64,000 nucleotides of DNA, from positions 1,926,501 through 1,990,500 of the forward strand of contig JAQISU010000119.1 in the NCBI GenBank assembly GCA_029339505.1. Direction: 5' to 3'. A program made the translations under genes and the position numbers. The notes under the pieces are model-generated. The model saw only the letters and a list, made by a program, of their open reading frames with translations. It searched no databases and was not told the origin of the DNA. Positions 1 to 64,000 of the stretch are shown in pieces. Every line of letters begins with the position of its first letter. Position 1 is the first letter of the stretch. The DNA is from Unio delphinus. Lineage: Eukaryota; Mollusca; Bivalvia; Unionida; Unionidae.

Positions 1-3000
1 TGCGATAATAAATACAAACATCAAACTATACTATCGCACGTATGAATTGCGACAACTAGCACGAACATATACATGTATTTAATCAAGTTGCTAACTTTTA
101 TTGAGATTCATGCAATCCCTTAAAATACTACTGTGATTTGAAGTAACTATGTAAATATAACAATGTATTCAATTGTACTACAATTGCAACACACACATGT
201 GTCTCGACCCTGTATAACCGTACAATTCACCAACTATTGAATCGCCGCCCAGCTTCTCCGAATACCTAGGGTTGACTCAATACTTTTATCGGTCACTTGC
301 CCTTCACGGATCCACCACAGTTATACGTACAGACAGCATACAGCATCTACTAGAACCAACTTTCCCAAATACCTAGATGCCACCCCGGATGTTTACACTT
401 CTAGACAGCTCCGACACTCAGACTTCTAGATTTCCGGATATTTACACATCACGACAGATGTAGACGGACAGACAATCCGACAGACAGACAGTCAGATACC
501 TCAATTCGATCGCACAATTAAACAGCACAATCACGGCACAATCAATCACATTCAGCTACAATTCAGAGACATTCAGAGACGTTCAGCTACAAATCAGAGA
601 CGTTCCGCTACAAATCATCTACGATATCAGCTACAATAAAGAGACCAAACTAATAATAGTTTTTTCTAAAACAATCTACAACTTAGATCACGCTATTGCA
701 TTTAAAGTCTAATAGTGACTAGCAATTCCAAATATTCCACGTTTAAATCTGCATTGTAATAAAGGCATCATTACATGAAATGATAAACTGAATAAAATTC
801 ACAATAAAACGAAATATAAATTTAACACTCACCCCTTTGGCTGGAGAAAGAATGACGAGCTATCTTTCCTGTGATAAGATACTTTTCGTCCCGTAATATT
901 ATCAGAAATATTTTGCCTTATATATCCTCAAATAGGTGAGCAGAATTCACGGCAAAATTACCGTGCACCCCGTGATTCTAATGTTCCTGACTTCAAGTGA
1001 TTCGATGTCAGCCACATGCAAATCGTTACACGCCGTTTACCTTAGAAAAAAAGCTACTTATTCACCCCAGGTAACGCATGTACGACGAAACAAAAACAAT
1101 GGTGAAATTAGTTTGTAATTCAAGAAGAAATAAATTCAATTTTCGCCTAATTCTGTGACAATCATCACAAAATCTATCTGACCATTCATGAACATACTTC
1201 CCAAGTCTGAATATCATATCGACATGGGTCTTTATCTCCTATTATTGGGTGATAAATACTTAGTCCTAGATGAAAATGGTGCAGATTTCACTTATAACAC
1301 ATGGCCTCTTGACAATCTTGTTATACCTGAATGAATGAATGTTTTATCATGGTGCTTTTATTACCATATTTTGTTTTGAATCATACTTATTCATAAATAA
1401 TATGGCACCAGTCTGATAGCAAATATGGCTGCAATAACATCCACCTTCATTAAATGTTGTTATTACCTCGTCTCCCAAATGGACCAATCCTATTGACAAA
1501 ATATTTTCACAAGAAGACATTTAATCATGCTTGATTAGTCCACTGTTAAAATGGCACCACTGTGACATTATAAATACTCATAACGAACCCCATCTTAAAA
1601 CAATTTGTTTTCGATATCAATCCAGAATAGCTGGGCCTACTTTTTCTAAAACAGTTCTTATGATTTATTAAGCACTAACTGAGAATGGTGTCCATCTAAC
1701 CTCCAACCGGGAACAGAAAGCAATATTTATCAAAAATAGTTCTTATATTTTCTTGGTCTTTACAATTAGTGAAAATTTGACAAGCAAAATTATTTGAAAC
1801 TAACATTATGCAAATGTGACAATTACATTTATAAATCATTTAAATTCTGCTATCAGTACACTTTCTAAATTAGTGTATTTTGATACATGTATTTTCGTTT
1901 ACTATGAGATTCTTTACAATATCAAGACAGTTCTAAATGTCACTGACGTTTAGCTGACATTAAATTTTACCACAATGGTGACCATCTTGAAATACTTGTT
2001 ACTAACACTTCTCCTAAATAGATTGTTGTATTATTATGGTGTTTTCCCTAAAGTCTTATGATGTATTGTTAGTTCAAAATGAAAATAATGCTGATCAGAT
2101 GTCAAACATACTAACCATGGTAGCTGTTTACTATCATGTTATCGCTAGTCCATGGAAAGTTGTACAATATTAGGTTTTCTTGGAAACACTACGTTAGCTC
2201 TAACTGAAAATGTCAATGTGTTCTTTAAAAAATGTGAACAACCTTTTTCACAGGAACTTCAAGGTATCTTATGTTGATGGTCAAACCATTAATAATAATA
2301 AAGTTCATTTTTGTTCAATGTTTCGGATCTGTATGAAACTTAGGATGATCTAATCCATAATACAAATTGTGCAAAGTCCATATAAAAGTTTGCATATGAT
2401 CAAGTCCACTTAATGGATAGTAGCATGAAAATGGATCTTTCATTCAAACACTGTCGCAATATGGAAATGGTTCTAAATGACAATATTTCTTACCATACCT
2501 TGACATGATGGCGCTATTAAAAATAGTTGCCATATCTTCTCCTGCACGAAATGTGGAAATGGCAGTGCAATCCTTAAAACAAGTCTGGCAATATGTGATG
2601 TGGTCTTTGAAATGAAAATAGTGAAGAATTTATCCGCCAAAATATTGGCACTATTTTAAATGAATTTGTCAACGAGACTGAACTGACAATGTTGTACAGT
2701 CAAGGTTGATTGTTTACATTTGTGCATTTGTGTACTTTAATGGATGGCTTTAATAGCACAGCACCTTGCACAGATTGTGATGCATTATGACCAGACAGTA
2801 CGTTTAAGGTAATTCAGTAATGGTGTGATACGAAGCACTATGAGATTTTTCTTTACGTCAAATGTATAAAGAGTTTAGTTTTACCCAGTTGTAGACTTTA
2901 AAATACCAACCAGTACAAATCGATTTTAATCAAAACCCAGACTATGAGTGTGTCTGAAACATATCTTGAATTGTGTTACTTCAATAACGATTTTTGCATA

Positions 3001-4590
3001 AAATAATATTAGGCATGCTGAAGGATGGGTATATATTGAAATTGCTAGTGTTTTAGAAAAGTAATGAGTCTTTGTTTTGTGGCATCCACTTTAAAGAGAA
3101 CGTCCATAAAACACAATTTCGTCACGCACGAACTGGTTTCATGTGAACAAAACAACTTGAAACGTATTAAAATAATTCCTAAGAAGTTTGATGCACCAGT
3201 TTCCAAAACGATAGTTGCAACGTCCAACAATTAGAATGAAAAAAGAGCAAAATAAATGAACATATTATGAGTTATTTGAAATTTATACTGGCCAGTTAAG
3301 CATAATAAGCATCATGCACTATGCCAGTTAAGCATCATGCACTATGAACAATTCTTGATAAAACAGGTACATATCTATCATTGAATAGGCAATTCCCTAA
3401 TTTGTCTAGATATACCTATCATTAGTCTACATACCATGAACAAATTTTATAAAACGATGGGGAAAGGGAATATGATCGGCGTTAATTATGGAAAAGGCCA
3501 CCGTAAAGCAGACCTTTGAGACTGGGTATGCATGAAATGTCTTTTTAGTATTATAAAGTGCTTTGCAACTGACAATCCCATTATATTAAATGATACAGGA
3601 CAAAAACTCCAAAAACAGAAATGTTCCTATAGAAGAATAATTGCGAAGAAAAGAATAAATATTATTAACAAAATTACAGATCCATAAAAACAGCTAATCA
3701 TCTACAACAAATATCAGTGGTCTGTCAAATGCTTGTATCTGTATTACTCCATATGCACTGTCACTGCAAACCTGTAAATACGTTATGCACCAGTGCCTGT
3801 ACGCTATACGCTATACGTTATCCTTATTTCAAATTATACTGTTAATATATTTTAGTTTGGTATATAATTAAGATACTCTGACACAATGATTCATTCAACA
3901 GTTATTTCAGCTGGTGAATGACCCTTGATAATCAATATGCCAGGTTAGATGAAAATTGCTAACATGAACACTATAGTATGACGTCACCCAGTAAGCAAAG
4001 TAGGTTGATATGATACATGTATTGCTGGGAAACATCATATTGTAATTCTTTTCAATCCACATTTATGCTTTAGTACTATCTACATTATAAACGACCCTTC
4101 CTTGTAAAATAGCAAATCTATGTGATATATACTTATGGAGATACGTTATTGATGTGTTCACATTCAACATATTTCCGGTAATGATCTAGATTATATGGTT
4201 AGTATGTGAATATTCTGGTTATTATCCCAATGATTTGATTATTACTCAGTGTACTGAATAATCAACATTACATAAAAAGTCAACTAACATAAGTAATTTG
4301 AATTTCAGGTTGTGCACAGAAGTTAAAAATATTAAGCAGTTAATAAAACTGCCTCGCAATGATTTGCAAATTACAATATTGTTAATGAAAACCCATTCTC
4401 TTCAATATTCAACATTATTGCCATACTTGCAACACCAACTATATTTGCAACACAAATATATGATCCAATAAAACTAATTATGTTTCGAATTTGAAACAAT
4501 GTCGTCTCTTTGTATTCTTTTGAATTTTATTGGTACTCAGCAGTCAAGTCGGTTACTTTATCTGTGTATTTTCATACATTCGTTCGGAGT
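1..4590. other. Host intergenic DNA, no gene seen
   Basis: This stretch is AT-rich with stop codons in all frames and no recognisable domain in the short open frames. Bases 541-640 hold a few imperfect repeats built on 'cattcagctacaa/ttcagagac'. Bases 3290-3350 hold a 26-bp direct duplication containing 'gccagttaagcat'. Nothing else is supported. Confidence 0.6.
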
Positions 4591-4740
4591 CTGAAAATAA
4601 GAAATAATGTGTATAACACTCTGACGCATATTACTAAACTAATTATAAAAGAGAATTTGTATGATTGAGAAATGATTAATGATAAAAAGATAACTGTGAT
4701 AATGATAAACAAATATTAAAAAATTATGTTAGACATGGAG

Positions 4741-5400
4741 CATTAAACAATGATAAATAATGATAAACATTATTCAAATGTTTTAATGATAAATAATGAT
4801 AAACCCCATTAAAATGTTTTAATGATAAATAATTACAAACCTAATTAAAATGTTTTAATGATAAATAATGACAAACTCATTCAAATGTTATAATGATAAA
4901 TAATGATAAACCCCATTAAAATGTTTAATGATAAACAATGACAAACCTAATTAAAATGTTTAAATGATAAATAATGATAAACCCCATTAAAATGTTTTAA
5001 TGATAAATAATGACAAACCTCATTCACTTGTTTAAATGATAAATAATGACACACCTAATTAAAATGTTTAAATGATAAATAATGGTAAACTCCATTAAAA
5101 TGTTTTAATGATAAATAATGACAAACTTCATTCAAATGTTTTAATGATGAATAATGACAAACCGCATTAAAATGTTTTAATGATAAATAATGACAAACCT
5201 CATTAAAATGTTTAATGATGAATAATGACAAACCGCATTAAAAGGTTTTAATGATAAATACTGACAAACCTCATTCAAATGTTTTAATGATAAATAATGA
5301 CAAACCGCATTAAATTTTTTAATGATAAATAACTACAAACCTCATGAAAATGTTTAAATGATAAATAATAACAAACTGCATTCAAATGTTTAAATGGTAA
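4741..5400. repeat. 37-bp AT-rich minisatellite
   Basis: About 18 head-to-tail copies of a roughly 36-38 bp unit are visible. The unit reads approximately 'aatgttttaatgataaata' followed by 'atgacaaacctcatt'. Copies differ by point changes (gacaaac/gataaac, cattaa/cattcaa) and 1-bp indels. One isolated extra unit lies at about 5682-5715. This is host-type tandem repeat DNA with no coding potential. Confidence 0.85.
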
Positions 5401-5439
5401 TAATTTCATTGAGTTTTTCAATATCATTTCTTGTCAAAA

Positions 5440-6160
5440 GATACCATTTGTATAGTGATTCGTTATAATTGCAATATCAAACGATATACATAAATAACTT
5501 TCATTGTGAGTATAATGTTATTATTATAGTATTTCTCATAGGTTCTATAAACAACTATATACAACAAAATCTCTTATAAAATGTAATACAGAATTTTAAA
5601 TGTTTATTAAGATAAGAAAATAAGAGATTATGTGAATAATCCTTTGACGCATGTTACTAAATTAATTATAAAAGGGAATTTGTATGACAAACCTCATTAA
5701 AATGTTTAAATGATAATAATGTTACTGAGTCCTAAATGCAGTATCAAACGATACACACAATTAACTTTTCATTGTGAGTATAATGTTATTATTATTATAG
5801 TATTTCTCATAGGTTCTATAAACTAATATATACAATAAAATCTCATAGAAAATGTAATAAAGAAACTTAAATACAGTTTGGTTTTTATTACCTTAGGTTT
5901 AAGGGATATGATCATAATATCAAAACTATGTATGTGTCTAGTAATGTAATAATCCACATTGTGCTGGCACTGTTATTTACAAACACAATACAAATTTGAC
6001 ATTCATTATTAATATATACGGTTTAGAAGTCAGCAGAGTACAATAAACTTTAAATTCGCTTCAACCATGATACGAAACACAATACAAATTAGACATAAAT
6101 GATTACAATATACAGTTTAGAAGTCAGCAAGAGCACAATAAACTTTATGGAATATATGCA
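5440..6160. repeat. Duplicated blocks flanking the minisatellite
   Basis: The segment at about 5515-5600 ('tagtatttctcataggttct' and onward) recurs at about 5790-5870. The segment at about 4590-4670 ('tgacgcatattactaaact' and onward) recurs at about 5610-5690. A third pair, near 'agtcagca', lies at about 5985-6055 and 6070-6146. The pattern suggests local duplication of a repeat-bearing block. No gene is seen here. Confidence 0.6.
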
Positions 6161-6941
<781 letters not shown>

Positions 6942-6957
6942 GCAACTATGAATTAGA

Positions 6958-6962
6958 ACATA
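6958..6962. repeat. Target-site duplication of element A, left copy
   Basis: ACATA directly abuts the terminal AGCAGCAG. The same five bases follow the right TIR at 23263-23267. Extending to six bases breaks the identity (AACATA versus ACATAG), so the duplication is 5 bp. Confidence 0.9.
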
Positions 6963-7203
6963 AGCAGCAGAGAGTGTGAACAGACCACACTTTTCCGACA
7001 AAATTTCGATTGAATCTTTAAAACGAAAATAGAGCCTTCCTACGAAATCTCATATTTTAACCCAAAAAAATAAGTCTCCATTTAGCAAACGGAGACTTTA
7101 CGATTTTTCAATCAACTTTGGTCGGAACGATGTGGTCATTCACACTCTCTGCTGCTACAAGTTAACAAAAATAATAAATGATTTCAACCAAATATTTGAT
7201 CAA
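6963..7203 (+). repeat. Element A left terminal inverted repeat
   Basis: About 241 bp, matching the reverse complement of 23021-23262 with only a few differences. The first 194 bp (6963-7156) are themselves bounded by inverted copies of the terminal motif: the outer arm at 6963-6990 pairs with the inner arm at 7129-7156. There is also a smaller internal hairpin, 'aagtctcc' with 'ggagactt' (about 7072-7096). The TIR runs on past the inner arm into the 3' codons of the ATPase gene, whose stop lies at about 7184. Confidence 0.9.
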
Positions 7204-7844
7204 GACCGATGCGATATCGTGTCCGAGGATCATGTAAATTTATTGTTATAAATCCGTGCGGGGTCGACTGAGCGTTACTAAAGAAATTTTTAAATTGATT
7301 GAAGTCCATATCGGAACACCATGTCTGCCAAATATTTCGTAGCGTATGTGTATCAACGCCGTTAAACACAGCAAGAATATTACAGTTATCTCTGATCACT
7401 TTTGGAATCTGAGTGTAGCGTTGAGTGACATATATCACGTCAGTGTTTTTGTGCCTGCCTCGGGAAAATATTCTAGCTGGGTTTTTTTGATTGTCTAACA
7501 TCACATCGTCGTATACGACTAAATTGTTAATGTTCCCATCAAGATCATCCACGGATGGTGCCTCGTCAATATCAGTTATAAAATCAACTACGTTCTCACC
7601 TTTAATCTCTGAAGCGTTTTCATTAAAATCTTTTAGCACTTCATAGCATCGTTGATCATCAACGCTAGGAGCAACTAAATACAACTTATCCCACTTCATT
7701 CATCTCATTATTAAACTGAGCAACAATTGTGTCTTGCCGGATCCAGATGGCCCGATTATAATTGCGCGGATAGAGGTTGGTAGCGCTGCATGATGCTTAA
7801 CTGGTTCTCTTGTTTTAGTCGCTGAAAAAATCAATTATATCCAT
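7184..7844 (-). pseudogene. FtsK/HerA-type DNA packaging ATPase, broken (element A)
   Basis: This gene would pump element DNA into preformed capsids, like the genome-packaging ATPases of Polintons. The intact counterpart in element C is 223 aa. Here the P-loop half is separated from the rest by two lesions. One extra T near the start (about 7825-7831) shifts the frame, and a Trp codon (TGG in C) is TGA at about 7700. The open C-terminal 171 aa keep the Walker B stretch (LVVYDD) and the conserved VTQRYTQIPKVIRDN sensor region. The gene faces away from the zinc ribbon gene, with its start codon 18-20 bp from that gene's start. Its last codons lie inside the TIR. Confidence 0.88.
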
Positions 7845-7861
7845 ATCTCTATACATAAATT

Positions 7862-8140
7862 ATGGATCTATATTGCGTGAAGTATAAAACGCGTACTAGC
7901 ACAAATGATGTGACGAAGATTACAACTAAAAATAACAGATCAGCACTTACTGGTAGATGTGCAACATGTGGTAAAAAAAAAGTTAGATTTATTTCTATGA
8001 AATCCGGAGATGTTTTAAAAAAAAACGAGGAGGTGATATCGCAGCCAAATTGGCAAAGCTCCCTGGAACCCCATGGGCAAAGTGCTTCGGAGAAAAGCAC
8101 CATCCAGGATATAGCTACTGTGGTCCCGGAACACGATTAG
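7862..8140 (+). CDS. DUF5679-type zinc ribbon protein (element A)
   Basis: A small protein opening MDLYCVKYKTRT, with a second pair CATC near residue 36. The family pattern is a CxxC pair, a basic beta hairpin (TTKNNRSALTG) and a second CxxC. In this copy the second Cys of the first pair is Tyr (CVKY), so zinc binding may be damaged. The frame continues through the slippery tract at 8020-8026 and runs out at 8140 in out-of-frame phospholipase sequence. In element C the same frame stops soon after the slippery site, so the biological product is probably the first 55 or so residues, or a -1 frameshift fusion with the phospholipase. Confidence 0.75.
   Translation: MDLYCVKYKTRTSTNDVTKITTKNNRSALTGRCATCGKKKVRFISMKSGDVLKKNEEVISQPNWQSSLEPHGQSASEKSTIQDIATVVPEHD
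8020..8026 (+). promoter_or_regulatory. Candidate -1 ribosomal frameshift site (A AAA AAC)
   Basis: A run of nine A ends in C, phased in the zinc ribbon frame as TTA AAA AAA AAC. The last seven bases fit the X XXY YYZ slippery rule exactly. A -1 slip moves ribosomes into the phospholipase frame, which is open from here to the stop at 8385. The same heptamer in the same phase occurs in element C at 49319-49325. The site is inferred from sequence; mutational indels in an A-run are the alternative. Confidence 0.55.
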
Positions 8141-8385
8141 ATATCAGGCTTGATGATCAAAATCAACCCCGATCCGGCGAGTATCAGATAAACGCTATTG
8201 ATAAGGCGTGTCATGCTCATGATGTTGCATATAAAAGCAGCAATCTGCAAAACAGGCATCTCGCGGATGTGAAATTAATTCATGCGTTAAATGCTATTCC
8301 TGATAAATCTTTGAAAGAAAAATTGGCTTCGTGGTTGGTAAAATCGGCTATGAAAGGCAAATTGATGTTAGGTGCTGGTAATTAA
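8026..8385 (+). CDS. Virion-type phospholipase A2 (element A)
   Basis: The frame lacks an upstream ATG of its own; the first internal ATG is at 8050. It encodes a secreted/virion PLA2 fold: the calcium loop YCGPGTRLD and the catalytic His-Asp helix HAHDVAYK, followed by a basic C-terminal helix region. This class of PLA2 is known from parvovirus capsids and some adinto/Polinton-like viruses, where it helps particles cross endosomal membranes. That role here is inferred from family. The frame is -1 relative to the zinc ribbon gene, so expression probably needs frameshifting or internal initiation. The stop lies 4 bp before the integrase ATG. Confidence 0.8.
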   Translation, partial: RGGDIAAKLAKLPGTPWAKCFGEKHHPGYSYCGPGTRLDIRLDDQNQPRSGEYQINAIDKACHAHDVAYKSSNLQNRHLADVKLIHALNAIPDKSLKEKLASWLVKSAMKGKLMLGAGN

Positions 8386-8389
8386 TAAC

Positions 8390-9347
8390 ATGGAATCTAT
8401 TTATTATTCTCCGAGAGGATACTGTAAGGGTAAAGCAGCAATCAGTAAACTCGCCAGCGCCGCAAAATTGAAAAAGGCTACTGCGGCTAATTGATTATCC
8501 AAACAGGCTATATGGAAAATTTATCTACCGCGTCCTAAACAAATCAATTTCTCGCATTTTGATGTTACTGTACCCAATGAGGTTCATCAAGCTGATTTAT
8601 TGTTTTTACCACATGACAACGGTTACAAATACGCGCTAACCGTAGTTGATGTTGCGAGTCGATACAAACAAGCAGAACCGCTAAAAACAAAATCATCACC
8701 TGAAGTTGCTTCTGCATTTGAAAAGATTTATCGACGAGGCCCTCTACGCTGGCCAAATCTGTTACAAGTTGATCCTGGCAAGGAATTTCAAGGCGCTGTT
8801 TTATCAGCGATGAAACATCACAATGTCACCATCAGACGAGGGCATACTGCGCTACATCGCGATCAGGCAATTGTTGAACGATTGAATCGGACTCTTGCAA
8901 ACGGTTATTTGGATATCAATACGCGAAGGAATTTATTCAGGATAAAAGATCCCGTGAATGGATCAAGAGATTACCAGCTGTGATTACCGCGCTCAATAAC
9001 GAGATTACTCGAACAATTAACATGAAACCTGTCAACGCGATTAAGAAAGCGTCTATACCAAAAATGGAAATCCAAGGAATTTCACAAAAAGATTTCAAAG
9101 AACCAATTCTTGGTAGTAATGTCACTGTTCGGTATTTATACGAACCAGGAGAGCTTGAGGGTGGTAAAAAAGAGCTACCGATCCAATTTGGAGCCTCACT
9201 ACGCATACCATATCCGGTATAACACGATCTACTGGTAGACCTCCAATCTATAAACTGGATTCAACTGCTCCTCAGCGAGGATTTACTCGACAACAACTAC
9301 AGGTAATTCCCGAGGATACTCAATTACCACCGCGTGGTCATAACTAG
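8390..9347 (+). pseudogene. DDE integrase (retroviral type), broken (element A)
   Basis: The retroviral-type integrase core inserts the linear element DNA and would generate the 5-bp target duplication. Catalytic residues are visible in VVDVASRYK, VDPGKEF and VERLNRTL (D, D, E with 34 residues between the last two). Lesions: a TGG (Trp in B and C) is TGA at about 8493, and one base is lost at about 8900, shifting the frame after the catalytic Glu. Further indels occur near 9190. The C-terminal region keeps the VRYLYEPGELEGG stretch. The stop at 9345-9347 meets the oppositely transcribed HNH end of the polymerase gene. Confidence 0.88.
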
Positions 9348-12300
9348 CACCCCTTTGTCTGTTGCACTCAAGACAAGTCAGCATAACGTTATCTCTGATA
9401 TGACCAATGCTGCTATTCTTTCTGTCTACGGTAAATTGGCGAGCATCTTTATCCGAATACTGCCAACGCATTATACAATTGCAACTCGCGCAGTGATTAT
9501 TCTGTTGTTGCTTCAGCGTAATTATTAATTCAGCATCAATGTCAAATTCTCGTTGTTTTTCTTTTTGTCTTGTTGTTTGTAACCGAAGAGTTTTTTATCA
9601 ATAATTTTAACATCAACGATGCTAGCATCATCCATTGTAGTGTCATTATCATCCAGGACAACTATTCGAAGTTGATTTATTATTCGTACTCTGGATACTG
9701 CAAGATAGACTAAATTCGACCATTCGATGTGATTATCCACCATCCAAACAATTGTATCTGATATAGTCAATCCCTGTGAAGAGTGTATTGTCGCTGCGTA
9801 ACCTAACGTCCATGGGGATTTATCAGCAAGCAATGCATCTTCGACGACGCTGATATCAACCAGCACAATATCATTTAACACGAGAATCTGCTTTTCACTC
9901 TTCCCTGGAATATCAACTTCAATATTCTGCTTTCGTGTATCCGAAGGCCTATAACACAACGGTACTGGAAGTGTTGCAAATTTTTCTTTATGCGTTTCAA
10001 ATAACTTCATCTGAAGTGTGTCTCTGACTATTTTTCTACTTGCTACTATCAAATCATTTGGTCTCCACGTTTCCCAAAAATCATTCATGGGAGTTTCTGA
10101 AATCATTTCACGCGCTATTTCACATTGGATTTTATCCGGTTGTAATCTAATTAGCGCTTTGAATTCTCGTAATTGTTCATCAAGTGATCTATAATCAGTG
10201 GTAATTTCTTCATAATAGTCTACAAAACCCTTTAGCCATTCATGTGGGGATGCACCGATAAATGGTGGTGGTTGGCCGTGATCACCGCACATGATGACTT
10301 TTGTATTTTTCAATAACAACCACTCGAGAAATGTTTGTAATACATCTAATGACACTGTGCATATTTCATCCCAAATTATGATTTCAGGAATGAATTTATC
10401 ACCCATTCGATCAGGGGTCCATTCATCGCCTTTCCATCGAAAGAAACTATAATAAGTACAGGCATTTACCCCTCGTTGTTTCATCTCTCTGGCGAGTCTG
10501 TGAGTTGGTGTTAACACAATCATGGTTGACCGACGAAATAATTCAATTGCACGAGTTGTCTTTCCTGACCCACCACAACCGTTTAAATAAACTGTCTTGT
10601 ATCTACATATTGGATCAGATACCGGTGGTTCATTAGAAAATTCGGATTGAATCTCATCACACTTTAAGTACTTTTCATCCATGGTAACATCTGCCGATTC
10701 ACAATACTCATGTAGCGTCTCCTTTTTAAATCTCCAACATCCCCAATTTGCATCCGGATCTGTGAATTTAGCTACATCTGATTTGCATTTCTCGTGGATA
10801 TACATAGAATCAGTGGCTACTCTAACTGCGGTATTAGGAAATCTATTTATCATCGAAAATAAATTGATAGAAGCATAAGCTAGCATAGAACTTCTCAAAT
10901 GCGTATATTGTTTAATATATCCATCACAATAGGTAACAATTGTACCTAATCGTCTTCCATCGGATAGGAAAGCGTCTTTACGATTTACAAGTTTTCCCTG
11001 TTTCGTTAAATCTGTTACAATAAAATCGTATTCAGCGATGTCTATGATCAACCGCGAAGAATATTTTGCATTGTCGTATCTTCCACCCTGGGTAAATTTA
11101 CCGATTATTCTTCGTCCAAAATCTTTTGCTTGTTCTTTTTTAATTTCAAATAACTTCTAAATCCAATTCATGATTTGTTTTTCATTGAAATCTGGAAACT
11201 GTTTTCGCTGTTCGCTAATTATACGATCTAGATCGGGTTGTGGTAGCCAAACTTCTTTCTGAGCTCGATAGCATATAATAGCTTCGGAAACAATCAACGA
11301 TATTAGCATACCACAATCAATCAGGCCTTTTCAGATATATGTCTACCAAGCCAAAGATAACTACACGGATGTAACCCTGTAGTGAGTTCAAATAATATCA
11401 CACGAGCGAATCCGGTTAAATCAAAATCAGGTAATGGCCCATTAATCGCAACACGAGTCATTTCATGTGTGGGGTGTCCAAATCGTTTAAAATAGTTACT
11501 ACATTCTCCATACCCGAGGAAACGTCCAGGATAACACGCGGATATATCAATTGAAATCATACCGCCACGATGGTATTTCGTATTCCACAGTCCTCCATGA
11601 CCAAATTCGACGCAACTCAATTTAACGTCCTCGAGAAAATCACTTCGTGTTGGACGCCATGAGTTTTTTTCTCTTGAGAAGTGAGCTACCACTGATGGAA
11701 TAGTAAAACTATCCGTTAATAGTTTTTCATGGGAACTCTCCGGTGAAAAATCACTAGCGATTTTTCTCATTCTGTTATCTAATTCTTCAACGCGATATAA
11801 TTCACCATTTGGTCTTACAAATTGATCAAATCCTATTTCGGGATCTGCATCACTTCTAAGTAACCACACTGACACTGGATCATCCTTACACAGCGTGTGA
11901 ATAGCATCGAATAATTTCTCATTATAAAAAACATCCCCGACGAACTCCTTAGGGATATATCTCAATGTTCTATCTCGTGGAAATATTGTTACTGCAGCCG
12001 TCCACGCGTGTTTGTTATGATCAATAATTTTAATTGGAGCCCCTCGCGATTGATATTTCGGTTCGTATAATACTTCTCCGGTTATTGTCGTTACTGATAT
12101 TGGGAATTTTAATAATGTTTCTAATTTAGCTATATCAGAAATCTTTGCACCGTGCTGTTTCACTGTCAGTTCCCATTCGGTTATTTTCCTACGTCGCAGA
12201 TCAGTTAGTTTATTTCCTCGGGATGCATTTGTGAAGTGTTCCATTACCCGTGTTGCTACACAATTCAGTTAACTAGAATATTTCATAGGAGCTAGTTTTG

Positions 12301-13021
12301 CAATATCGGGTTTATTATTTAACGGGTATATCCCATAAACAATTGCTGTTACAGGATAAGATCTCTCGTAGTATGGTTTGTCAATTCCAGTTAGAATTCC
12401 TGGTTTGGAATCTCTACTCACAATGACAGTTTTTTTATCCTTGAGGATTGGTTCAAATTTATCCTTAATAATCCATTTGCCTTCGACTTCGATAATGAAT
12501 TTTATTCTGAAAAAATACTTCTGTTGGGAATTGCTTTGCAATTTACCCTTGAATTTCCAGCCCCTTGGCGGGCCAAGGTGTGGAATTATCTCAGCTGCTT
12601 TTTCATCGTTCATAGTAACATCGATGTTGGGTACATTGACATCTTCATGAATAATTCGAAATGTCGACCAACAGTATGCTGAACCGTCTCGGTAGAATTC
12701 ATTAAAACACTCCCTGATTTTACCCAGTATAGTTCTATCACCGATTAGACGTTTTGGTGTATCAGAGACTCTATCGAGATTGAATTTATTATTTTTCCAA
12801 GGCTTAATTTTCGATAATCTTTGGAACTCCTTATCAAGATTGAATTTAGTATTTTTCCAGGGCTTAATTTTCGATAATCTTTGGAACTCCTTATCAAGAT
12901 TGAATTTAGTATTTTTCCAGGGCTTAATTTTCGATAATCTTTGGAATTCTTTCATGGTATAATCAATGAATTTAGTATTTTTCCAAGGCTTAATTTTCGA
13001 TAATCTCTTGAACTCCTCCAT
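9283..13021 (-). pseudogene. PolB-SF1 helicase-HNH replication protein, broken (element A)
   Basis: This is the replicase gene of the element on the reverse strand, split into several frames. The start is MEEFKRL at 13021, followed by four 20-residue repeats, then the polymerase. Palm motif A (DISACYPG) is near 11540, motif B-like IIGKFTQGG near 11090 and motif C ATDS near 10820. The SF1 helicase follows with GCGGSGKTT (about 10560), WDEI (about 10365), GDHGQPPPF (about 10265) and ATIHSSQG (about 9785). A C-terminal HNH with CxxC pairs is near 9350-9490. Lesions: TAA at about 12265, a small deletion at about 11320, TAG at about 11158, an indel in a Lys/Asn run at about 9560, and loss of the final stop so the frame reads on to 9283. 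Confidence 0.88.
12779..13018 (-). repeat. Four 60-bp repeats coding for a 20-residue module
   Basis: Exact 60-bp periodicity at 12781, 12841, 12901 and (shifted by 6 bp) 12967. The coded unit is KEFQRLSKIKPWKNTKFNLD. It forms the N-terminal leader of the polymerase frame. Element C has a different, longer version of the unit (54043-54468) and element B only one copy. Confidence 0.9.
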
Positions 13022-13063
13022 GTCATAATTGAAACAAGTATTTAAATATAAAAATATAGTATA
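13022..13063. promoter_or_regulatory. Bidirectional promoter between polymerase and Cys-rich genes (A)
   Basis: Only 42 bp separate the two divergent start codons. The 16-mer AAACAAGTATTTAAAT (13032-13047) is conserved at the same place in B (37144-37159) and C (54479-54494, one substitution). ATTTAAAT could serve as a TATA-like core for both directions. Function is inferred. Confidence 0.5.
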
Positions 13064-13378
13064 ATGAATCACTGCAAGTGGCTAATGATTGGATCAACAA
13101 CCCCGTGTAACAAATCAGGCAGAAGCGAATTCTGTGGGTATCATTTACAAAGCGTTCGCAACGGTTCTTTCGGTCCTCTTCCATGCCTCCAATGTGGGGT
13201 GGGCGTTAAAGGAAAATCACAATTATGTCTCAGTTGCGGCGGCAAACGATACAGGGAACTAAAACGCTATTATGACAAACGAATAAAAAATACCGTCATT
13301 GACCCTAACGATGACATAATCATAAAAAACCCTCAAGATTATATCAAGAGGTTTCTAATTAAAGCAGATATAAATTAG
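13064..13378 (+). CDS. Cys-rich zinc-binding small protein (element A)
   Basis: 104 aa, starting MNHCKWLMIG. Cysteines occur in three clusters: C..C..CxxxH in the first 27 residues, then CLQC, then CLSC before GGKRYRELKRYYDKR. The pattern suggests two small zinc-binding modules followed by a basic helix, fitting a nucleic-acid-binding or regulatory protein. No family could be named. Orthologues sit at the same place in B (decayed) and C (125 aa). Confidence 0.75.
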   Translation: MNHCKWLMIGSTTPCNKSGRSEFCGYHLQSVRNGSFGPLPCLQCGVGVKGKSQLCLSCGGKRYRELKRYYDKRIKNTVIDPNDDIIIKNPQDYIKRFLIKADIN

Positions 13379-13399
13379 ACAAATAGTATTATTATACAA

Positions 13400-13873
13400 A
13401 TGAGCCAAGATTTCAGACCCCATCCAGTGCTTGTTAATTACGAAGCCTCCAGTGATGGTGTTGTCAGGCACCGCAGACTAAAAAACCGGTTGGATTTTTG
13501 AATAATATGGTGTATTTGCTGTTTAGTGCTAGAAATAAAAAATATCTCTGTCATAGAATTATTTTTGAATGTCATAGCGGATTGATTAAAGACGACCTTG
13601 TTATTGATCACATAAATGGCGTGAAGACTGATAATTGTCTTGTGAATCTTCAAGCCGTCTCACAAAGTTGGAATTCAAAATCAGGTGGAACTGGCAAACA
13701 CGCAAAACGCCCTAGGGGGGGTCAAATCGTTTGATTTAGAAACCAAAGAGGAGAAAATATTTAAATCAATAAATGAAGCCAGTAGATACTTTGACATTTG
13801 TGGGACTTCAATACGATTTGTTGCAGAAAATACAATTAAAACAGCTCTGTCTAAAAAAATGGTCATAAAATAA
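13400..13873 (+). pseudogene. NUMOD4/HNH/NUMOD1 endonuclease-like gene, frameshifted (element A)
   Basis: The product resembles group I-type HNH homing endonucleases. It has an N-terminal NUMOD4-like part (YEASSDGVVRHRRLKN), an HNH core (VIDHINGVKTDN.L.NLQAVS) and a C-terminal NUMOD1-like DNA-binding part (SINEASRYFDICGTS). A frameshift near 13497 ends the first frame early and a second near 13720 shifts again before the NUMOD1 part. It follows the Cys-rich gene by 21 bp on the same strand. Confidence 0.8.
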
Positions 13874-14735
13874 AATTCGTATACAAATGAAACGATTCAG
13901 GGGAGATAAATCCTTTATGGATAAATCCGCCACAACTCACACTCTACTCACTAAGTTCCCTTGTATTATGACGTCAAAGGAATTGTGCCGTCTGCTATTA
14001 CCTGTAGAGAGAGTAACCTTGACTAGTCGCGCGCACGTGACTGTAATGAAGTATAACATAGTTTCGTTCGAGTTGTATTTTTATCAACTTTAACAATTTC
14101 TAAAATCTTTTATTGTCGTTTGGCTAAAACTGCAATTTATACAGTTGTATTTATTTAGACCATCTATAATACACTTTTAGTACAGACGGTTCTTTATAAT
14201 CCAGCGTATTACCTATGTTCGCTCAGCCGGAACAGTGTTTTCCATTCATTGAAGTAGGTGGGCGTGGTTAAAATTCCTCTGTATACAGCTCTTTGTGATC
14301 TAATCGATAATGTATTTTGTCTAGAGAATTAGAACAGGCAAAACACGCTGTTTTATCTAACAACTATATTATTTTGTTTAGTGTTTTATTTAAATATTTT
14401 GTTTCATTTAAATGTTGTGAAACAGTATTAATAAGTAATTCAAGGAAATAAAATAACACACCCGTGAATCAACGCTGCTGTATTAGTCACCTTATATATG
14501 TTAGGATTCGTAATAAGCTTGGGGCTTTCGAAAGCAAATCGGCCAATCAAAACTAACCAACGCCATTAACACGGGCGTGTGGTTGTCTTTTGTCAATCAA
14601 GCAACCGGGTTAATTTAGTTTGGTTGCTTTTGATTGGTTGGATTGGCCGTAGAAAATCTGCCCCGTCATTTCATGTTTGTGCCGTCCCACATCATTACAT
14701 CACAAATTCCATCATCGTTTCATTGAATATATCCA
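13874..14735. other. A-specific insertion between NUMOD gene and next gene
   Basis: Elements A and C are colinear on both sides, but in C the two genes are only 44 bp apart, so this block was gained in A or lost elsewhere. It holds a TGACGTCA at 13969-13976. An imperfect inverted repeat spans about 14540-14652 (cggccaatcaaaa with ttttgattgg...ttggccg). No supported gene is seen. Confidence 0.55.
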
Positions 14736-15086
14736 TCCTTAATTAAGTTAATTAAGTAACCTCTGGGTCTCTCTGACGTCATAAGGCGCCAGCGGGGTTG
14801 CCAAATGGGGTTTTTATGTATGTGCTGTCCTTAATTAAGTTAATAAAGTAACCTCTGGGTCTCTCTGACGTCATAAGGCGCCAGCGGGATTGCCAAATGG
14901 GGTTTTTATGTATGTGCTGTTCTTAATTAAGTTAATAAAGTAACCTGTGGGTCTCTCTGACGTCATAAGGCGCCAGCGGGGTTGCCAAATGGGGTTTTCA
15001 TGTATGTGCTGTCCTTAATTAAGCTAATAAAGTAACCTCTGGGTATCTCTGACGTCACAAGGCGCCAGCGGGATTGCGAAATGAGT
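14736..15086. repeat. 92-bp tandem repeats with TGACGTCA sites
   Basis: Three full units (14736, 14828, 14920) and one partial unit (15012-15086). Each contains TTAATTAA, TGACGTCA and GGCGCC, all perfect palindromes. TGACGTCA falls at 14774, 14866, 14958 and 15050. TGACGTCA is the canonical CRE bound by CREB/ATF factors. The array lies just upstream of the gene at 15143, so an enhancer role is plausible but not shown. Confidence 0.85.
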
Positions 15087-15142
15087 GTTATTTTTTTAAT
15101 AATTAGAGGTAAAATGTATTATATTTATATTTTTATAAAAAT

Positions 15143-15475
15143 ATGGATATCAAAGATGTAAATGCTATAATTGCTGAAATTTCAATTTTAAAGAATCGAG
15201 GGATAATATTATCTAAAGATCTCGACTGTGACAGGATTGCCTCGGAATATGAAAACATTGAGTATCAGTCTAGTAAGGGTCGTTATGTTTTACCTAAGAT
15301 GTACAGACTCATGAAAGGAATTCAAAAGTCCATCTATGCTTGTTTGTACGGTAACGATATTGATGTATTTATAATTATATTTAGCTCCGTTGAAGCAATA
15401 CGTCAAAAGCTCGGCCAAGAGTATCAAAAACGAGCTGAAATTAGTTCTAAGGTTCGTGATATTAGAAAAATATAA
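15143..15475 (+). CDS. Conserved unknown protein, 110 aa (element A)
   Basis: Starts MDIKDVNAIIAEISILKN. It contains KYMLPK-like (here RYVLPKMYRLMKGIQKSI) and a C-terminal VEAIRQKLGQEYQ helix. Orthologues exist in C (55423-55773, intact) and B (38874 onward, broken). It is probably all-helical. No family recognised; conservation in three copies supports a real gene. Confidence 0.7.
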   Translation: MDIKDVNAIIAEISILKNRGIILSKDLDCDRIASEYENIEYQSSKGRYVLPKMYRLMKGIQKSIYACLYGNDIDVFIIIFSSVEAIRQKLGQEYQKRAEISSKVRDIRKI

Positions 15476-15499
15476 AACGAGGAAAAACCAGTATCTTAA

Positions 15500-15590
15500 C
15501 CACGTGAGTGTTACTATAAAAAATAGGCTTTCAGTAATTTTTCAGTAAAAAATCATTTTTTTTTTAGCGTTTTTTGTAACACTCACATGG
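15500..15590. other. Intergenic stem-loop (element A)
   Basis: 15500-15514 (ccacgtgagtgttac) is the inverted complement of 15576-15590 with one mismatch, across a 61-bp loop. Element C has a different stem at the equivalent place (55902-55953), so the structure recurs but the sequence does not. Confidence 0.65.
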
Positions 15591-15861
15591 GATTTTCTCC
15601 TGAAAGGATAATCAGCAGTTTGGGCCTGCTCATGCAGTTATGTGCATACTGGATGATCTGGTTGTGGTAGCAAGTAATCACTGCGACGCCTCCATTTTCA
15701 CGTAGTTGTTGTTGTTGCCGCGTCGTTAACAAAAATCGTTCATCGCCGTTCTCAGATATTACAATTCTGAAACACCCAGCGATGTTATTTCTGAAACACT
15801 CGCGGATAGCGTCGTACAGTTTAACCTTGTCGGAGATGGATACGTTAGCTTGATGGTACAT
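15583..15861 (-). CDS. A-only reverse-strand ORF, 92 aa, unknown
   Basis: Open reading frame starting MYHQANVSISDKVKLYDAIR and ending ENPM. It diverges from the forward gene at 15927, with 65 bp between starts. It contains IRECF and CFRIVISENG segments, loosely like the IRECFNEF...STFRI stretch near the polymerase N-terminus, so it may derive from a partial duplication; that resemblance is weak. C has no open frame here. It could be a real accessory gene or chance. Confidence 0.4.
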   Translation of the reverse strand: MYHQANVSISDKVKLYDAIRECFRNNIAGCFRIVISENGDERFLLTTRQQQQLRENGGVAVITCYHNQIIQYAHNCMSRPKLLIILSGENPM

Positions 15862-15926
15862 TATTTAATAACTCAGCTTTTAATTGTGATAGTTTCACAT
15901 TTAAAAACTCAGTTCACAAACGATAT

Positions 15927-16895
15927 ATGGTAGGTGAATCGCTTACAACTAAATTAGCCCGAGAGCGGCTAGCAGCAATTAAAAAGTTTATACCGGTTCG
16001 AGACAGACTTCGTGAGAAACTTCAACAACGACAACAAGCGCAGACTGACTTTTCTGTGTCAAGTGAACAACTGTTTACTCCGATAACAAGTGCGACCAAA
16101 GATGTGAAAAAGTTAACTGAAGCAGCGATATACGGAGATATTCCTGAAAAAGAACGAGCAAAGAAGGCGTCGCTGCTTGATACGCTTGAAAAAATTGCAG
16201 CAGAGACCGAACAAACATGCGCAGGGATACAACAGCTATCCAGTGATATAAAAACTCAACACGAAATTGAACAATTAGCTCATATTGATGATTCTGCGCC
16301 TGAACCACAACCTGCTGATGTCACCCCAAGAGGTGTTCCCTTTATAGACAAACTCACCGAAGGAGCTATAACAGAAATCAAACGACCTCAATTAATAAAA
16401 CTCGAAGATTATAGGATTTTTGGTGATTTTGCCGCCCAAAGCTTTCATTCTAGAAAGGACTTTTTAAAAGACGAGTATAAAAACAGTAGAATAAGCCGAG
16501 ATGAATGGGCTGATTGGTTGTATAAAACGAATAAGGGGATTGGCCGTTTAAATAAAAGAGAATTGGGATATAATGAATTTAGAAAGGGAATTGATGAGTA
16601 TGATGAAACTGATACAACTGAGAAAACAAGCGGAAAGGGATATTCGATTAAAAATCTTTTGGATTTCAACGCAACCGTGACATGTCCTGGTAATATTCTC
16701 AGTGATATATCACGCTTGGAAGTACTTATGGGCGGAAAACGAGCCGGAAATAACTCTCCGGAAATAATTAATGAAGCAGCTGATATCTGTAGACGATTAT
16801 TTACCGGTGGTATCATGGACATTAATGTATATCGAGAACTCATTGCTGAATTAGTTGAAAATCACAGAGACGCCCATGGTTATTACAGCGATTGA
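15927..16895 (+). CDS. Conserved structural-block protein, 322 aa (element A)
   Basis: Intact here and broken in B and C. The N-terminus MVGESLTTKLARERLAAIKKFIPVRD is a basic amphipathic region. A coiled, Gln/Glu-rich middle follows, then the conserved FGDFAAQSFHSRKDFLKDEYK block and a C-terminal module (GGKRAGNNSPEIINEAADICRR). It precedes the capsid genes on the same strand, so a virion or assembly role is likely, but no family is recognised. Confidence 0.72.
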   Translation: MVGESLTTKLARERLAAIKKFIPVRDRLREKLQQRQQAQTDFSVSSEQLFTPITSATKDVKKLTEAAIYGDIPEKERAKKASLLDTLEKIAAETEQTCAGIQQLSSDIKTQHEIEQLAHIDDSAPEPQPADVTPRGVPFIDKLTEGAITEIKRPQLIKLEDYRIFGDFAAQSFHSRKDFLKDEYKNSRISRDEWADWLYKTNKGIGRLNKRELGYNEFRKGIDEYDETDTTEKTSGKGYSIKNLLDFNATVTCPGNILSDISRLEVLMGGKRAGNNSPEIINEAADICRRLFTGGIMDINVYRELIAELVENHRDAHGYYSD

Positions 16896-16929
16896 TCACT
16901 AATTGAAAAACTACTAGTTTTATAACAAG

Positions 16930-17162
16930 ATGATTATACACTACAACCATGATAAACCGTAAGCGTCTACGTGGTGAACTCACGATTGCCTGTTTATAGA
17001 GCATATTACGGAGATGGTTTCGGCAATACCATTGCGGGGTTATTTACAAGAATGGCTCCAAAAGTGGCGCCGTTAACTAAACAATTATCAATGAAAGCCA
17101 TTGATATTATTCGTGATAAGGGATTCAGCGCTGTTGGAAATCTTGCCGAAAGAACTAAATAA
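16930..17162 (+). pseudogene. Small basic virion-like protein, truncated (element A)
   Basis: Starts MIIHYNHDKP, then hits a stop and frameshift. The conserved core VYRAYYGDGFGNTIAGLFTRMAPK and KQLSMKAIDIIRDKG follow. It ends at tandem stops (17160-17165), whereas C continues for another 60 or so residues. The glycine-rich amphipathic core suggests a minor capsid or DNA-condensing protein; this is inference. Confidence 0.7.
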
Positions 17163-17170
17163 TAATAACA

Positions 17171-18582
17171 ATGTTTAAACAAACAGCTGATCCCGCGCTT
17201 GATAGGGAAGCCAAAGTGGGCAAGGACAATTCCGTCCGCGATTATCAATACTATTTCTATCATGCTATACAACCCAACCTACGATCGCGAATTGAACTTC
17301 AAGTTCAAGATACCAGTAAATACTTTTTGCCATTTGAGCATTTATTGAAGTAGAAGGAGAACTCGTAACAAATGATGCTGCTCATAATGATCCACCATAT
17401 GCAGATGATCCACATATCCGAGTTGGTTTCGTCAACAATGGCATAATGGCGTTTTTTGAAAGTGCAAGATATCTCATTGGTGGAAAAGAAATTGAATCAA
17501 TAGACCGTGAAGTTGATGTTGCAACAACAATAATCGGGCTAGCAAGATACTCCGATGATTATACAAGGTCGGCTGGTCCATATATGATGTTTGCAAAGGA
17601 TATTAATAATCACGCTGATCACATTAATCATACTAGGGTAAAAGCAACACGAGATACCGCAGTTGATCCAGCACCAGCCGGATATACTAGACCAGCTGGT
17701 ACCTTTGATGTCGTAGACATTAATCGCAATTTCAATCTAGGGTTTGCAACACGAGTAGCGACGTTACAAGGACAACGCCGACGGTTTTCATGTGCGATTC
17801 CGTTGCATCATATTTTCGGATTCTGCAGAAATGTTAGAAAAGTTATTTATGGAGCTAAACACACAATCGCATTAGTACGAAAAGGCGATGACAATGATGC
17901 AATTTGGCGTACTGGTGCCGCTGATGGTAAAGTTGTTTTAACTAAATTGGTACTATGGATGCCAGTAATGACCCCATCAATTACCAGAGAAGAGCGACTA
18001 CTCTCATTTATGGACACAGGCGGAAAATCATTGCTAAGTTGGCTAACAACAACAACTGATTCCAAAGATGATAATGTCGCTGGTACATTTACATGGCATT
18101 TGGCATCAAAACAAGGGGTTTCAGCTCCACGCCACATATTTGTAGCTCTACAGAATAGGGATAGGTTAGGTTCCCAAGAACGCAGTCATATGATATTCGA
18201 TCAATTAGGAGTAAATGAGGTTTCGCTGAGAATAAACGGACAACAAGAACCATCTGAGGATATACAGCTTGATTACGACAACAACTATATAGCACGTGTG
18301 TATAATCAAATGTTGTCATTTATGGGTCGTGATCAAAACGTTGATACTGGTTTGCAAATATCACAACTTGATTTTAAAAACCTCTATCCGATTTATTACT
18401 TTTCGCTGGAACATCTTGATTTAACAAGACAATCCGTTGTTGACATTCATTTTCGGGCTCGTATAGATCCTGGTGGTGTTAATTATCGAGCAGTTGCTGT
18501 CATTCTCAGCGACAAATCAATGATACTTAAAGGTGTTGGTGGACGAATGAGAATCGTTGATGCACCAGTGGAAAATATGTAA
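17171..18582 (+). pseudogene. Major capsid protein (double jelly roll), frameshifted (element A)
   Basis: The Polinton/adintovirus-type hexon-like major capsid protein. Recognisable stretches are VRDYQYYFYHAIQPN, IPLHHIFGFCRNVRKVIYG, IWRTGAADGK and LYPIYYFSLEHLDLTRQS. One base is missing at about 17340 (compare the intact C copy), which separates the first 57 residues from the remaining open 378-residue frame starting at 17446. The next gene starts immediately after the stop or 60 bp later. Confidence 0.92.
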
Positions 18583-18642
18583 ATGAAACTTGAAGAGTTT
18601 CCAATTAGATCAATTGAAAGCATAAATGTGTTTTACAATAAA

Positions 18643-19179
18643 ATGTCATATAGTGTTGTTAGTGTCAAGCTGACTGATGGTCAGGTCAAGAAATTGCGAT
18701 CAAAATCCGCTAAAGAATGTGGAACAACAATAACGTTAAAACCAGGACAGATGTCCGCAGGTACACATAAAATATCACTGACGGATCGTCAAATAAAACA
18801 TTTTAATGATGCGCTAAAGAATAAGAGAGGGGTTCAAATTGTATTTTCAAAGGCTGCAGTCGCCAACATGATAAAATCAGGTGGTATATTTCCATTGTTA
18901 GCTGCAATACCAGCATTGATTGCAGCGGCTGCCCCAGCAGTGGCGAAAGCGGCGGCGTTGGGGGCCGTCGGGACCGCGGCAAGGATGGCGTTAAAAAAGG
19001 AAACTGGGAAAGGATATAAAAAAGGGAAAGGGTCTAAGACTACCAGGAACCCCGTATTCATGGTACAGCGGGAGATCCGTTCACGGATCCGGCCTGAGAA
19101 TACCAGGAACGGTTTATTAGTTGAAAGCCCAATTGTTCCCATGTCCAATTTTGATTTAATTGATGCTGCTAAAAACTAG
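18643..19179 (+). CDS. Ala-rich core/pVI-like protein (element A)
   Basis: MSYSVVSVKLTDGQVKKL opens a beta-rich N-terminal part. It is followed by the hydrophobic Ala-rich segment GGIFPLLAAIPALIAAAAPA and a basic stretch (KKETGKGYKKGKG). Comparable proteins in Polinton relatives and adenoviruses interact with hexon and may disturb membranes. Downstream of the Lys/Gly run the region is open in two frames. The C copy uses the frame reading GLRLPGTPYSWYSG; here the continuous frame is the other one. An indel in the A/G run may have switched it. The in-frame extension upstream to 18583 is not conserved in C. Confidence 0.7.
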   Translation: MSYSVVSVKLTDGQVKKLRSKSAKECGTTITLKPGQMSAGTHKISLTDRQIKHFNDALKNKRGVQIVFSKAAVANMIKSGGIFPLLAAIPALIAAAAPAVAKAAALGAVGTAARMALKKETGKGYKKGKGSKTTRNPVFMVQREIRSRIRPENTRNGLLVESPIVPMSNFDLIDAAKN

Positions 19180-19577
19180 CGATAAAAAGCTTCAGAGGGT
19201 TTTTTATGAGAGATCAATTACCGAGAAAACCTAAACGCGTTGAAACCGGTATCATCAATCTTGAAAACAGTAACGGATCGGGAACTCACTAGGTTGCATA
19301 CGCGATCGATCCACGTGGGATTGTCTATTTCGATTCATATGGGTTAGCTCCGCCAAGCGAGTTTATGCGGTATAAAAATTCTTCGATGAAACTCAAAGAG
19401 TTTCCAATTTTTTATTCCACGCTGCCAACACAACAATTAAATGATCCACCGATATGCGGCCGTGAAGTATTAAATGTCCTCGCAGAGATTTCATCGTCAC
19501 AGAAACCACCTCATCTGGTTGTAAATAAATACACGAGTGGGAAATTACAAGGTATTTTTAGAGAATCAATAAGTTAA
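19142..19577 (+). pseudogene. Adenain-type maturation protease, broken (element A)
   Basis: A cysteine protease of the adenovirus-protease (Ulp1-like) fold that cleaves virion precursors. Conserved landmarks are GTH-VAYAIDPRG (catalytic His), YFDSYG (Asp) and DPPICGREVLN (Cys). The Trp codon after the catalytic His (TGG in C) is TAG at about 19290. Two further stops follow the N-terminal MSNFDLIDAAKN, and a frameshift lies near 19375. Confidence 0.85.
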
Positions 19578-19599
19578 AAATACTAGAGTCTTTACAATA

Positions 19600-21177
19600 A
19601 TGATTAATATTTGGGGACGATCTCTGTCAATGTCGAAACCCACCGCGGAAACATCTGCGGGTTCTATCAAGGATGTAAAAAAAATAATTGAAGATGAAAT
19701 CGCTGAGACTTTAAATTTAGCAAGTGTTGACCCGAACGAAATAGTTGTATTTCAAGATCGCCAGGGTAAATTGAAAACCAGTAATATATCCGTGAATGAC
19801 ATTTTGATACGGCAGCGCGATGCCGCTGAAAACTCTATTGCGCTGTATTCCAACGATGGACAACTTAAACCGGGCGAACTTGTGTCTACGATCACCGACG
19901 CGATTGACGCCCACGACAGCATGATTGCCACCTGCGGCCGTGAACTGGATGAGTATATACGAGGTTATAATAATTTTCGCAAAAATGTCGTACATAAATT
20001 ATTTGGGACCCCGCTTGTGGTTGGCATGACTCTCGCTGAAATTAAAAACTTTTTATCGCTATTCTTTTTTAACAAGGAGGCGGGGAGGATGATGAATGAA
20101 AATGAAATCAAGGCAAATTATCTCGATATTTACAATGATATTTCTAAACTAATAGAAAATCTTGAAAAGGTACAAAAACCCACTAACGACGTCGTTGGTA
20201 AGTTTTTTGGAACCCCGCTTATGGCAGGCATGACTCTCGCTGAAATAAGCGAGTTTATCGGCAAGCATGCTCACAATGCCTACGTCGCTAATAATTTTTT
20301 TGGTGTCCCAGCTACATCTACGATGACTCTCAAAGATATTAATATGTTTATGGTGAGACAAACAACACTTAATACCATCGTGGATAAATTTCTTGGGAGA
20401 ATACCTGTGTCTGAAACCACAACTCTGACAGGCCCAACCCTCGCTGAAGTTAAAAAAACTATTGACGAACAAAAACTCGCCAATGAAATTGTTAATAAGT
20501 TCTTTGGACCCACATCTCTGACAAGCCCGACCCTCGCTGAAATTAAAAAAATTATTGACGAACAAAAGCCCACCAGAGAAATTGTTAATAAGTTCTTTAG
20601 GGATTATGGCCCCCAAGATATCACGATAAAATTTTCTGACATCGACCGGCATATTACAGAACAAAATAATCTTGGAGTCAGAAAGCTTATAATTGCATTC
20701 GTTTCTAATAAAGAGGATAGTGGGAGGATAATGAAGTTTACCGAAATCAAGACAACTTATCTCGAAATTTACAATGATATTCTTAAACTTAAAGAAGATT
20801 TTGAAAGGGTAAAAATTCCGCATCCACACGGAAGCATTGACAATATCGTGTATACGGTCGATCATGGGACCTTTGATTGCGTAAAAGAATCTAGTGTTAG
20901 ATTGCCAATCGATATCGGGGAGTGGTCCCATGGTATCTACAGGATGACGTTAATCTCTACCAAGCAATTTGATATCATCGTGAAAGGTAAAACCTACTTT
21001 GGTGGCACCGCGACAGTAATTATCAATGGTAAAGAAGAATTTGAGATTGTCGCGGTTGATAGTACCATTAGATCAAAAATACCCTGGTGTTTAGAATTTG
21101 TAGGTGAAGTAGACAACCCCCTGATCTACTACCCGGAAGATGGTGATAAATTGAAAACACTAACGGGTTTAAAATAA
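19600..21177 (+). CDS. Fibre-like protein with expanded shaft, 525 aa (element A)
   Basis: Intact. It begins MINIWGRSLSM, matching the IWGRSL start in B and C. A shared N-terminal domain (DEIAETLNL.SVDPNEIVVFQD.QGKLK) follows. The middle carries several copies of a module built on NKFFG.....TLAEIK.FI and two copies of a YLDIYNDISKLIE-type helix. It ends in a beta-rich domain (NIVYTVDHGTFDC to FVGEVDNPL). The B and C versions are about half this length. A conserved tail, variable repeats and a C-terminal beta domain resemble viral attachment fibres; this is inference. Confidence 0.72.
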   Translation: MINIWGRSLSMSKPTAETSAGSIKDVKKIIEDEIAETLNLASVDPNEIVVFQDRQGKLKTSNISVNDILIRQRDAAENSIALYSNDGQLKPGELVSTITDAIDAHDSMIATCGRELDEYIRGYNNFRKNVVHKLFGTPLVVGMTLAEIKNFLSLFFFNKEAGRMMNENEIKANYLDIYNDISKLIENLEKVQKPTNDVVGKFFGTPLMAGMTLAEISEFIGKHAHNAYVANNFFGVPATSTMTLKDINMFMVRQTTLNTIVDKFLGRIPVSETTTLTGPTLAEVKKTIDEQKLANEIVNKFFGPTSLTSPTLAEIKKIIDEQKPTREIVNKFFRDYGPQDITIKFSDIDRHITEQNNLGVRKLIIAFVSNKEDSGRIMKFTEIKTTYLEIYNDILKLKEDFERVKIPHPHGSIDNIVYTVDHGTFDCVKESSVRLPIDIGEWSHGIYRMTLISTKQFDIIVKGKTYFGGTATVIINGKEEFEIVAVDSTIRSKIPWCLEFVGEVDNPLIYYPEDGDKLKTLTGLK

Positions 21178-21179
21178 CA

Positions 21180-21773
21180 ATGACATCGATGAAATCAATT
21201 GAACCGATAATAGTCCCAGAGGTATCACAATCGCATCGATATCGATATGATACCGTGAAAGAATTTTCCGCAAACTTGAAATCACTTTCTGAGCGCTATC
21301 GTGAAAAAATGAAAAAATACCGACGCAGCATAGCAATCATCGACATCACCATGTACTCGGTGTCCGGTGTGATGGCCAGCGCCGGGGTTATTTTGTCGAC
21401 GGTGACCATCATGGCTCCGATTGCAGTTCCAATCGCTATCTCCGCGGCAACAACAATAGGGGCAGTCGCCACCGCGATAACTAAAAAGTTATCATCGTGT
21501 TCTCAGAAAAAACTCAGTGATTATACAGCTCGGTACCGGGTGGTATTTGACGCGTACTCGAAATTATTCGAGTTGATCTCGCTGTCGATAGATAATTCGT
21601 TCATATCCGATGTTGAATTTTCCACGATGACCCAGTTGTATAACTCCGCGATGTTGAAATTGGAAATTGAAGACAGCGTTAACAATAATGTCACTCGAAC
21701 TACTTCAACGAATCGCGGAGAATACCACTCCGATACGAACAAGCATGATATCAATAACATCAACAAACCCTGA
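21180..21773 (+). CDS. Two-helix membrane protein (element A)
   Basis: 197 aa. Two hydrophobic stretches (MYSVSGVMASAGVILSTV and APIAVPIAISAATTIGAVA) form a helical hairpin. A helical domain with SSCSQKKLSDY and ISDVEFSTM follows. Similar two-helix proteins are common companions of Polinton capsid genes. It could sit in a virion or host membrane; the exact role is unknown. Its 3' end overlaps the penton-like gene by about 85 bp in another frame. Confidence 0.72.
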   Translation: MTSMKSIEPIIVPEVSQSHRYRYDTVKEFSANLKSLSERYREKMKKYRRSIAIIDITMYSVSGVMASAGVILSTVTIMAPIAVPIAISAATTIGAVATAITKKLSSCSQKKLSDYTARYRVVFDAYSKLFELISLSIDNSFISDVEFSTMTQLYNSAMLKLEIEDSVNNNVTRTTSTNRGEYHSDTNKHDINNINKP

Positions 21774-23016
21774 ATTTAGTGTGAACTTCCCTTCTCCGAT
21801 TCCAGTACGTGAGATCGCGCTGGCAAAATTACGAGTATATCATAGCTGGCCTAATATCAGATCGGTTGCATTTGGTGATCAGCAACCCAATAACGCACTG
21901 GTGTTCTCGTATAAGAATAAACCCGATGGTACTCCAGCGTGGGAAACTGTTTCGTTACCAACTGGGTCGTACCAAATTGAGCAAATCGATGCTGAAATTC
22001 AGCGTAGAATAAAATTAATCACGGGAAAAGAATCAAAAATAGATATTAAACTTCATGAACCGACGCTCTCGTCGTCGATCGAAATAAGCACAGAGGGATA
22101 CATTGTAGATATCTATAACAGCTCGTTAAAAACAGTGTTAGGATGGCCTGAAAAATCACCGGAAAAATCCGCCACCGACTTAACCACGGACGTACAATCA
22201 TATCATGAAATCAATCCCAGTTATCGAGATAATTTATCTGATATAAGAAAAGGAAAAATCGCCGATAGATTTATATTTACCAACAAAGACACATTGCAAT
22301 GGGATTTTATCATTAAAAGAACAGCCGACTCATCTGTTACTATTTCATTTACGCTAACTGACATCCGTGGTTATTTTAATGAAATTAAACAATTATATGA
22401 AACACAACTAGAACAACTACGGAAAACAAAATCGCAAAAACACGTTGAAATAATAAATCAACTTATATCTGACATGGAATATATCTATGAACTAATTATT
22501 CAAACAATAATTAATGACAACAGCGACAGTAAACAACGATTCCTAACCGATTACAATATCACAGAAGACAATCTGCGTAATTTCAAGTTTCCCAAATACA
22601 ACGCTGATGAACTAGCAAGAATTGTTAGAACCGATATCAAGACGCTACAAAAACCAGATTCAACTGTCCTCCTCAGGTATAATAATGATCCAGATGGTGG
22701 CGGTAGGCATATTGCCCCGCATAATGTGAATATTTCAACGGTGATTGCGCTAAATTTAACATGTGATGCAATTGAAGGAAGCTATCAAATTATTCTAGAG
22801 CAATCAAATCAAGCTCAGCAGGGATATATTCTTTATTCGTTTGCACCAACAGCTCCTCCAGGATTCCTAATTATTGAAAACCCAATTAATCCTGTCTGCA
22901 TGAGATGCCATAATAATTCGTTAACGAGAATTAATTTCCGACTCACCGACCAGTCAAATAATTTAATTGAGCTACAAGATGAGGTGTTAGCGATTAATTT
23001 GTTTGTAAAGTCCTAA
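21688..23016 (+). CDS. Penton-like minor capsid protein (element A)
   Basis: Intact, about 442 aa from the ATG at 21688 (MSLELLQRIAENTTP), chosen because B and C start at the same point. The N-terminal jelly-roll half holds FSVNFPSPIPVREIALAKL and LPTGSYQIEQIDAEI, followed by VLGWPEK, a helical insert, and a C-terminal jelly-roll half ending in FRLTDQSNNLIELQDE. These features match Polinton penton-like vertex proteins. It is the last gene before the right TIR. Confidence 0.85.
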   Translation: MSLELLQRIAENTTPIRTSMISITSTNPEFSVNFPSPIPVREIALAKLRVYHSWPNIRSVAFGDQQPNNALVFSYKNKPDGTPAWETVSLPTGSYQIEQIDAEIQRRIKLITGKESKIDIKLHEPTLSSSIEISTEGYIVDIYNSSLKTVLGWPEKSPEKSATDLTTDVQSYHEINPSYRDNLSDIRKGKIADRFIFTNKDTLQWDFIIKRTADSSVTISFTLTDIRGYFNEIKQLYETQLEQLRKTKSQKHVEIINQLISDMEYIYELIIQTIINDNSDSKQRFLTDYNITEDNLRNFKFPKYNADELARIVRTDIKTLQKPDSTVLLRYNNDPDGGGRHIAPHNVNISTVIALNLTCDAIEGSYQIILEQSNQAQQGYILYSFAPTAPPGFLIIENPINPVCMRCHNNSLTRINFRLTDQSNNLIELQDEVLAINLFVKS

Positions 23017-23020
23017 GGAC

Positions 23021-23262
23021 TCGATCAAATGTTTGGTTGAAATCATTTATTATTTTTGTTAACTTGCAGCAGCAGAGAGTGTGAATGACCACATCGTTGA
23101 GACCAAAATTGATTGAAAAATCGTAAAGTCTCCGTTTGCTAAATGGAGACTTATTATTTTTTGGTTAAAATATGAGATTTCGTAGGAAGGCTCTATTTTC
23201 GTTTTAAAGATTCAATCAAAATTTTATCGGAAAAGTGTGATCTGTTCACACTCTCTGCTGCT
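23021..23262 (-). repeat. Element A right terminal inverted repeat
   Basis: Inverted partner of 6963-7203. Its self-complementary hairpin unit spans 23068-23262. It begins just downstream of the penton-like gene stop (23016) and carries a duplicated copy of the last few codons' worth of the ATPase 3' end. Confidence 0.9.
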
Positions 23263-23267
23263 ACATA
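23263..23267. repeat. Target-site duplication of element A, right copy
   Basis: ACATA immediately follows the terminal CTGCTGCT of element A and matches 6958-6962. Confidence 0.9.
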
Positions 23268-23689
23268 GAATCTGCACATAAAGATTAAATTTTTTAAAAA
23301 AAGTCTGCTGTCTCCTCACTAAGCATACAGATGCTATAAATAGAATTTGAGGTCAAATGTAGAACCAGGTTAAAAATAGAACATGATACTGTTAGGAAAG
23401 TACACGCAAGTCTAAAATACGGTCTGTGGGATTAATGTATGCTATTGCCTCAAACATGTGCTCTTATGTCCTTTCTTAGTAACCAATCAGAACTGAGCAC
23501 ATGACACACAGGATATATGTGACATTTTACAACTACACAAGGACAATATATCCGCTGAAAGTGACAACTGGGATTTTTACAAAACAACATGTATCGAAAT
23601 AACACATTCTTCACCCAACATAGTGTGCACAATTCTTATTACTTGTATTTGCATGATTTTACCCACATAGAAAGCTTAAATTTGGGGTG
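23268..23689. other. Host spacer, no gene seen
   Basis: No recognisable feature between the element A target duplication and the decayed coding fragment. Confidence 0.5.
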
Positions 23690-24045
23690 AATTTTCACTG
23701 AGTGCATCCTAGACCTGGATTATCCATTTAGACTCCTCTGGGGCATCAGGGGTGTCTTTGTATTTTGACGCCCCGCGTTCTTTATAGCAGAAGCCTCTTG
23801 CTCCTTGTTGGACATATATCTAAATATTTGTTGCCCAATATTTCCTTCATCTTTCGGAAGGTATCCGATTCCCATGAAGGAGGTTGGGAAATCAGCCCAC
23901 CATGTGCCCCTTCTTCGTCTGAACTCATATAGATCTTGTCTATGACCTTCCTTACTTTTGCTTTTTACCAGACTTCAAGTTTCGTTCTTGTCCAAAGCAG
24001 TGAGTCTTCTTTTGGAGTTCTGTCAAGAAAAAAGTGGACAGTTAG
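23690..24045 (-). pseudogene. Decayed repeat-element coding fragment (reverse strand)
   Basis: Reverse-strand translation gives IYMSSDEEGAHGGLISQPP, then WESDTFRKMKEILGNKYLD and a stop. A one-base shift continues as YKERGASKYKDTPDAPEES. The acidic start followed by a W.SD..RK....L.NKY pattern recalls a short domain frequent in mobile-element-derived invertebrate proteins. No family name can be assigned with confidence. Confidence 0.35.
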
Positions 24046-24051
24046 ATTGCA

Positions 24052-24053
<2 letters not shown>

Positions 24054-24135
<82 letters not shown>
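24054..24135. repeat. (TA)n microsatellite
   Basis: TA dinucleotide tract of about 80 bp ending in ACACACAGACAG. Confidence 0.95.
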
Positions 24136-24141
<6 letters not shown>

Positions 24142-25852
24142 GACAGGTATCTTCTACTTTAGCACTAGCCATGGGAGACATAAAAGTAATGCCTAACAAG
24201 TGAGTTTCCCTCATTCTGATACTTATAATGAGGACTTTGTATAACACCTATCCTTTAGAAGTTCTAAGCGCTTTAAAACATTAGACAACACCTATAACAT
24301 AACAAAAACTATAATGGTATGATTACAGATAACAAACACCATGAAGTTATATAAAATAAAAACATGTTGCAAATATTTAAGGTAGGACTTATTATTAGGT
24401 CAGTGGGCAATTTATTATACATTGCTGGGCCCTGGTTGTCCATTGCCTTCATCAAAGTGGGAATAATGAGTATACGATTGTCAGAAGTGGAGCGTAAGTA
24501 TCTTGCTGGTGTGTACACATGGGCGAGTCAGATAGCCATGTTGGGGTGGAGTTCGTCAGTGAAACATAGCACAGAGAAAGAATTTTGTGTTTGATTCTGG
24601 ATCGAATGGATAGCCAATATAGAGTACAGAACAGCGTGGAGATGAGCTCTGATCGTGGTACTCATAGTATGATCCGAGCAGCGATGTTTTGAACTTTTTT
24701 AAGTTTCTGGAGTAAATATTGAGATAGACCAGACAAAACTGAGTTACAATAGCCCAGTCTTGAAAGTACTAATGAACACACTAATAAAGACTTGACTTAG
24801 CAGATGTTCTGTAGAATCAATGCAGTGGACATTGTAAACAGTCATACAATATTAGCATGAGAAGATGAAGCCAATTACTGCCTCGGAAAAGTGCGTTTCA
24901 ATAACAATAATCCATCCAATTTATTGCATATCACTTAACAGTGCAAATTATGTTCCCATAGTTAACAACAGAAGTTTGATAATTGATCCTAATTAACGAA
25001 TTAAATAAAAAAATATGATGTGATTTCACAATTTATACCCTCGACCACAGTAACAAAATACAAAGCGGTATACCACACAAAAGAACACGGCAGAAAGTAT
25101 TTATTATAAAAACTGTTCATACGTTTTATTTTTGTTTGAAGCTTTTTCTATTGCTCGCTATCCAAATGCTCCAACAGTCACAAATAGGAAACTACATATT
25201 TCCATTGAAAAAAATATAAGAATTAGATCAATTTATTACGATGACGTTATTGACATCCTTTCCATACAATTACTTTTTCTACGATGATAAGAATAGTTTT
25301 TATCATTTTCCCTTACAAGAATGAACAAATAATTGGATATCCAAGCAGAATGCCGTACATTTGTTAAGAATTAAAATCTCTGAGCATGGGCATTTAAGAT
25401 TTGAAAATTTTCTGCCTTATTATGAATTTCATCATTGCATTGAGGTTCGATTAATTAGGAATAATTGCTAAACTTACGACTTATGATATTGGTGTTGTTA
25501 AACACAATGCCGAGTGTCAGATGGCTTCGTTAGATGGGAACACACTTTTTCCAAGATGAAACTAAAACTTATGATGCTAATATTTTAGAAGTGTTTACAA
25601 TAGCCACTGCTTTCATCCTGCAGTTAAGTCTTTGTTAGGGAGAGGCCATTTAATTATGGGTGTGGGCAAAGACACGTGTTTCTTGCTCTGACTTGTTTGT
25701 ATAAGGGACACGGGTTGTTTGAACTTTAAAATTGAATTTGTAAATGTATATGAATGCTGTGTGACATTGTTTTGTGAACAGGACTAGTAAAGATTTGGCA
25801 GGAAATTACACCTACTGGCTACAAAGGAATCTGTGCTAAAATCTAGCTCTGC

Positions 25853-25855
<3 letters not shown>
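24136..25855. other. Host intergenic DNA, no gene seen
   Basis: Short open frames without recognisable domains. Nothing supported. Confidence 0.5.

Positions 25856-25909
<54 letters not shown>
25856..25909. repeat. (TA)n microsatellite
   Basis: About 54 bp of TA repeats followed by ACAAACAAACAAACACAAAC. Confidence 0.95.
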
Positions 25910-25911
<2 letters not shown>

Positions 25912-26143
25912 AACAAACAAACACAAACAAAGAGGGTTAAGTAAACATCGGTAGCATATGGTAGCCATTTACACCCAGACGAGTTTTCAGTCAAATTGTT
26001 GGAAGATTTAATGGGTGTATTTATTTCTCTCCAAAATTCATAGTCCCTCTACCCATTTAAAATAAATCAGTCAGTCCATAAGCTGAAGTAAAGAGTACAT
26101 TGTTTGCCCCTTGTGTCAAAAGGTTACATGCACAAAGTATCGA

Positions 26144-26145
<2 letters not shown>

Positions 26146-26213
<68 letters not shown>
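26146..26213. repeat. (AAT)n microsatellite
   Basis: About 22 copies of AAT. The poly-Asn open frame over it is an artefact. Confidence 0.95.
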
Positions 26214-28740
<2,527 letters not shown>

Positions 28741-28821
28741 TTTTTTTCAATGGTCAGGCTATTTGAAATGGCGGTTGAAATCTGCGCTAAAACACCATAC
28801 TAATTACACGAGGAGGATTGA

Positions 28822-29016
28822 TTGGCTGAATTAGAATCATGTGCGGCGGATGCTGAGCTGCGCATGAGCCAGATATCGCCTTGCTGCAGCAAAGTTACGC
28901 TAGAGTCAGTGATAAAATACGCTTCACCAGAATCGCAATTGTTTGTTTACAACCTATTGCCAAAACAAAAACAGAACATAGTTCAACATTCCGATGCTGC
29001 ATGCAACATAGCCAGG
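28822..29016 (+). other. Possible host exon ending in a splice donor
   Basis: An open frame (MAELESCAADAELRMSQ..., about 65 codons) is noticeably less AT-rich than its surroundings. It includes KVTLESVIKYASPESQLF and ends at GCCAG|GTAAGTA, a strong splice-donor match at about 29016. A GAGGAGGATTG context precedes the start. It could be a first coding exon of a host gene or of an old retroelement. No acceptor partner was identified. Confidence 0.4.
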
Positions 29017-29019
29017 TAA

Positions 29020-30197
29020 GTATCCTTATCAAAATATAATATTTCGCAGTTTCGAGGGGTGGAAGTGGGAGAATGTTGGCTGGTTAGGCCCAAATTACTG
29101 AATTTTTTGCACCTAATGCCAGGCTGATTCGGACCATTTTAAATATAACCAAGTGGCATGGTTTTAAAAGTGATATTTACATTTGTTTAAAATATATTTC
29201 TCATTATTTGCCATGTATCCTGTCCTGGTCCATTTAGTACGTACACATGGAGGGGGCGAGGGTTAACGGTTAATGTGTGTGTGTTTGTCTGTGTGTGTGT
29301 GTTTGTGTGTACTGATAATGTACATGCGCATAGGAAACCTCGATAAGAATATGTCTCATACGTAACCTGCTTGACTGCAGTCAGCATTTGAATTTTAGAG
29401 GACACTAGACTAACTTTTTAAAGTTTTTTTCTTTGCTGCAGGCAGACATTCAACGACGGTGTAGTATATGTTTTATCAAACACGTTAATATTGTTAATAA
29501 TTGATCGTTTTTGAGTGGATTAAATATTGATCATTCTATATAACTCTGGGTGTGGGGGTGGTCAAGCGTACATACGCAGGTGGGTGTGTGCAAAAAAAAG
29601 TATGCATGTGCACGGGGGTGTGGGAAGTTCAAGCTTTGCCAGATTTATGCATTCATTCTAAATGAATGGCCGGATATTGCAACTTTTTAAAAAAGTAGAT
29701 CAATGTACAATTTACCTTTATATTTAATAAACCTTATATAATAAAACAAGTAAATGAACGCCAGTTATAGTAGAAGGATCAAATGTATGGCAGACGATGA
29801 TAGATGCTGAAATACCTGTACAAATATGCCATTTTGCAAGTCATTGTCGGTAAAATTCAGGAATACATTATGAGTTTGACTGGTGTTATGATCTTAGAAA
29901 TTGAATTGCTGTAAGGGTTAGATTCTAAATATATTTGACTTTCTTTTAGAAGCTCAAAATATATCAAATTTTGTAGTAATAGTTTTTAATAAAAGTATTC
30001 AGAAACCTTGAAGGGTATAGGCACTAGACTGTGTTGTAGAGTTTAGGAAAAAAAAAACATTTGTCTGGCAACTGCTGCCGAGACCTTCATCCTACTGTTT
30101 TAAGAATTTAACCACCAGAAGTTTAATTTTCTTAGGTATAATTAGAATTTATTGCAACTATGAAAATGTATGGTTTACCTGTTTTTCTCGTATACGG
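29020..30197. other. Host intergenic/intronic DNA, no gene seen
   Basis: Contains GT-rich tracts near 29270-29310 and 29545-29630. No supported gene. Confidence 0.45.
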
Positions 30198-32238
30198 ATG
30201 AATGCACAGGAGGACGTGCCCCTTGAAAAGAAGCAAAGAAAGAGAAGTGCATCAGCAGTCAAATCAAGTAGCAAAAGAATAAGACTGTTAAATAAGAAAC
30301 GACTTGAGCAGCAGATTAGTGAAGTAAAATCAGCATCCATTTCAAACTTTTATCTACCACAGGAATAAGATATAACTAGATGTAAACCGTCAACAGATGA
30401 TTGTGGTTCACATACTTGTGATGAGGACAATACAACCTGTTCTGTCACAGATGAAATAGAGCAGGATCCACTTGTGATTAGCTGTTTCAAGCATTTAACC
30501 ACCAGAAGTATAACCCTAACCATGAAGAACCTGGTGATAATAATAACAGAAAATGATATTTGGGACAGAGAACAAAATGTGTCAGTTGCTATCCCTGAGA
30601 AATCTCGCACTCCACTGGGAGTTATTTCAAATGCATCCATGGCAGGATATCTGAATGAAGCCCTCTTTGATACAGGGTATGATGAAAATATAGTTGCTTC
30701 TTCTATACATGCGAATGATCCAAATTAAATAGAGGAGGCATGGGAATTGCCTAAACTTAAAGTTCCCCAATAATGGGAAAACATTTCAGAATCTATAGCA
30801 CAGCTTATTAACGCTGCTACGTCACAGTGTATAACTGATCAGAATGTGGACAAATACTAAATTCCTCAAATTTGCTAAAAAATGTGTCCCCCTCCAAAAA
30901 AATAAAAAAATAAAAAAAATAAAAAATTAACCCAAAGATCTGGGGAGTTTGAACAAAAAGGTACAGTCTGGTGACAAGAATTTTCGAGACGCACAGCTTT
31001 TGGTCGCAGCCGCCATTATGCCCATAGTTAAACGTGCTACTCTTGTAAAGGCACAAATGTCCATTACTCCTGAGATTAAAGCCTGTATTTCGGATGCAAT
31101 TACTTTAATGGGCCAAGTTCAATATAACATTTCTCTTTGCAGACAATATATGTTAAGACCCGACTTGAAATAGAAGTATTCTAGCCTTTGTAATCTGAAC
31201 ACCCCCATCTTCTCTCTTCTCTTTGGTGATGATGTTGCCCAAGAAATAAAGAAATGCGAAACTTGACTTCAATTTAGATGAGATGAGTATGCTTTCAATT
31301 TCAATGCTAGAGGTAGGAGCTACTCTAGAGGTTGCCCAACCAGAACATATAGGGGGACAGGATACCAACCATATAATAACCCTAATCAATATGGCCACAT
31401 GAATACAAATCGTGGCAGGGGAAAGATGCACATTTCTCAACAGGGAGATATTCAACATAACTGACAGATAAATGCAGGGGTATCAAAAATAAGTAAAAGT
31501 CTTGGAGCATGAAAATTGTTGATATCTGATAAATGGATTTTACAAACTGTTGGTGGTTATAAAATTGAATTTGACAAAATTCCATATCAAAACAGATTAC
31601 CGAATGGCATCAACCTTTCTAATAAACAAAATATTATGGTACAAAATGAAATAGACGAAATGTTAAAGAAAAGAGCAATTAAACCTTCTTTTCATGAAAA
31701 TGGATAGTTTATTTCAATTTTTTTTTTATTTTACTTAAACCTAATTCAGACCAGTCATAAATCTGAAGGCTTTGACTGGTTTGTCACATACAAACATTTT
31801 AAGCTGGAAACTTTTTCTTCTGTTTTGGAACTAATACAGGAATATGATTTTCTCACATCTGTTGATCTAAAGGAGGCATATTTCAGTGTTGCAAATATAT
31901 AAAAATTTTCAAAGATATCTAACATTTCAGTGAAATGGAATACCTTATAAATTTGTTTGTTTAACTTTTGGGATTCCCAGTGCACCGAGGGTCCTCACAA
32001 AATTTTGAAACTACTTTATTTCTCCTTGAGGAAACTAGGTATTCGTTACTCATACTACATTGATGACTCCATTAACATGAACACATGCCCCACTTTATGT
32101 CTTCAAAATACAAATTTAATGCTCGAAAAGATAGTATTTCTAGGGTTTACTATTAATTATGAGGAATCTCACCTTATCCCATCTCAGAAAATTATCTTTT
32201 TGGGATTTCTTATTGATTCAGTAAATCAAATACATTAA
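30198..32238 (+). mobile_element. Decayed DIRS-like retrotransposon fragment
   Basis: A basic gag-like N-terminus (MNAQEDVPLEKKQRKRSASA) and a gag-like helical region (SITPEIKACISDAITLMGQ) are followed by an RGR-rich stretch and a reverse transcriptase. The reverse transcriptase keeps FDKIPYQNRLPNGINLS, the VDLKEAYFSV block, the YYIDDS catalytic motif and two LGF.I...E/D-type blocks. That pattern is typical of DIRS-type elements. Several stops and frameshifts are present. RNase H and tyrosine recombinase parts are missing because the fragment ends at the junction with element B. Confidence 0.75.
31516..32238 (+). pseudogene. Reverse transcriptase of DIRS-like element, broken
   Basis: The catalytic YIDD lies at about 32054. 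Upstream, TSVDLKEAYFSV (about 31858) corresponds to the first catalytic Asp region. Stops at about 31705 and 31900 and shifts near 31740 and 31950 inactivate it. The final FLGFLIDSVNQIH is followed by a stop and, a few bases later, element B sequence. Confidence 0.78.
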
Positions 32239-32256
32239 TGTTATTATAAATAAATT

Positions 32257-32390
32257 ATGGATCTATATTGTGTGAAATGTAGGACGAGTACACCAACAAT
32301 TGACCCAATGCCTGTTACAACTAAAAATAACAAAGAAGCTATCACTGGCAACTGTGAAAGATGTGGTATAAAAATTCAGAGTTGTTAAAA
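32257..32390 (+). pseudogene. DUF5679-type zinc ribbon, broken (element B)
   Basis: Starts MDLYCVKCRTSTPT with both CxxC pairs recognisable (CVKC and CERC). An indel at about 32363 shifts the frame to a stop at about 32387. The downstream slippery tract of A and C is not preserved (seven A followed by GG). Confidence 0.7.
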
Positions 32391-32741
32391 AAAGGAGGTG
32401 ATATTGCAGCCATGTTAGTAAAATTACCAGGAACACCATGGGCAAAATATCCAGGAGAAAAACACCTTCCGAGGTATAGGTATTGTGGCCCTGGAACCAG
32501 ACTCGATATCCGACTGGATAATCAAAACCAACATCGATCCGGTAAATATTCAATTTATAAGGCGTGTCATGCTCATGATGTTGTTTATCAAAGCAACAAT
32601 CGGAAACACAGACATATCGCAGACGTGAAATTGATTCATGCGTTAAATTATATCACTGATAAATCCCTCAAAGAAAAATTAGCTTCATGGTTGATAAAAT
32701 CGGCGATGAAAAGTAAATTAATGCTGTGTGCTGGTAATTAA
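32361..32741 (+). CDS. Virion-type phospholipase A2 (element B)
   Basis: The frame is open and keeps the YCGPGTRLD calcium loop and the HAHDVVYQ catalytic helix. The spacer between them is two residues shorter than in A and C (region near 32550). Its apparent ATG at 32361 lies inside what is the zinc ribbon in the other copies, so natural expression is uncertain. Confidence 0.7.
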   Translation: MWYKNSELLKKGGDIAAMLVKLPGTPWAKYPGEKHLPRYRYCGPGTRLDIRLDNQNQHRSGKYSIYKACHAHDVVYQSNNRKHRHIADVKLIHALNYITDKSLKEKLASWLIKSAMKSKLMLCAGN

Positions 32742-32749
32742 TAACAACA

Positions 32750-33715
32750 TGGAATCTATTTATTATTCCCCAAGAGGATACTGGAGAGGTAAATCAGCAA
32801 TCGATAAACTCGCTAACACCGCAAAAGTGAAAAATACCAATGCAGCTGATTGGTTATCCATACAGGCGATATGGCAGATTTATCTACCACCGCCTCAACA
32901 AATTAACTTCTCACATTTTGATGTCAGTTTCCCTAATGAAGTTCATCAAGCTGATATATTATTTCCGCCGCATGCTACAGTTAATAAACAAACATAAGAG
33001 TATGCGCTAACCGTAGTTGATGTTGCGAGTAGATACAAACAAGCATAGCCGCTAGAAACGAAGTCATCAACTGAAGTAGCTTCTGCGTTTGAAAGGATTT
33101 ATCGACGAGGTCTTGGACCACAAAGTGGTCTACAGTGACCAAAATCTACTTCAGGTTGATCCTGGCAAGGAATTTCAGGGTGCAGTGTTATCAACAATGA
33201 AGCATCATAATGTCACCATTAGACGAGGACATACTGCATTACATCGAGATCAGGCAATTGTTGAACTATTTCATCGGACACTTGCTGAGTGGTGATTTGA
33301 ATATCAATATGCGAAGGAATTTATTCAGGATAAACGATCTCGTGAATGGGTCAAGAGATTACCAAGTGTGATTGCTGCGCTAAATAATGAAATTACTCGA
33401 ACAATGGATGTGAAACATATTAACGCCATCAAAAAGAAGTATATTCGTGAACAAAAACCGCCAAATGATTTTTCAAAACATTCAATATTCGGCAATGTCA
33501 CTGTGAGATATTTATATGAACCAGAAGAGCTTGAAGGTGGTACAAAAAGAGCTACTGATCCTATTTGGAGTGTCACCGCACATAACATATCTAACATAAT
33601 GAGATCCACGGATAGACCTGCAATCTATAGATTAGATTCAACTGCTCCTCAGCGCGGATTTACACGGGAACAATTACAAGTGATACCCGAGGCTACTCAA
33701 TTACCACTGCGTGGT
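32750..33715 (+). pseudogene. DDE integrase, broken (element B)
   Basis: Begins MESIYYSPRGYWRGK as in the other copies. It has stops at about 32995 and 33047 and a shift around 33105-33130. The second catalytic region VDPGKEF is kept, but the catalytic Glu region reads VELFHRTL. The normal stop is altered (TAG to TAT). Confidence 0.85.
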
Positions 33716-33716
33716 C

Positions 33717-36700
33717 TTAACTATCACCTCTGCGTCTGTTACACTCAAGACAAGACAACATCACATTATCTCTGGTATGACCAACACTGCTATCTTTTCT
33801 GTCTACGGTAATTTGGCGAGAATCTTTATCCGACCAACACCAACGCATTATACAATTACAACTGGCGCAGTGATTATTCTGTTGTTGTTTCAGCGTTATT
33901 ATAAATTCAGCATCAATATAAAATTTTCTGTTATTTTTTTATCTTGTTGTTTACAACCAGCGAGGCTTTTTTTCTGATTATATCATCGCTGCCAATATCA
34001 CTAATTGTGGTGTCATTAGCATCTAAAACAACTTCGTACTTTGGATACTGCTAAGTAAACTAAATTTGACCACTCGATGCGATCATCTACGATCCAAACA
34101 ATTGTATCGAATATAGTCAATCCCTGCGAAGAATGTATCGTCGCTGCCAATCCTAGCTTCCATGGGGATTAATCAGCACGCAATGCATCTTCGACAATAT
34201 TGATATCAACCAACACAATATCATTTATCACGAGACTCTGCTTCTCTGTCAGGTCTTGAATATCAATTTCAATATTCTGTCTTCGTGTATCTCCAGGCCT
34301 ATAACACAATGACACTGGAAGTGCTGCGAATTTTTCCTTATGTGTTTTAAGTAACTTCATTTGAAGTGTGTCTCTGACTATCTTTTCTATCTGCCACTAT
34401 CAAATCGCTTGGTATTCACGCTTCCCAAAAATCATTTAATGAGGTTTCTGAAATTATTTTACGCGCTATTTCACATTGGATTTTATAAGGTTGTGATCTG
34501 ATTAATTTCTTAAACTCACAGAATTGTTTATCGAGTGATCTATGATCGGTATTAATTTCTTCATAATAATGTACAAAATTCTTCAGGCAATCATGTGGAG
34601 ATAAACCGACAAATGGTGGTGGCTGACCATGATCGCCACACATTATCACAGTTGTATTCGCTAGCAATAGCCAATCAAGAAATATTTTTAATATCACTAA
34701 CGATACTATACATATCTCATCCCAAATAATAATTTCAAGAATATATTTCTCGCCCATTCGATCAAGAGTCCTTGCGTCACCTTTGCATCGAAAGAAACTG
34801 TGATAAGTGCAAGCATTAACTCCTCGCTGTTTCATCTCTCCTGCAAGTCTGTGTGTTGGTGTTACCACAATCATGTTTGATTTCCCTCGAAATAATTCGA
34901 TCACACGAGTCGTCTTTCCTGACCTACTACATCCGCTTAGGTAACTGGTTTTATATCTATATATTGGATCGGATAATGAAGGCGCACTGGATATTTCTGA
35001 TATCTGATTATTTTTCAAGTAATTGTTTTCAATTGTAACATCTGCTGATTTAGAATAATCACTTTTTAATTCTCCATGATCCCCAACACTCGTCGGAATT
35101 TGTAAATTTAGCCATTGCTTATTTGTGTTGTACATCTATGTAAAATGAATCAATGGCGACTCTAACCGCCGATTCAGGAAATATATTTATCATCTAAAGT
35201 AAATTGATAGAATCATACGCCAGCATAGACGCCCTTAAATAAGCATATTGAGGATTATCTCCATCTATGTAAGAAAAACTGTACCAAATTTTGTTCCATC
35301 AGACAAGAAAGAATCTTTACGATTGACATATATACTCCTAGATGTTGCATCCGCGATTATAAAATCGTATTTTGCATCATCTATAATTAATCGTGAAGAA
35401 TATCGCTTGTGATCATATATGCTACCCTGGGTGAATTTACCAATTATTCTCCTACCGAGATCTTTGCGTATTTATTTCTAATTTCAAAGATCACCTTGGA
35501 CCACTTAACGATATATTCTTCGTCGAGATCAGGAAATGTTTCTTTGTTTTCGCTAATTATACTATCTAGACTATCGGGCTGTGGTAACCAAACTTCAGTC
35601 TGCGCCCGATATGATATAATTGCTTCACTGACAATCAGCGATATCAGTATTTTAGAATCAATCATATACCGTAATAACGCTATTGGCAAACAGTGTTTTT
35701 TAAGATATGTGTCTACCAAACCAAACATAACAGCACGGATGAAGTCTTTGAGCGAATTCAAATAATACCACACGAGCGAATCCGGTTAGATCAAAATCGG
35801 GTAGCGGCCCATTAATCGCAACACGGGTCATCTCGTGTGTAGGATGCCCAAATCGTTTAAAATACTCAGAGCATTCTCCGTACCCGAGAAAACTCCCTGG
35901 ATAACACGCAACCATATCAACCGAAATAACACTTTCGGGGTCATATTTTGTATTCCATAATCCACCATGGCCCAACTTGACACAGCTTGACTACACATCT
36001 GAGAGAAATTTGGCTCTTGTTGGTTTCCATAGATTTTTCTTTCTCGCATAATGAACTGCAACTGACGTGATTGTAAAACAGTAGGTTAGTAATTGTTCGT
36101 CGTTATCCGTTGAAAAATCACGAGCTATTTTTCTCATCTCGTCGTGAAGAGATTCAGTACGGTATATTTTACCGTTGGGTCTTACAAATTGATCGAATTT
36201 ACACTCTTCGCCTTCAAAACTCTGAAAAAACCACACTGACACAGGATCGTTTTTATTTAACTCATAAATACAATCAAATAATTTCTCCTCTGTGGGGGGA
36301 TGGAACCCCTGAGGACTCCACGGGTAGATATTTTATGGTTCAATCCCGCAGAAATATTGTTACCGCGGAGGCCCGAGCGTATGTATTATGGTCAATATTT
36401 TTTATTGGAGATCTCGATTTTTATTTCGATTCTTGTAATACCTCTCCTGTTATCGTCGTTACGATTATTGGAAATTTTAGTATCCTTTCTAGCTCGTCTA
36501 CGTTTTGAATTGAACCGCTCTCTTATTTTTACTTCCAATTCGTTTATTTTTTTTTTGCGTCTTAGATCCGTCAATTTGTTTCCACGCAACGCATTTGTAA
36601 AATGCTCTATTATTCGTTTGGCTACACAATTTCAGGGTTTTTAATTTCTCAATACCCGGTTTGCCATTAAACGGATAGATTCCAGACACAACCGCGGTCA

Positions 36701-37133
36701 CAAGATAAGCTCTCTCGTAATATGGTTTGTCAATCAAAGTCAGTGTTCCTGGTTTGGAATTCTGACTCGCAGTGACAACTATTTTTTTATCATTTAAGAT
36801 GGGTTCAAATTTGTCGTGTATAATCCTAGTTGTTGTTTTTGAACGGATAATAAATTTCACTCTAAAAAAATACCTTCTATGGTCAAGATGCGAGATTATC
36901 ACTGCTGCTCTTTGGTCGTTCATGGTAGCATCAACACCACCATCAATTCGAAATGTTGACCAACAGTAAGACACACCCTCGCGCTTAAATTAATAAAATG
37001 CATCATGGATTTTATCTATCATACTTCTATCATTTATTAGACCCTGATCTGCTACATCTAAGGATACTCTATTAAGATTGAATATAGCAGGTTTCCTCGG
37101 TTCGATTTTCGATAATCTCTCGAACTCCTCCAT
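33717..37133 (-). pseudogene. PolB-SF1 helicase-HNH replication protein, broken (element B)
   Basis: The start is MEEFERLSKIEPRK at 37133, with only one copy of the N-terminal repeat. Recognisable parts are DMVACYPG (motif A, about 35915), the helicase P-loop changed to GCSRSGKTT (about 34930), GDHGQPPPF (about 34630), and CxxC remnants of the HNH near 33730-33870. Many stops and indels are present, plus a small unrelated insertion near 36290-36320. Confidence 0.85.
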
Positions 37134-37176
37134 ATTATAATTAAAACAAGTATTTAAATAAAGAATTTTTAAATAA
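37134..37176. promoter_or_regulatory. Bidirectional promoter (element B)
   Basis: Contains AAACAAGTATTTAAAT at 37144-37159, identical to the element A motif, between the divergent polymerase and Cys-rich genes. Confidence 0.45.
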
Positions 37177-37463
37177 TTAATCACTGTAAGTGCCTTATGA
37201 TAGGATCAGTAACCGTTTGTAATAAATCATGCAGAAATGAATTCTGTTTATATCATTCACAGAGAGTACGACGAGGGAGCTTACATCCACTTCCCTGCAT
37301 ACGATATGGGGTGGGTGTGAGAGGAAATTCGCAGCTGGTGATGGTAAGCGATACAGAGAAATAATCTCTTTTATGATAGACGAATTAAAAACTCTATCCC
37401 TGACTCTGTCAGCGTCCTTGACTCTGTCTGTGACAAAATCATAAGAACACCTCAGGACTAAAT
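37174..37463 (+). pseudogene. Cys-rich zinc-binding protein, broken (element B)
   Basis: The initiator ATG is lost (ATT AAT CAC TGT). Fragments such as IGSVTVCNKSCRNEFC and TPQD remain, but the central CxxC pairs are disrupted. Confidence 0.6.
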
Positions 37464-37532
37464 TAATAGATTCTCAATAAGTAATAATTCAAACATATAA
37501 TTAATTAGACAAAAAAATATATATGTATATAA

Positions 37533-38024
37533 ATGAGTCAAAAATTTCAAGGACATCCCGTGATTATCGATTATGAAGCATCTCGTGATGGTGTAGTTAG
37601 ACACCTCAGACTGAAGAAACTAGTAGAGGCGGACAATGGCAATTGGTATCTCAAATTTACTGCTGGAGGAAAAAGTCATTTTAATCACAAATTCGTATAA
37701 TAGTATTTCCTCGAGGTGATCAAAGATGGGTTTGTAATTGATCATATTGATTCCAATCCTTGGAATAATTCTATAGCTAATCTTCAAGCTATCACTCAGA
37801 GTGAAAATACCAAACGCGGACTAACTGGAAATTACCCGCAAAATGCGAGACTTGTCAAGTCTCTTAATACAGAAACTTACGAAGAAAGAATATTTGAATC
37901 ATTGAATGCAGTTGGAAAATATTTTGATATTTGCATGCCTTCGGTTCGACGCGTTGCAGAACGAATCTGTAATTCTGCTTTTTCAAAGCGTTTTAAGAGC
38001 AGAATTCAATTTACATACATTTAA
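37533..38024 (+). pseudogene. NUMOD4/HNH/NUMOD1 endonuclease-like gene, broken (element B)
   Basis: Starts MSQKFQGHPVIIDYEAS. The HNH core (VIDHIDSNPWNNS.ANLQAIT) and the C-terminal NUMOD1-like part (SLNAVGKYFDICMPSV) are clear. A stop at about 37698 and a frameshift near 37715 split it. Confidence 0.78.
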
Positions 38025-38756
38025 ATTCCTTTTTATACTATGTGTAGGGGGAATAACTCGTGTAGGCCTATGTGTGTGTGATAGAATTACTGTCCTTGGA
38101 CGGGATTTTTGATGAATATAAATAGATATGATTCCTGGTCTGACTGAATTGCTTTTTGTGTTGGTTTGACTAGAAATTTTTAATTTCGTCTATGATTTTT
38201 AACTACAAATATATTCCTGTAAAATGTACGATTTCCATTACGCTTTTAATTCTTTAAATCCTTCACGTGATACACTTTTTTTATTTACCTGTAGATTTCG
38301 ATATTTAGCATAATCCGTACGCGGCTGGATCTCGTCCCGAGGCCAAGCATTCGAATCTCGTGGTAGGCATTATTGTCGACGGTACCGTTCGCACCAACCC
38401 AAAGGGTATTTCATGTACATCTCCTATCACGTCAAATACGTGATGGTGTGATTTTGCACCCCCAGGAATTTGATTCATGGGTGGGAGGTGTACAACAAAT
38501 ATATACAACACTCTAACATTTCGTTTCGCTTAGAAAAAATGTCTATGGTGCCCTAGAAATAAATAGTAGCGTGGATGCAAACAGCTCTATGTCACACTAG
38601 GGTAACCCCACAAGACAGTTCAGAAAGAACTGTGGCCAAAAGAAACGGTCGTAGAGTCAAAGAAAAACAAATCTCAAAGAGAAAATTTCAAAGACAAAAG
38701 ACCTTATGAAAGACACAAAGGCCATTATAGCTAATGTTTATTTTTTTGTATTTATA
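38025..38756. other. Unrelated insertion in element B
   Basis: No counterpart in A or C. Around 38310-38380 the sequence GCATTCGAATCTCG resembles an RNA polymerase III B-box, so a tRNA-derived SINE is possible, but no clear A-box or tail was found. No gene supported. Confidence 0.35.
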
Positions 38757-38758
38757 TA

Positions 38759-38794
<36 letters not shown>

Positions 38795-38813
38795 TATTAG
38801 ATATATAAATTTA

Positions 38814-38867
<54 letters not shown>
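38757..38867. repeat. (TA)n microsatellite inside element B
   Basis: Two TA tracts interrupted by CATATTAGATATATAAATTTAG. It lies immediately before the ATG of the next gene. Confidence 0.95.
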
Positions 38868-38869
<2 letters not shown>

Positions 38870-38873
38870 TATA

Positions 38874-39178
38874 ATGAATTTCGAAAATATAAATGACATA
38901 ATAAATGAAATTTCAAATTTAAAAAATCAAACATACAATTATCAAATAAATTAGATTGTAATCAGATTCTCCCTGATTTTCAAGTTCTCGATGATAATGC
39001 TCAGAATAATAAATACGTCCTTCCAAGCCAATATGCGTTAATCAAAATGATTCAGCATGCCCTAAATGAATCTCTGGCATATTGCAATGATGTAAATAAA
39101 TTCATTACGTTATTTACAGCAGTCGAAAAAATCAGAGCTGAACGCGCCAAAAATACCAGGTCAAACGTACAATAAATT
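38874..39178 (+). pseudogene. Conserved unknown protein, broken (element B)
   Basis: Starts MNFENINDIINEISNLKNQ, corresponding to the 110-117 aa proteins at 15143 and 55423. A frameshift near 38945 moves the remainder (NKYVLPSQYALIKMIQ) to another frame. Confidence 0.65.
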
Positions 39179-39569
39179 CCAGAATTAAGATGATAAAAGA
39201 TATCATTGAGCAGAACAATACACTTGAAAAAATTGTGAATGATGAAAAGAAAACGCAAAGCACATCACTGTTCCAACGTAGTAACATAACACATCCAAAC
39301 ACAAGCAAGTACAAGATCTAATACTACTATGTTGTACTACATGTACACTAAAACAAGACAGGTATGGGTTTGCTCACACGGAACGAATTTGTATGGGTTG
39401 AAATTCTATATCCAGAGACAAAATCTCCTACGCGAACAGGTATGATCATTGTTATTTTTTTTTGTGTCACCAGGAACAAATCAATGAACACGTAAGTAAT
39501 TGAAAACATGTCGGGGGGGGGGGGAGGGGGTAACTGTTTAGGATTTAAATCATATCTTGTAAATTTATA
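39179..39569. other. Intergenic region of element B
   Basis: Holds the decayed tail of the preceding gene and a poly-G tract near 39515-39530. No stem-loop like those of A and C was recognised. Confidence 0.4.
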
Positions 39570-40606
39570 ATGATTGGAGAATCTTTAACAACTAGATTGG
39601 CTCGCGAGCGACTGCAGGCAATAAAGAAATTTTTACCCGTACAGGACTCTGTCAGAAATAAATTGCAAGCGCTTCAAGAATTTCAAACTGCTTTACAACA
39701 GGCACTGAACAATTATTTAAACCGATACGGCTACTGCAATAGTTGTTACTGCTACTGGGAAAGCTGTTACTGCTGCTGAAAAACATATATTACCAGTACT
39801 TGAAAATATATCAAGGGAAACTGAACAAACACAATAATCTTTAAAAGTTCTTCCTGGTGATATAATAGCTGCTACACAACCTGAACAAGAACAAGAAGGT
39901 GAAGAACAAGAACAAGAAGGTGATGTTGAGAACAGGAACAAGAAGGTGATTTTGTTTTCATGGATAAATTTACAGAAGGGGTTAAAAAGAAAAAAATAGA
40001 AAAATTTCAATTATTAAAACCCACCAATTATCAAAAATTTGGTGATTTTGCTGCCCAAAGCTATCATTCAAGAAGGGACATTTTAAAAAACGAGTATAAA
40101 CAAAATAGAATAAAGCGCGATGACTGGGTTGATTGGTTATATAAAATAAAAAATGGGATTGGTCGTTTAAATAAAGTGGAGTTGGGGTATAAAGAATTTA
40201 AAAGAAGAATTACTGCTTATGATATACAACAAAAATACAACAACAAATAGACAAACGTCAAAAACAAAGAGAAGAACGACAACAACAGAGAGAAGAACGA
40301 CAAAAGCAGCTCAAAGAACAACGTCAAGCACGGATACAAAAAAGAAAACAATCACCATCTGATCGAGAAGAAGATGCAACTGGTAAGGGATATCATGGTA
40401 GTTGTCTTGTTCGTCGTCCTAATAATATTCTTGGGGACAAATCACGATTAGAAATTCTCCTTGGGGGAACGAGCTGGAAATAACTCACCAGACATAATTA
40501 ATGAAGCAGGTGATATCTGCAGACGACCAATTGAATGTGCATTATGGATATTGGTGTATATCGAGAGTTTATTGAAGAACTCGCGGTCGGTTACCATTGT
40601 GATTGA
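39570..40606 (+). pseudogene. Conserved structural-block protein, broken (element B)
   Basis: Starts MIGESLTTRLARERLQAIKK. Frameshifts split it near 39720 and 39960, with further damage from 40247. The FGDFAAQSYHSRRDILK block and SPDIINEAGDIC remnants identify it as the orthologue of 15927-16895. Confidence 0.78.
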
Positions 40607-40656
40607 ATCATTGATGACATTTTGTCATGCGATTAGATAAATATCATTTTAAATAG

Positions 40657-41100
40657 ATGATCATACACTACAACCACAACAAATTAAAAATCACCTACGT
40701 AGTAAATTCACGATTGCTTGTTTATAGGGCGTATTATGGAGATGGTCTCGGTAATGTCGTTGATGGGTTATTCGTAAGAATGGCTCCAAAAATAGCACCA
40801 ATCGCAAAACAGTTATCGTTGAAAGCTATTGATGTTATTCGTGATAAGGGTATCAGCGCTGTTGGTGATGTTGCTGGTAAGGCATTTTCCGCAGCCAAAG
40901 AAAATCTATTAGCGTTAATTCGACGACGACAGAAACCACTAATGACAAACATCACTAGGAAACCTACCATCTACGGAGATTATGTCTGCGTGTTTTAGCA
41001 AAAAAAATAAACAACGCAGTGAATCGAAAAAAACGTTTCTCTGAACGACACTCAGGGAAATATTACTGCAAATATGATAGCGGGAAGTGAAATGACAAAG
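40657..41100 (+). pseudogene. Small basic virion-like protein, broken (element B)
   Basis: MIIHYNHNKLK start and YRAYYGDGLGNVVDG core are open to 40998. The C-terminal tail (NITANMIAGSE) is out of frame. It keeps more of the C-terminal half than A does. Confidence 0.72.
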
Positions 41101-41140
41101 TCATCGAGATCGCGATTTAGATCAAGAAATATATAATAAA

Positions 41141-42575
41141 ATGGTCAAATCGTCACCTGATACAGCTTTGATATGGACGGCCCAGCGCGCAAGGATGATT
41201 ATGTACGCGATTATCTATATTATTCCTATAATGCAATACAACCAAATAGTCAATCAAGAATCGAACTTCAGGTCCAGGATAAAAGCAAATACTTTCTACT
41301 CGCTGAAGCATTTATTGAAGTGGAAGGGGAACTTGTAATAGCTGCTGATACTCCTGCTGTACCAGCACCATATGACGCAAATCTCCGAGTGGGCTTTGTC
41401 AATAATTGTATTATGGCATTATTTAAGAATGATATATATATGACTGATGGAAGAGAGATTGAATATATATGATGTTGATGTTCTCACAACAATAGTGGGG
41501 TTAGCAAGATATTCTGATGATTATACAAGGTCAGCAGGTCCATCTATGATGCTTGCGAAGGATATTAATGATCATGCTGAACATAACCGTCTGTTAAATT
41601 ACGGACACCACAAGATACTGCTGATGAACAACCAGCTAATTCTAATGAACATCAAGCTAGATCGGCGCTGTCTTTGATATTATAAAAGTTACCACCAATT
41701 ACAACCTAGGTTTTGCAACACGCGTATCAATTTTGCATGGACAGCGCAGATTATTTTCATGCACGATTCCACTATCTCATATTTTCGGATTTTGCAGAAA
41801 TGTTAGAAACGTTATCTTTCGAGCGAAACATACAGTAGTACTCGTGCGAAGAAGTGATGATAATAATGCAATCTGGCGTGGTGTTGGTGTTGCTGATGCT
41901 GGTAAAGTAAATATAACAAAACGCTCATTGTGGATGCCTGTAATGACTTCATCAATCACCGCAGAGGAAAAATTACTATCATTTATGGACACAGGTGGTA
42001 AATCATTACTGTTATGGCTTACAATGACCACGGGTACTATGGAGTCTTCTGTAAATGGTATATTTACATTTCACCTGGCATCAAAACAAGGAGTTTCTGC
42101 GCCACAGCATATACTTATTGCGTTACAGGATAAGGTGCGATTAAATTCACAAACACGCAGCCATAGGATATTTGATCAACTCGGTGTTAATGAAGTCTCG
42201 CTGAGGATAATCGGCCAACAAGAACCATCAGAGGATATTTTACTTAACTACGATCAAAACCAAATAGCACACGCGTATCACCGTTTGCTGACATTTATGG
42301 GACGTGATAATAATGTAGATAATGGTCTGCAAATATCACAGTTAGATTTTAGAAAACTATAATCCGATTTATTACTTATCGTTGGAACATCTTGATTTAA
42401 CCAGACAGTCCGTCATTGACATACATTTCCGAGCTCGTGTAACCGCTCCTCCTGCTCGTGGTTACAAAGCAGTTGCTGTCATTCTCTAGACAAATCAATG
42501 CTACTCAAAGGTGTTGGTTAACGGATGAGAGTAGTTGATGCACCAGTGGAAAATATGCAGACAATTAGATCAATC
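41141..42575 (+). pseudogene. Major capsid protein (double jelly roll), broken (element B)
   Basis: Keeps RKDDYVRDYLYYSYNA, IPLSHIFGFCRNVRNVIF and YLSLEHLDLTRQSV. Frameshifts occur near 41165, 41465 and 41620-41680, with a stop at about 42361. It aligns along its whole length with the intact C copy. Confidence 0.9.
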
Positions 42576-42589
42576 TCATATTAAATAAA

Positions 42590-43105
42590 ATGTCATATAG
42601 TCATGTTAATGTCACTCTGACTCCTGGAAAGATTAAAAAGTTGCAACCGGATTCAGCTAAAATCTTGAACTACGATATCGCTAAAATACAATTAGATGTC
42701 TGGTGGTCAGAATAAACTATCATTGACAGCTCGTCAGATTAAACATTTCATTGATAGTTTCAAAAATAAAAAAGGTGTTCAGGTCACTCTCTCACTCTGC
42801 ATTCGCGATCAAAAACATGATAAAATAAGGTGGTATATTTACCAGCACTAATTGCAGCTGCGGCCCCAGCAGTGGCGAAAGCTGCCGTGTTAGGAGCTGT
42901 TGGTACCGCGGCAGGGAAGGCACTAAAGAAAGCGACTGGGCGAGGATACAAAAAAAGGAAAAGGTCTAAGACTACCAGGAACTCCGCATTCATGGTACAG
43001 CGGAAACGGCCTAAAAATACCAGGGACAACTTAACTCTAATATCGCAGATATCGCCGATGTCAAATTTTGATTTACTCGATGCTGCTAAAAACAAGCGAT
43101 AAAAA
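42590..43105 (+). pseudogene. Ala-rich core/pVI-like protein, broken (element B)
   Basis: MSYSHVNVTLTPGKIKK start. Indels occur near 42675 and 42830, then the Ala-rich segment PALIAAAAPAVAKAAVLGA and a Lys/Arg stretch. As in A, the continuous frame after the basic run is the one leading toward the protease N-terminus; the alternate frame reads GLRLPGTPHSWYSG. Confidence 0.75.
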
Positions 43106-43466
43106 ACTTTAGAGGTGTTTGTATGCGAGATCAATTACCACCACAGCCATACAGTGTTGAAACTGATATCATGAATCTCGATAAAAGCACCGGACCTGGA
43201 ACTCACTGGGTTGCATACGCGATTGATCCCCGTGCAATTGTTTATTTCGATTGATATGGGTTAGCGCCGCCTAAAGAATTCATGCATTATATACATCAAT
43301 TAAACTTCCCTCGTTGATATTCCACGCTACCAACACAGAAAATGACCGACCCACCAATATGCTGCCTAGAAGTATTAAATGTACTCGACGCGTTATCATC
43401 ATCAACTAAACCACCCCATTAAACCGTACACGAATATACGAGTAATCGCTTTTTAGAGAGATCATA
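43058..43466 (+). pseudogene. Adenain-type maturation protease, broken (element B)
   Basis: GTHWVAYAIDPR (His) is kept. The catalytic-Asp region reads YFD followed by a stop, and the Cys region DPPICCLEVLN is present. At least three stops are present. Confidence 0.8.
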
Positions 43467-43473
43467 AAATATA

Positions 43474-44487
43474 ATGATTGATATTTGGGGAAGATCTCTC
43501 TCAAGTCTGAAAAAATCCACCACATAAATATCTGCAACCAAGGATGTAAAAAATATAATCGAAGATGAAATATCAGAGATATTAAGCTTCGCATGTGTGG
43601 ATCAAAATGAAATAATCGTATTTCAAGATCGTCAGGGTAAATTGAAAACGACTATTGTTTCCCTGGATGATATTTTGGTCAAAAACCGCGACGCAGCTGA
43701 AAATACTATCGCGTTTTTTCCGACCAGAGTAAGCTCAAACCGGGTGTATTTGTTTCAACTATCTCAGATAAATTATCATTACTCGATATCAATTATATAT
43801 CCTCGGCGAATTCATTTAAATCACTCAATGATAAGTACGACGACCATATGACAAAATTTGATCAATTTACAGAGTTACAAAGAAATTTAATTGATAAAAT
43901 TGACGCACCGATATTAAATTTCTTTGGAAATCCACCAGTGACCACACCGAAACTCAAAGCTATAAAAACCGCTATCATAGAATTAGCAGTACTACAATCT
44001 AAATATGAAGATCATGTTGAGCAATTTTCAACTTGAGAAATTCTTTGGGGGAGTCTCATTAGATAAACTCGACATAAAATTTTCAGATATTAGAAAACCC
44101 ATCAAAGTGATCAAGAAGACTCACGAGGCCATCAAAGATGATTTTCCTGCGATGATAATCCGATTAGATAAAATCAACATTCCTCATGAGAAAAATATAA
44201 ACTCTGCATACATGATTCAACACGGATCATTTGCGTGGACCCCACAGACTAACATATTAAATATCGTAGCTACCGTCAATGATATTTATCGATTAACACT
44301 AGTATCACCGACTCAATTTAATATTTCATCGACGACTTCAACCGGGGTCAACAATATGATATCAACGCTCATCGACAAGGGAATAACTGAGCGATTCACG
44401 ATAACAGCCACTGATAATACACTAGCTAGAATATCAATAACGTGGTATGTGGAATTTGTAGCGTATTTAAGGAAACAACTTAATTGA
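43474..44487 (+). pseudogene. Fibre-like protein, broken (element B)
   Basis: Starts MIDIWGRSLSSLKK. The VDQNEIIVFQDRQGKLK domain is followed by a short helical shaft and a C-terminal beta domain (YMIQHGSFAWTP to WYVEFVAYL). The shaft repeats expanded in A are absent. Stops at about 43526 and frameshifts near 43725, 43850 and 44033 break it. Confidence 0.7.
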
Positions 44488-44513
44488 AATTGCTCTGTTA
44501 TTGTAAATAAACA

Positions 44514-45039
44514 ATGTCGACGTCAATGGCAACATCGCAGCAATATCGCTATGATCAGGTAAGAGAATTTCAAACTAAACTGAAAACACTCACTGAAGAA
44601 TACCAAGCAAAGAAAAAAAATATCGGCGAAGGATTATCGTCGTTGACGTTACCGAGTACTCGGCATCAGGTGTAATTACCGGAGCTGGTATAATACCCTC
44701 TTCGGTAACAGTGATTGCCCCGATAGCTGTTCCAATTTGTATATCAGCGGCGACAACAATTGCGGGACTAATTTCAATAATAACAGAAAAATATCATCAT
44801 GTAGCCAGCGTAAACAACAAGACCACATATTCAAATTTTATACGGTGTCAAACGCGTACTCGCAATTATCCTCGATGATATCGTTGTACCTCGATGACAC
44901 ATTAATATCCGATAGTGAGTGTTCCGCGATGGTACGTGTTTACAATTCTATGATGTCAAAATTAGAAAAACAACACGAATATAATGGCAACATCGCAAGA
45001 ACTACTTCAAATTTCCTGGGTATAACACAAATGAACTAA
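44514..45039 (+). pseudogene. Two-helix membrane protein, broken (element B)
   Basis: MSTSMATSQQYRYDQVREF start, hydrophobic hairpin and SSCSQRKQQDH region are recognisable. Indels near 44620 and 44790 shift the frame. Confidence 0.7.
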
Positions 45040-45469
45040 AAAAATCTGTTAATTATCTTTTCTCGGAAAAGTTTTCTCTGATAATCACCGAATGGAAAAA
45101 AATAACACAACCACAAACAACCATCCTCAAATATAATAAATACCCAGACGGGGTGGGCGACATATTACTCCTCAAAATGTCAATATATCCTCGGTGATTG
45201 CAATAAATCTAGTATGTTATGCTATTGATGGAAGTTACCAAATAAATCTCGAAAGATCAAATCAAGCTCAGCAGGGATACATTTTATATTCATTTGCACC
45301 AAATTCTCCACCCGGATTTATAATAATTAAAGATCCAACTAATCCGGCCTATATGCGATGTCATAATGATTCATTAATGAGAATTAATTTTAAACTCACT
45401 GACCAGTCCAATAAATTGATTGACTTTAGAGGAGAGACTTTACAATTTAGTTTGTATGTAAAATCGTAA
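44983..45469 (+). pseudogene. Penton-like protein with large internal deletion (element B)
   Basis: The start MATSQELLQ is followed almost directly by sequence matching the distal third (YNKYPDG, then IDGSYQINLERSNQAQQGY). Roughly 280 codons are missing compared with A and C. The last 91 codons are open. Confidence 0.8.
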
Positions 45470-45482
45470 ACGATTTTCATCC

Positions 45483-45610
45483 TAAAAACGTTTACCATAA
45501 CACTGAAATAGTTTGTCTCCGTAACGACTTGACAGTTCGGTCTATTTACTATCTCTGGAGACTGTCTCCATAGCAGCTTTATTTTGTGAGAAACCATAAC
45601 CATTCATCAT
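45483..45610. other. Right boundary zone of element B
   Basis: After the penton-like stop only about 12 bp match element C. No AGCAGCAG TIR follows. A short 'tgaaatagttt...ggtct' motif occurs here and again at 45783-45862, on both sides of the TC tract. Confidence 0.4.
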
Positions 45611-45768
<158 letters not shown>

Positions 45769-45879
45769 CCTGAAATGGTTTAGGATTGAAATAGTTTTGG
45801 TTTGTCTGAAAAAGTTCGGTTTATTCACTGATTGTCTGAAATAGTTTCGGTCTGTTCAGCCTCGTTGATGCTCTTTAAT

Positions 45880-46443
45880 ATTCAGGTCCTGGTGAAGTAA
45901 ATGAAGGATTATTCAAGCTGTAAATTTGCTGATGTAGATAACATGTTTATTGTTGGCTTCTTAAAAGCAAATTGTGCTTATGATGGAAATACATTTCTGC
46001 ATGTCTGTTTTTTTAAATAACTAAAGCCTAAGAACAGTTAATTAAAATGTCAATTGTTACAAGCAAATTCTTTTTAAAATTAAATTACACACTATTTGTA
46101 AAACCATGCACATGTATACATTGCATGAAGCTTGTACACACAAAAGTTGTGTGAAACTATGCACGTGTATGACTGACATGAAGCTGGTACACACACAATT
46201 TGTGTGAAACCATGCAAATGTATGAATTACATGAAGCTGGTACACACAAAGCTTGTGTGAAACCATGCACATATATGACTTACATGAAGCTGGTACACAC
46301 ATAACTTGTGTGCAACCATGCACATGTATGACTTACATGAAGCTGGTACACAGAGCACTTGTGTAAAACCATGCACGTGTATAACTTGCATTAAGTTGGT
46401 AAACAAACTTCTGTGAAACCGTGCATATTTATTGCTTACATGG
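45880..46443. repeat. Host repeat with 53-bp minisatellite (copy 1)
   Basis: A unique lead (about 45880-46080, 'attcaggtcctg' onward) is followed by about 6.5 copies of a 53-bp unit, 'catgcacatgtatgacttac' plus 'atgaagctggtacacaca' and flanks, between about 46101 and 46443. The lead and degenerate units recur at 47158-47670. Confidence 0.8.
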
Positions 46444-47157
46444 CACATAGCGATGGACCTACCATTGATCATAATAAAACATTAATTGATAGCGATGAAA
46501 AACTAAGCACTCAAATTAAAAATCAAATGTTCAGTTAATCGGAAACAAAGATGCAAACATAAGGAAATAGTTTTTAGAAGCCGATTTGTCACTTAATTCG
46601 ACATTTTTGATAAGCCAACATTTTCTGAACAGGTGTAGATTTGTATTATGCCAAATGCTTTTGATAAATTTCTTTAGTTTCTTCGAGACATTTTTGAAAG
46701 AATTCAGATCTGGTAGACAGGTATTGATATATGGTAGTATATTGGGTACTAGACATGGAGGGAACTATAGATTATCAGTCATACTGGCTCATTGGTCTGA
46801 TATACACGGTAAGATTGCTGGTTGTAATACGATTGATTTGACCACATGGCCAGGTCAGATTGAGAAACTTTTGTTACACAATCTGTTTTTGGATGGGAAT
46901 TTGTTTTCATTTAATATCAAAAGTTATTTGGTTTACATTAAGCTGAGTCACGTTAAATATGTATGGGAAGCCAGTTGAAGTTTGGAGAAGTGATACATTT
47001 GAATGAGAAGGACCAGCAATATTTATACCTGTGCAAAGAATTAAGTCATTATGCATACCAGACAAGAGTTTACATTTTTCTTTTAATTGTGACCACATAA
47101 ACTGATAAATGTCATCTATAAAAGCATTGTGATGTGTATGACTAAACATGTAAGACT
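46444..47157. other. Host spacer, no gene seen
   Basis: A 130-codon open frame at 46586-46978 shows no recognisable domain and is not supported by any context. Confidence 0.4.
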
Positions 47158-47670
47158 AAATATTCAGGTCCTGATGAAGTATTATTGAGCTGTAAATTTG
47201 CTGATCTAGATAACATGCTTATTGTTGGCTTTTTAAAGGTAATTTGTGCTTCTGATGGAAATACATTTCCATATCTGACTTTTAAATAACAAAAGCCATT
47301 GAAGAGTTACTTTAAATGTTAATTGTTACAAGCAAGTTCTTCTCAAATTGAATAAAGCCAGTACACAGAACTTGTGTGAAGCCATGCACAAGTATGACGT
47401 ACTGTTTCATGAAGGTGGTATATAATGAATACAATTAAAATAATTTGTTCTCATCGACTGATTTAATTGATTATTGTTTATGTGAAATTGATTATCAGCT
47501 ATACAATTCAGACCGATTCACATCACTAATTTCACTGGTACACACAAAACTTGTGTGAATTCATGCATTTGTATAACTTAAATGAAGCTGGTAATGAAAA
47601 ACTTGTGGGAAACTATGCACATGATAACACACAAAATGTAATGAAACTGCATATGTATAACTTGCATGAA
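47158..47670. repeat. Host repeat, diverged copy 2
   Basis: About 180 bp (47161-47345) align with 45880-46075, with roughly 80-85 percent identity by eye. A few degenerate 53-bp units (47350-47400 and 47535-47670) follow. Confidence 0.7.
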
Positions 47671-48173
47671 CGAGGAAGACGTAAAGAACCATTATTGATA
47701 TTTAAACAATGGGGCTATATTGGAGATTATTATATATACAACTACCTTGGTTTCAGTACCATGCTACACTATATTTAAATATGTATGTAGCTCCATCGTT
47801 TGAATTTTATAATCAAGTTCATATAGTTTGTATTCCATAATTGTTATAAGGCACTGCTTATGTTGGAATATAAAATCCAAGAATCACAGAAATATTCTCT
47901 GAGTATAGTTTTCACAAAGCAAATGACTCATTCAGAATTTACAAAGAATAATTCATTGATTTCAAAAGATGGAATTGATTAATGTGTCATTGACTAGTTG
48001 TTAGATAATTTTGGCAATAAAGTTATTAATAAAATGTATTTCCCAAATCATTGCTTTTCTTTAATAGCTATTTAACCCTTTTGTTGTTCTTTTATAAATA
48101 TTGGCCACTATCATGTATAAACATATATGTTAACTGTACATTTTAATGTAATGATTGCAATAAATATTTTAAA
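47671..48173. other. Host spacer, no gene seen
   Basis: AT-rich with no recognisable feature up to the target duplication of element C. Confidence 0.5.
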
Positions 48174-48178
48174 CTATT
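48174..48178. repeat. Target-site duplication of element C, left copy
   Basis: CTATT abuts the terminal AGCAGCAG and is repeated at 63137-63141 after the right TIR. A sixth base does not match. Confidence 0.9.
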
Positions 48179-48518
48179 AGCAGCAGAAGGGGCGAATCAG
48201 ACAACATTTTTAGACAAGTTTTCACTGAAATCACGCTTAAAAACAATGAAACCAATGACATCAGGTCCAAAATGTGTGTGTGAATCTGATATCGTTTCAT
48301 GGATTAGGATCAAATCAAAAAAACAACATTTTCAATGAAATCAGGTCCAAAAAAAATCAATGAAATTAATGAAATCCTCCATCGATTTTTTGGGAAAAAG
48401 GGACTACAACGTCGTTGTCACTCACCCCCTCTGCTGCTAGAACTTTCAGTTCTGGTTAACAAAAATCATAAATGATTTCAACCGAATATTTGATCCAGTC
48501 CGATACGATATCGTGTTC
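48179..48518 (+). repeat. Element C left terminal inverted repeat
   Basis: 340 bp, matching the reverse complement of 62797-63136. Its outer 260 bp (48179-48438) begin and end with inverted copies of the terminal motif (arms 48179-48206 and 48411-48438). The interior is unrelated to that of element A. The innermost 41 bp lie within the ATPase gene. Confidence 0.93.
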
Positions 48519-49149
48519 GAGGGTCATGTAAATTTATTGTTACAAATCCGTGTGGGGCAGACTGAACATGACTAAAGAAATTTCTAAATTGATTGAAGTC
48601 CATATCAGAACACCATGTCTGCCAAATATTTCGTAGCGTATGTGTATCAACGCCGTTGAATACAGCAAGCATATTACAGTTATCTCTAATCACTTTTGGA
48701 ATCTGAGTGTAGCGTTGAGTGACATAAATCACGTCCGTGTTTTTGTGCCTGCCTCGGGAAAATATTCTAGCTGGGTTTTTTTGTTTATCTAACATGACAT
48801 CATCGTATACAACTAAATTGTTGATACTTCCATCGAGGTCATTCACGGATGGTGCCTCGTCAATATCGGTTATAAATTCAATAACATCCTCGCCGGCAAT
48901 CTCTGAAGCGTTTTCATTAAAATCTTTTAGCACTTCATAGCATCGTTGATCATCTACGCTAGGGGCAATTAAATACAACTTATCCCACTTCATCCATCTC
49001 ATTATTAAATTGAGCAACAATTGCGTCTTGCCGGATCCAGATGGCCCGATTATAATTGCGCGGATAGAGTTTGGTAGCGCTGCATGATGCTTCACTGGTT
49101 CTCTTGTTTTAGTCGCTGAAAAATCAATTATATTCATATCTCTATACAT
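48478..49149 (-). CDS. FtsK/HerA-type DNA packaging ATPase (element C)
   Basis: 223 aa, intact. Walker A is GPSGSGKT at residues 35-42, Walker B LVVYDD at about 112-117, and a sensor region VTQRYTQIPKVIRDN follows at about 143-157. This is the A32-like packaging ATPase of Polintons and relatives, expected to translocate DNA into the capsid. The start is ambiguous between 49149 (MYRDMNII) and 49137 (MNIIDF). Element A has a clear ATG only at the matching position of each, so both remain possible. Either lies within 5-17 bp of the divergent zinc ribbon ATG. The 3' end overlaps the TIR. Confidence 0.93.
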   Translation of the reverse strand: MYRDMNIIDFSATKTREPVKHHAALPNSIRAIIIGPSGSGKTQLLLNLIMRWMKWDKLYLIAPSVDDQRCYEVLKDFNENASEIAGEDVIEFITDIDEAPSVNDLDGSINNLVVYDDVMLDKQKNPARIFSRGRHKNTDVIYVTQRYTQIPKVIRDNCNMLAVFNGVDTHTLRNIWQTWCSDMDFNQFRNFFSHVQSAPHGFVTINLHDPRTRYRIGLDQIFG

Positions 49150-49154
49150 AAATT

Positions 49155-49352
49155 ATGGATCTATATTGCGTGAAGTGTAAGGCGCGTACTGGCACAGATG
49201 ACTTGACGACGATTACAACTAAAAATAACCGATCAGCGCTTTCTGGTAAATGCGTCCAGTGTAGTACAAAGAAATTTAGATTTGTTTCTAAACCCAAGGA
49301 ACCCAAGGAACCTTTAAAAAAAAACGAGGAGGTGATATCGCTGCCAAATTAG
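49155..49352 (+). CDS. DUF5679-type zinc ribbon protein (element C)
   Basis: 65 aa. C5xxC8 (YCVKC) and C33xxC36 (KCVQC) flank the basic hairpin TTKNNRSALSGK, the signature of the DUF5679 zinc ribbon. The frame passes the slippery site at 49319 and stops at 49350-49352. It may act alone or, by -1 frameshifting, as the N-terminal domain of the phospholipase. Role unknown; nucleic-acid or protein binding is plausible. Confidence 0.8.
   Translation: MDLYCVKCKARTGTDDLTTITTKNNRSALSGKCVQCSTKKFRFVSKPKEPKEPLKKNEEVISLPN
49319..49325 (+). promoter_or_regulatory. Candidate -1 ribosomal frameshift site (A AAA AAC)
   Basis: Nine A then C, phased TTA AAA AAA AAC in the zinc ribbon frame, giving the heptamer in the correct X XXY YYZ register. 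The -1 frame is open to the phospholipase stop at 49684. The zero frame ends only nine codons later. Identical phase and sequence are found in element A. A downstream stimulatory structure was not resolved by eye. Confidence 0.6.
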
Positions 49353-49684
49353 CAAAACTCCCTGGAACCCCATGGGGGAAATACCCCGGAGAAAAACACC
49401 TTCCAGGGTATAGTTATTGTGGACCGGGAACAAGACTTGATATCAGACTCAATGATCAAAATCAGCCCCGACCCGGTGAGGAACCAATAAACGCTATTGA
49501 TAAGGCCTGTCACCTTCATGATGTTGCTTATAAAAGCAGCAATTTGCAACACAGGCATCTAGCAGATGTGAAATTAATTCATGCGTTGAATGCCATTCCT
49601 GATAAATCCTTCAAAGAAAAATTGGCCTCCTATTTGATAAAATCGGCAATGAAAAGTAAATTGATGTTAGGTGCTGGTAATTAA
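49325..49684 (+). CDS. Virion-type phospholipase A2 (element C)
   Basis: Calcium loop YCGPGTRLDIRL and catalytic HLHDVAYKSS (His-Asp pair, Tyr three residues on) define the fold, followed by HALNAIPDKSFKEKL and a basic tail ending GAGN. No ATG lies between the slippery site and the catalytic core in this frame, which supports expression as a frameshift fusion. By family knowledge such domains open endosomal membranes during particle entry. The stop lies 7 bp before the integrase ATG. Confidence 0.82.
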   Translation, partial: RGGDIAAKLAKLPGTPWGKYPGEKHLPGYSYCGPGTRLDIRLNDQNQPRPGEEPINAIDKACHLHDVAYKSSNLQHRHLADVKLIHALNAIPDKSFKEKLASYLIKSAMKSKLMLGAGN

Positions 49685-49691
49685 TAGCAAC

Positions 49692-50637
49692 ATGGAATCT
49701 ATTTATTATTCCCCAAGAGGATACTGGAAGGGTAACGCTGCAATCAGTAAACTCGCTAGCGCCGCAAAAGTGAAAAAAAACCACTGCGGCTCATTGGTTA
49801 TCCAAACAGGCACTATGGCAAATTTATCTACCACCGCCTAAACAAATTCAATTCTCGCATTTTGATGTAACCGGACCCAATGAAGTTCATCAGGCTGATC
49901 TATTATTTCTGCCACATGATCGTGGTTACAAATATGCGTTAACTGTAGTTGATATTGCAAGTCGATACAAAGAAGCAGAACCGTTAAAAACAAAATCGGC
50001 CACTGAAGTCGCTTCTGCATTTGAAAGGATTTATCGAAGGAGTCCTCTGCACTGGCCAAATCTATTACAAGTTGATCCTGGCAAGGAATTTCAGGGTGCA
50101 GTGTTATCTACAATGAAATATCACAATGTCGCTATCAGACGAGGGCATACTGCACTGCATCGTGATCAGGCCATTGTAGAACGGTTTAATAAAACCCTTG
50201 CTGAGCGGTTATTTGGATATCAATATGCAAAAGAATTCATCCAAGAAAAAAGATCCCGTGAATGGGTTAAGAGATTACCAGGTGTAGTTACCGCACTGAA
50301 TAACGAGATTACTAGAACCATCAACATGAAACCTATCAACGCGATTAAAAAGAAGTCGATACCTGAAAAGCCACAAAAAGATTTCAAAGAACCAATTCTT
50401 GGTAGTAATGTCATTGTGAGGTACTTATACGAACCAGGAGAGCTTGAAGGGGATAGAAAAAGGGCTACTGATCCTATTTGGGGCGTCACTACGCATAAGA
50501 TATCTAGTATAACACGATCTACGGGTAGACCTCCAATCTATAAACTGGATTCAACTGCCCCTCAACGGGGTTTTACTAGACAACAATTACAAGTGATACC
50601 CGAGGATACTCAATTGCCACCCCATGGTCTTAACTAG
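49692..50637 (+). pseudogene. DDE integrase (retroviral type), one frameshift (element C)
   Basis: MESIYYSPRGYWKGN start. An extra A in a run at about 49771-49778 shifts the frame after about 28 codons; the rest is open to the stop. Catalytic Asp codons are at 49951 (VVDIASRY) and 50074 (VDPGKEF), and Glu at 50179 (VERFNKTL), spacing D-34-E. A C-terminal VRYLYEPGELEGD region follows. No chromodomain was recognised. The stop overlaps the convergent HNH end of the polymerase gene by 8 bp. Its action explains the 5-bp duplications. Confidence 0.88.
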
Positions 50638-53600
50638 CACCCTTGCGTCTATTACACTCAAGACAAGTCAACATCACATTATTTCTGACATGACCGAGAT
50701 TGTTATTTTTTCTGTCTACGGTGAATTGGCGAGGATCCTTATCCGAATACTGCCAACGCATTATACAATTGCAACTCGCGCAGTGATTATTCTGTTGTTT
50801 CTTCAAAGTGATTATTAATTCAGCATCAATATCAAATTCTCGTTGTTTTTTTTTGTCTTGTTGTTTGTAACCGGAGAGTTTTTTATCAATAATATCATTA
50901 TCGTCACCAATGATTTCATCATCGCCAATGATTTCATCATCGAAGACAATTCTTCGAAGCTGATTTATTTTTCGCACTCTGGATACTAAAAGATAGACTA
51001 AATTCGACCATTCTATGCGATTATCTACCATCCAAACATTTGTATCCGATATAGTCAATCCCTGTGAAGAATGTATCGTCGCTGCATAACCTAGCGTCCA
51101 TGGGGATTTATTAGCACGCAATGCATCTTCAACAACATTGATATCAACCAGCACAATATCATTTAATACGAGAATCTTCTTTTCACTCTGTCCTGGAATA
51201 TCAACTTCGATGTTCTGTTTTCGCGTATCCGATGGCCTATAACAAAGAGGCACTGGAAATGTTGCAAATTTTTGTTTATGCAATTCAAATAACTTCATCT
51301 GAAGTGTGTCCCTGACTATTTTTCTACTTGCAATGATCAAATCATTTGGTCTCCACATTTCCCAAAACTCATTCATGGGAGTTTCCGAAATTATTTCACG
51401 GGTTATTTCACACTGGATTCTATCCGGTTGTAATCTAATTAGTTTCTTCAATTCTTTTAATTCATTATCAAGTGATCTATGATCGGTATCAATTTCTTCA
51501 TAATAGTCTACAAAACCCTTTAGCCATTCATGGGTGATGCACCGACAAATGGTGGTGGTTGGCCGTGATCACCGCACATGACCATTTTTGTATTCTTCAA
51601 TAACAACCACTCAAGAAATATTTTTAAGACATCTTCGGACACTGTGTCTATTTCATCCCAAATCATGATTTCAGGAATAAATTTCTCTCCCATGCGCTCA
51701 GGAGTCCATTTATCTCCCTTCCATCGGAAAAAGCTGTGATAAGTGCAAGCATTTACCCCTCTCTGTATCATTTCTCTTGCAAGTCTATGAGTTGGTGTTA
51801 GCACAATCATGTTTGGATTGGAAACACGAAATAACTCAATTGCCCGGGTTGTTTTTCCTGACCCACCACAGCCGTTTAAATAAACTGTTTTATACAGGCA
51901 TATTGGATCAGAAATCGGTGGTGCACTAGAAAATTCTGAACACTGATTGCTTTCTAAGTAATTATTTTCAATGGTAACATCTGCTGATGGAATATAATCA
52001 TGAATCATTTCTTTCTTAATTCTCCATGATCCCCATTTCTCGTTGCCAGTAGCCTTAAAATCAGCCATTTTGCTATTTATGTAAAATGAGTCAGTAGCAA
52101 CTCTAACTGCGGTGGTAGGAAATCTATTGATCATTGAAAACAGATTGATAGAAGCATAACCAAGCATAGAAGCTCTCAAATGTGTGTACTGCGGATGGTA
52201 TCCATCATTGTAGGTAACAATTGTACCCAATTTGGTTCCATCGGACATAAATGCGTCCTTACGATTGACATATAGGCCCTTATTCGTTAAATCCGCCATT
52301 GCAAAATCGTATTCAGCGTTGTCTATAATCAATCGTGAAGAATATTTCGTATTATCATCTTTGCCACCTTGGGTAAATTTACCGATTATTCTTCGTCCAA
52401 GATTTTTTGCTTCATTGTTTCTGATTTCAAATAACTGTCTGGACCAATCCATGATTTGCTGTTCATTAAAATCAGGAAACAGTTTTCGCTCTTCGCTAAT
52501 TATTTTTTCTAGATCAGGTTGTGGTAACCAGACTGATTTCTGTGCTCGATAGGATATAATTGCTTCACTGACAATTAATGATTTTAACATCTTACAATCA
52601 AGCATATACCGTAATAACACTATTGGCATCCAGTGTTTTTCAGACATGTGTTTACCAATCCAAAGATAACTACACGGATGAAGTCCTTCAGCCATTTCAA
52701 ATGATACTACACAAGCGAATCCGGTTAAATCAAAATCAGGAAGTGGTCCATTAATAGCAACACGGGTCATTTCGTGTGTAGGGTGTCCAAATCGTTTGAA
52801 ATATTTCTCGCATTCTCCATACCCAAGAAAACTTCCTGGATAACATGCAATCATATCAACTGAAATAACGGTATCAGCGGTGTATTTTGTGTTCCATAAT
52901 CCGCCGTGGCTGTATTCAAGACAGGACAATTTGACCTCTGATAAAAACTCACTTCGTGTTGGTTTCCACGCGTTTTTCTTTCTAGCAAAATGTGCTGCAA
53001 TGGATGGTACTGTAAAACAGTTTGCTAATAATTGATCTTCGATTTCCCCCTCAGAAAACTCACTAGCTAGTTGTTTCATTTGATTCTGCAGCTCTTCAGT
53101 ACGGTATAATTCTCCGTTAGGCCTTACAAACTGATCAAATTTGCATTCTTCGTCTGAAGTAATATGAAATAGCCACGCTGACACAGGATCGTTTTTACTC
53201 AAATGGTAAATAGCATCAAATAATTTCTGCTCTGAAAAAAACTCTTCGGTTTGGGATAGATATTTTACGGTTCTATCCCGTGGGAATATTGTTACTGCAG
53301 ATGACCACGCGTGCGCGTTATGATCAATAATTTCAATGGGGGCTCCCTGTGATTTATATTTCGATTCGTATAATACTTCACCGGTGATTGTCCTTACCGA
53401 TATTGGAAATCTTAATGATTTTTCTAATTTAGTTATATCCTGAATTGTTGCTCCATGCTCTTTTACCGTGAACTCCCACTCGGTTATTTTTTTTCGTCTT
53501 AGATCAGATATATTATTTCCCCGGGACGCATTTGTGAAGTGTTCTATTATTCGTTCTGCTACACAATTGAGTCCTGTCGAATATTTCATGGGTGCTAGTT

Positions 53601-54039
53601 TTGAAATATCAGGTTTTTCATTGAGCGGATATATCCCGTAAACAACTTCTGTGACAGGATAAGACCTTTCGTAGTAGGGTTTATCAATTCCAGTCAAAAT
53701 TCCCGGTTTTGAATCCTGATTCACGGTGACAGTTTTTTTGCCCTTGAGAATGGGTTCAAATTTATCCTTAATAATCCATTTGTCATTCTCACGGATAATG
53801 AATTTGATTCGGAAAAAATGACTTTTTTCCCCAACACGTGAAATGATCACTGCTGCTTTTTCATAATTCATGGTAGCGTCAACAACACCATCAATTCGAA
53901 ATGTTGACCAACAATAAGATGCTCCATCACGCTTGAATTCATTAAAACAGTCTCTGATGGGTTTATCAAGAATTTTATTCTTGGGTGTATTAGAAACTAT
54001 ATCAAGATTGAATTGAGCATCCTTCCATGATGATCTCAT
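50630..54039 (-). pseudogene. PolB-SF1 helicase-HNH replication protein, one frameshift (element C)
   Basis: About 1,137 codons with a single base missing at about 51532. Polymerase: motif A VDMIACYPGSF (Asp395), a divergent motif B IIGKFTQGG (551-559) and motif C VATDSFYI (648-651), where the usual DTDS is ATDS. Helicase: GCGGSGKT (723-730), IMIWDEI (791-797) and GDHGQPPPF; after the lesion come GYAATIHSSQGLT and SNLVYLLVSRVR. C-terminal HNH: CASC, VDRKNNNLGH and CLEC. A separate 3'-5' exonuclease could not be recognised. It would replicate the linear genome, probably protein-primed as in other Polintons (inference). Confidence 0.9.
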
Positions 54040-54042
54040 GTT

Positions 54043-54468
54043 TCAGTCTCTTGGACGTTTGTTACGTTTTTTGGGTCTATCGAGATTAAATCTAGGATTG
54101 ATTTTCAATAGTCTCTTAAACTCTTTCATGTTTCCCTCTCTTGGACGTTTTTGACGTTTTTTGGGTCTATCGAGATTAAATTTAGGGTTAATTTTCAATA
54201 ATCTATTAAACTCTTTCATGTTTCCGTCTCTTGGACGTTTGTTACGTTTGTTTCCGTCTATTGGACGTTTTTTTGGTCTATCGAGACTAAATCTAGGATT
54301 GATTTTCAATAGTCTCTTAAACTCTTTCATGTTTCTCTCTCTTGGACGTTTTTGACGTTTTTTGGGTCTATCGAGATTAAATCTTGGATTGATTTTCAAT
54401 AATCTCTTGAACTCTCTATCAGCATTGATTTTAGCATTTTTTGAAGTCAATCTCTTGAACTCCTTCAT
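54043..54468 (-). CDS. Repeat-only leader ORF of the polymerase gene (element C)
   Basis: 141 aa made of about five repeats of the type MKEFKRLLKINPRFNLDRPK with a KRxKRPR linker, very basic. It ends at a TGA three bases before the polymerase ATG (54039). In element A the equivalent repeats are in frame with the polymerase, so this stop either separates two proteins or is a lesion. The repeated unit is about 87-105 bp. Confidence 0.65.
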   Translation of the reverse strand: MKEFKRLTSKNAKINADREFKRLLKINPRFNLDRPKKRQKRPRERNMKEFKRLLKINPRFSLDRPKKRPIDGNKRNKRPRDGNMKEFNRLLKINPKFNLDRPKKRQKRPREGNMKEFKRLLKINPRFNLDRPKKRNKRPRD

Positions 54469-54510
54469 GCTAAATATAAAACAAGCATTTAAATGAAAGA
54501 TTTATGTATA
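54469..54510. promoter_or_regulatory. Bidirectional promoter (element C)
   Basis: AAACAAGCATTTAAAT at 54479-54494 differs by one base from the A and B motif, in the 42-bp gap between divergent starts. Confidence 0.5.
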
Positions 54511-54888
54511 ATGAACCAATGCAAATGGCTCATGATGGGAAATGTAACCCCGTGTAACAAATCATGCAGAAAAAATGAATACTGTAGGTATCATATGCAA
54601 AGTTTTCGACGTGGAAGTCTTGGTCCGTTACCCTGTATTCGATGTGGGGTTGGGGTCAAGGGAAGATCACAATTGTGTATTGATTGTGGTGGTAAGCGAT
54701 ATAAGGAATTGAAGCGTTATTATGATAAAAGAATAAAAAATGGACAATCCATCAGAAATTTTGACCCTGAAAAAGTCTTTGACCCTGATAACGTCACTGA
54801 CAAAATCATAAGAACTCCGCAAGACTATATCGAAAGATTTTCCAGTGATGTAATTATTGAACCAAACACTGAATTAGACAAACAATAG
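54511..54888 (+). CDS. Cys-rich zinc-binding small protein (element C)
   Basis: 125 aa from MNQCKWLMMG, the start chosen by alignment with A; an ATG at 54493 would add six residues. Cysteines occur at 4, 15, 19 and 25 with His28, then CIRC (42-45) and CIDC (56-59), followed by a basic helix GGKRYKELKRYYDKR. It looks like paired zinc modules. Family not recognised. The position opposite the replicase suggests an early or regulatory role. Confidence 0.78.
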   Translation: MNQCKWLMMGNVTPCNKSCRKNEYCRYHMQSFRRGSLGPLPCIRCGVGVKGRSQLCIDCGGKRYKELKRYYDKRIKNGQSIRNFDPEKVFDPDNVTDKIIRTPQDYIERFSSDVIIEPNTELDKQ

Positions 54889-54898
54889 AATAGTATAT

Positions 54899-55378
54899 AT
54901 GAACCAAGAATTCAGACAGCATCCACTGATTACAAATTATGAGGCATCTAGTGATGGTACTGTCAGAAACCGTAGACTGAAAAAATCAGTTGGTGTTGTG
55001 AATAATCATGGATATTTGATGTTTACTGTTGGAAAGAAGAAATATTACAATCATCGTTTCGCATTTGAATGTTTTAATGGATTGATCAAAGATGGTTTTG
55101 TTATCGATCACATTGATTCTAATCCAAGGAACAATTCTTTATCCAATCTGCAAGCTATCACACAGAGTGAGAATTTTAAAAGAGGGGAGACTGGAAAATA
55201 CTCGAAAAAAGCGAGACCAGTAAAATCTTTGAACGAAGAAACAATTTTTCAATAGATAGCTAGCGCCGGTAGGCACTTCGATATTTGTGGACCGTCAGTA
55301 CGAAAAGTTGCAGAGGGAATTTATCGATCGGCTATTTCAAAAAAGAACGGACAGAAAGTTCAATTTAGTTATGTCTAA
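54899..55378 (+). pseudogene. NUMOD4/HNH/NUMOD1 endonuclease-like gene, one stop (element C)
   Basis: 160 codons with a single in-frame TAG at 55253-55255 where A and B have a sense codon. N-terminal NUMOD4-like YEASSDGTVRNRRLKK; HNH core YNHRFAFECFNG, VIDHIDSNPRNNSLSNLQ; C-terminal NUMOD1-like GRHFDICGPSVRKVAEG. The gene lies 10 bp after the Cys-rich gene. It resembles free-standing homing endonucleases. Confidence 0.85.
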
Positions 55379-55422
55379 TGCGTCATAATTTCCAATTAGA
55401 GATATGTCATTCTTATAGAATA

Positions 55423-55773
55423 ATGAATTCTGAAAACATGAATAGCATCATAGTTGAAATAGCAAAATTGAAAAATCAGGATATCAAACTATCAGATGGG
55501 TTAAATCCTGATCAAATTGTGTCTGATTTTCAGGATATAGAATACGGGGTTAGCACTAACAAATATATGCTACCCAAGAAGTATGCACTCATCAAAAGAA
55601 TTCAGAATTCTATTAAAGACTCATTTTCCAGTGACATCAGTGTGTTCGTCCCGTTGTATACTATCGTAGAAGGAATACGAAAAGAATTAGGTAACGAATA
55701 CGAATTGAAAAAAGAAGTCAACTCTAAAATTAGAAACTTACGGGCATTAATTCAAGAAAATGAACAATTTTGA
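55423..55773 (+). CDS. Conserved unknown protein, 116 aa (element C)
   Basis: Starts MNSENMNSIIVEIAKLKNQ; the upstream ATG at 55378 is not conserved. Helical, with KYMLPKKYALIKRIQNS and VEGIRKELGNEYE. Orthologous to 15143-15475. No family recognised. Confidence 0.72.
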   Translation: MNSENMNSIIVEIAKLKNQDIKLSDGLNPDQIVSDFQDIEYGVSTNKYMLPKKYALIKRIQNSIKDSFSSDISVFVPLYTIVEGIRKELGNEYELKKEVNSKIRNLRALIQENEQF

Positions 55774-56077
55774 TTGACCGACCATTGATTTCCCGACCAT
55801 TATCATTTTTTGATTGTGACTGACCTTCATTTTTTTTAGCCGACCCTCAAGGGAGATGTCAAAAATCGATAGACGATATGTCAGATTGATCAAATAAAGA
55901 ATGTTGAAAGTGTGGTATTAATTATTTTTATAAGGATTTCCACACTTTCAACATCAATGGACGAAGGTGTTTTATGATGAAATAACACTTCCATGACCGT
56001 ATCAAAAATCATCCGATGGTGTTAGGTCGGATTGAAAAATTTTTTTACAATTGAAAAATGGTTTCTGATTTCAAATA
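55774..56077. other. Intergenic region with stem-loop (element C)
   Basis: A perfect 14-bp inverted repeat, TGTTGAAAGTGTGG at 55902-55915 and its complement at 55940-55953, spans a 24-bp loop. Several 'gaccgacc/ccgacc' motifs precede it (55778-55850). No gene is seen. In A this slot holds a different stem-loop and an open frame. Confidence 0.65.
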
Positions 56078-57111
56078 ATGGTCAATGAAGCATTAACGAC
56101 CCGATTGGCTCGTGAGCGACTAGATGCAATTAAGAAATTTATACCAATTCGCGACTCTGTACGGAATAAACTACAACAACGACAGAGTCTTCAGACTGAC
56201 TTTGCTGCGGGATCTGAAGAGTTGTTTAAACCAGTAACCACAGCAACGAAAGGGGTAGAGCGTGCTATACTGGGAGATGATCCTGACGGTAAAAGAAAGG
56301 AAGAGGGTCTTATTTCTGTACTTGAAAAACTAGCAGCGAAAACTGAACAAACTGAACAAACTGATCCGAAAAGACGACTGTTTCTCTGTTGAATAAATTT
56401 ACTGATCATGCTAAAATAGTAATAAAAAAACCTAGTTTATTGAAATCAAAGGATTATCAAGCCTTTGGTAATTTTGCTGCTCAAAGTTATAATTCAAAAA
56501 AAGATTTTTTAAGGGACGAGTATAAGAATGATAGAATATCAAGTAATGATTGGTTCGATAATTTGTATAAACTAAATAAAGGGATTGGTCGTTTGAATAA
56601 GGATGAGATAGGATACAAGGAATTTCAAAGGGGAATTAGTAATTATAAAAGAGAACAAATAGAAGAGCGACAACGAGAATTAGAAGAACGACGTCAAACA
56701 CCAACACGTAGACAAACAAGAAGACAAAAAAAACAACAACTACCACCTGATGATGATGATGATTTAGAAGAACGACGTCAAACACCAACACGGAGACAAA
56801 AAAAACAAGAAGATCCTAATGATGATACTCTTGATTATTTACAAGAAACGGGTTTAGACAAAGTAGATGAAGCAGCTGGTTATAGCGGAAGTGGACTGCA
56901 AAATCCAAGGATTTCATGTCCTGAGAGTGTTATCAATGATATATCACGATTAGATGTTCTTGTAGGAGGATTCCGAGCTGGAAATAACTCTCCAGAAATA
57001 ATTAATGAAGCAGCTGATATCTGTAGACGGTTATTTGCCGGCGGTATCATGGATATCAAAACATATCGAGATTTCATTGACGAGTTAGCAAATGGGTATC
57101 ATAGCGATTAA
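56078..57111 (+). pseudogene. Conserved structural-block protein, one frameshift (element C)
   Basis: MVNEALTTRLARERLDAIKK start. Lost register at about 56370-56390 splits it into 104- and 240-codon frames. The second part has FGNFAAQSYNSKKDFLRDEYK, a long Gln/Arg-rich repeat region (RRQTPTRRQ twice) and the C-terminal AGNNSPEIINEAADICRR block. A has the intact 322-aa version without the Arg-rich expansion. Confidence 0.8.
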
Positions 57112-57145
57112 ATAACAATTGAAAACACTATTGTTTTTTATAATA

Positions 57146-57577
57146 ATGATCGTACACTACAATCATGATAAACCAACCCTCGTCTATGTAGTTAATTCAC
57201 GGTTTCCAGTTTATAAAGCATACTATGGAGATGGTTTAGGCAATACCATTTTAGGATTCTTTTCAAGAATGGCCCCAAAAGTGATGCCGTTAGCTAAACA
57301 GTTATCAATGAAAGCCATTGATGTTATTCGTGATAAGGGTATTAGTACTGTTGGAGATCTTGCCGGGAAAGCGTTTTCAACTGCGAAGGATAAAATAACA
57401 TCATTAGTGAGGCGAAAAAAGAAACCGTTACCGTCTACAGAAGAAATGCCTGCAAGTGTTAGTAAAATTATAAATAAAGCAGTAGATGAAAAATTAGCGT
57501 CGATGGTAAATCAAGGGGACCAAAGCAATATTGCAAATATGATAGCAGGAAGTGGCCTTAAAAAACTACGACGATGA
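57146..57577 (+). CDS. Small basic virion-like protein, 143 aa (element C)
   Basis: MIVHYNHDKP start, aligned with A and B. The core YKAYYGDGLGNTILGFFSRM is followed by an amphipathic helix KQLSMKAIDVIRDKG, a basic patch RRKKKP, and a tail ending IAGSGLKKLRR. Gly-rich hydrophobic and basic parts suggest a minor capsid or DNA-associated role. Family not recognised. Confidence 0.75.
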   Translation: MIVHYNHDKPTLVYVVNSRFPVYKAYYGDGLGNTILGFFSRMAPKVMPLAKQLSMKAIDVIRDKGISTVGDLAGKAFSTAKDKITSLVRRKKKPLPSTEEMPASVSKIINKAVDEKLASMVNQGDQSNIANMIAGSGLKKLRR

Positions 57578-57631
57578 AAATGGAAAAATCGTTTACGATT
57601 TCACGATTTAGACTCTGATAAATAGAATAAA

Positions 57632-59056
57632 ATGTTCGAAAGGTCACCTGATCCAGCATTTGATATAGACGCCCCAGTCCCCAAGAATGATTCTGTACGC
57701 GATTATCAATATTACGCCTATCATGCCATAGACTCAAATAGTCGAGCAAGAATTGATCTTCAAGTCCATGATACCAGTAGATACTTTTTACCCTGTGAAG
57801 CATTTATTGAAGTAGAAGGAGAGATTATACGAACAAATGATACAGAGTATCCAGCTGGTACTCATGTCGGTTTTGTCAATAATGGTATTATGGCGCTATT
57901 TGAGAGTGCTAAATATCTCATTGATGGAAAAGAAATTGAGTCCATAGATCGTGAAGTTGATGTGGCCACAACAATCATAGGGTTAGCGAGATATTCTGAT
58001 GATTATACCAGATCAGCGGGTCCATCTATGATGTTTGCAAAAGATGGTAAGAATACCGCTGGAGGAAATCAATTTATTATAAGACGACCAAATGATCGTG
58101 CTGCTCCTCCTGCTCCTGCTGGTATCGAGGATATGATTATAAACAACGATTCTAATTTCAATCTAGGAGCTGCAACACGAAACGCAATGTTGCAAGGAGC
58201 GCGTAAATCATTTTCATGCGCGATTCCACTGCATCACATATTTGGATTCTGTAGAAACGTCCGAAAAGTTATTTATGGAGCGAAGCATACAGTATCGCTT
58301 GTACGAAGGAGTGATGATAACGACGCAATTTGGAGGATTCCAGCAGACATTGCACATCCAGATGCTGATGCCGGTAAAGTCAATTTAACAAAAATATCAT
58401 TGTGGATGCCAGTGTTGACTCCAGCAATCACCGCAGAACAACGACTACTATCATTTATGGACCAAGGAGGAAAGTCGTTGTTGAGTTGGCTAACCGTGAG
58501 TACAGATGTGAAGCAATCAAACATCAACGGGTTATTCACTTGGAACCTAGCATCAAAACAAGGCGTTTCTGCGCCACGACATATATTTATTGCGTTACAG
58601 GATAACACACGAGTTGGCAATCAACAACGAAGTCATATGATATTTGATCAATTAGGTGTGAAAGACGTCTCACTGAGAATAAACGGCCAGCAGGAACCAT
58701 CTGAGGATATACAACTTAATTACACAGAAAATCATATTGCACGAGTTTATCATCGTCTGTTGTCATTTATGGCACGCGATCAAAATGTGGATACTGGTTT
58801 GCAAATATCACAATATGATTTTAAAAATCTGTATCCGATCTATTACTTCTCACTGGAACATCTCGATTTGATGAGACAGTCAGTTGTTGATATACACTTT
58901 AGAGCTAATGTGACTCGTCCTGATGGTGCTCCTGGTGGTCCTCCTGCTATTGCTGATTATAGAGCGGTTGCTGTCATTCTCAGTGATAAATCAATGCTAC
59001 TCGAAGGTGTTGGTGGAAGAATGAGAGTGGTAGATGCCCCAGTAGAAAATCTTTGA
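57632..59056 (+). CDS. Major capsid protein, double jelly roll (element C)
   Basis: 474 aa, intact. Conserved blocks: VRDYQYYAYHAIDSNSRARI, IEVEGEI, IPLHHIFGFCRNVRKVIYG, SLVRRSDDNDAIWRI, LYPIYYFSLEHLDLMRQS and AVAVILSDKSM. These are the hallmarks of the Polinton/adintovirus hexon-like capsid protein, which trimerises into pseudo-hexameric capsomers. Length is close to that usual for the group. It is the best-preserved gene of the element. Confidence 0.95.
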   Translation: MFERSPDPAFDIDAPVPKNDSVRDYQYYAYHAIDSNSRARIDLQVHDTSRYFLPCEAFIEVEGEIIRTNDTEYPAGTHVGFVNNGIMALFESAKYLIDGKEIESIDREVDVATTIIGLARYSDDYTRSAGPSMMFAKDGKNTAGGNQFIIRRPNDRAAPPAPAGIEDMIINNDSNFNLGAATRNAMLQGARKSFSCAIPLHHIFGFCRNVRKVIYGAKHTVSLVRRSDDNDAIWRIPADIAHPDADAGKVNLTKISLWMPVLTPAITAEQRLLSFMDQGGKSLLSWLTVSTDVKQSNINGLFTWNLASKQGVSAPRHIFIALQDNTRVGNQQRSHMIFDQLGVKDVSLRINGQQEPSEDIQLNYTENHIARVYHRLLSFMARDQNVDTGLQISQYDFKNLYPIYYFSLEHLDLMRQSVVDIHFRANVTRPDGAPGGPPAIADYRAVAVILSDKSMLLEGVGGRMRVVDAPVENL

Positions 59057-59105
59057 ACGATTTTTCTCGATTTTTCATTGAATTAGAATCAATCAATTAT
59101 ATATA

Positions 59106-59645
59106 ATGTCATATAGTGTTATTAGTGTTACGTTAACTCCTGGTCAAATCAAAAAATTGCAATCAGAATCGGCTAAAAAATGTGGAACCACAATCACGTT
59201 GAAACCCAACCAAATGACTGGTGGTGCAAATAAATTATCGCTGACAACTCGTCAGGTGAAACATTTAAATGATGCTTTCAAGGATAAAAAAGGGGTTCAG
59301 ATTACTCTCTCTGCGGCTGCTATTAAACATATGATGAAAACGGGTGGTATATTTCCATTGTTAGCTGCAATACCAGCATTGATTGCAGCAGCAGCCCCAG
59401 CAGTGGCTAAAGCAGCGGCGTTAGGAGCCGTTGGTACTGCAGCAGGAATGGCGTTGAAAAAGGCAGCTGGACAAGGATATAAAAAAAAGAGACGATCCGT
59501 TCAAGGATTGGGTCTAAGACTACCAGGAACCCCGTATTCGTGGTACAGCGGAAAGGGTCTAAGACTACCAGGAACCCCGTATTCATGGTACAGCGGGAGA
59601 TCCGTTCACGGATCAGGCCTGAGACTACCAGGAACGATTTATTAA
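59106..59645 (+). CDS. Ala-rich core/pVI-like protein (element C)
   Basis: 179 aa. N-terminal beta-rich MSYSVISVTLTPGQIKKL, hydrophobic GGIFPLLAAIPALIAAAAPA, basic KKAAGQGYKKKRR. The C-terminal tail has three GLRLPGT units, two of them GLRLPGTPYSWYSG, the last ending in a stop. The hydrophobic segment could be membrane-active. The tail region is also open in the -1 frame, which leads into the protease N-terminus. Adjacent to the protease, so it is a likely substrate (inference). Confidence 0.78.
   Translation: MSYSVISVTLTPGQIKKLQSESAKKCGTTITLKPNQMTGGANKLSLTTRQVKHLNDAFKDKKGVQITLSAAAIKHMMKTGGIFPLLAAIPALIAAAAPAVAKAAALGAVGTAAGMALKKAAGQGYKKKRRSVQGLGLRLPGTPYSWYSGKGLRLPGTPYSWYSGRSVHGSGLRLPGTIY
59507..59640 (+). 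repeat. 45-bp coding repeat in the pVI-like tail
   Basis: The unit 'gggtctaagactaccaggaa' and onward through 'tacagcgg' occurs twice in full and once partly. Element A has one full unit plus the partial, so the array varies between copies. Confidence 0.85.
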
Positions 59646-59665
59646 TTGAGGAGTCTATGATTCCA

Positions 59666-60088
59666 ATGTCCAATTTTGATTTAATGGATGCTGCTAAAAA
59701 ACCAGCGATTAAACATTTCAGAGGTGTTTTTATGAAAGATCAATTACCACATCAACCAAACAAAACTGAAACAGGTATTATTAATCTCGATAACAGCACC
59801 GGACCTGGAACTCACTGGGTTGCATACGCTATTGATCCACGTGGGATTGTCTATTTTGATTCATATGGATTAGCCCCACCAAAAGAATTTATGCGTTACA
59901 TAAAACAATTTCCAATGAAGACTTGGTATTCTACGCTACCAACACAACAAATCAACGACCCACCAATATGCGGCAGTGAAGTATTAAATGTCCTTGACGC
60001 TATTTCAGCATCTAGAAAACCACCTCATATTGTCGTAAATGACTACACCAGCAATCGCTTTTTAGAGAGAGAAAGAGTTTTACAATAA
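59666..60088 (+). CDS. Adenain-type maturation protease (element C)
   Basis: 140 aa from MSNFDLMDAAKKP, open throughout; a longer upstream frame from 59540 overlaps the pVI-like tail. Catalytic candidates are His in GTHWVAYAIDPRG, Asp in YFDSYG and Cys in DPPICGSEVLN, in adenovirus-protease order. It should cleave capsid and core precursors. It is short compared with adenain, a size common among Polinton proteases. Confidence 0.88.
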   Translation: MSNFDLMDAAKKPAIKHFRGVFMKDQLPHQPNKTETGIINLDNSTGPGTHWVAYAIDPRGIVYFDSYGLAPPKEFMRYIKQFPMKTWYSTLPTQQINDPPICGSEVLNVLDAISASRKPPHIVVNDYTSNRFLERERVLQ

Positions 60089-60089
60089 C

Positions 60090-60922
60090 ATGATTGATAT
60101 TTGGGGGAGATCTTTGAAACCCAACCCGATGACACTGCAACCGGGGATATAACAAAAAAAATTAAAGATGAAATCGCTGAGACGTTAAATTTAACAAGTG
60201 TTGACCCGAACGAAATAGTTGTATTTCAGGACAAACAGGGTAAATTGAAATCCAGTGATGTGTCATTGGATGATATTTTAGTTAAACAACGAAACGCAAT
60301 CGAGAACACCGTTGCGTTATTTTCCGATCAGGGTAAACTCAAACCAGGCGTACTTTTTTCGACAATTACAGATCGATTTAAAACTCTCAACGATTCTGCG
60401 TTAGAACTAGCAACACTTCAATCTAAAACCGAAGAACACATAAAACAGTTTACCGCATTTCGTAGAAATATCATTGATAAATTTATTGGAACTACATTCG
60501 ATAAAATTGAACTAAAACTCCCTGATATTAAATAATCCATCGATGAGACGAAAACTTCCATCGAAGACATCAAAGGTGATCTTTCGAGGATGATAACAGC
60601 CATTGAAAAAACAAAAATTCCTCATGAGAAAACCAACAACGTAGTATACACGATCCAACACGGATCATTTGAGTGGACACCTACAAACAACACATTATAT
60701 ATCACTGCAACCGTTAAGGGTATTTATCGATTAACACTAGTAACACCATTGTCTCAATTTAATATTTCATCGTCCAGTTCATCCGGGGTCAATAATACGA
60801 TTTCAACGATCATCGACAAGAATACAACTGAACATTTCACGATCACATCTACTGATAAAAATTTGGTTAAGGTCTCAACAACGTGGTATGTGGAATTCGT
60901 AGCGAATTTAAGTAAATCGTAA
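60090..60922 (+). pseudogene. Fibre-like protein, short form, broken (element C)
   Basis: MIDIWGRSL start, then a one-base loss near 60105-60115. The frame then runs through VDPNEIVVFQDKQGKLK, a short helical region and KLPDIK to a TAA at 60533. After it the open C-terminal beta domain follows (YTIQHGSFEWTP to WYVEFVANL). About 277 codons in total, half of the A version because the NKFFG/TLAEIK shaft modules are missing. Confidence 0.72.
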
Positions 60923-60951
60923 TTGAAAACGATAGCGTATTTAAAATAAAA

Positions 60952-61596
60952 ATGATTTCATCATCGCAATATCGCTATGATCAGGTCAGAGAATATCAAA
61001 CTAGACTCAAAACCCTGTCTGAGGAGTATGCAATGAAAATTAAAAAATATCGCAGGAGAATTACCGCAATTGATGTTACTGTGTACGCTGTGAGTGGTGT
61101 AATCACTGGAGCTGGTATTATACTGTCTTCAGTGACAATGATGGCTCCGATAGCTGTTCCAATTTGCATTTCTGCGGCAACAACAATCGCTGGAATTATT
61201 TCAATAATCACAAAAAAAATATCATCATGCAGCCAACGGAAACTACAAGACTACATAATTCAATTTCATGTTGTGTCCACTGCATGCTCGCAATTATCCT
61301 CATTGATATCGTCATCGCTCGATGATACAATTATATCAGAGAGTGAGTTTTCAGCGATGGTAGATATATATGATTCTGCGATGTCAAAATTAGAAATACA
61401 ACATGAGTATAATAACAATGACAACACAGATGGAATTACTTCAACAAATAGTGGAGAACACGAACCCAGTACAAACAAGCATGATCTCAATAACCTCAAC
61501 GAATCCAGAATTCAGTGTGAATTTCCCCTCTCCGGTCCCAGTGAAGGAGATAGCGCTAGCAAATTTACGAGTATACCACAGTTGGCCATATATTAG
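60952..61596 (+). CDS. Two-helix membrane protein (element C)
   Basis: 214 aa. The hydrophobic hairpin is VYAVSGVITGAGIILSSV and APIAVPICISAATTIAG, followed by KKISSCSQRKLQDY and ISESEFSAM. The last 17 or so residues exceed the A version because the stop moved. It overlaps the penton-like start by about 180 bp in another frame. Confidence 0.74.
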   Translation: MISSSQYRYDQVREYQTRLKTLSEEYAMKIKKYRRRITAIDVTVYAVSGVITGAGIILSSVTMMAPIAVPICISAATTIAGIISIITKKISSCSQRKLQDYIIQFHVVSTACSQLSSLISSSLDDTIISESEFSAMVDIYDSAMSKLEIQHEYNNNDNTDGITSTNSGEHEPSTNKHDLNNLNESRIQCEFPLSGPSEGDSASKFTSIPQLAIY

Positions 61597-62769
61597 GTCA
61601 AAATCATTTGGTGGTCAACAACCCAATAATTCTCTGGTATTTGCAAATAAGAATAAACCCTTAGTACCCCAGACTGGAACGTTGTTTCCATACCAACCGA
61701 ATCATACCAAATCGAACAAATCAATAATGAATTCGCGCGTATAATAAAATCGATTACTGGAAAAGAATCAAAAATAGCTTTAACGGTTCATGAGCCAACA
61801 CTATCATCTGCCATTGAAATAAGCACAGAGGGATACGTCGTAGATATTTATCAGAGTTCTATTAGAACCGTACTAGGATGGCCTGAATTACCACCCCGGG
61901 GAAAAATCGTTGATTTACCAGAACCAAAAAAAACTGATTATGTCACAGACAGGATAAAATCTGATAATCCAATAAGGAGTTATAGAGATTATGACAAATT
62001 GAATTTTTTTCTTGAAACGATAGATACCGTCACTAATAAAAGATACCACACACTTCTACAGAATAAAACCACTGAAAATTTCAGAGCGTTCAATAACGAT
62101 ATTTCGTTGTTGTTAATATCCCTTAAATCCGGTACTCTCACCAGAGACGAATTTATCAGCGTTGTAGAAACATGTAACAAAATCATCAATGATATGGAAA
62201 CATTTCATTCACAAATTATTCAGGGTATATTAGATGACAATATCCCCCTATCGAGAACAACATTTGCAACGAAGTATAATATACGCGTAGAAGATATCCC
62301 CACATTCAAACTACCAGGATATAATATCTTAGAACTACAAAAATCTCTCAGTGATGCCATCGATGTCGGTTTTAAAATAATTCATGATACGTGGAAAAAA
62401 ACAACATCACCGGAAACAACTATCCTGACCCATAATAATGACCCAGATGGTGGTGGCAGGCATATTGCTCCGTTCAATGTGAATATTTCAACGGTGATTG
62501 CGCTCAATTTAGTATGTGATGTTATCGAAGGAAGCTATCAAATTAATCTAGAACGATCAAATCAAGCTCAGCAAGGATATATTTTGTATTCATTTGCACC
62601 AACAGCTCCTCCAGGATTTTTAATAATTGAGTCCCCGGTGAATCCAGTCTATATGCGATGTCATAATAATTCATTAACCAGAATTAATTTCAAACTCACT
62701 GACCAGTCTAATAATCTGATTGATTTACAAGAGGAGGTTTTACAAATTAGTCTATTTGTAAAGTCGTAG
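61418..62769 (+). pseudogene. Penton-like minor capsid protein, one frameshift (element C)
   Basis: MTTQMELLQQIVENTNP start matches A and B. One base is lost at about 61660 in the KNKP region, splitting the first 80 codons from the rest. FSVNFPSPVPVKEIALANL, VLGWPEL and a C-terminal FKLTDQSNNLIDLQEE jelly-roll strand region are clear. The central helical insert differs strongly in sequence from that of A. Last gene before the right TIR. Confidence 0.85.
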
Positions 62770-62796
62770 TGATTTTCGTCCCCCAGACAAGGTCTG

Positions 62797-63136
62797 GAAC
62801 ACGATATCGTATCGGACTGGATCAAATATTCGGTTGAAATCATTTATGATTTTTGTTAACCAGAATTGAAAGTTCTAGCAGCAGAGGGGGTGAGTGACAA
62901 CGACGTTGTAGTCCCTTTTTCCCAAAAAATCGATGGAGGATTTCATTATATTCATTGATTTTTTTTGGACCTGATTTCATTGAAAATGTTGTTTTTTTGA
63001 TTTGATCCTAATCCATGAAACGATATCAGATTCACACACACATTTTGGACCTGATGTCATTGGTTTCATTGTTTTTAAGCGTGATTTCAGTGAAAACTTG
63101 TCTAAAAATGTTGTCTGATTCGCCCCCTCTGCTGCT
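62797..63136 (-). repeat. Element C right terminal inverted repeat
   Basis: Inverted partner of the left TIR, the same 340-bp length, hairpin unit 62877-63136. It starts 28 bp after the penton-like stop and carries a copy of the ATPase 3' codons. Confidence 0.93.
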
Positions 63137-63141
63137 CTATT
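63137..63141. repeat. Target-site duplication of element C, right copy
   Basis: CTATT, matching 48174-48178. Confidence 0.9.
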
Positions 63142-64000
63142 GATCATTTGTTATTGTTAGCATTTTTCACTTTTATCTGGATTATTGTATCTTTGCTGGA
63201 ACAGTCCCATTAAACAAATCTCTTTGGTAGACCTAACCATACCATCTGTCCTTAAGTTAATTGAAGCAAAGTGGACAAACTATTTAAAGTATGTAAGCAT
63301 GTGGCACAAATCTTGCAATTTTGTTTGGATTTAATATCTGTAAAGCCAGACATTAAATGCCTTCTATAGTCTTTACAGTGACTAAAGATGAACTTTCATA
63401 TTTTTGTTGTGTAAAGATATTATAAAGGTGATACTGTTACATTTGAAATTATAAGATAGTAAAAAGCCAAACTATTTAGTGAAATTCAACATATACTTTG
63501 TAAATAATTGTCCTAAAATACATTGGTTTAAAAGGCATGACTTGACAGTCAATTTCAAATTATATGTGTTGGTAATGCTATTAACACAATTTGATAATAG
63601 GTTCATGCCATTTATGCCATTACAGATGCAAGTCCTCAATATTCTTCTACTAAGAATTTGCATAAAAAAACAAACTTCCTATTTATTGTGGCTAAATTAC
63701 GATAATTTAAATTGAAATTTTTGACAAAAAAAATAAAAATACGGAAAGGATTCAGATTTAATTGTTTTACTGTAGCAGTCACTTTTAGAACATATACACT
63801 GTCAATTTTTGTGTGTGTGATCTAGGTTATATACGACTAACAGTTTTATTCTGAGATGTTTTTGAGTTTGCTTCTGAGATATTATTACCAAGTTAAGTAT
63901 GACAGAATGAGCAGGAGTAGCCAACATTATCCTGTATTAGAGTTGAACTTTTTTTCGGGATTTATGCATTAACTTTGTCAAAAAATAAATTTCACCCTGA
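63142..64000. other. Host intergenic DNA, no gene seen
   Basis: AT-rich sequence after the element C target duplication, without recognisable genes or repeats. Confidence 0.5.

Follow-up and report, generated by a model that had tools for sequence, protein, structure and literature searches.

The window, a 64-kb stretch of the Unio delphinus genome, holds three related elements, A, B and C. Elements A and C are complete at both ends (Table 1), and the extent of homology to C, at 69-79% identity in aligned blocks, places element B at 32223-45482; comparison within the window found no terminal homology for B. A Pfam scan of 30 window proteins matched a packaging ATPase of the A32 type and a double jelly-roll capsid protein in both A and C, with scores over the Pfam cut-off. 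A match to a retroviral-type integrase (rve) was found in A and not in C, while an adenovirus-type protease was matched in C only, weakly (18.0 against a cut-off of 21.3). A separate HNH endonuclease gene (PF13392) lies in C at 54899-55255. Elements A and C are Polinton/Maverick-like integrated viruses.

Table 1 Features of elements A and C, in window coordinates
Feature	Position	Strand	Remarks
Element A	6963-23262		Complete at both ends
Element C	48179-63136		Complete at both ends
A target duplication, ACATA	6958..6962 (left copy); 23263-23267 (right copy)	.	5 bp
A left terminal hairpin unit	6963..7156	+	194 bp; outer arm, branched interior, inner arm; ends AGCAGCAG...CTGCTGCT; z -12.4
A left outer arm	6963..6989	+	GAACAGACCACA type
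A internal hairpin	7072..7098	+	AAGTCTCC...GGAGACTT; one of two in the unit
A left inner arm	7131..7156	-	GAATGACCACA type on minus strand
A conserved inner flank	7157..7207	+	Contains GTTAACAAAAATnATAAATGATTTC; overlaps 3' end of ATPase ORF
A packaging ATPase piece	7184..7699	-	PF04665, E 2.8e-5
A phospholipase A2-like domain protein	8050..8385	+	PF08398 (Phospholip_A2_4), E 1.4e-8
A rve (retroviral-type integrase) piece	8600..8983	+	E 8.5e-6; 26.4 bits, below Pfam cut-off of 32.6
A helicase piece of the polymerase-helicase gene	9525..11051	-	AAA_19, E 2.1e-10
A PF21738 match	17446..18582	+	E 1.7e-16
A right terminal hairpin unit	23068..23262	-	195 bp
C target duplication, CTATT	48174..48178 (left copy); 63137-63141 (right copy)	.	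5 bp
C left terminal unit	48179..48438	+	260 bp; good pairing in outer arm only
C linker	48439..48454	+	AGAACTTTCAGTTCTG; possible mini hairpin; conserved inner flank comes after it, to 48521
C packaging ATPase (Pox_A32)	48478..49149	-	PF04665, E 1e-11; outward-reading, toward hairpin unit
C downstream helicase/HNH piece	50630..51451	-	Separate ORF, searched apart; HNH E 0.037, below Pfam cut-off
C polymerase-helicase fusion ORF	51520..54039	-	839 aa; AAA_19, E 9.7e-10; palm-like motifs CYP, ATDS; stop inside helicase
C PF21738 match	57632..59056	+	E 8.6e-17
C right terminal unit	62877..63136	-	260 bp

Both elements also carry a polymerase-helicase gene, in each broken into pieces. In protein P0001, where the polymerase palm is recognised from motifs only, CYP lies near residue 400 and ATDS near 650, followed by AAA_19 at 717-830, an order that puts an SF1 helicase C-terminal to the palm. 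Seven homologs of 979-1229 aa combine a helicase domain and palm-like motifs in one protein. Motif C lacks its first Asp (xTD; ATDS in P0001) in 11 of 13 aligned rows altogether, the exceptions being P0004, which reads AIDS, and P0016, which is truncated there. Judged by its domain order (palm-S1H) and by this motif C, the fusion is of the Tlr1-like type. Named relatives come from the freshwater mussels Sinanodonta woodiana and Potamilus streckersoni, the coral Desmophyllum pertusum and a Candidatus Thiodiazotropha MAG (a bacterial assembly). Conserved C159 and H240/H243 could be candidate vOTU residues; the structure model was poor (mean pLDDT 50), its fold comparison covered the helicase part, and it did not establish a terminal-protein or vOTU domain. 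Tandem repeats of ~90 bp at 53974-54468, immediately upstream of the C polymerase ORF, encode repeated peptides (FKRLLKINPRFNLDRPKKR) similar to the N-terminal start of homologous polymerases.

Both ends of each element carry a nested inverted terminus

The earlier note described terminal inverted repeats that start with AGCAGCAG and whose outer unit is closed by an inverted copy of that terminus, with unit lengths of 194-195 bp in A and 260 bp in C. We found this arrangement at both ends of A and C and measured units of 194, 195, 260 and 260 bp. The window contains 13 copies of AGCAGCAG where 0.66 are expected, and 0 of 100 shuffles contain as many; eight of these copies are the outer/inner pairs of the four terminal units (6963/7156, 23068/23262, 48179/48438 and 62877/63136). 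Because exact 5-bp target duplications flank both A and C, the outer copies are the integration ends. Such a duplication was exact in 30 of 34 end pairs (9 of 12, 19 of 20 and, in the window, 2 of 2); of the 20, three probably derive from a single insertion. The duplication measures 5 bp and not the 6 bp of the Polinton/Maverick type. An extra AGC at one end (L021) was considered as end slippage and rejected, as it fits a 5-bp duplication, AAAGC, against the partner end L022; we counted this pair as not exact despite that reading. The same extra AGC is present at L028, an end seen without its partner.

Left and right units of an element are kept alike in alignment. Every end of A and C has an ORF that is directed at the terminal unit and terminates 27-107 bp short of it; the right-end ORF of C has no clear Pfam family match.

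Nested termini are common in the genome

We searched the Unio delphinus genome (2.505 Gb, 1246 contigs) with an arm pattern, which gave 119 matches, and with an inner-arm-plus-flank pattern, which gave 1309; the control gave 0 in each case. For the first pattern we examined 80 of the matches listed (without C237, C247 and the window's own), and for the second 80 of the 100 listed among the 1309. An outer and an inner copy, the former with mismatches allowed, were present in 159 of the 159 readable loci among these 160 (L060 was excluded for Ns and L012 was kept although its inner arm is partly deleted). The inner copies are thus not limited to the two elements of the window, a restriction that the earlier note had said would count against it, and the nested architecture is common to the related elements sampled in this genome. 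Since the inner-arm-plus-flank pattern fixes the inner octamer and the flank, ends that lost either cannot appear in its matches. Unit length ranges from 151 to 322 bp in the surveyed loci. Together with the four window units these loci make up 163 compared units, 152 of which have an exact terminal octamer in the outer arm.

Two side observations came from this survey. Judging by the 1309 end matches, this one animal genome appears to hold many hundreds of Polinton-like insertions. The linker adjoining the inner arm occurs in two self-pairing forms, except in L136, L138-L140, L145, L146 and L148, where it has a mixed, non-pairing form, as if recombined.

The unit could in principle be a small non-autonomous element that inserted at the ends, since both unit ends equal the ends of the element and the interiors of A and C differ. 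However, the arm-based search, which is independent of the flank, returned no lone unit: 79 of its 80 loci have a flank score of at least 60/100, and the 80th, L065, retains a cut-down flank. We therefore regard a separate element as extremely improbable.

Unit interiors fall into two unrelated classes

Aligned with each other, the interiors of A and C score 18 against 17.0 (sd 2.7) for shuffles, which bears out the view that they are unrelated; that view needs correcting at the edges, since A and C align over their outermost ~52 bp and the A-C BLAST match (7126-12520 with 48408-53824) takes in the inner arm. Clustering of 143 of the 163 units, the last 20 loci being left out of clustering and folding, gave seven groups. 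Clusters 0, 1, 3 and 6 (127 of 143 units) share a common A-type sequence that includes the AAGTCTCC...GGAGACTT hairpin or one closely similar; this hairpin was present, in some with point changes, in the 15 A-pattern units compared. A fifth group (L130) weakly resembles the A-type, and two groups (15 units) are C-type, with an interior unrelated to the A-type. The proposal that interiors are replaced between lineages therefore holds for the two classes and not as a general habit: with the A-type common to 127 of 143 units replacement looks rare, and the remaining change is largely deletion, duplication and homopolymer growth. Examples are an outer arm that has lost 28 nt (L013, L014, L040), runs of C or A that vary in length between units, an arm module in tandem copies (L125) and, read by eye, ~118 bp that separate a new end from an older, shortened outer arm (L102-L107). 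The last six are probably one insertion duplicated locally, because three pairs share flanks.

Terminal arms pair in predicted folds

Local alignment of arm to arm gave scores of 60 for the left and 39 for the right unit of A (the latter taken one base short), 33 for the right and 28 for the left unit of C; out of 1000 dinucleotide shuffles, 0, 0, 0 and 3, respectively, reached these scores. As single-stranded DNA, the left unit of A folds at -49.4 kcal/mol (z -12.4) into a long stem with two inner hairpins, while the left unit of C reaches -31.2 (z -2.2), with 5 of 200 shuffles equally stable. A second shuffle set gave z values of -10.7 and -7.7 for the left and right units of A and of -1.9 and -3.8 for those of C. 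Outer-arm pairing in C runs 14 bp to the first mismatch in the right unit and 9 in the left, or 21-22 pairs with the distal GACAAC block. From fold energies and arm pairs we conclude that A forms a long branched hairpin and that C is firmly paired in its outer arm only. The suggestion that each end is able to fold into a terminal hairpin is thus borne out by the predicted folds, weakly overall for the C units.

The same division holds across the genome sample. All 100 shuffles were beaten by 127 of 128 non-C-type units compared with 5 of 15 C-type units. Mean z was -9.1 in cluster 0 (n = 96), -8.3 in cluster 1 (n = 24) and -5.7, -4.4 and -6.6 in the other non-C clusters (n = 6, 1 and 1), against -2.8 in cluster 2 (n = 13; 5 of 13 beat all 100 shuffles) and -1.7 in cluster 4 (n = 2; 0 of 2), the two C-type clusters, whose predicted folds have no stable inner hairpins. 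Given these weak C-type folds, the trait shared by both classes is the terminal stem, as opposed to the long branched structure. The minimum-energy structure pairs all eight bases of the terminus in 134 of 143 units, similar to the paired last base of parvoviruses.

The units have a fixed polarity

The two arms are distinguishable. CGTTG or a near form marks the inner arm in 154 of 163 units, the other 9 being uninformative, and CGTTG is found in the outer arm of none (0/163). In the arm-pattern sample the outer form lies outside and the inner form inside in 78 of 79 readable units, the 79th being L012. The distal block is offset by 1-3 nt, starting later in the outer arm, in 145 of 163 units (13 unparsed, 3 equal, 2 reversed), so a one-sided bulge is kept. 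No flipped unit, in the sense of flip and flop orientations, was seen among the 163 integrated copies examined; unit orientation in these copies is fixed.

This polarity bears on how the ends might replicate. Parvovirus ends are self-complementary, with inner hairpins beside a unique region, and parvovirus hairpin replication yields both orientations of the terminal palindrome. In a parvovirus-like rolling hairpin, the 3' end would prime itself and a nickase would resolve the product, inverting the unit each round. The terminal palindrome with its inner hairpins resembles such an end, and A encodes a PLA2 domain (Pfam Phospholip_A2_4). However, hairpin transfer would invert the unit and mix the arm marks, whereas the mark is confined to inner arms. 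A Pfam search of the 30 window proteins returned no match to a Rep-type or NS1-type nickase, which is weak evidence in the same direction. We thus consider a rolling hairpin highly unlikely, and the hairpin step that the earlier note had hinted at is not supported in its hairpin-transfer version.

The two arms change together

Because the A-pattern search fixes one arm, we recounted joint change on the 80 loci without fixed stem sites. Of these, 72 could be parsed; L102-L107 (outer arm without distal block), L112 and L159 were dropped. (Rows left out elsewhere were 12 of 143 in the 143-unit pairing analysis and 7 of 78 in the arm-pattern sample.) In the distal block, the C/A site reads C,C (outer arm, inner arm) in 50 units and A,A in 22, with no mixed pair. 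Stem position 13 reads G,G in 63, T,T in 5 and otherwise in 4, and agreement is looser at position 11 (A,A in 54, G,G in 6, mixed in 12). Arms pair with their own partners at 13.57 of 16 positions compared with 12.56 (sd 0.17) for shuffled partners, with 0 of 5000 shuffles as good, although partner shuffling leaves relatedness among units in place. Without the C-type units the values are 13.91 and 12.99 (again 0 of 5000); C-type units alone show no excess of own-partner pairing, 3396 of 5000 shuffles being as good. On trees of the interiors the C/A switch requires three changes (one on supported branches) or, on a second tree, four (two supported), too few supported changes for a sign test to reach significance. 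The arms therefore tend to change together, with C/A agreement that is complete but rests on few independent events.

Joint change could also arise with no function at all, if the unit were an old inverted duplication of the end whose arms are kept alike by copying during replication or repair. The inner arm of L089/L090 reads GAGCCGGACAAC and matches its own outer arm, whereas L091, L096 and L100 keep GTGACAAC, a sign of arm-to-arm copying, and the likeness of left and right units agrees with such a process. Whole-arm copying should nevertheless erase differences between outer and inner arms, but almost every group retains both the inner mark and the bulge, and the outer distal block is absent in L102-L107. 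Taken together, this evidence makes the absence of a function decidedly unlikely.

A role in integration would make the inner copy a second integrase-binding site or an aid to pairing the ends, with no folded strand. Flanking 5-bp duplications and an octamer common to inner and outer copies agree with this; a shared binding site alone leaves the joint change of stem sites and the one-sided bulge unexplained, and we consider such a role unlikely. The paired arms might instead act in RNA, as a 3' hairpin for termination or 3' processing of the outward-reading transcripts. The direction of the ORFs at all four ends of A and C and their stops short of the unit would suit that role, and joint arm change is as compatible with RNA as with DNA. 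Against it, transcripts need not extend to the exact integration base, where the paired arm starts, the outer terminal octamer is nearly always exact, and the right-end ORF of C belongs to no clear family. We judge an RNA role quite unlikely.

A folded, protein-primed end is the favored reading

What we observe is a foldable unit at exact integration ends, arms that change jointly, a bulge in most units, a fixed orientation and an ORF for a Tlr1-like polymerase-helicase. Joint arm change without swapping of halves points to a folded end for starting or protecting DNA copying, and a replication role for the hairpin unit is the best reading of these data. Strand displacement, the other step hinted at in the earlier note, fits the encoded protein-primed type of polymerase. 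More specifically, we propose, with a confidence that is evenly balanced, that each Polinton-like element end is a folded, protein-primed origin and telomere working like Streptomyces telomeres. A protein-primed polymerase would copy from each end and displace a strand. The end of the displaced strand would then fold in the cell, its terminal AGCAGCAG arm pairing with the inner inverted arm and, in A-type units, smaller hairpins forming within the loop. This fold could rebuild a short duplex with the terminal base and offer it to the element's own polymerase-helicase fusion, and may also protect the end. Synthesis of a new strand would be protein-primed at the triplet repeat (AGC)2AG, possibly with stepping back on it. 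The completed linear duplex, hairpin unit included, would finally integrate with a 5-bp duplication. Adenovirus and phi29 step back at short end repeats in protein-primed synthesis, and the triplet repeat here is similar to the short repeats at the ends of protein-primed genomes.

Comparison with known systems

Tlr1-like Polinton-like viruses (PMC11071308) are close in gene content: they share a palm followed by an SF1 helicase, a motif C without its first Asp, an rve integrase, an A32 ATPase, a double jelly-roll capsid protein and terminal inverted repeats, and some have a C-terminal HNH, for which we have a weak match. The authors of that source predict that the Tlr1-like fusion is an active protein-primed polymerase. 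Unlike those viruses, the elements described here sit in an animal host genome and have a nested hairpin unit, which the part of that source consulted does not mention for the Tlr1-like group. Vertebrate Mavericks/Polintons resemble them in size, in several shared genes and in terminal inverted repeats with short repeats, (AG)3 or (AGT)2, at their start (PMC8097293), and differ from the present elements, which have a 5-bp and not a 6-bp duplication, a fusion polymerase and an inner inverted end copy. For Polinton-like viruses, a target duplication of 5-6 bp is given in PMC12220804.

Bidnaviruses have a linear genome, terminal repeats and a related, protein-primed PolB, whereas their ends are described as without hairpin-forming palindromes (PMC4938981, PMC4061559). 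Transpoviron terminal inverted repeats measure 380-520 nt, with no terminal hairpin mentioned in the available part of the source (PMC7031253). Within the accessible portions of the openly licensed PMC literature, we found no description of a nested hairpin terminus in Polinton-like elements (PMC11071296, PMC12721341, PMC10120064, PMC12220804, PMC3671162, PMC7031253, PMC6723459, PMC12747079). The inverted terminal repeats of parvoviruses share a self-complementary end, inner hairpins and an adjoining unique region with the units studied here, and a paper on Streptomyces telomeres compares such ends (PMC4513846); the differences lie in the absence of a flipped orientation among the integrated copies and in a polymerase of protein-primed type as opposed to a nickase-helicase.

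Streptomyces telomeres have a comparable structure. There, part of palindrome IV complements terminal palindrome I, with hairpins II and III separating the two, and the 5' end carries a terminal protein, end synthesis being protein-primed (PMC4513846); this precedent means that a terminal arm paired with an inner arm can serve protein-primed synthesis. The predicted folds of A-type units repeat that layout, a terminal arm paired with an inner arm and hairpins between. The Streptomyces structures differ in being bacterial chromosome ends that are patched after internal initiation, and Tap/Tpg are Streptomyces proteins. Many copies in one genome, with arms that co-change without flipping, turn what had been a guess into a testable model, which bears on the proposed replication links between Polintons, bidnaviruses and adenoviruses. 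A nested inverted terminus, a one-sided bulge and a fixed orientation are the signature to seek in other Polinton-like viruses. More tentatively, these elements may represent a large family of animal-integrated Polinton-like viruses whose protein-primed replication starts at a terminal hairpin, folded and fixed in polarity. Such an end would be the counterpart, in a eukaryotic virus, of the folded Streptomyces telomere and would stand between adenovirus-type and parvovirus-type ends.
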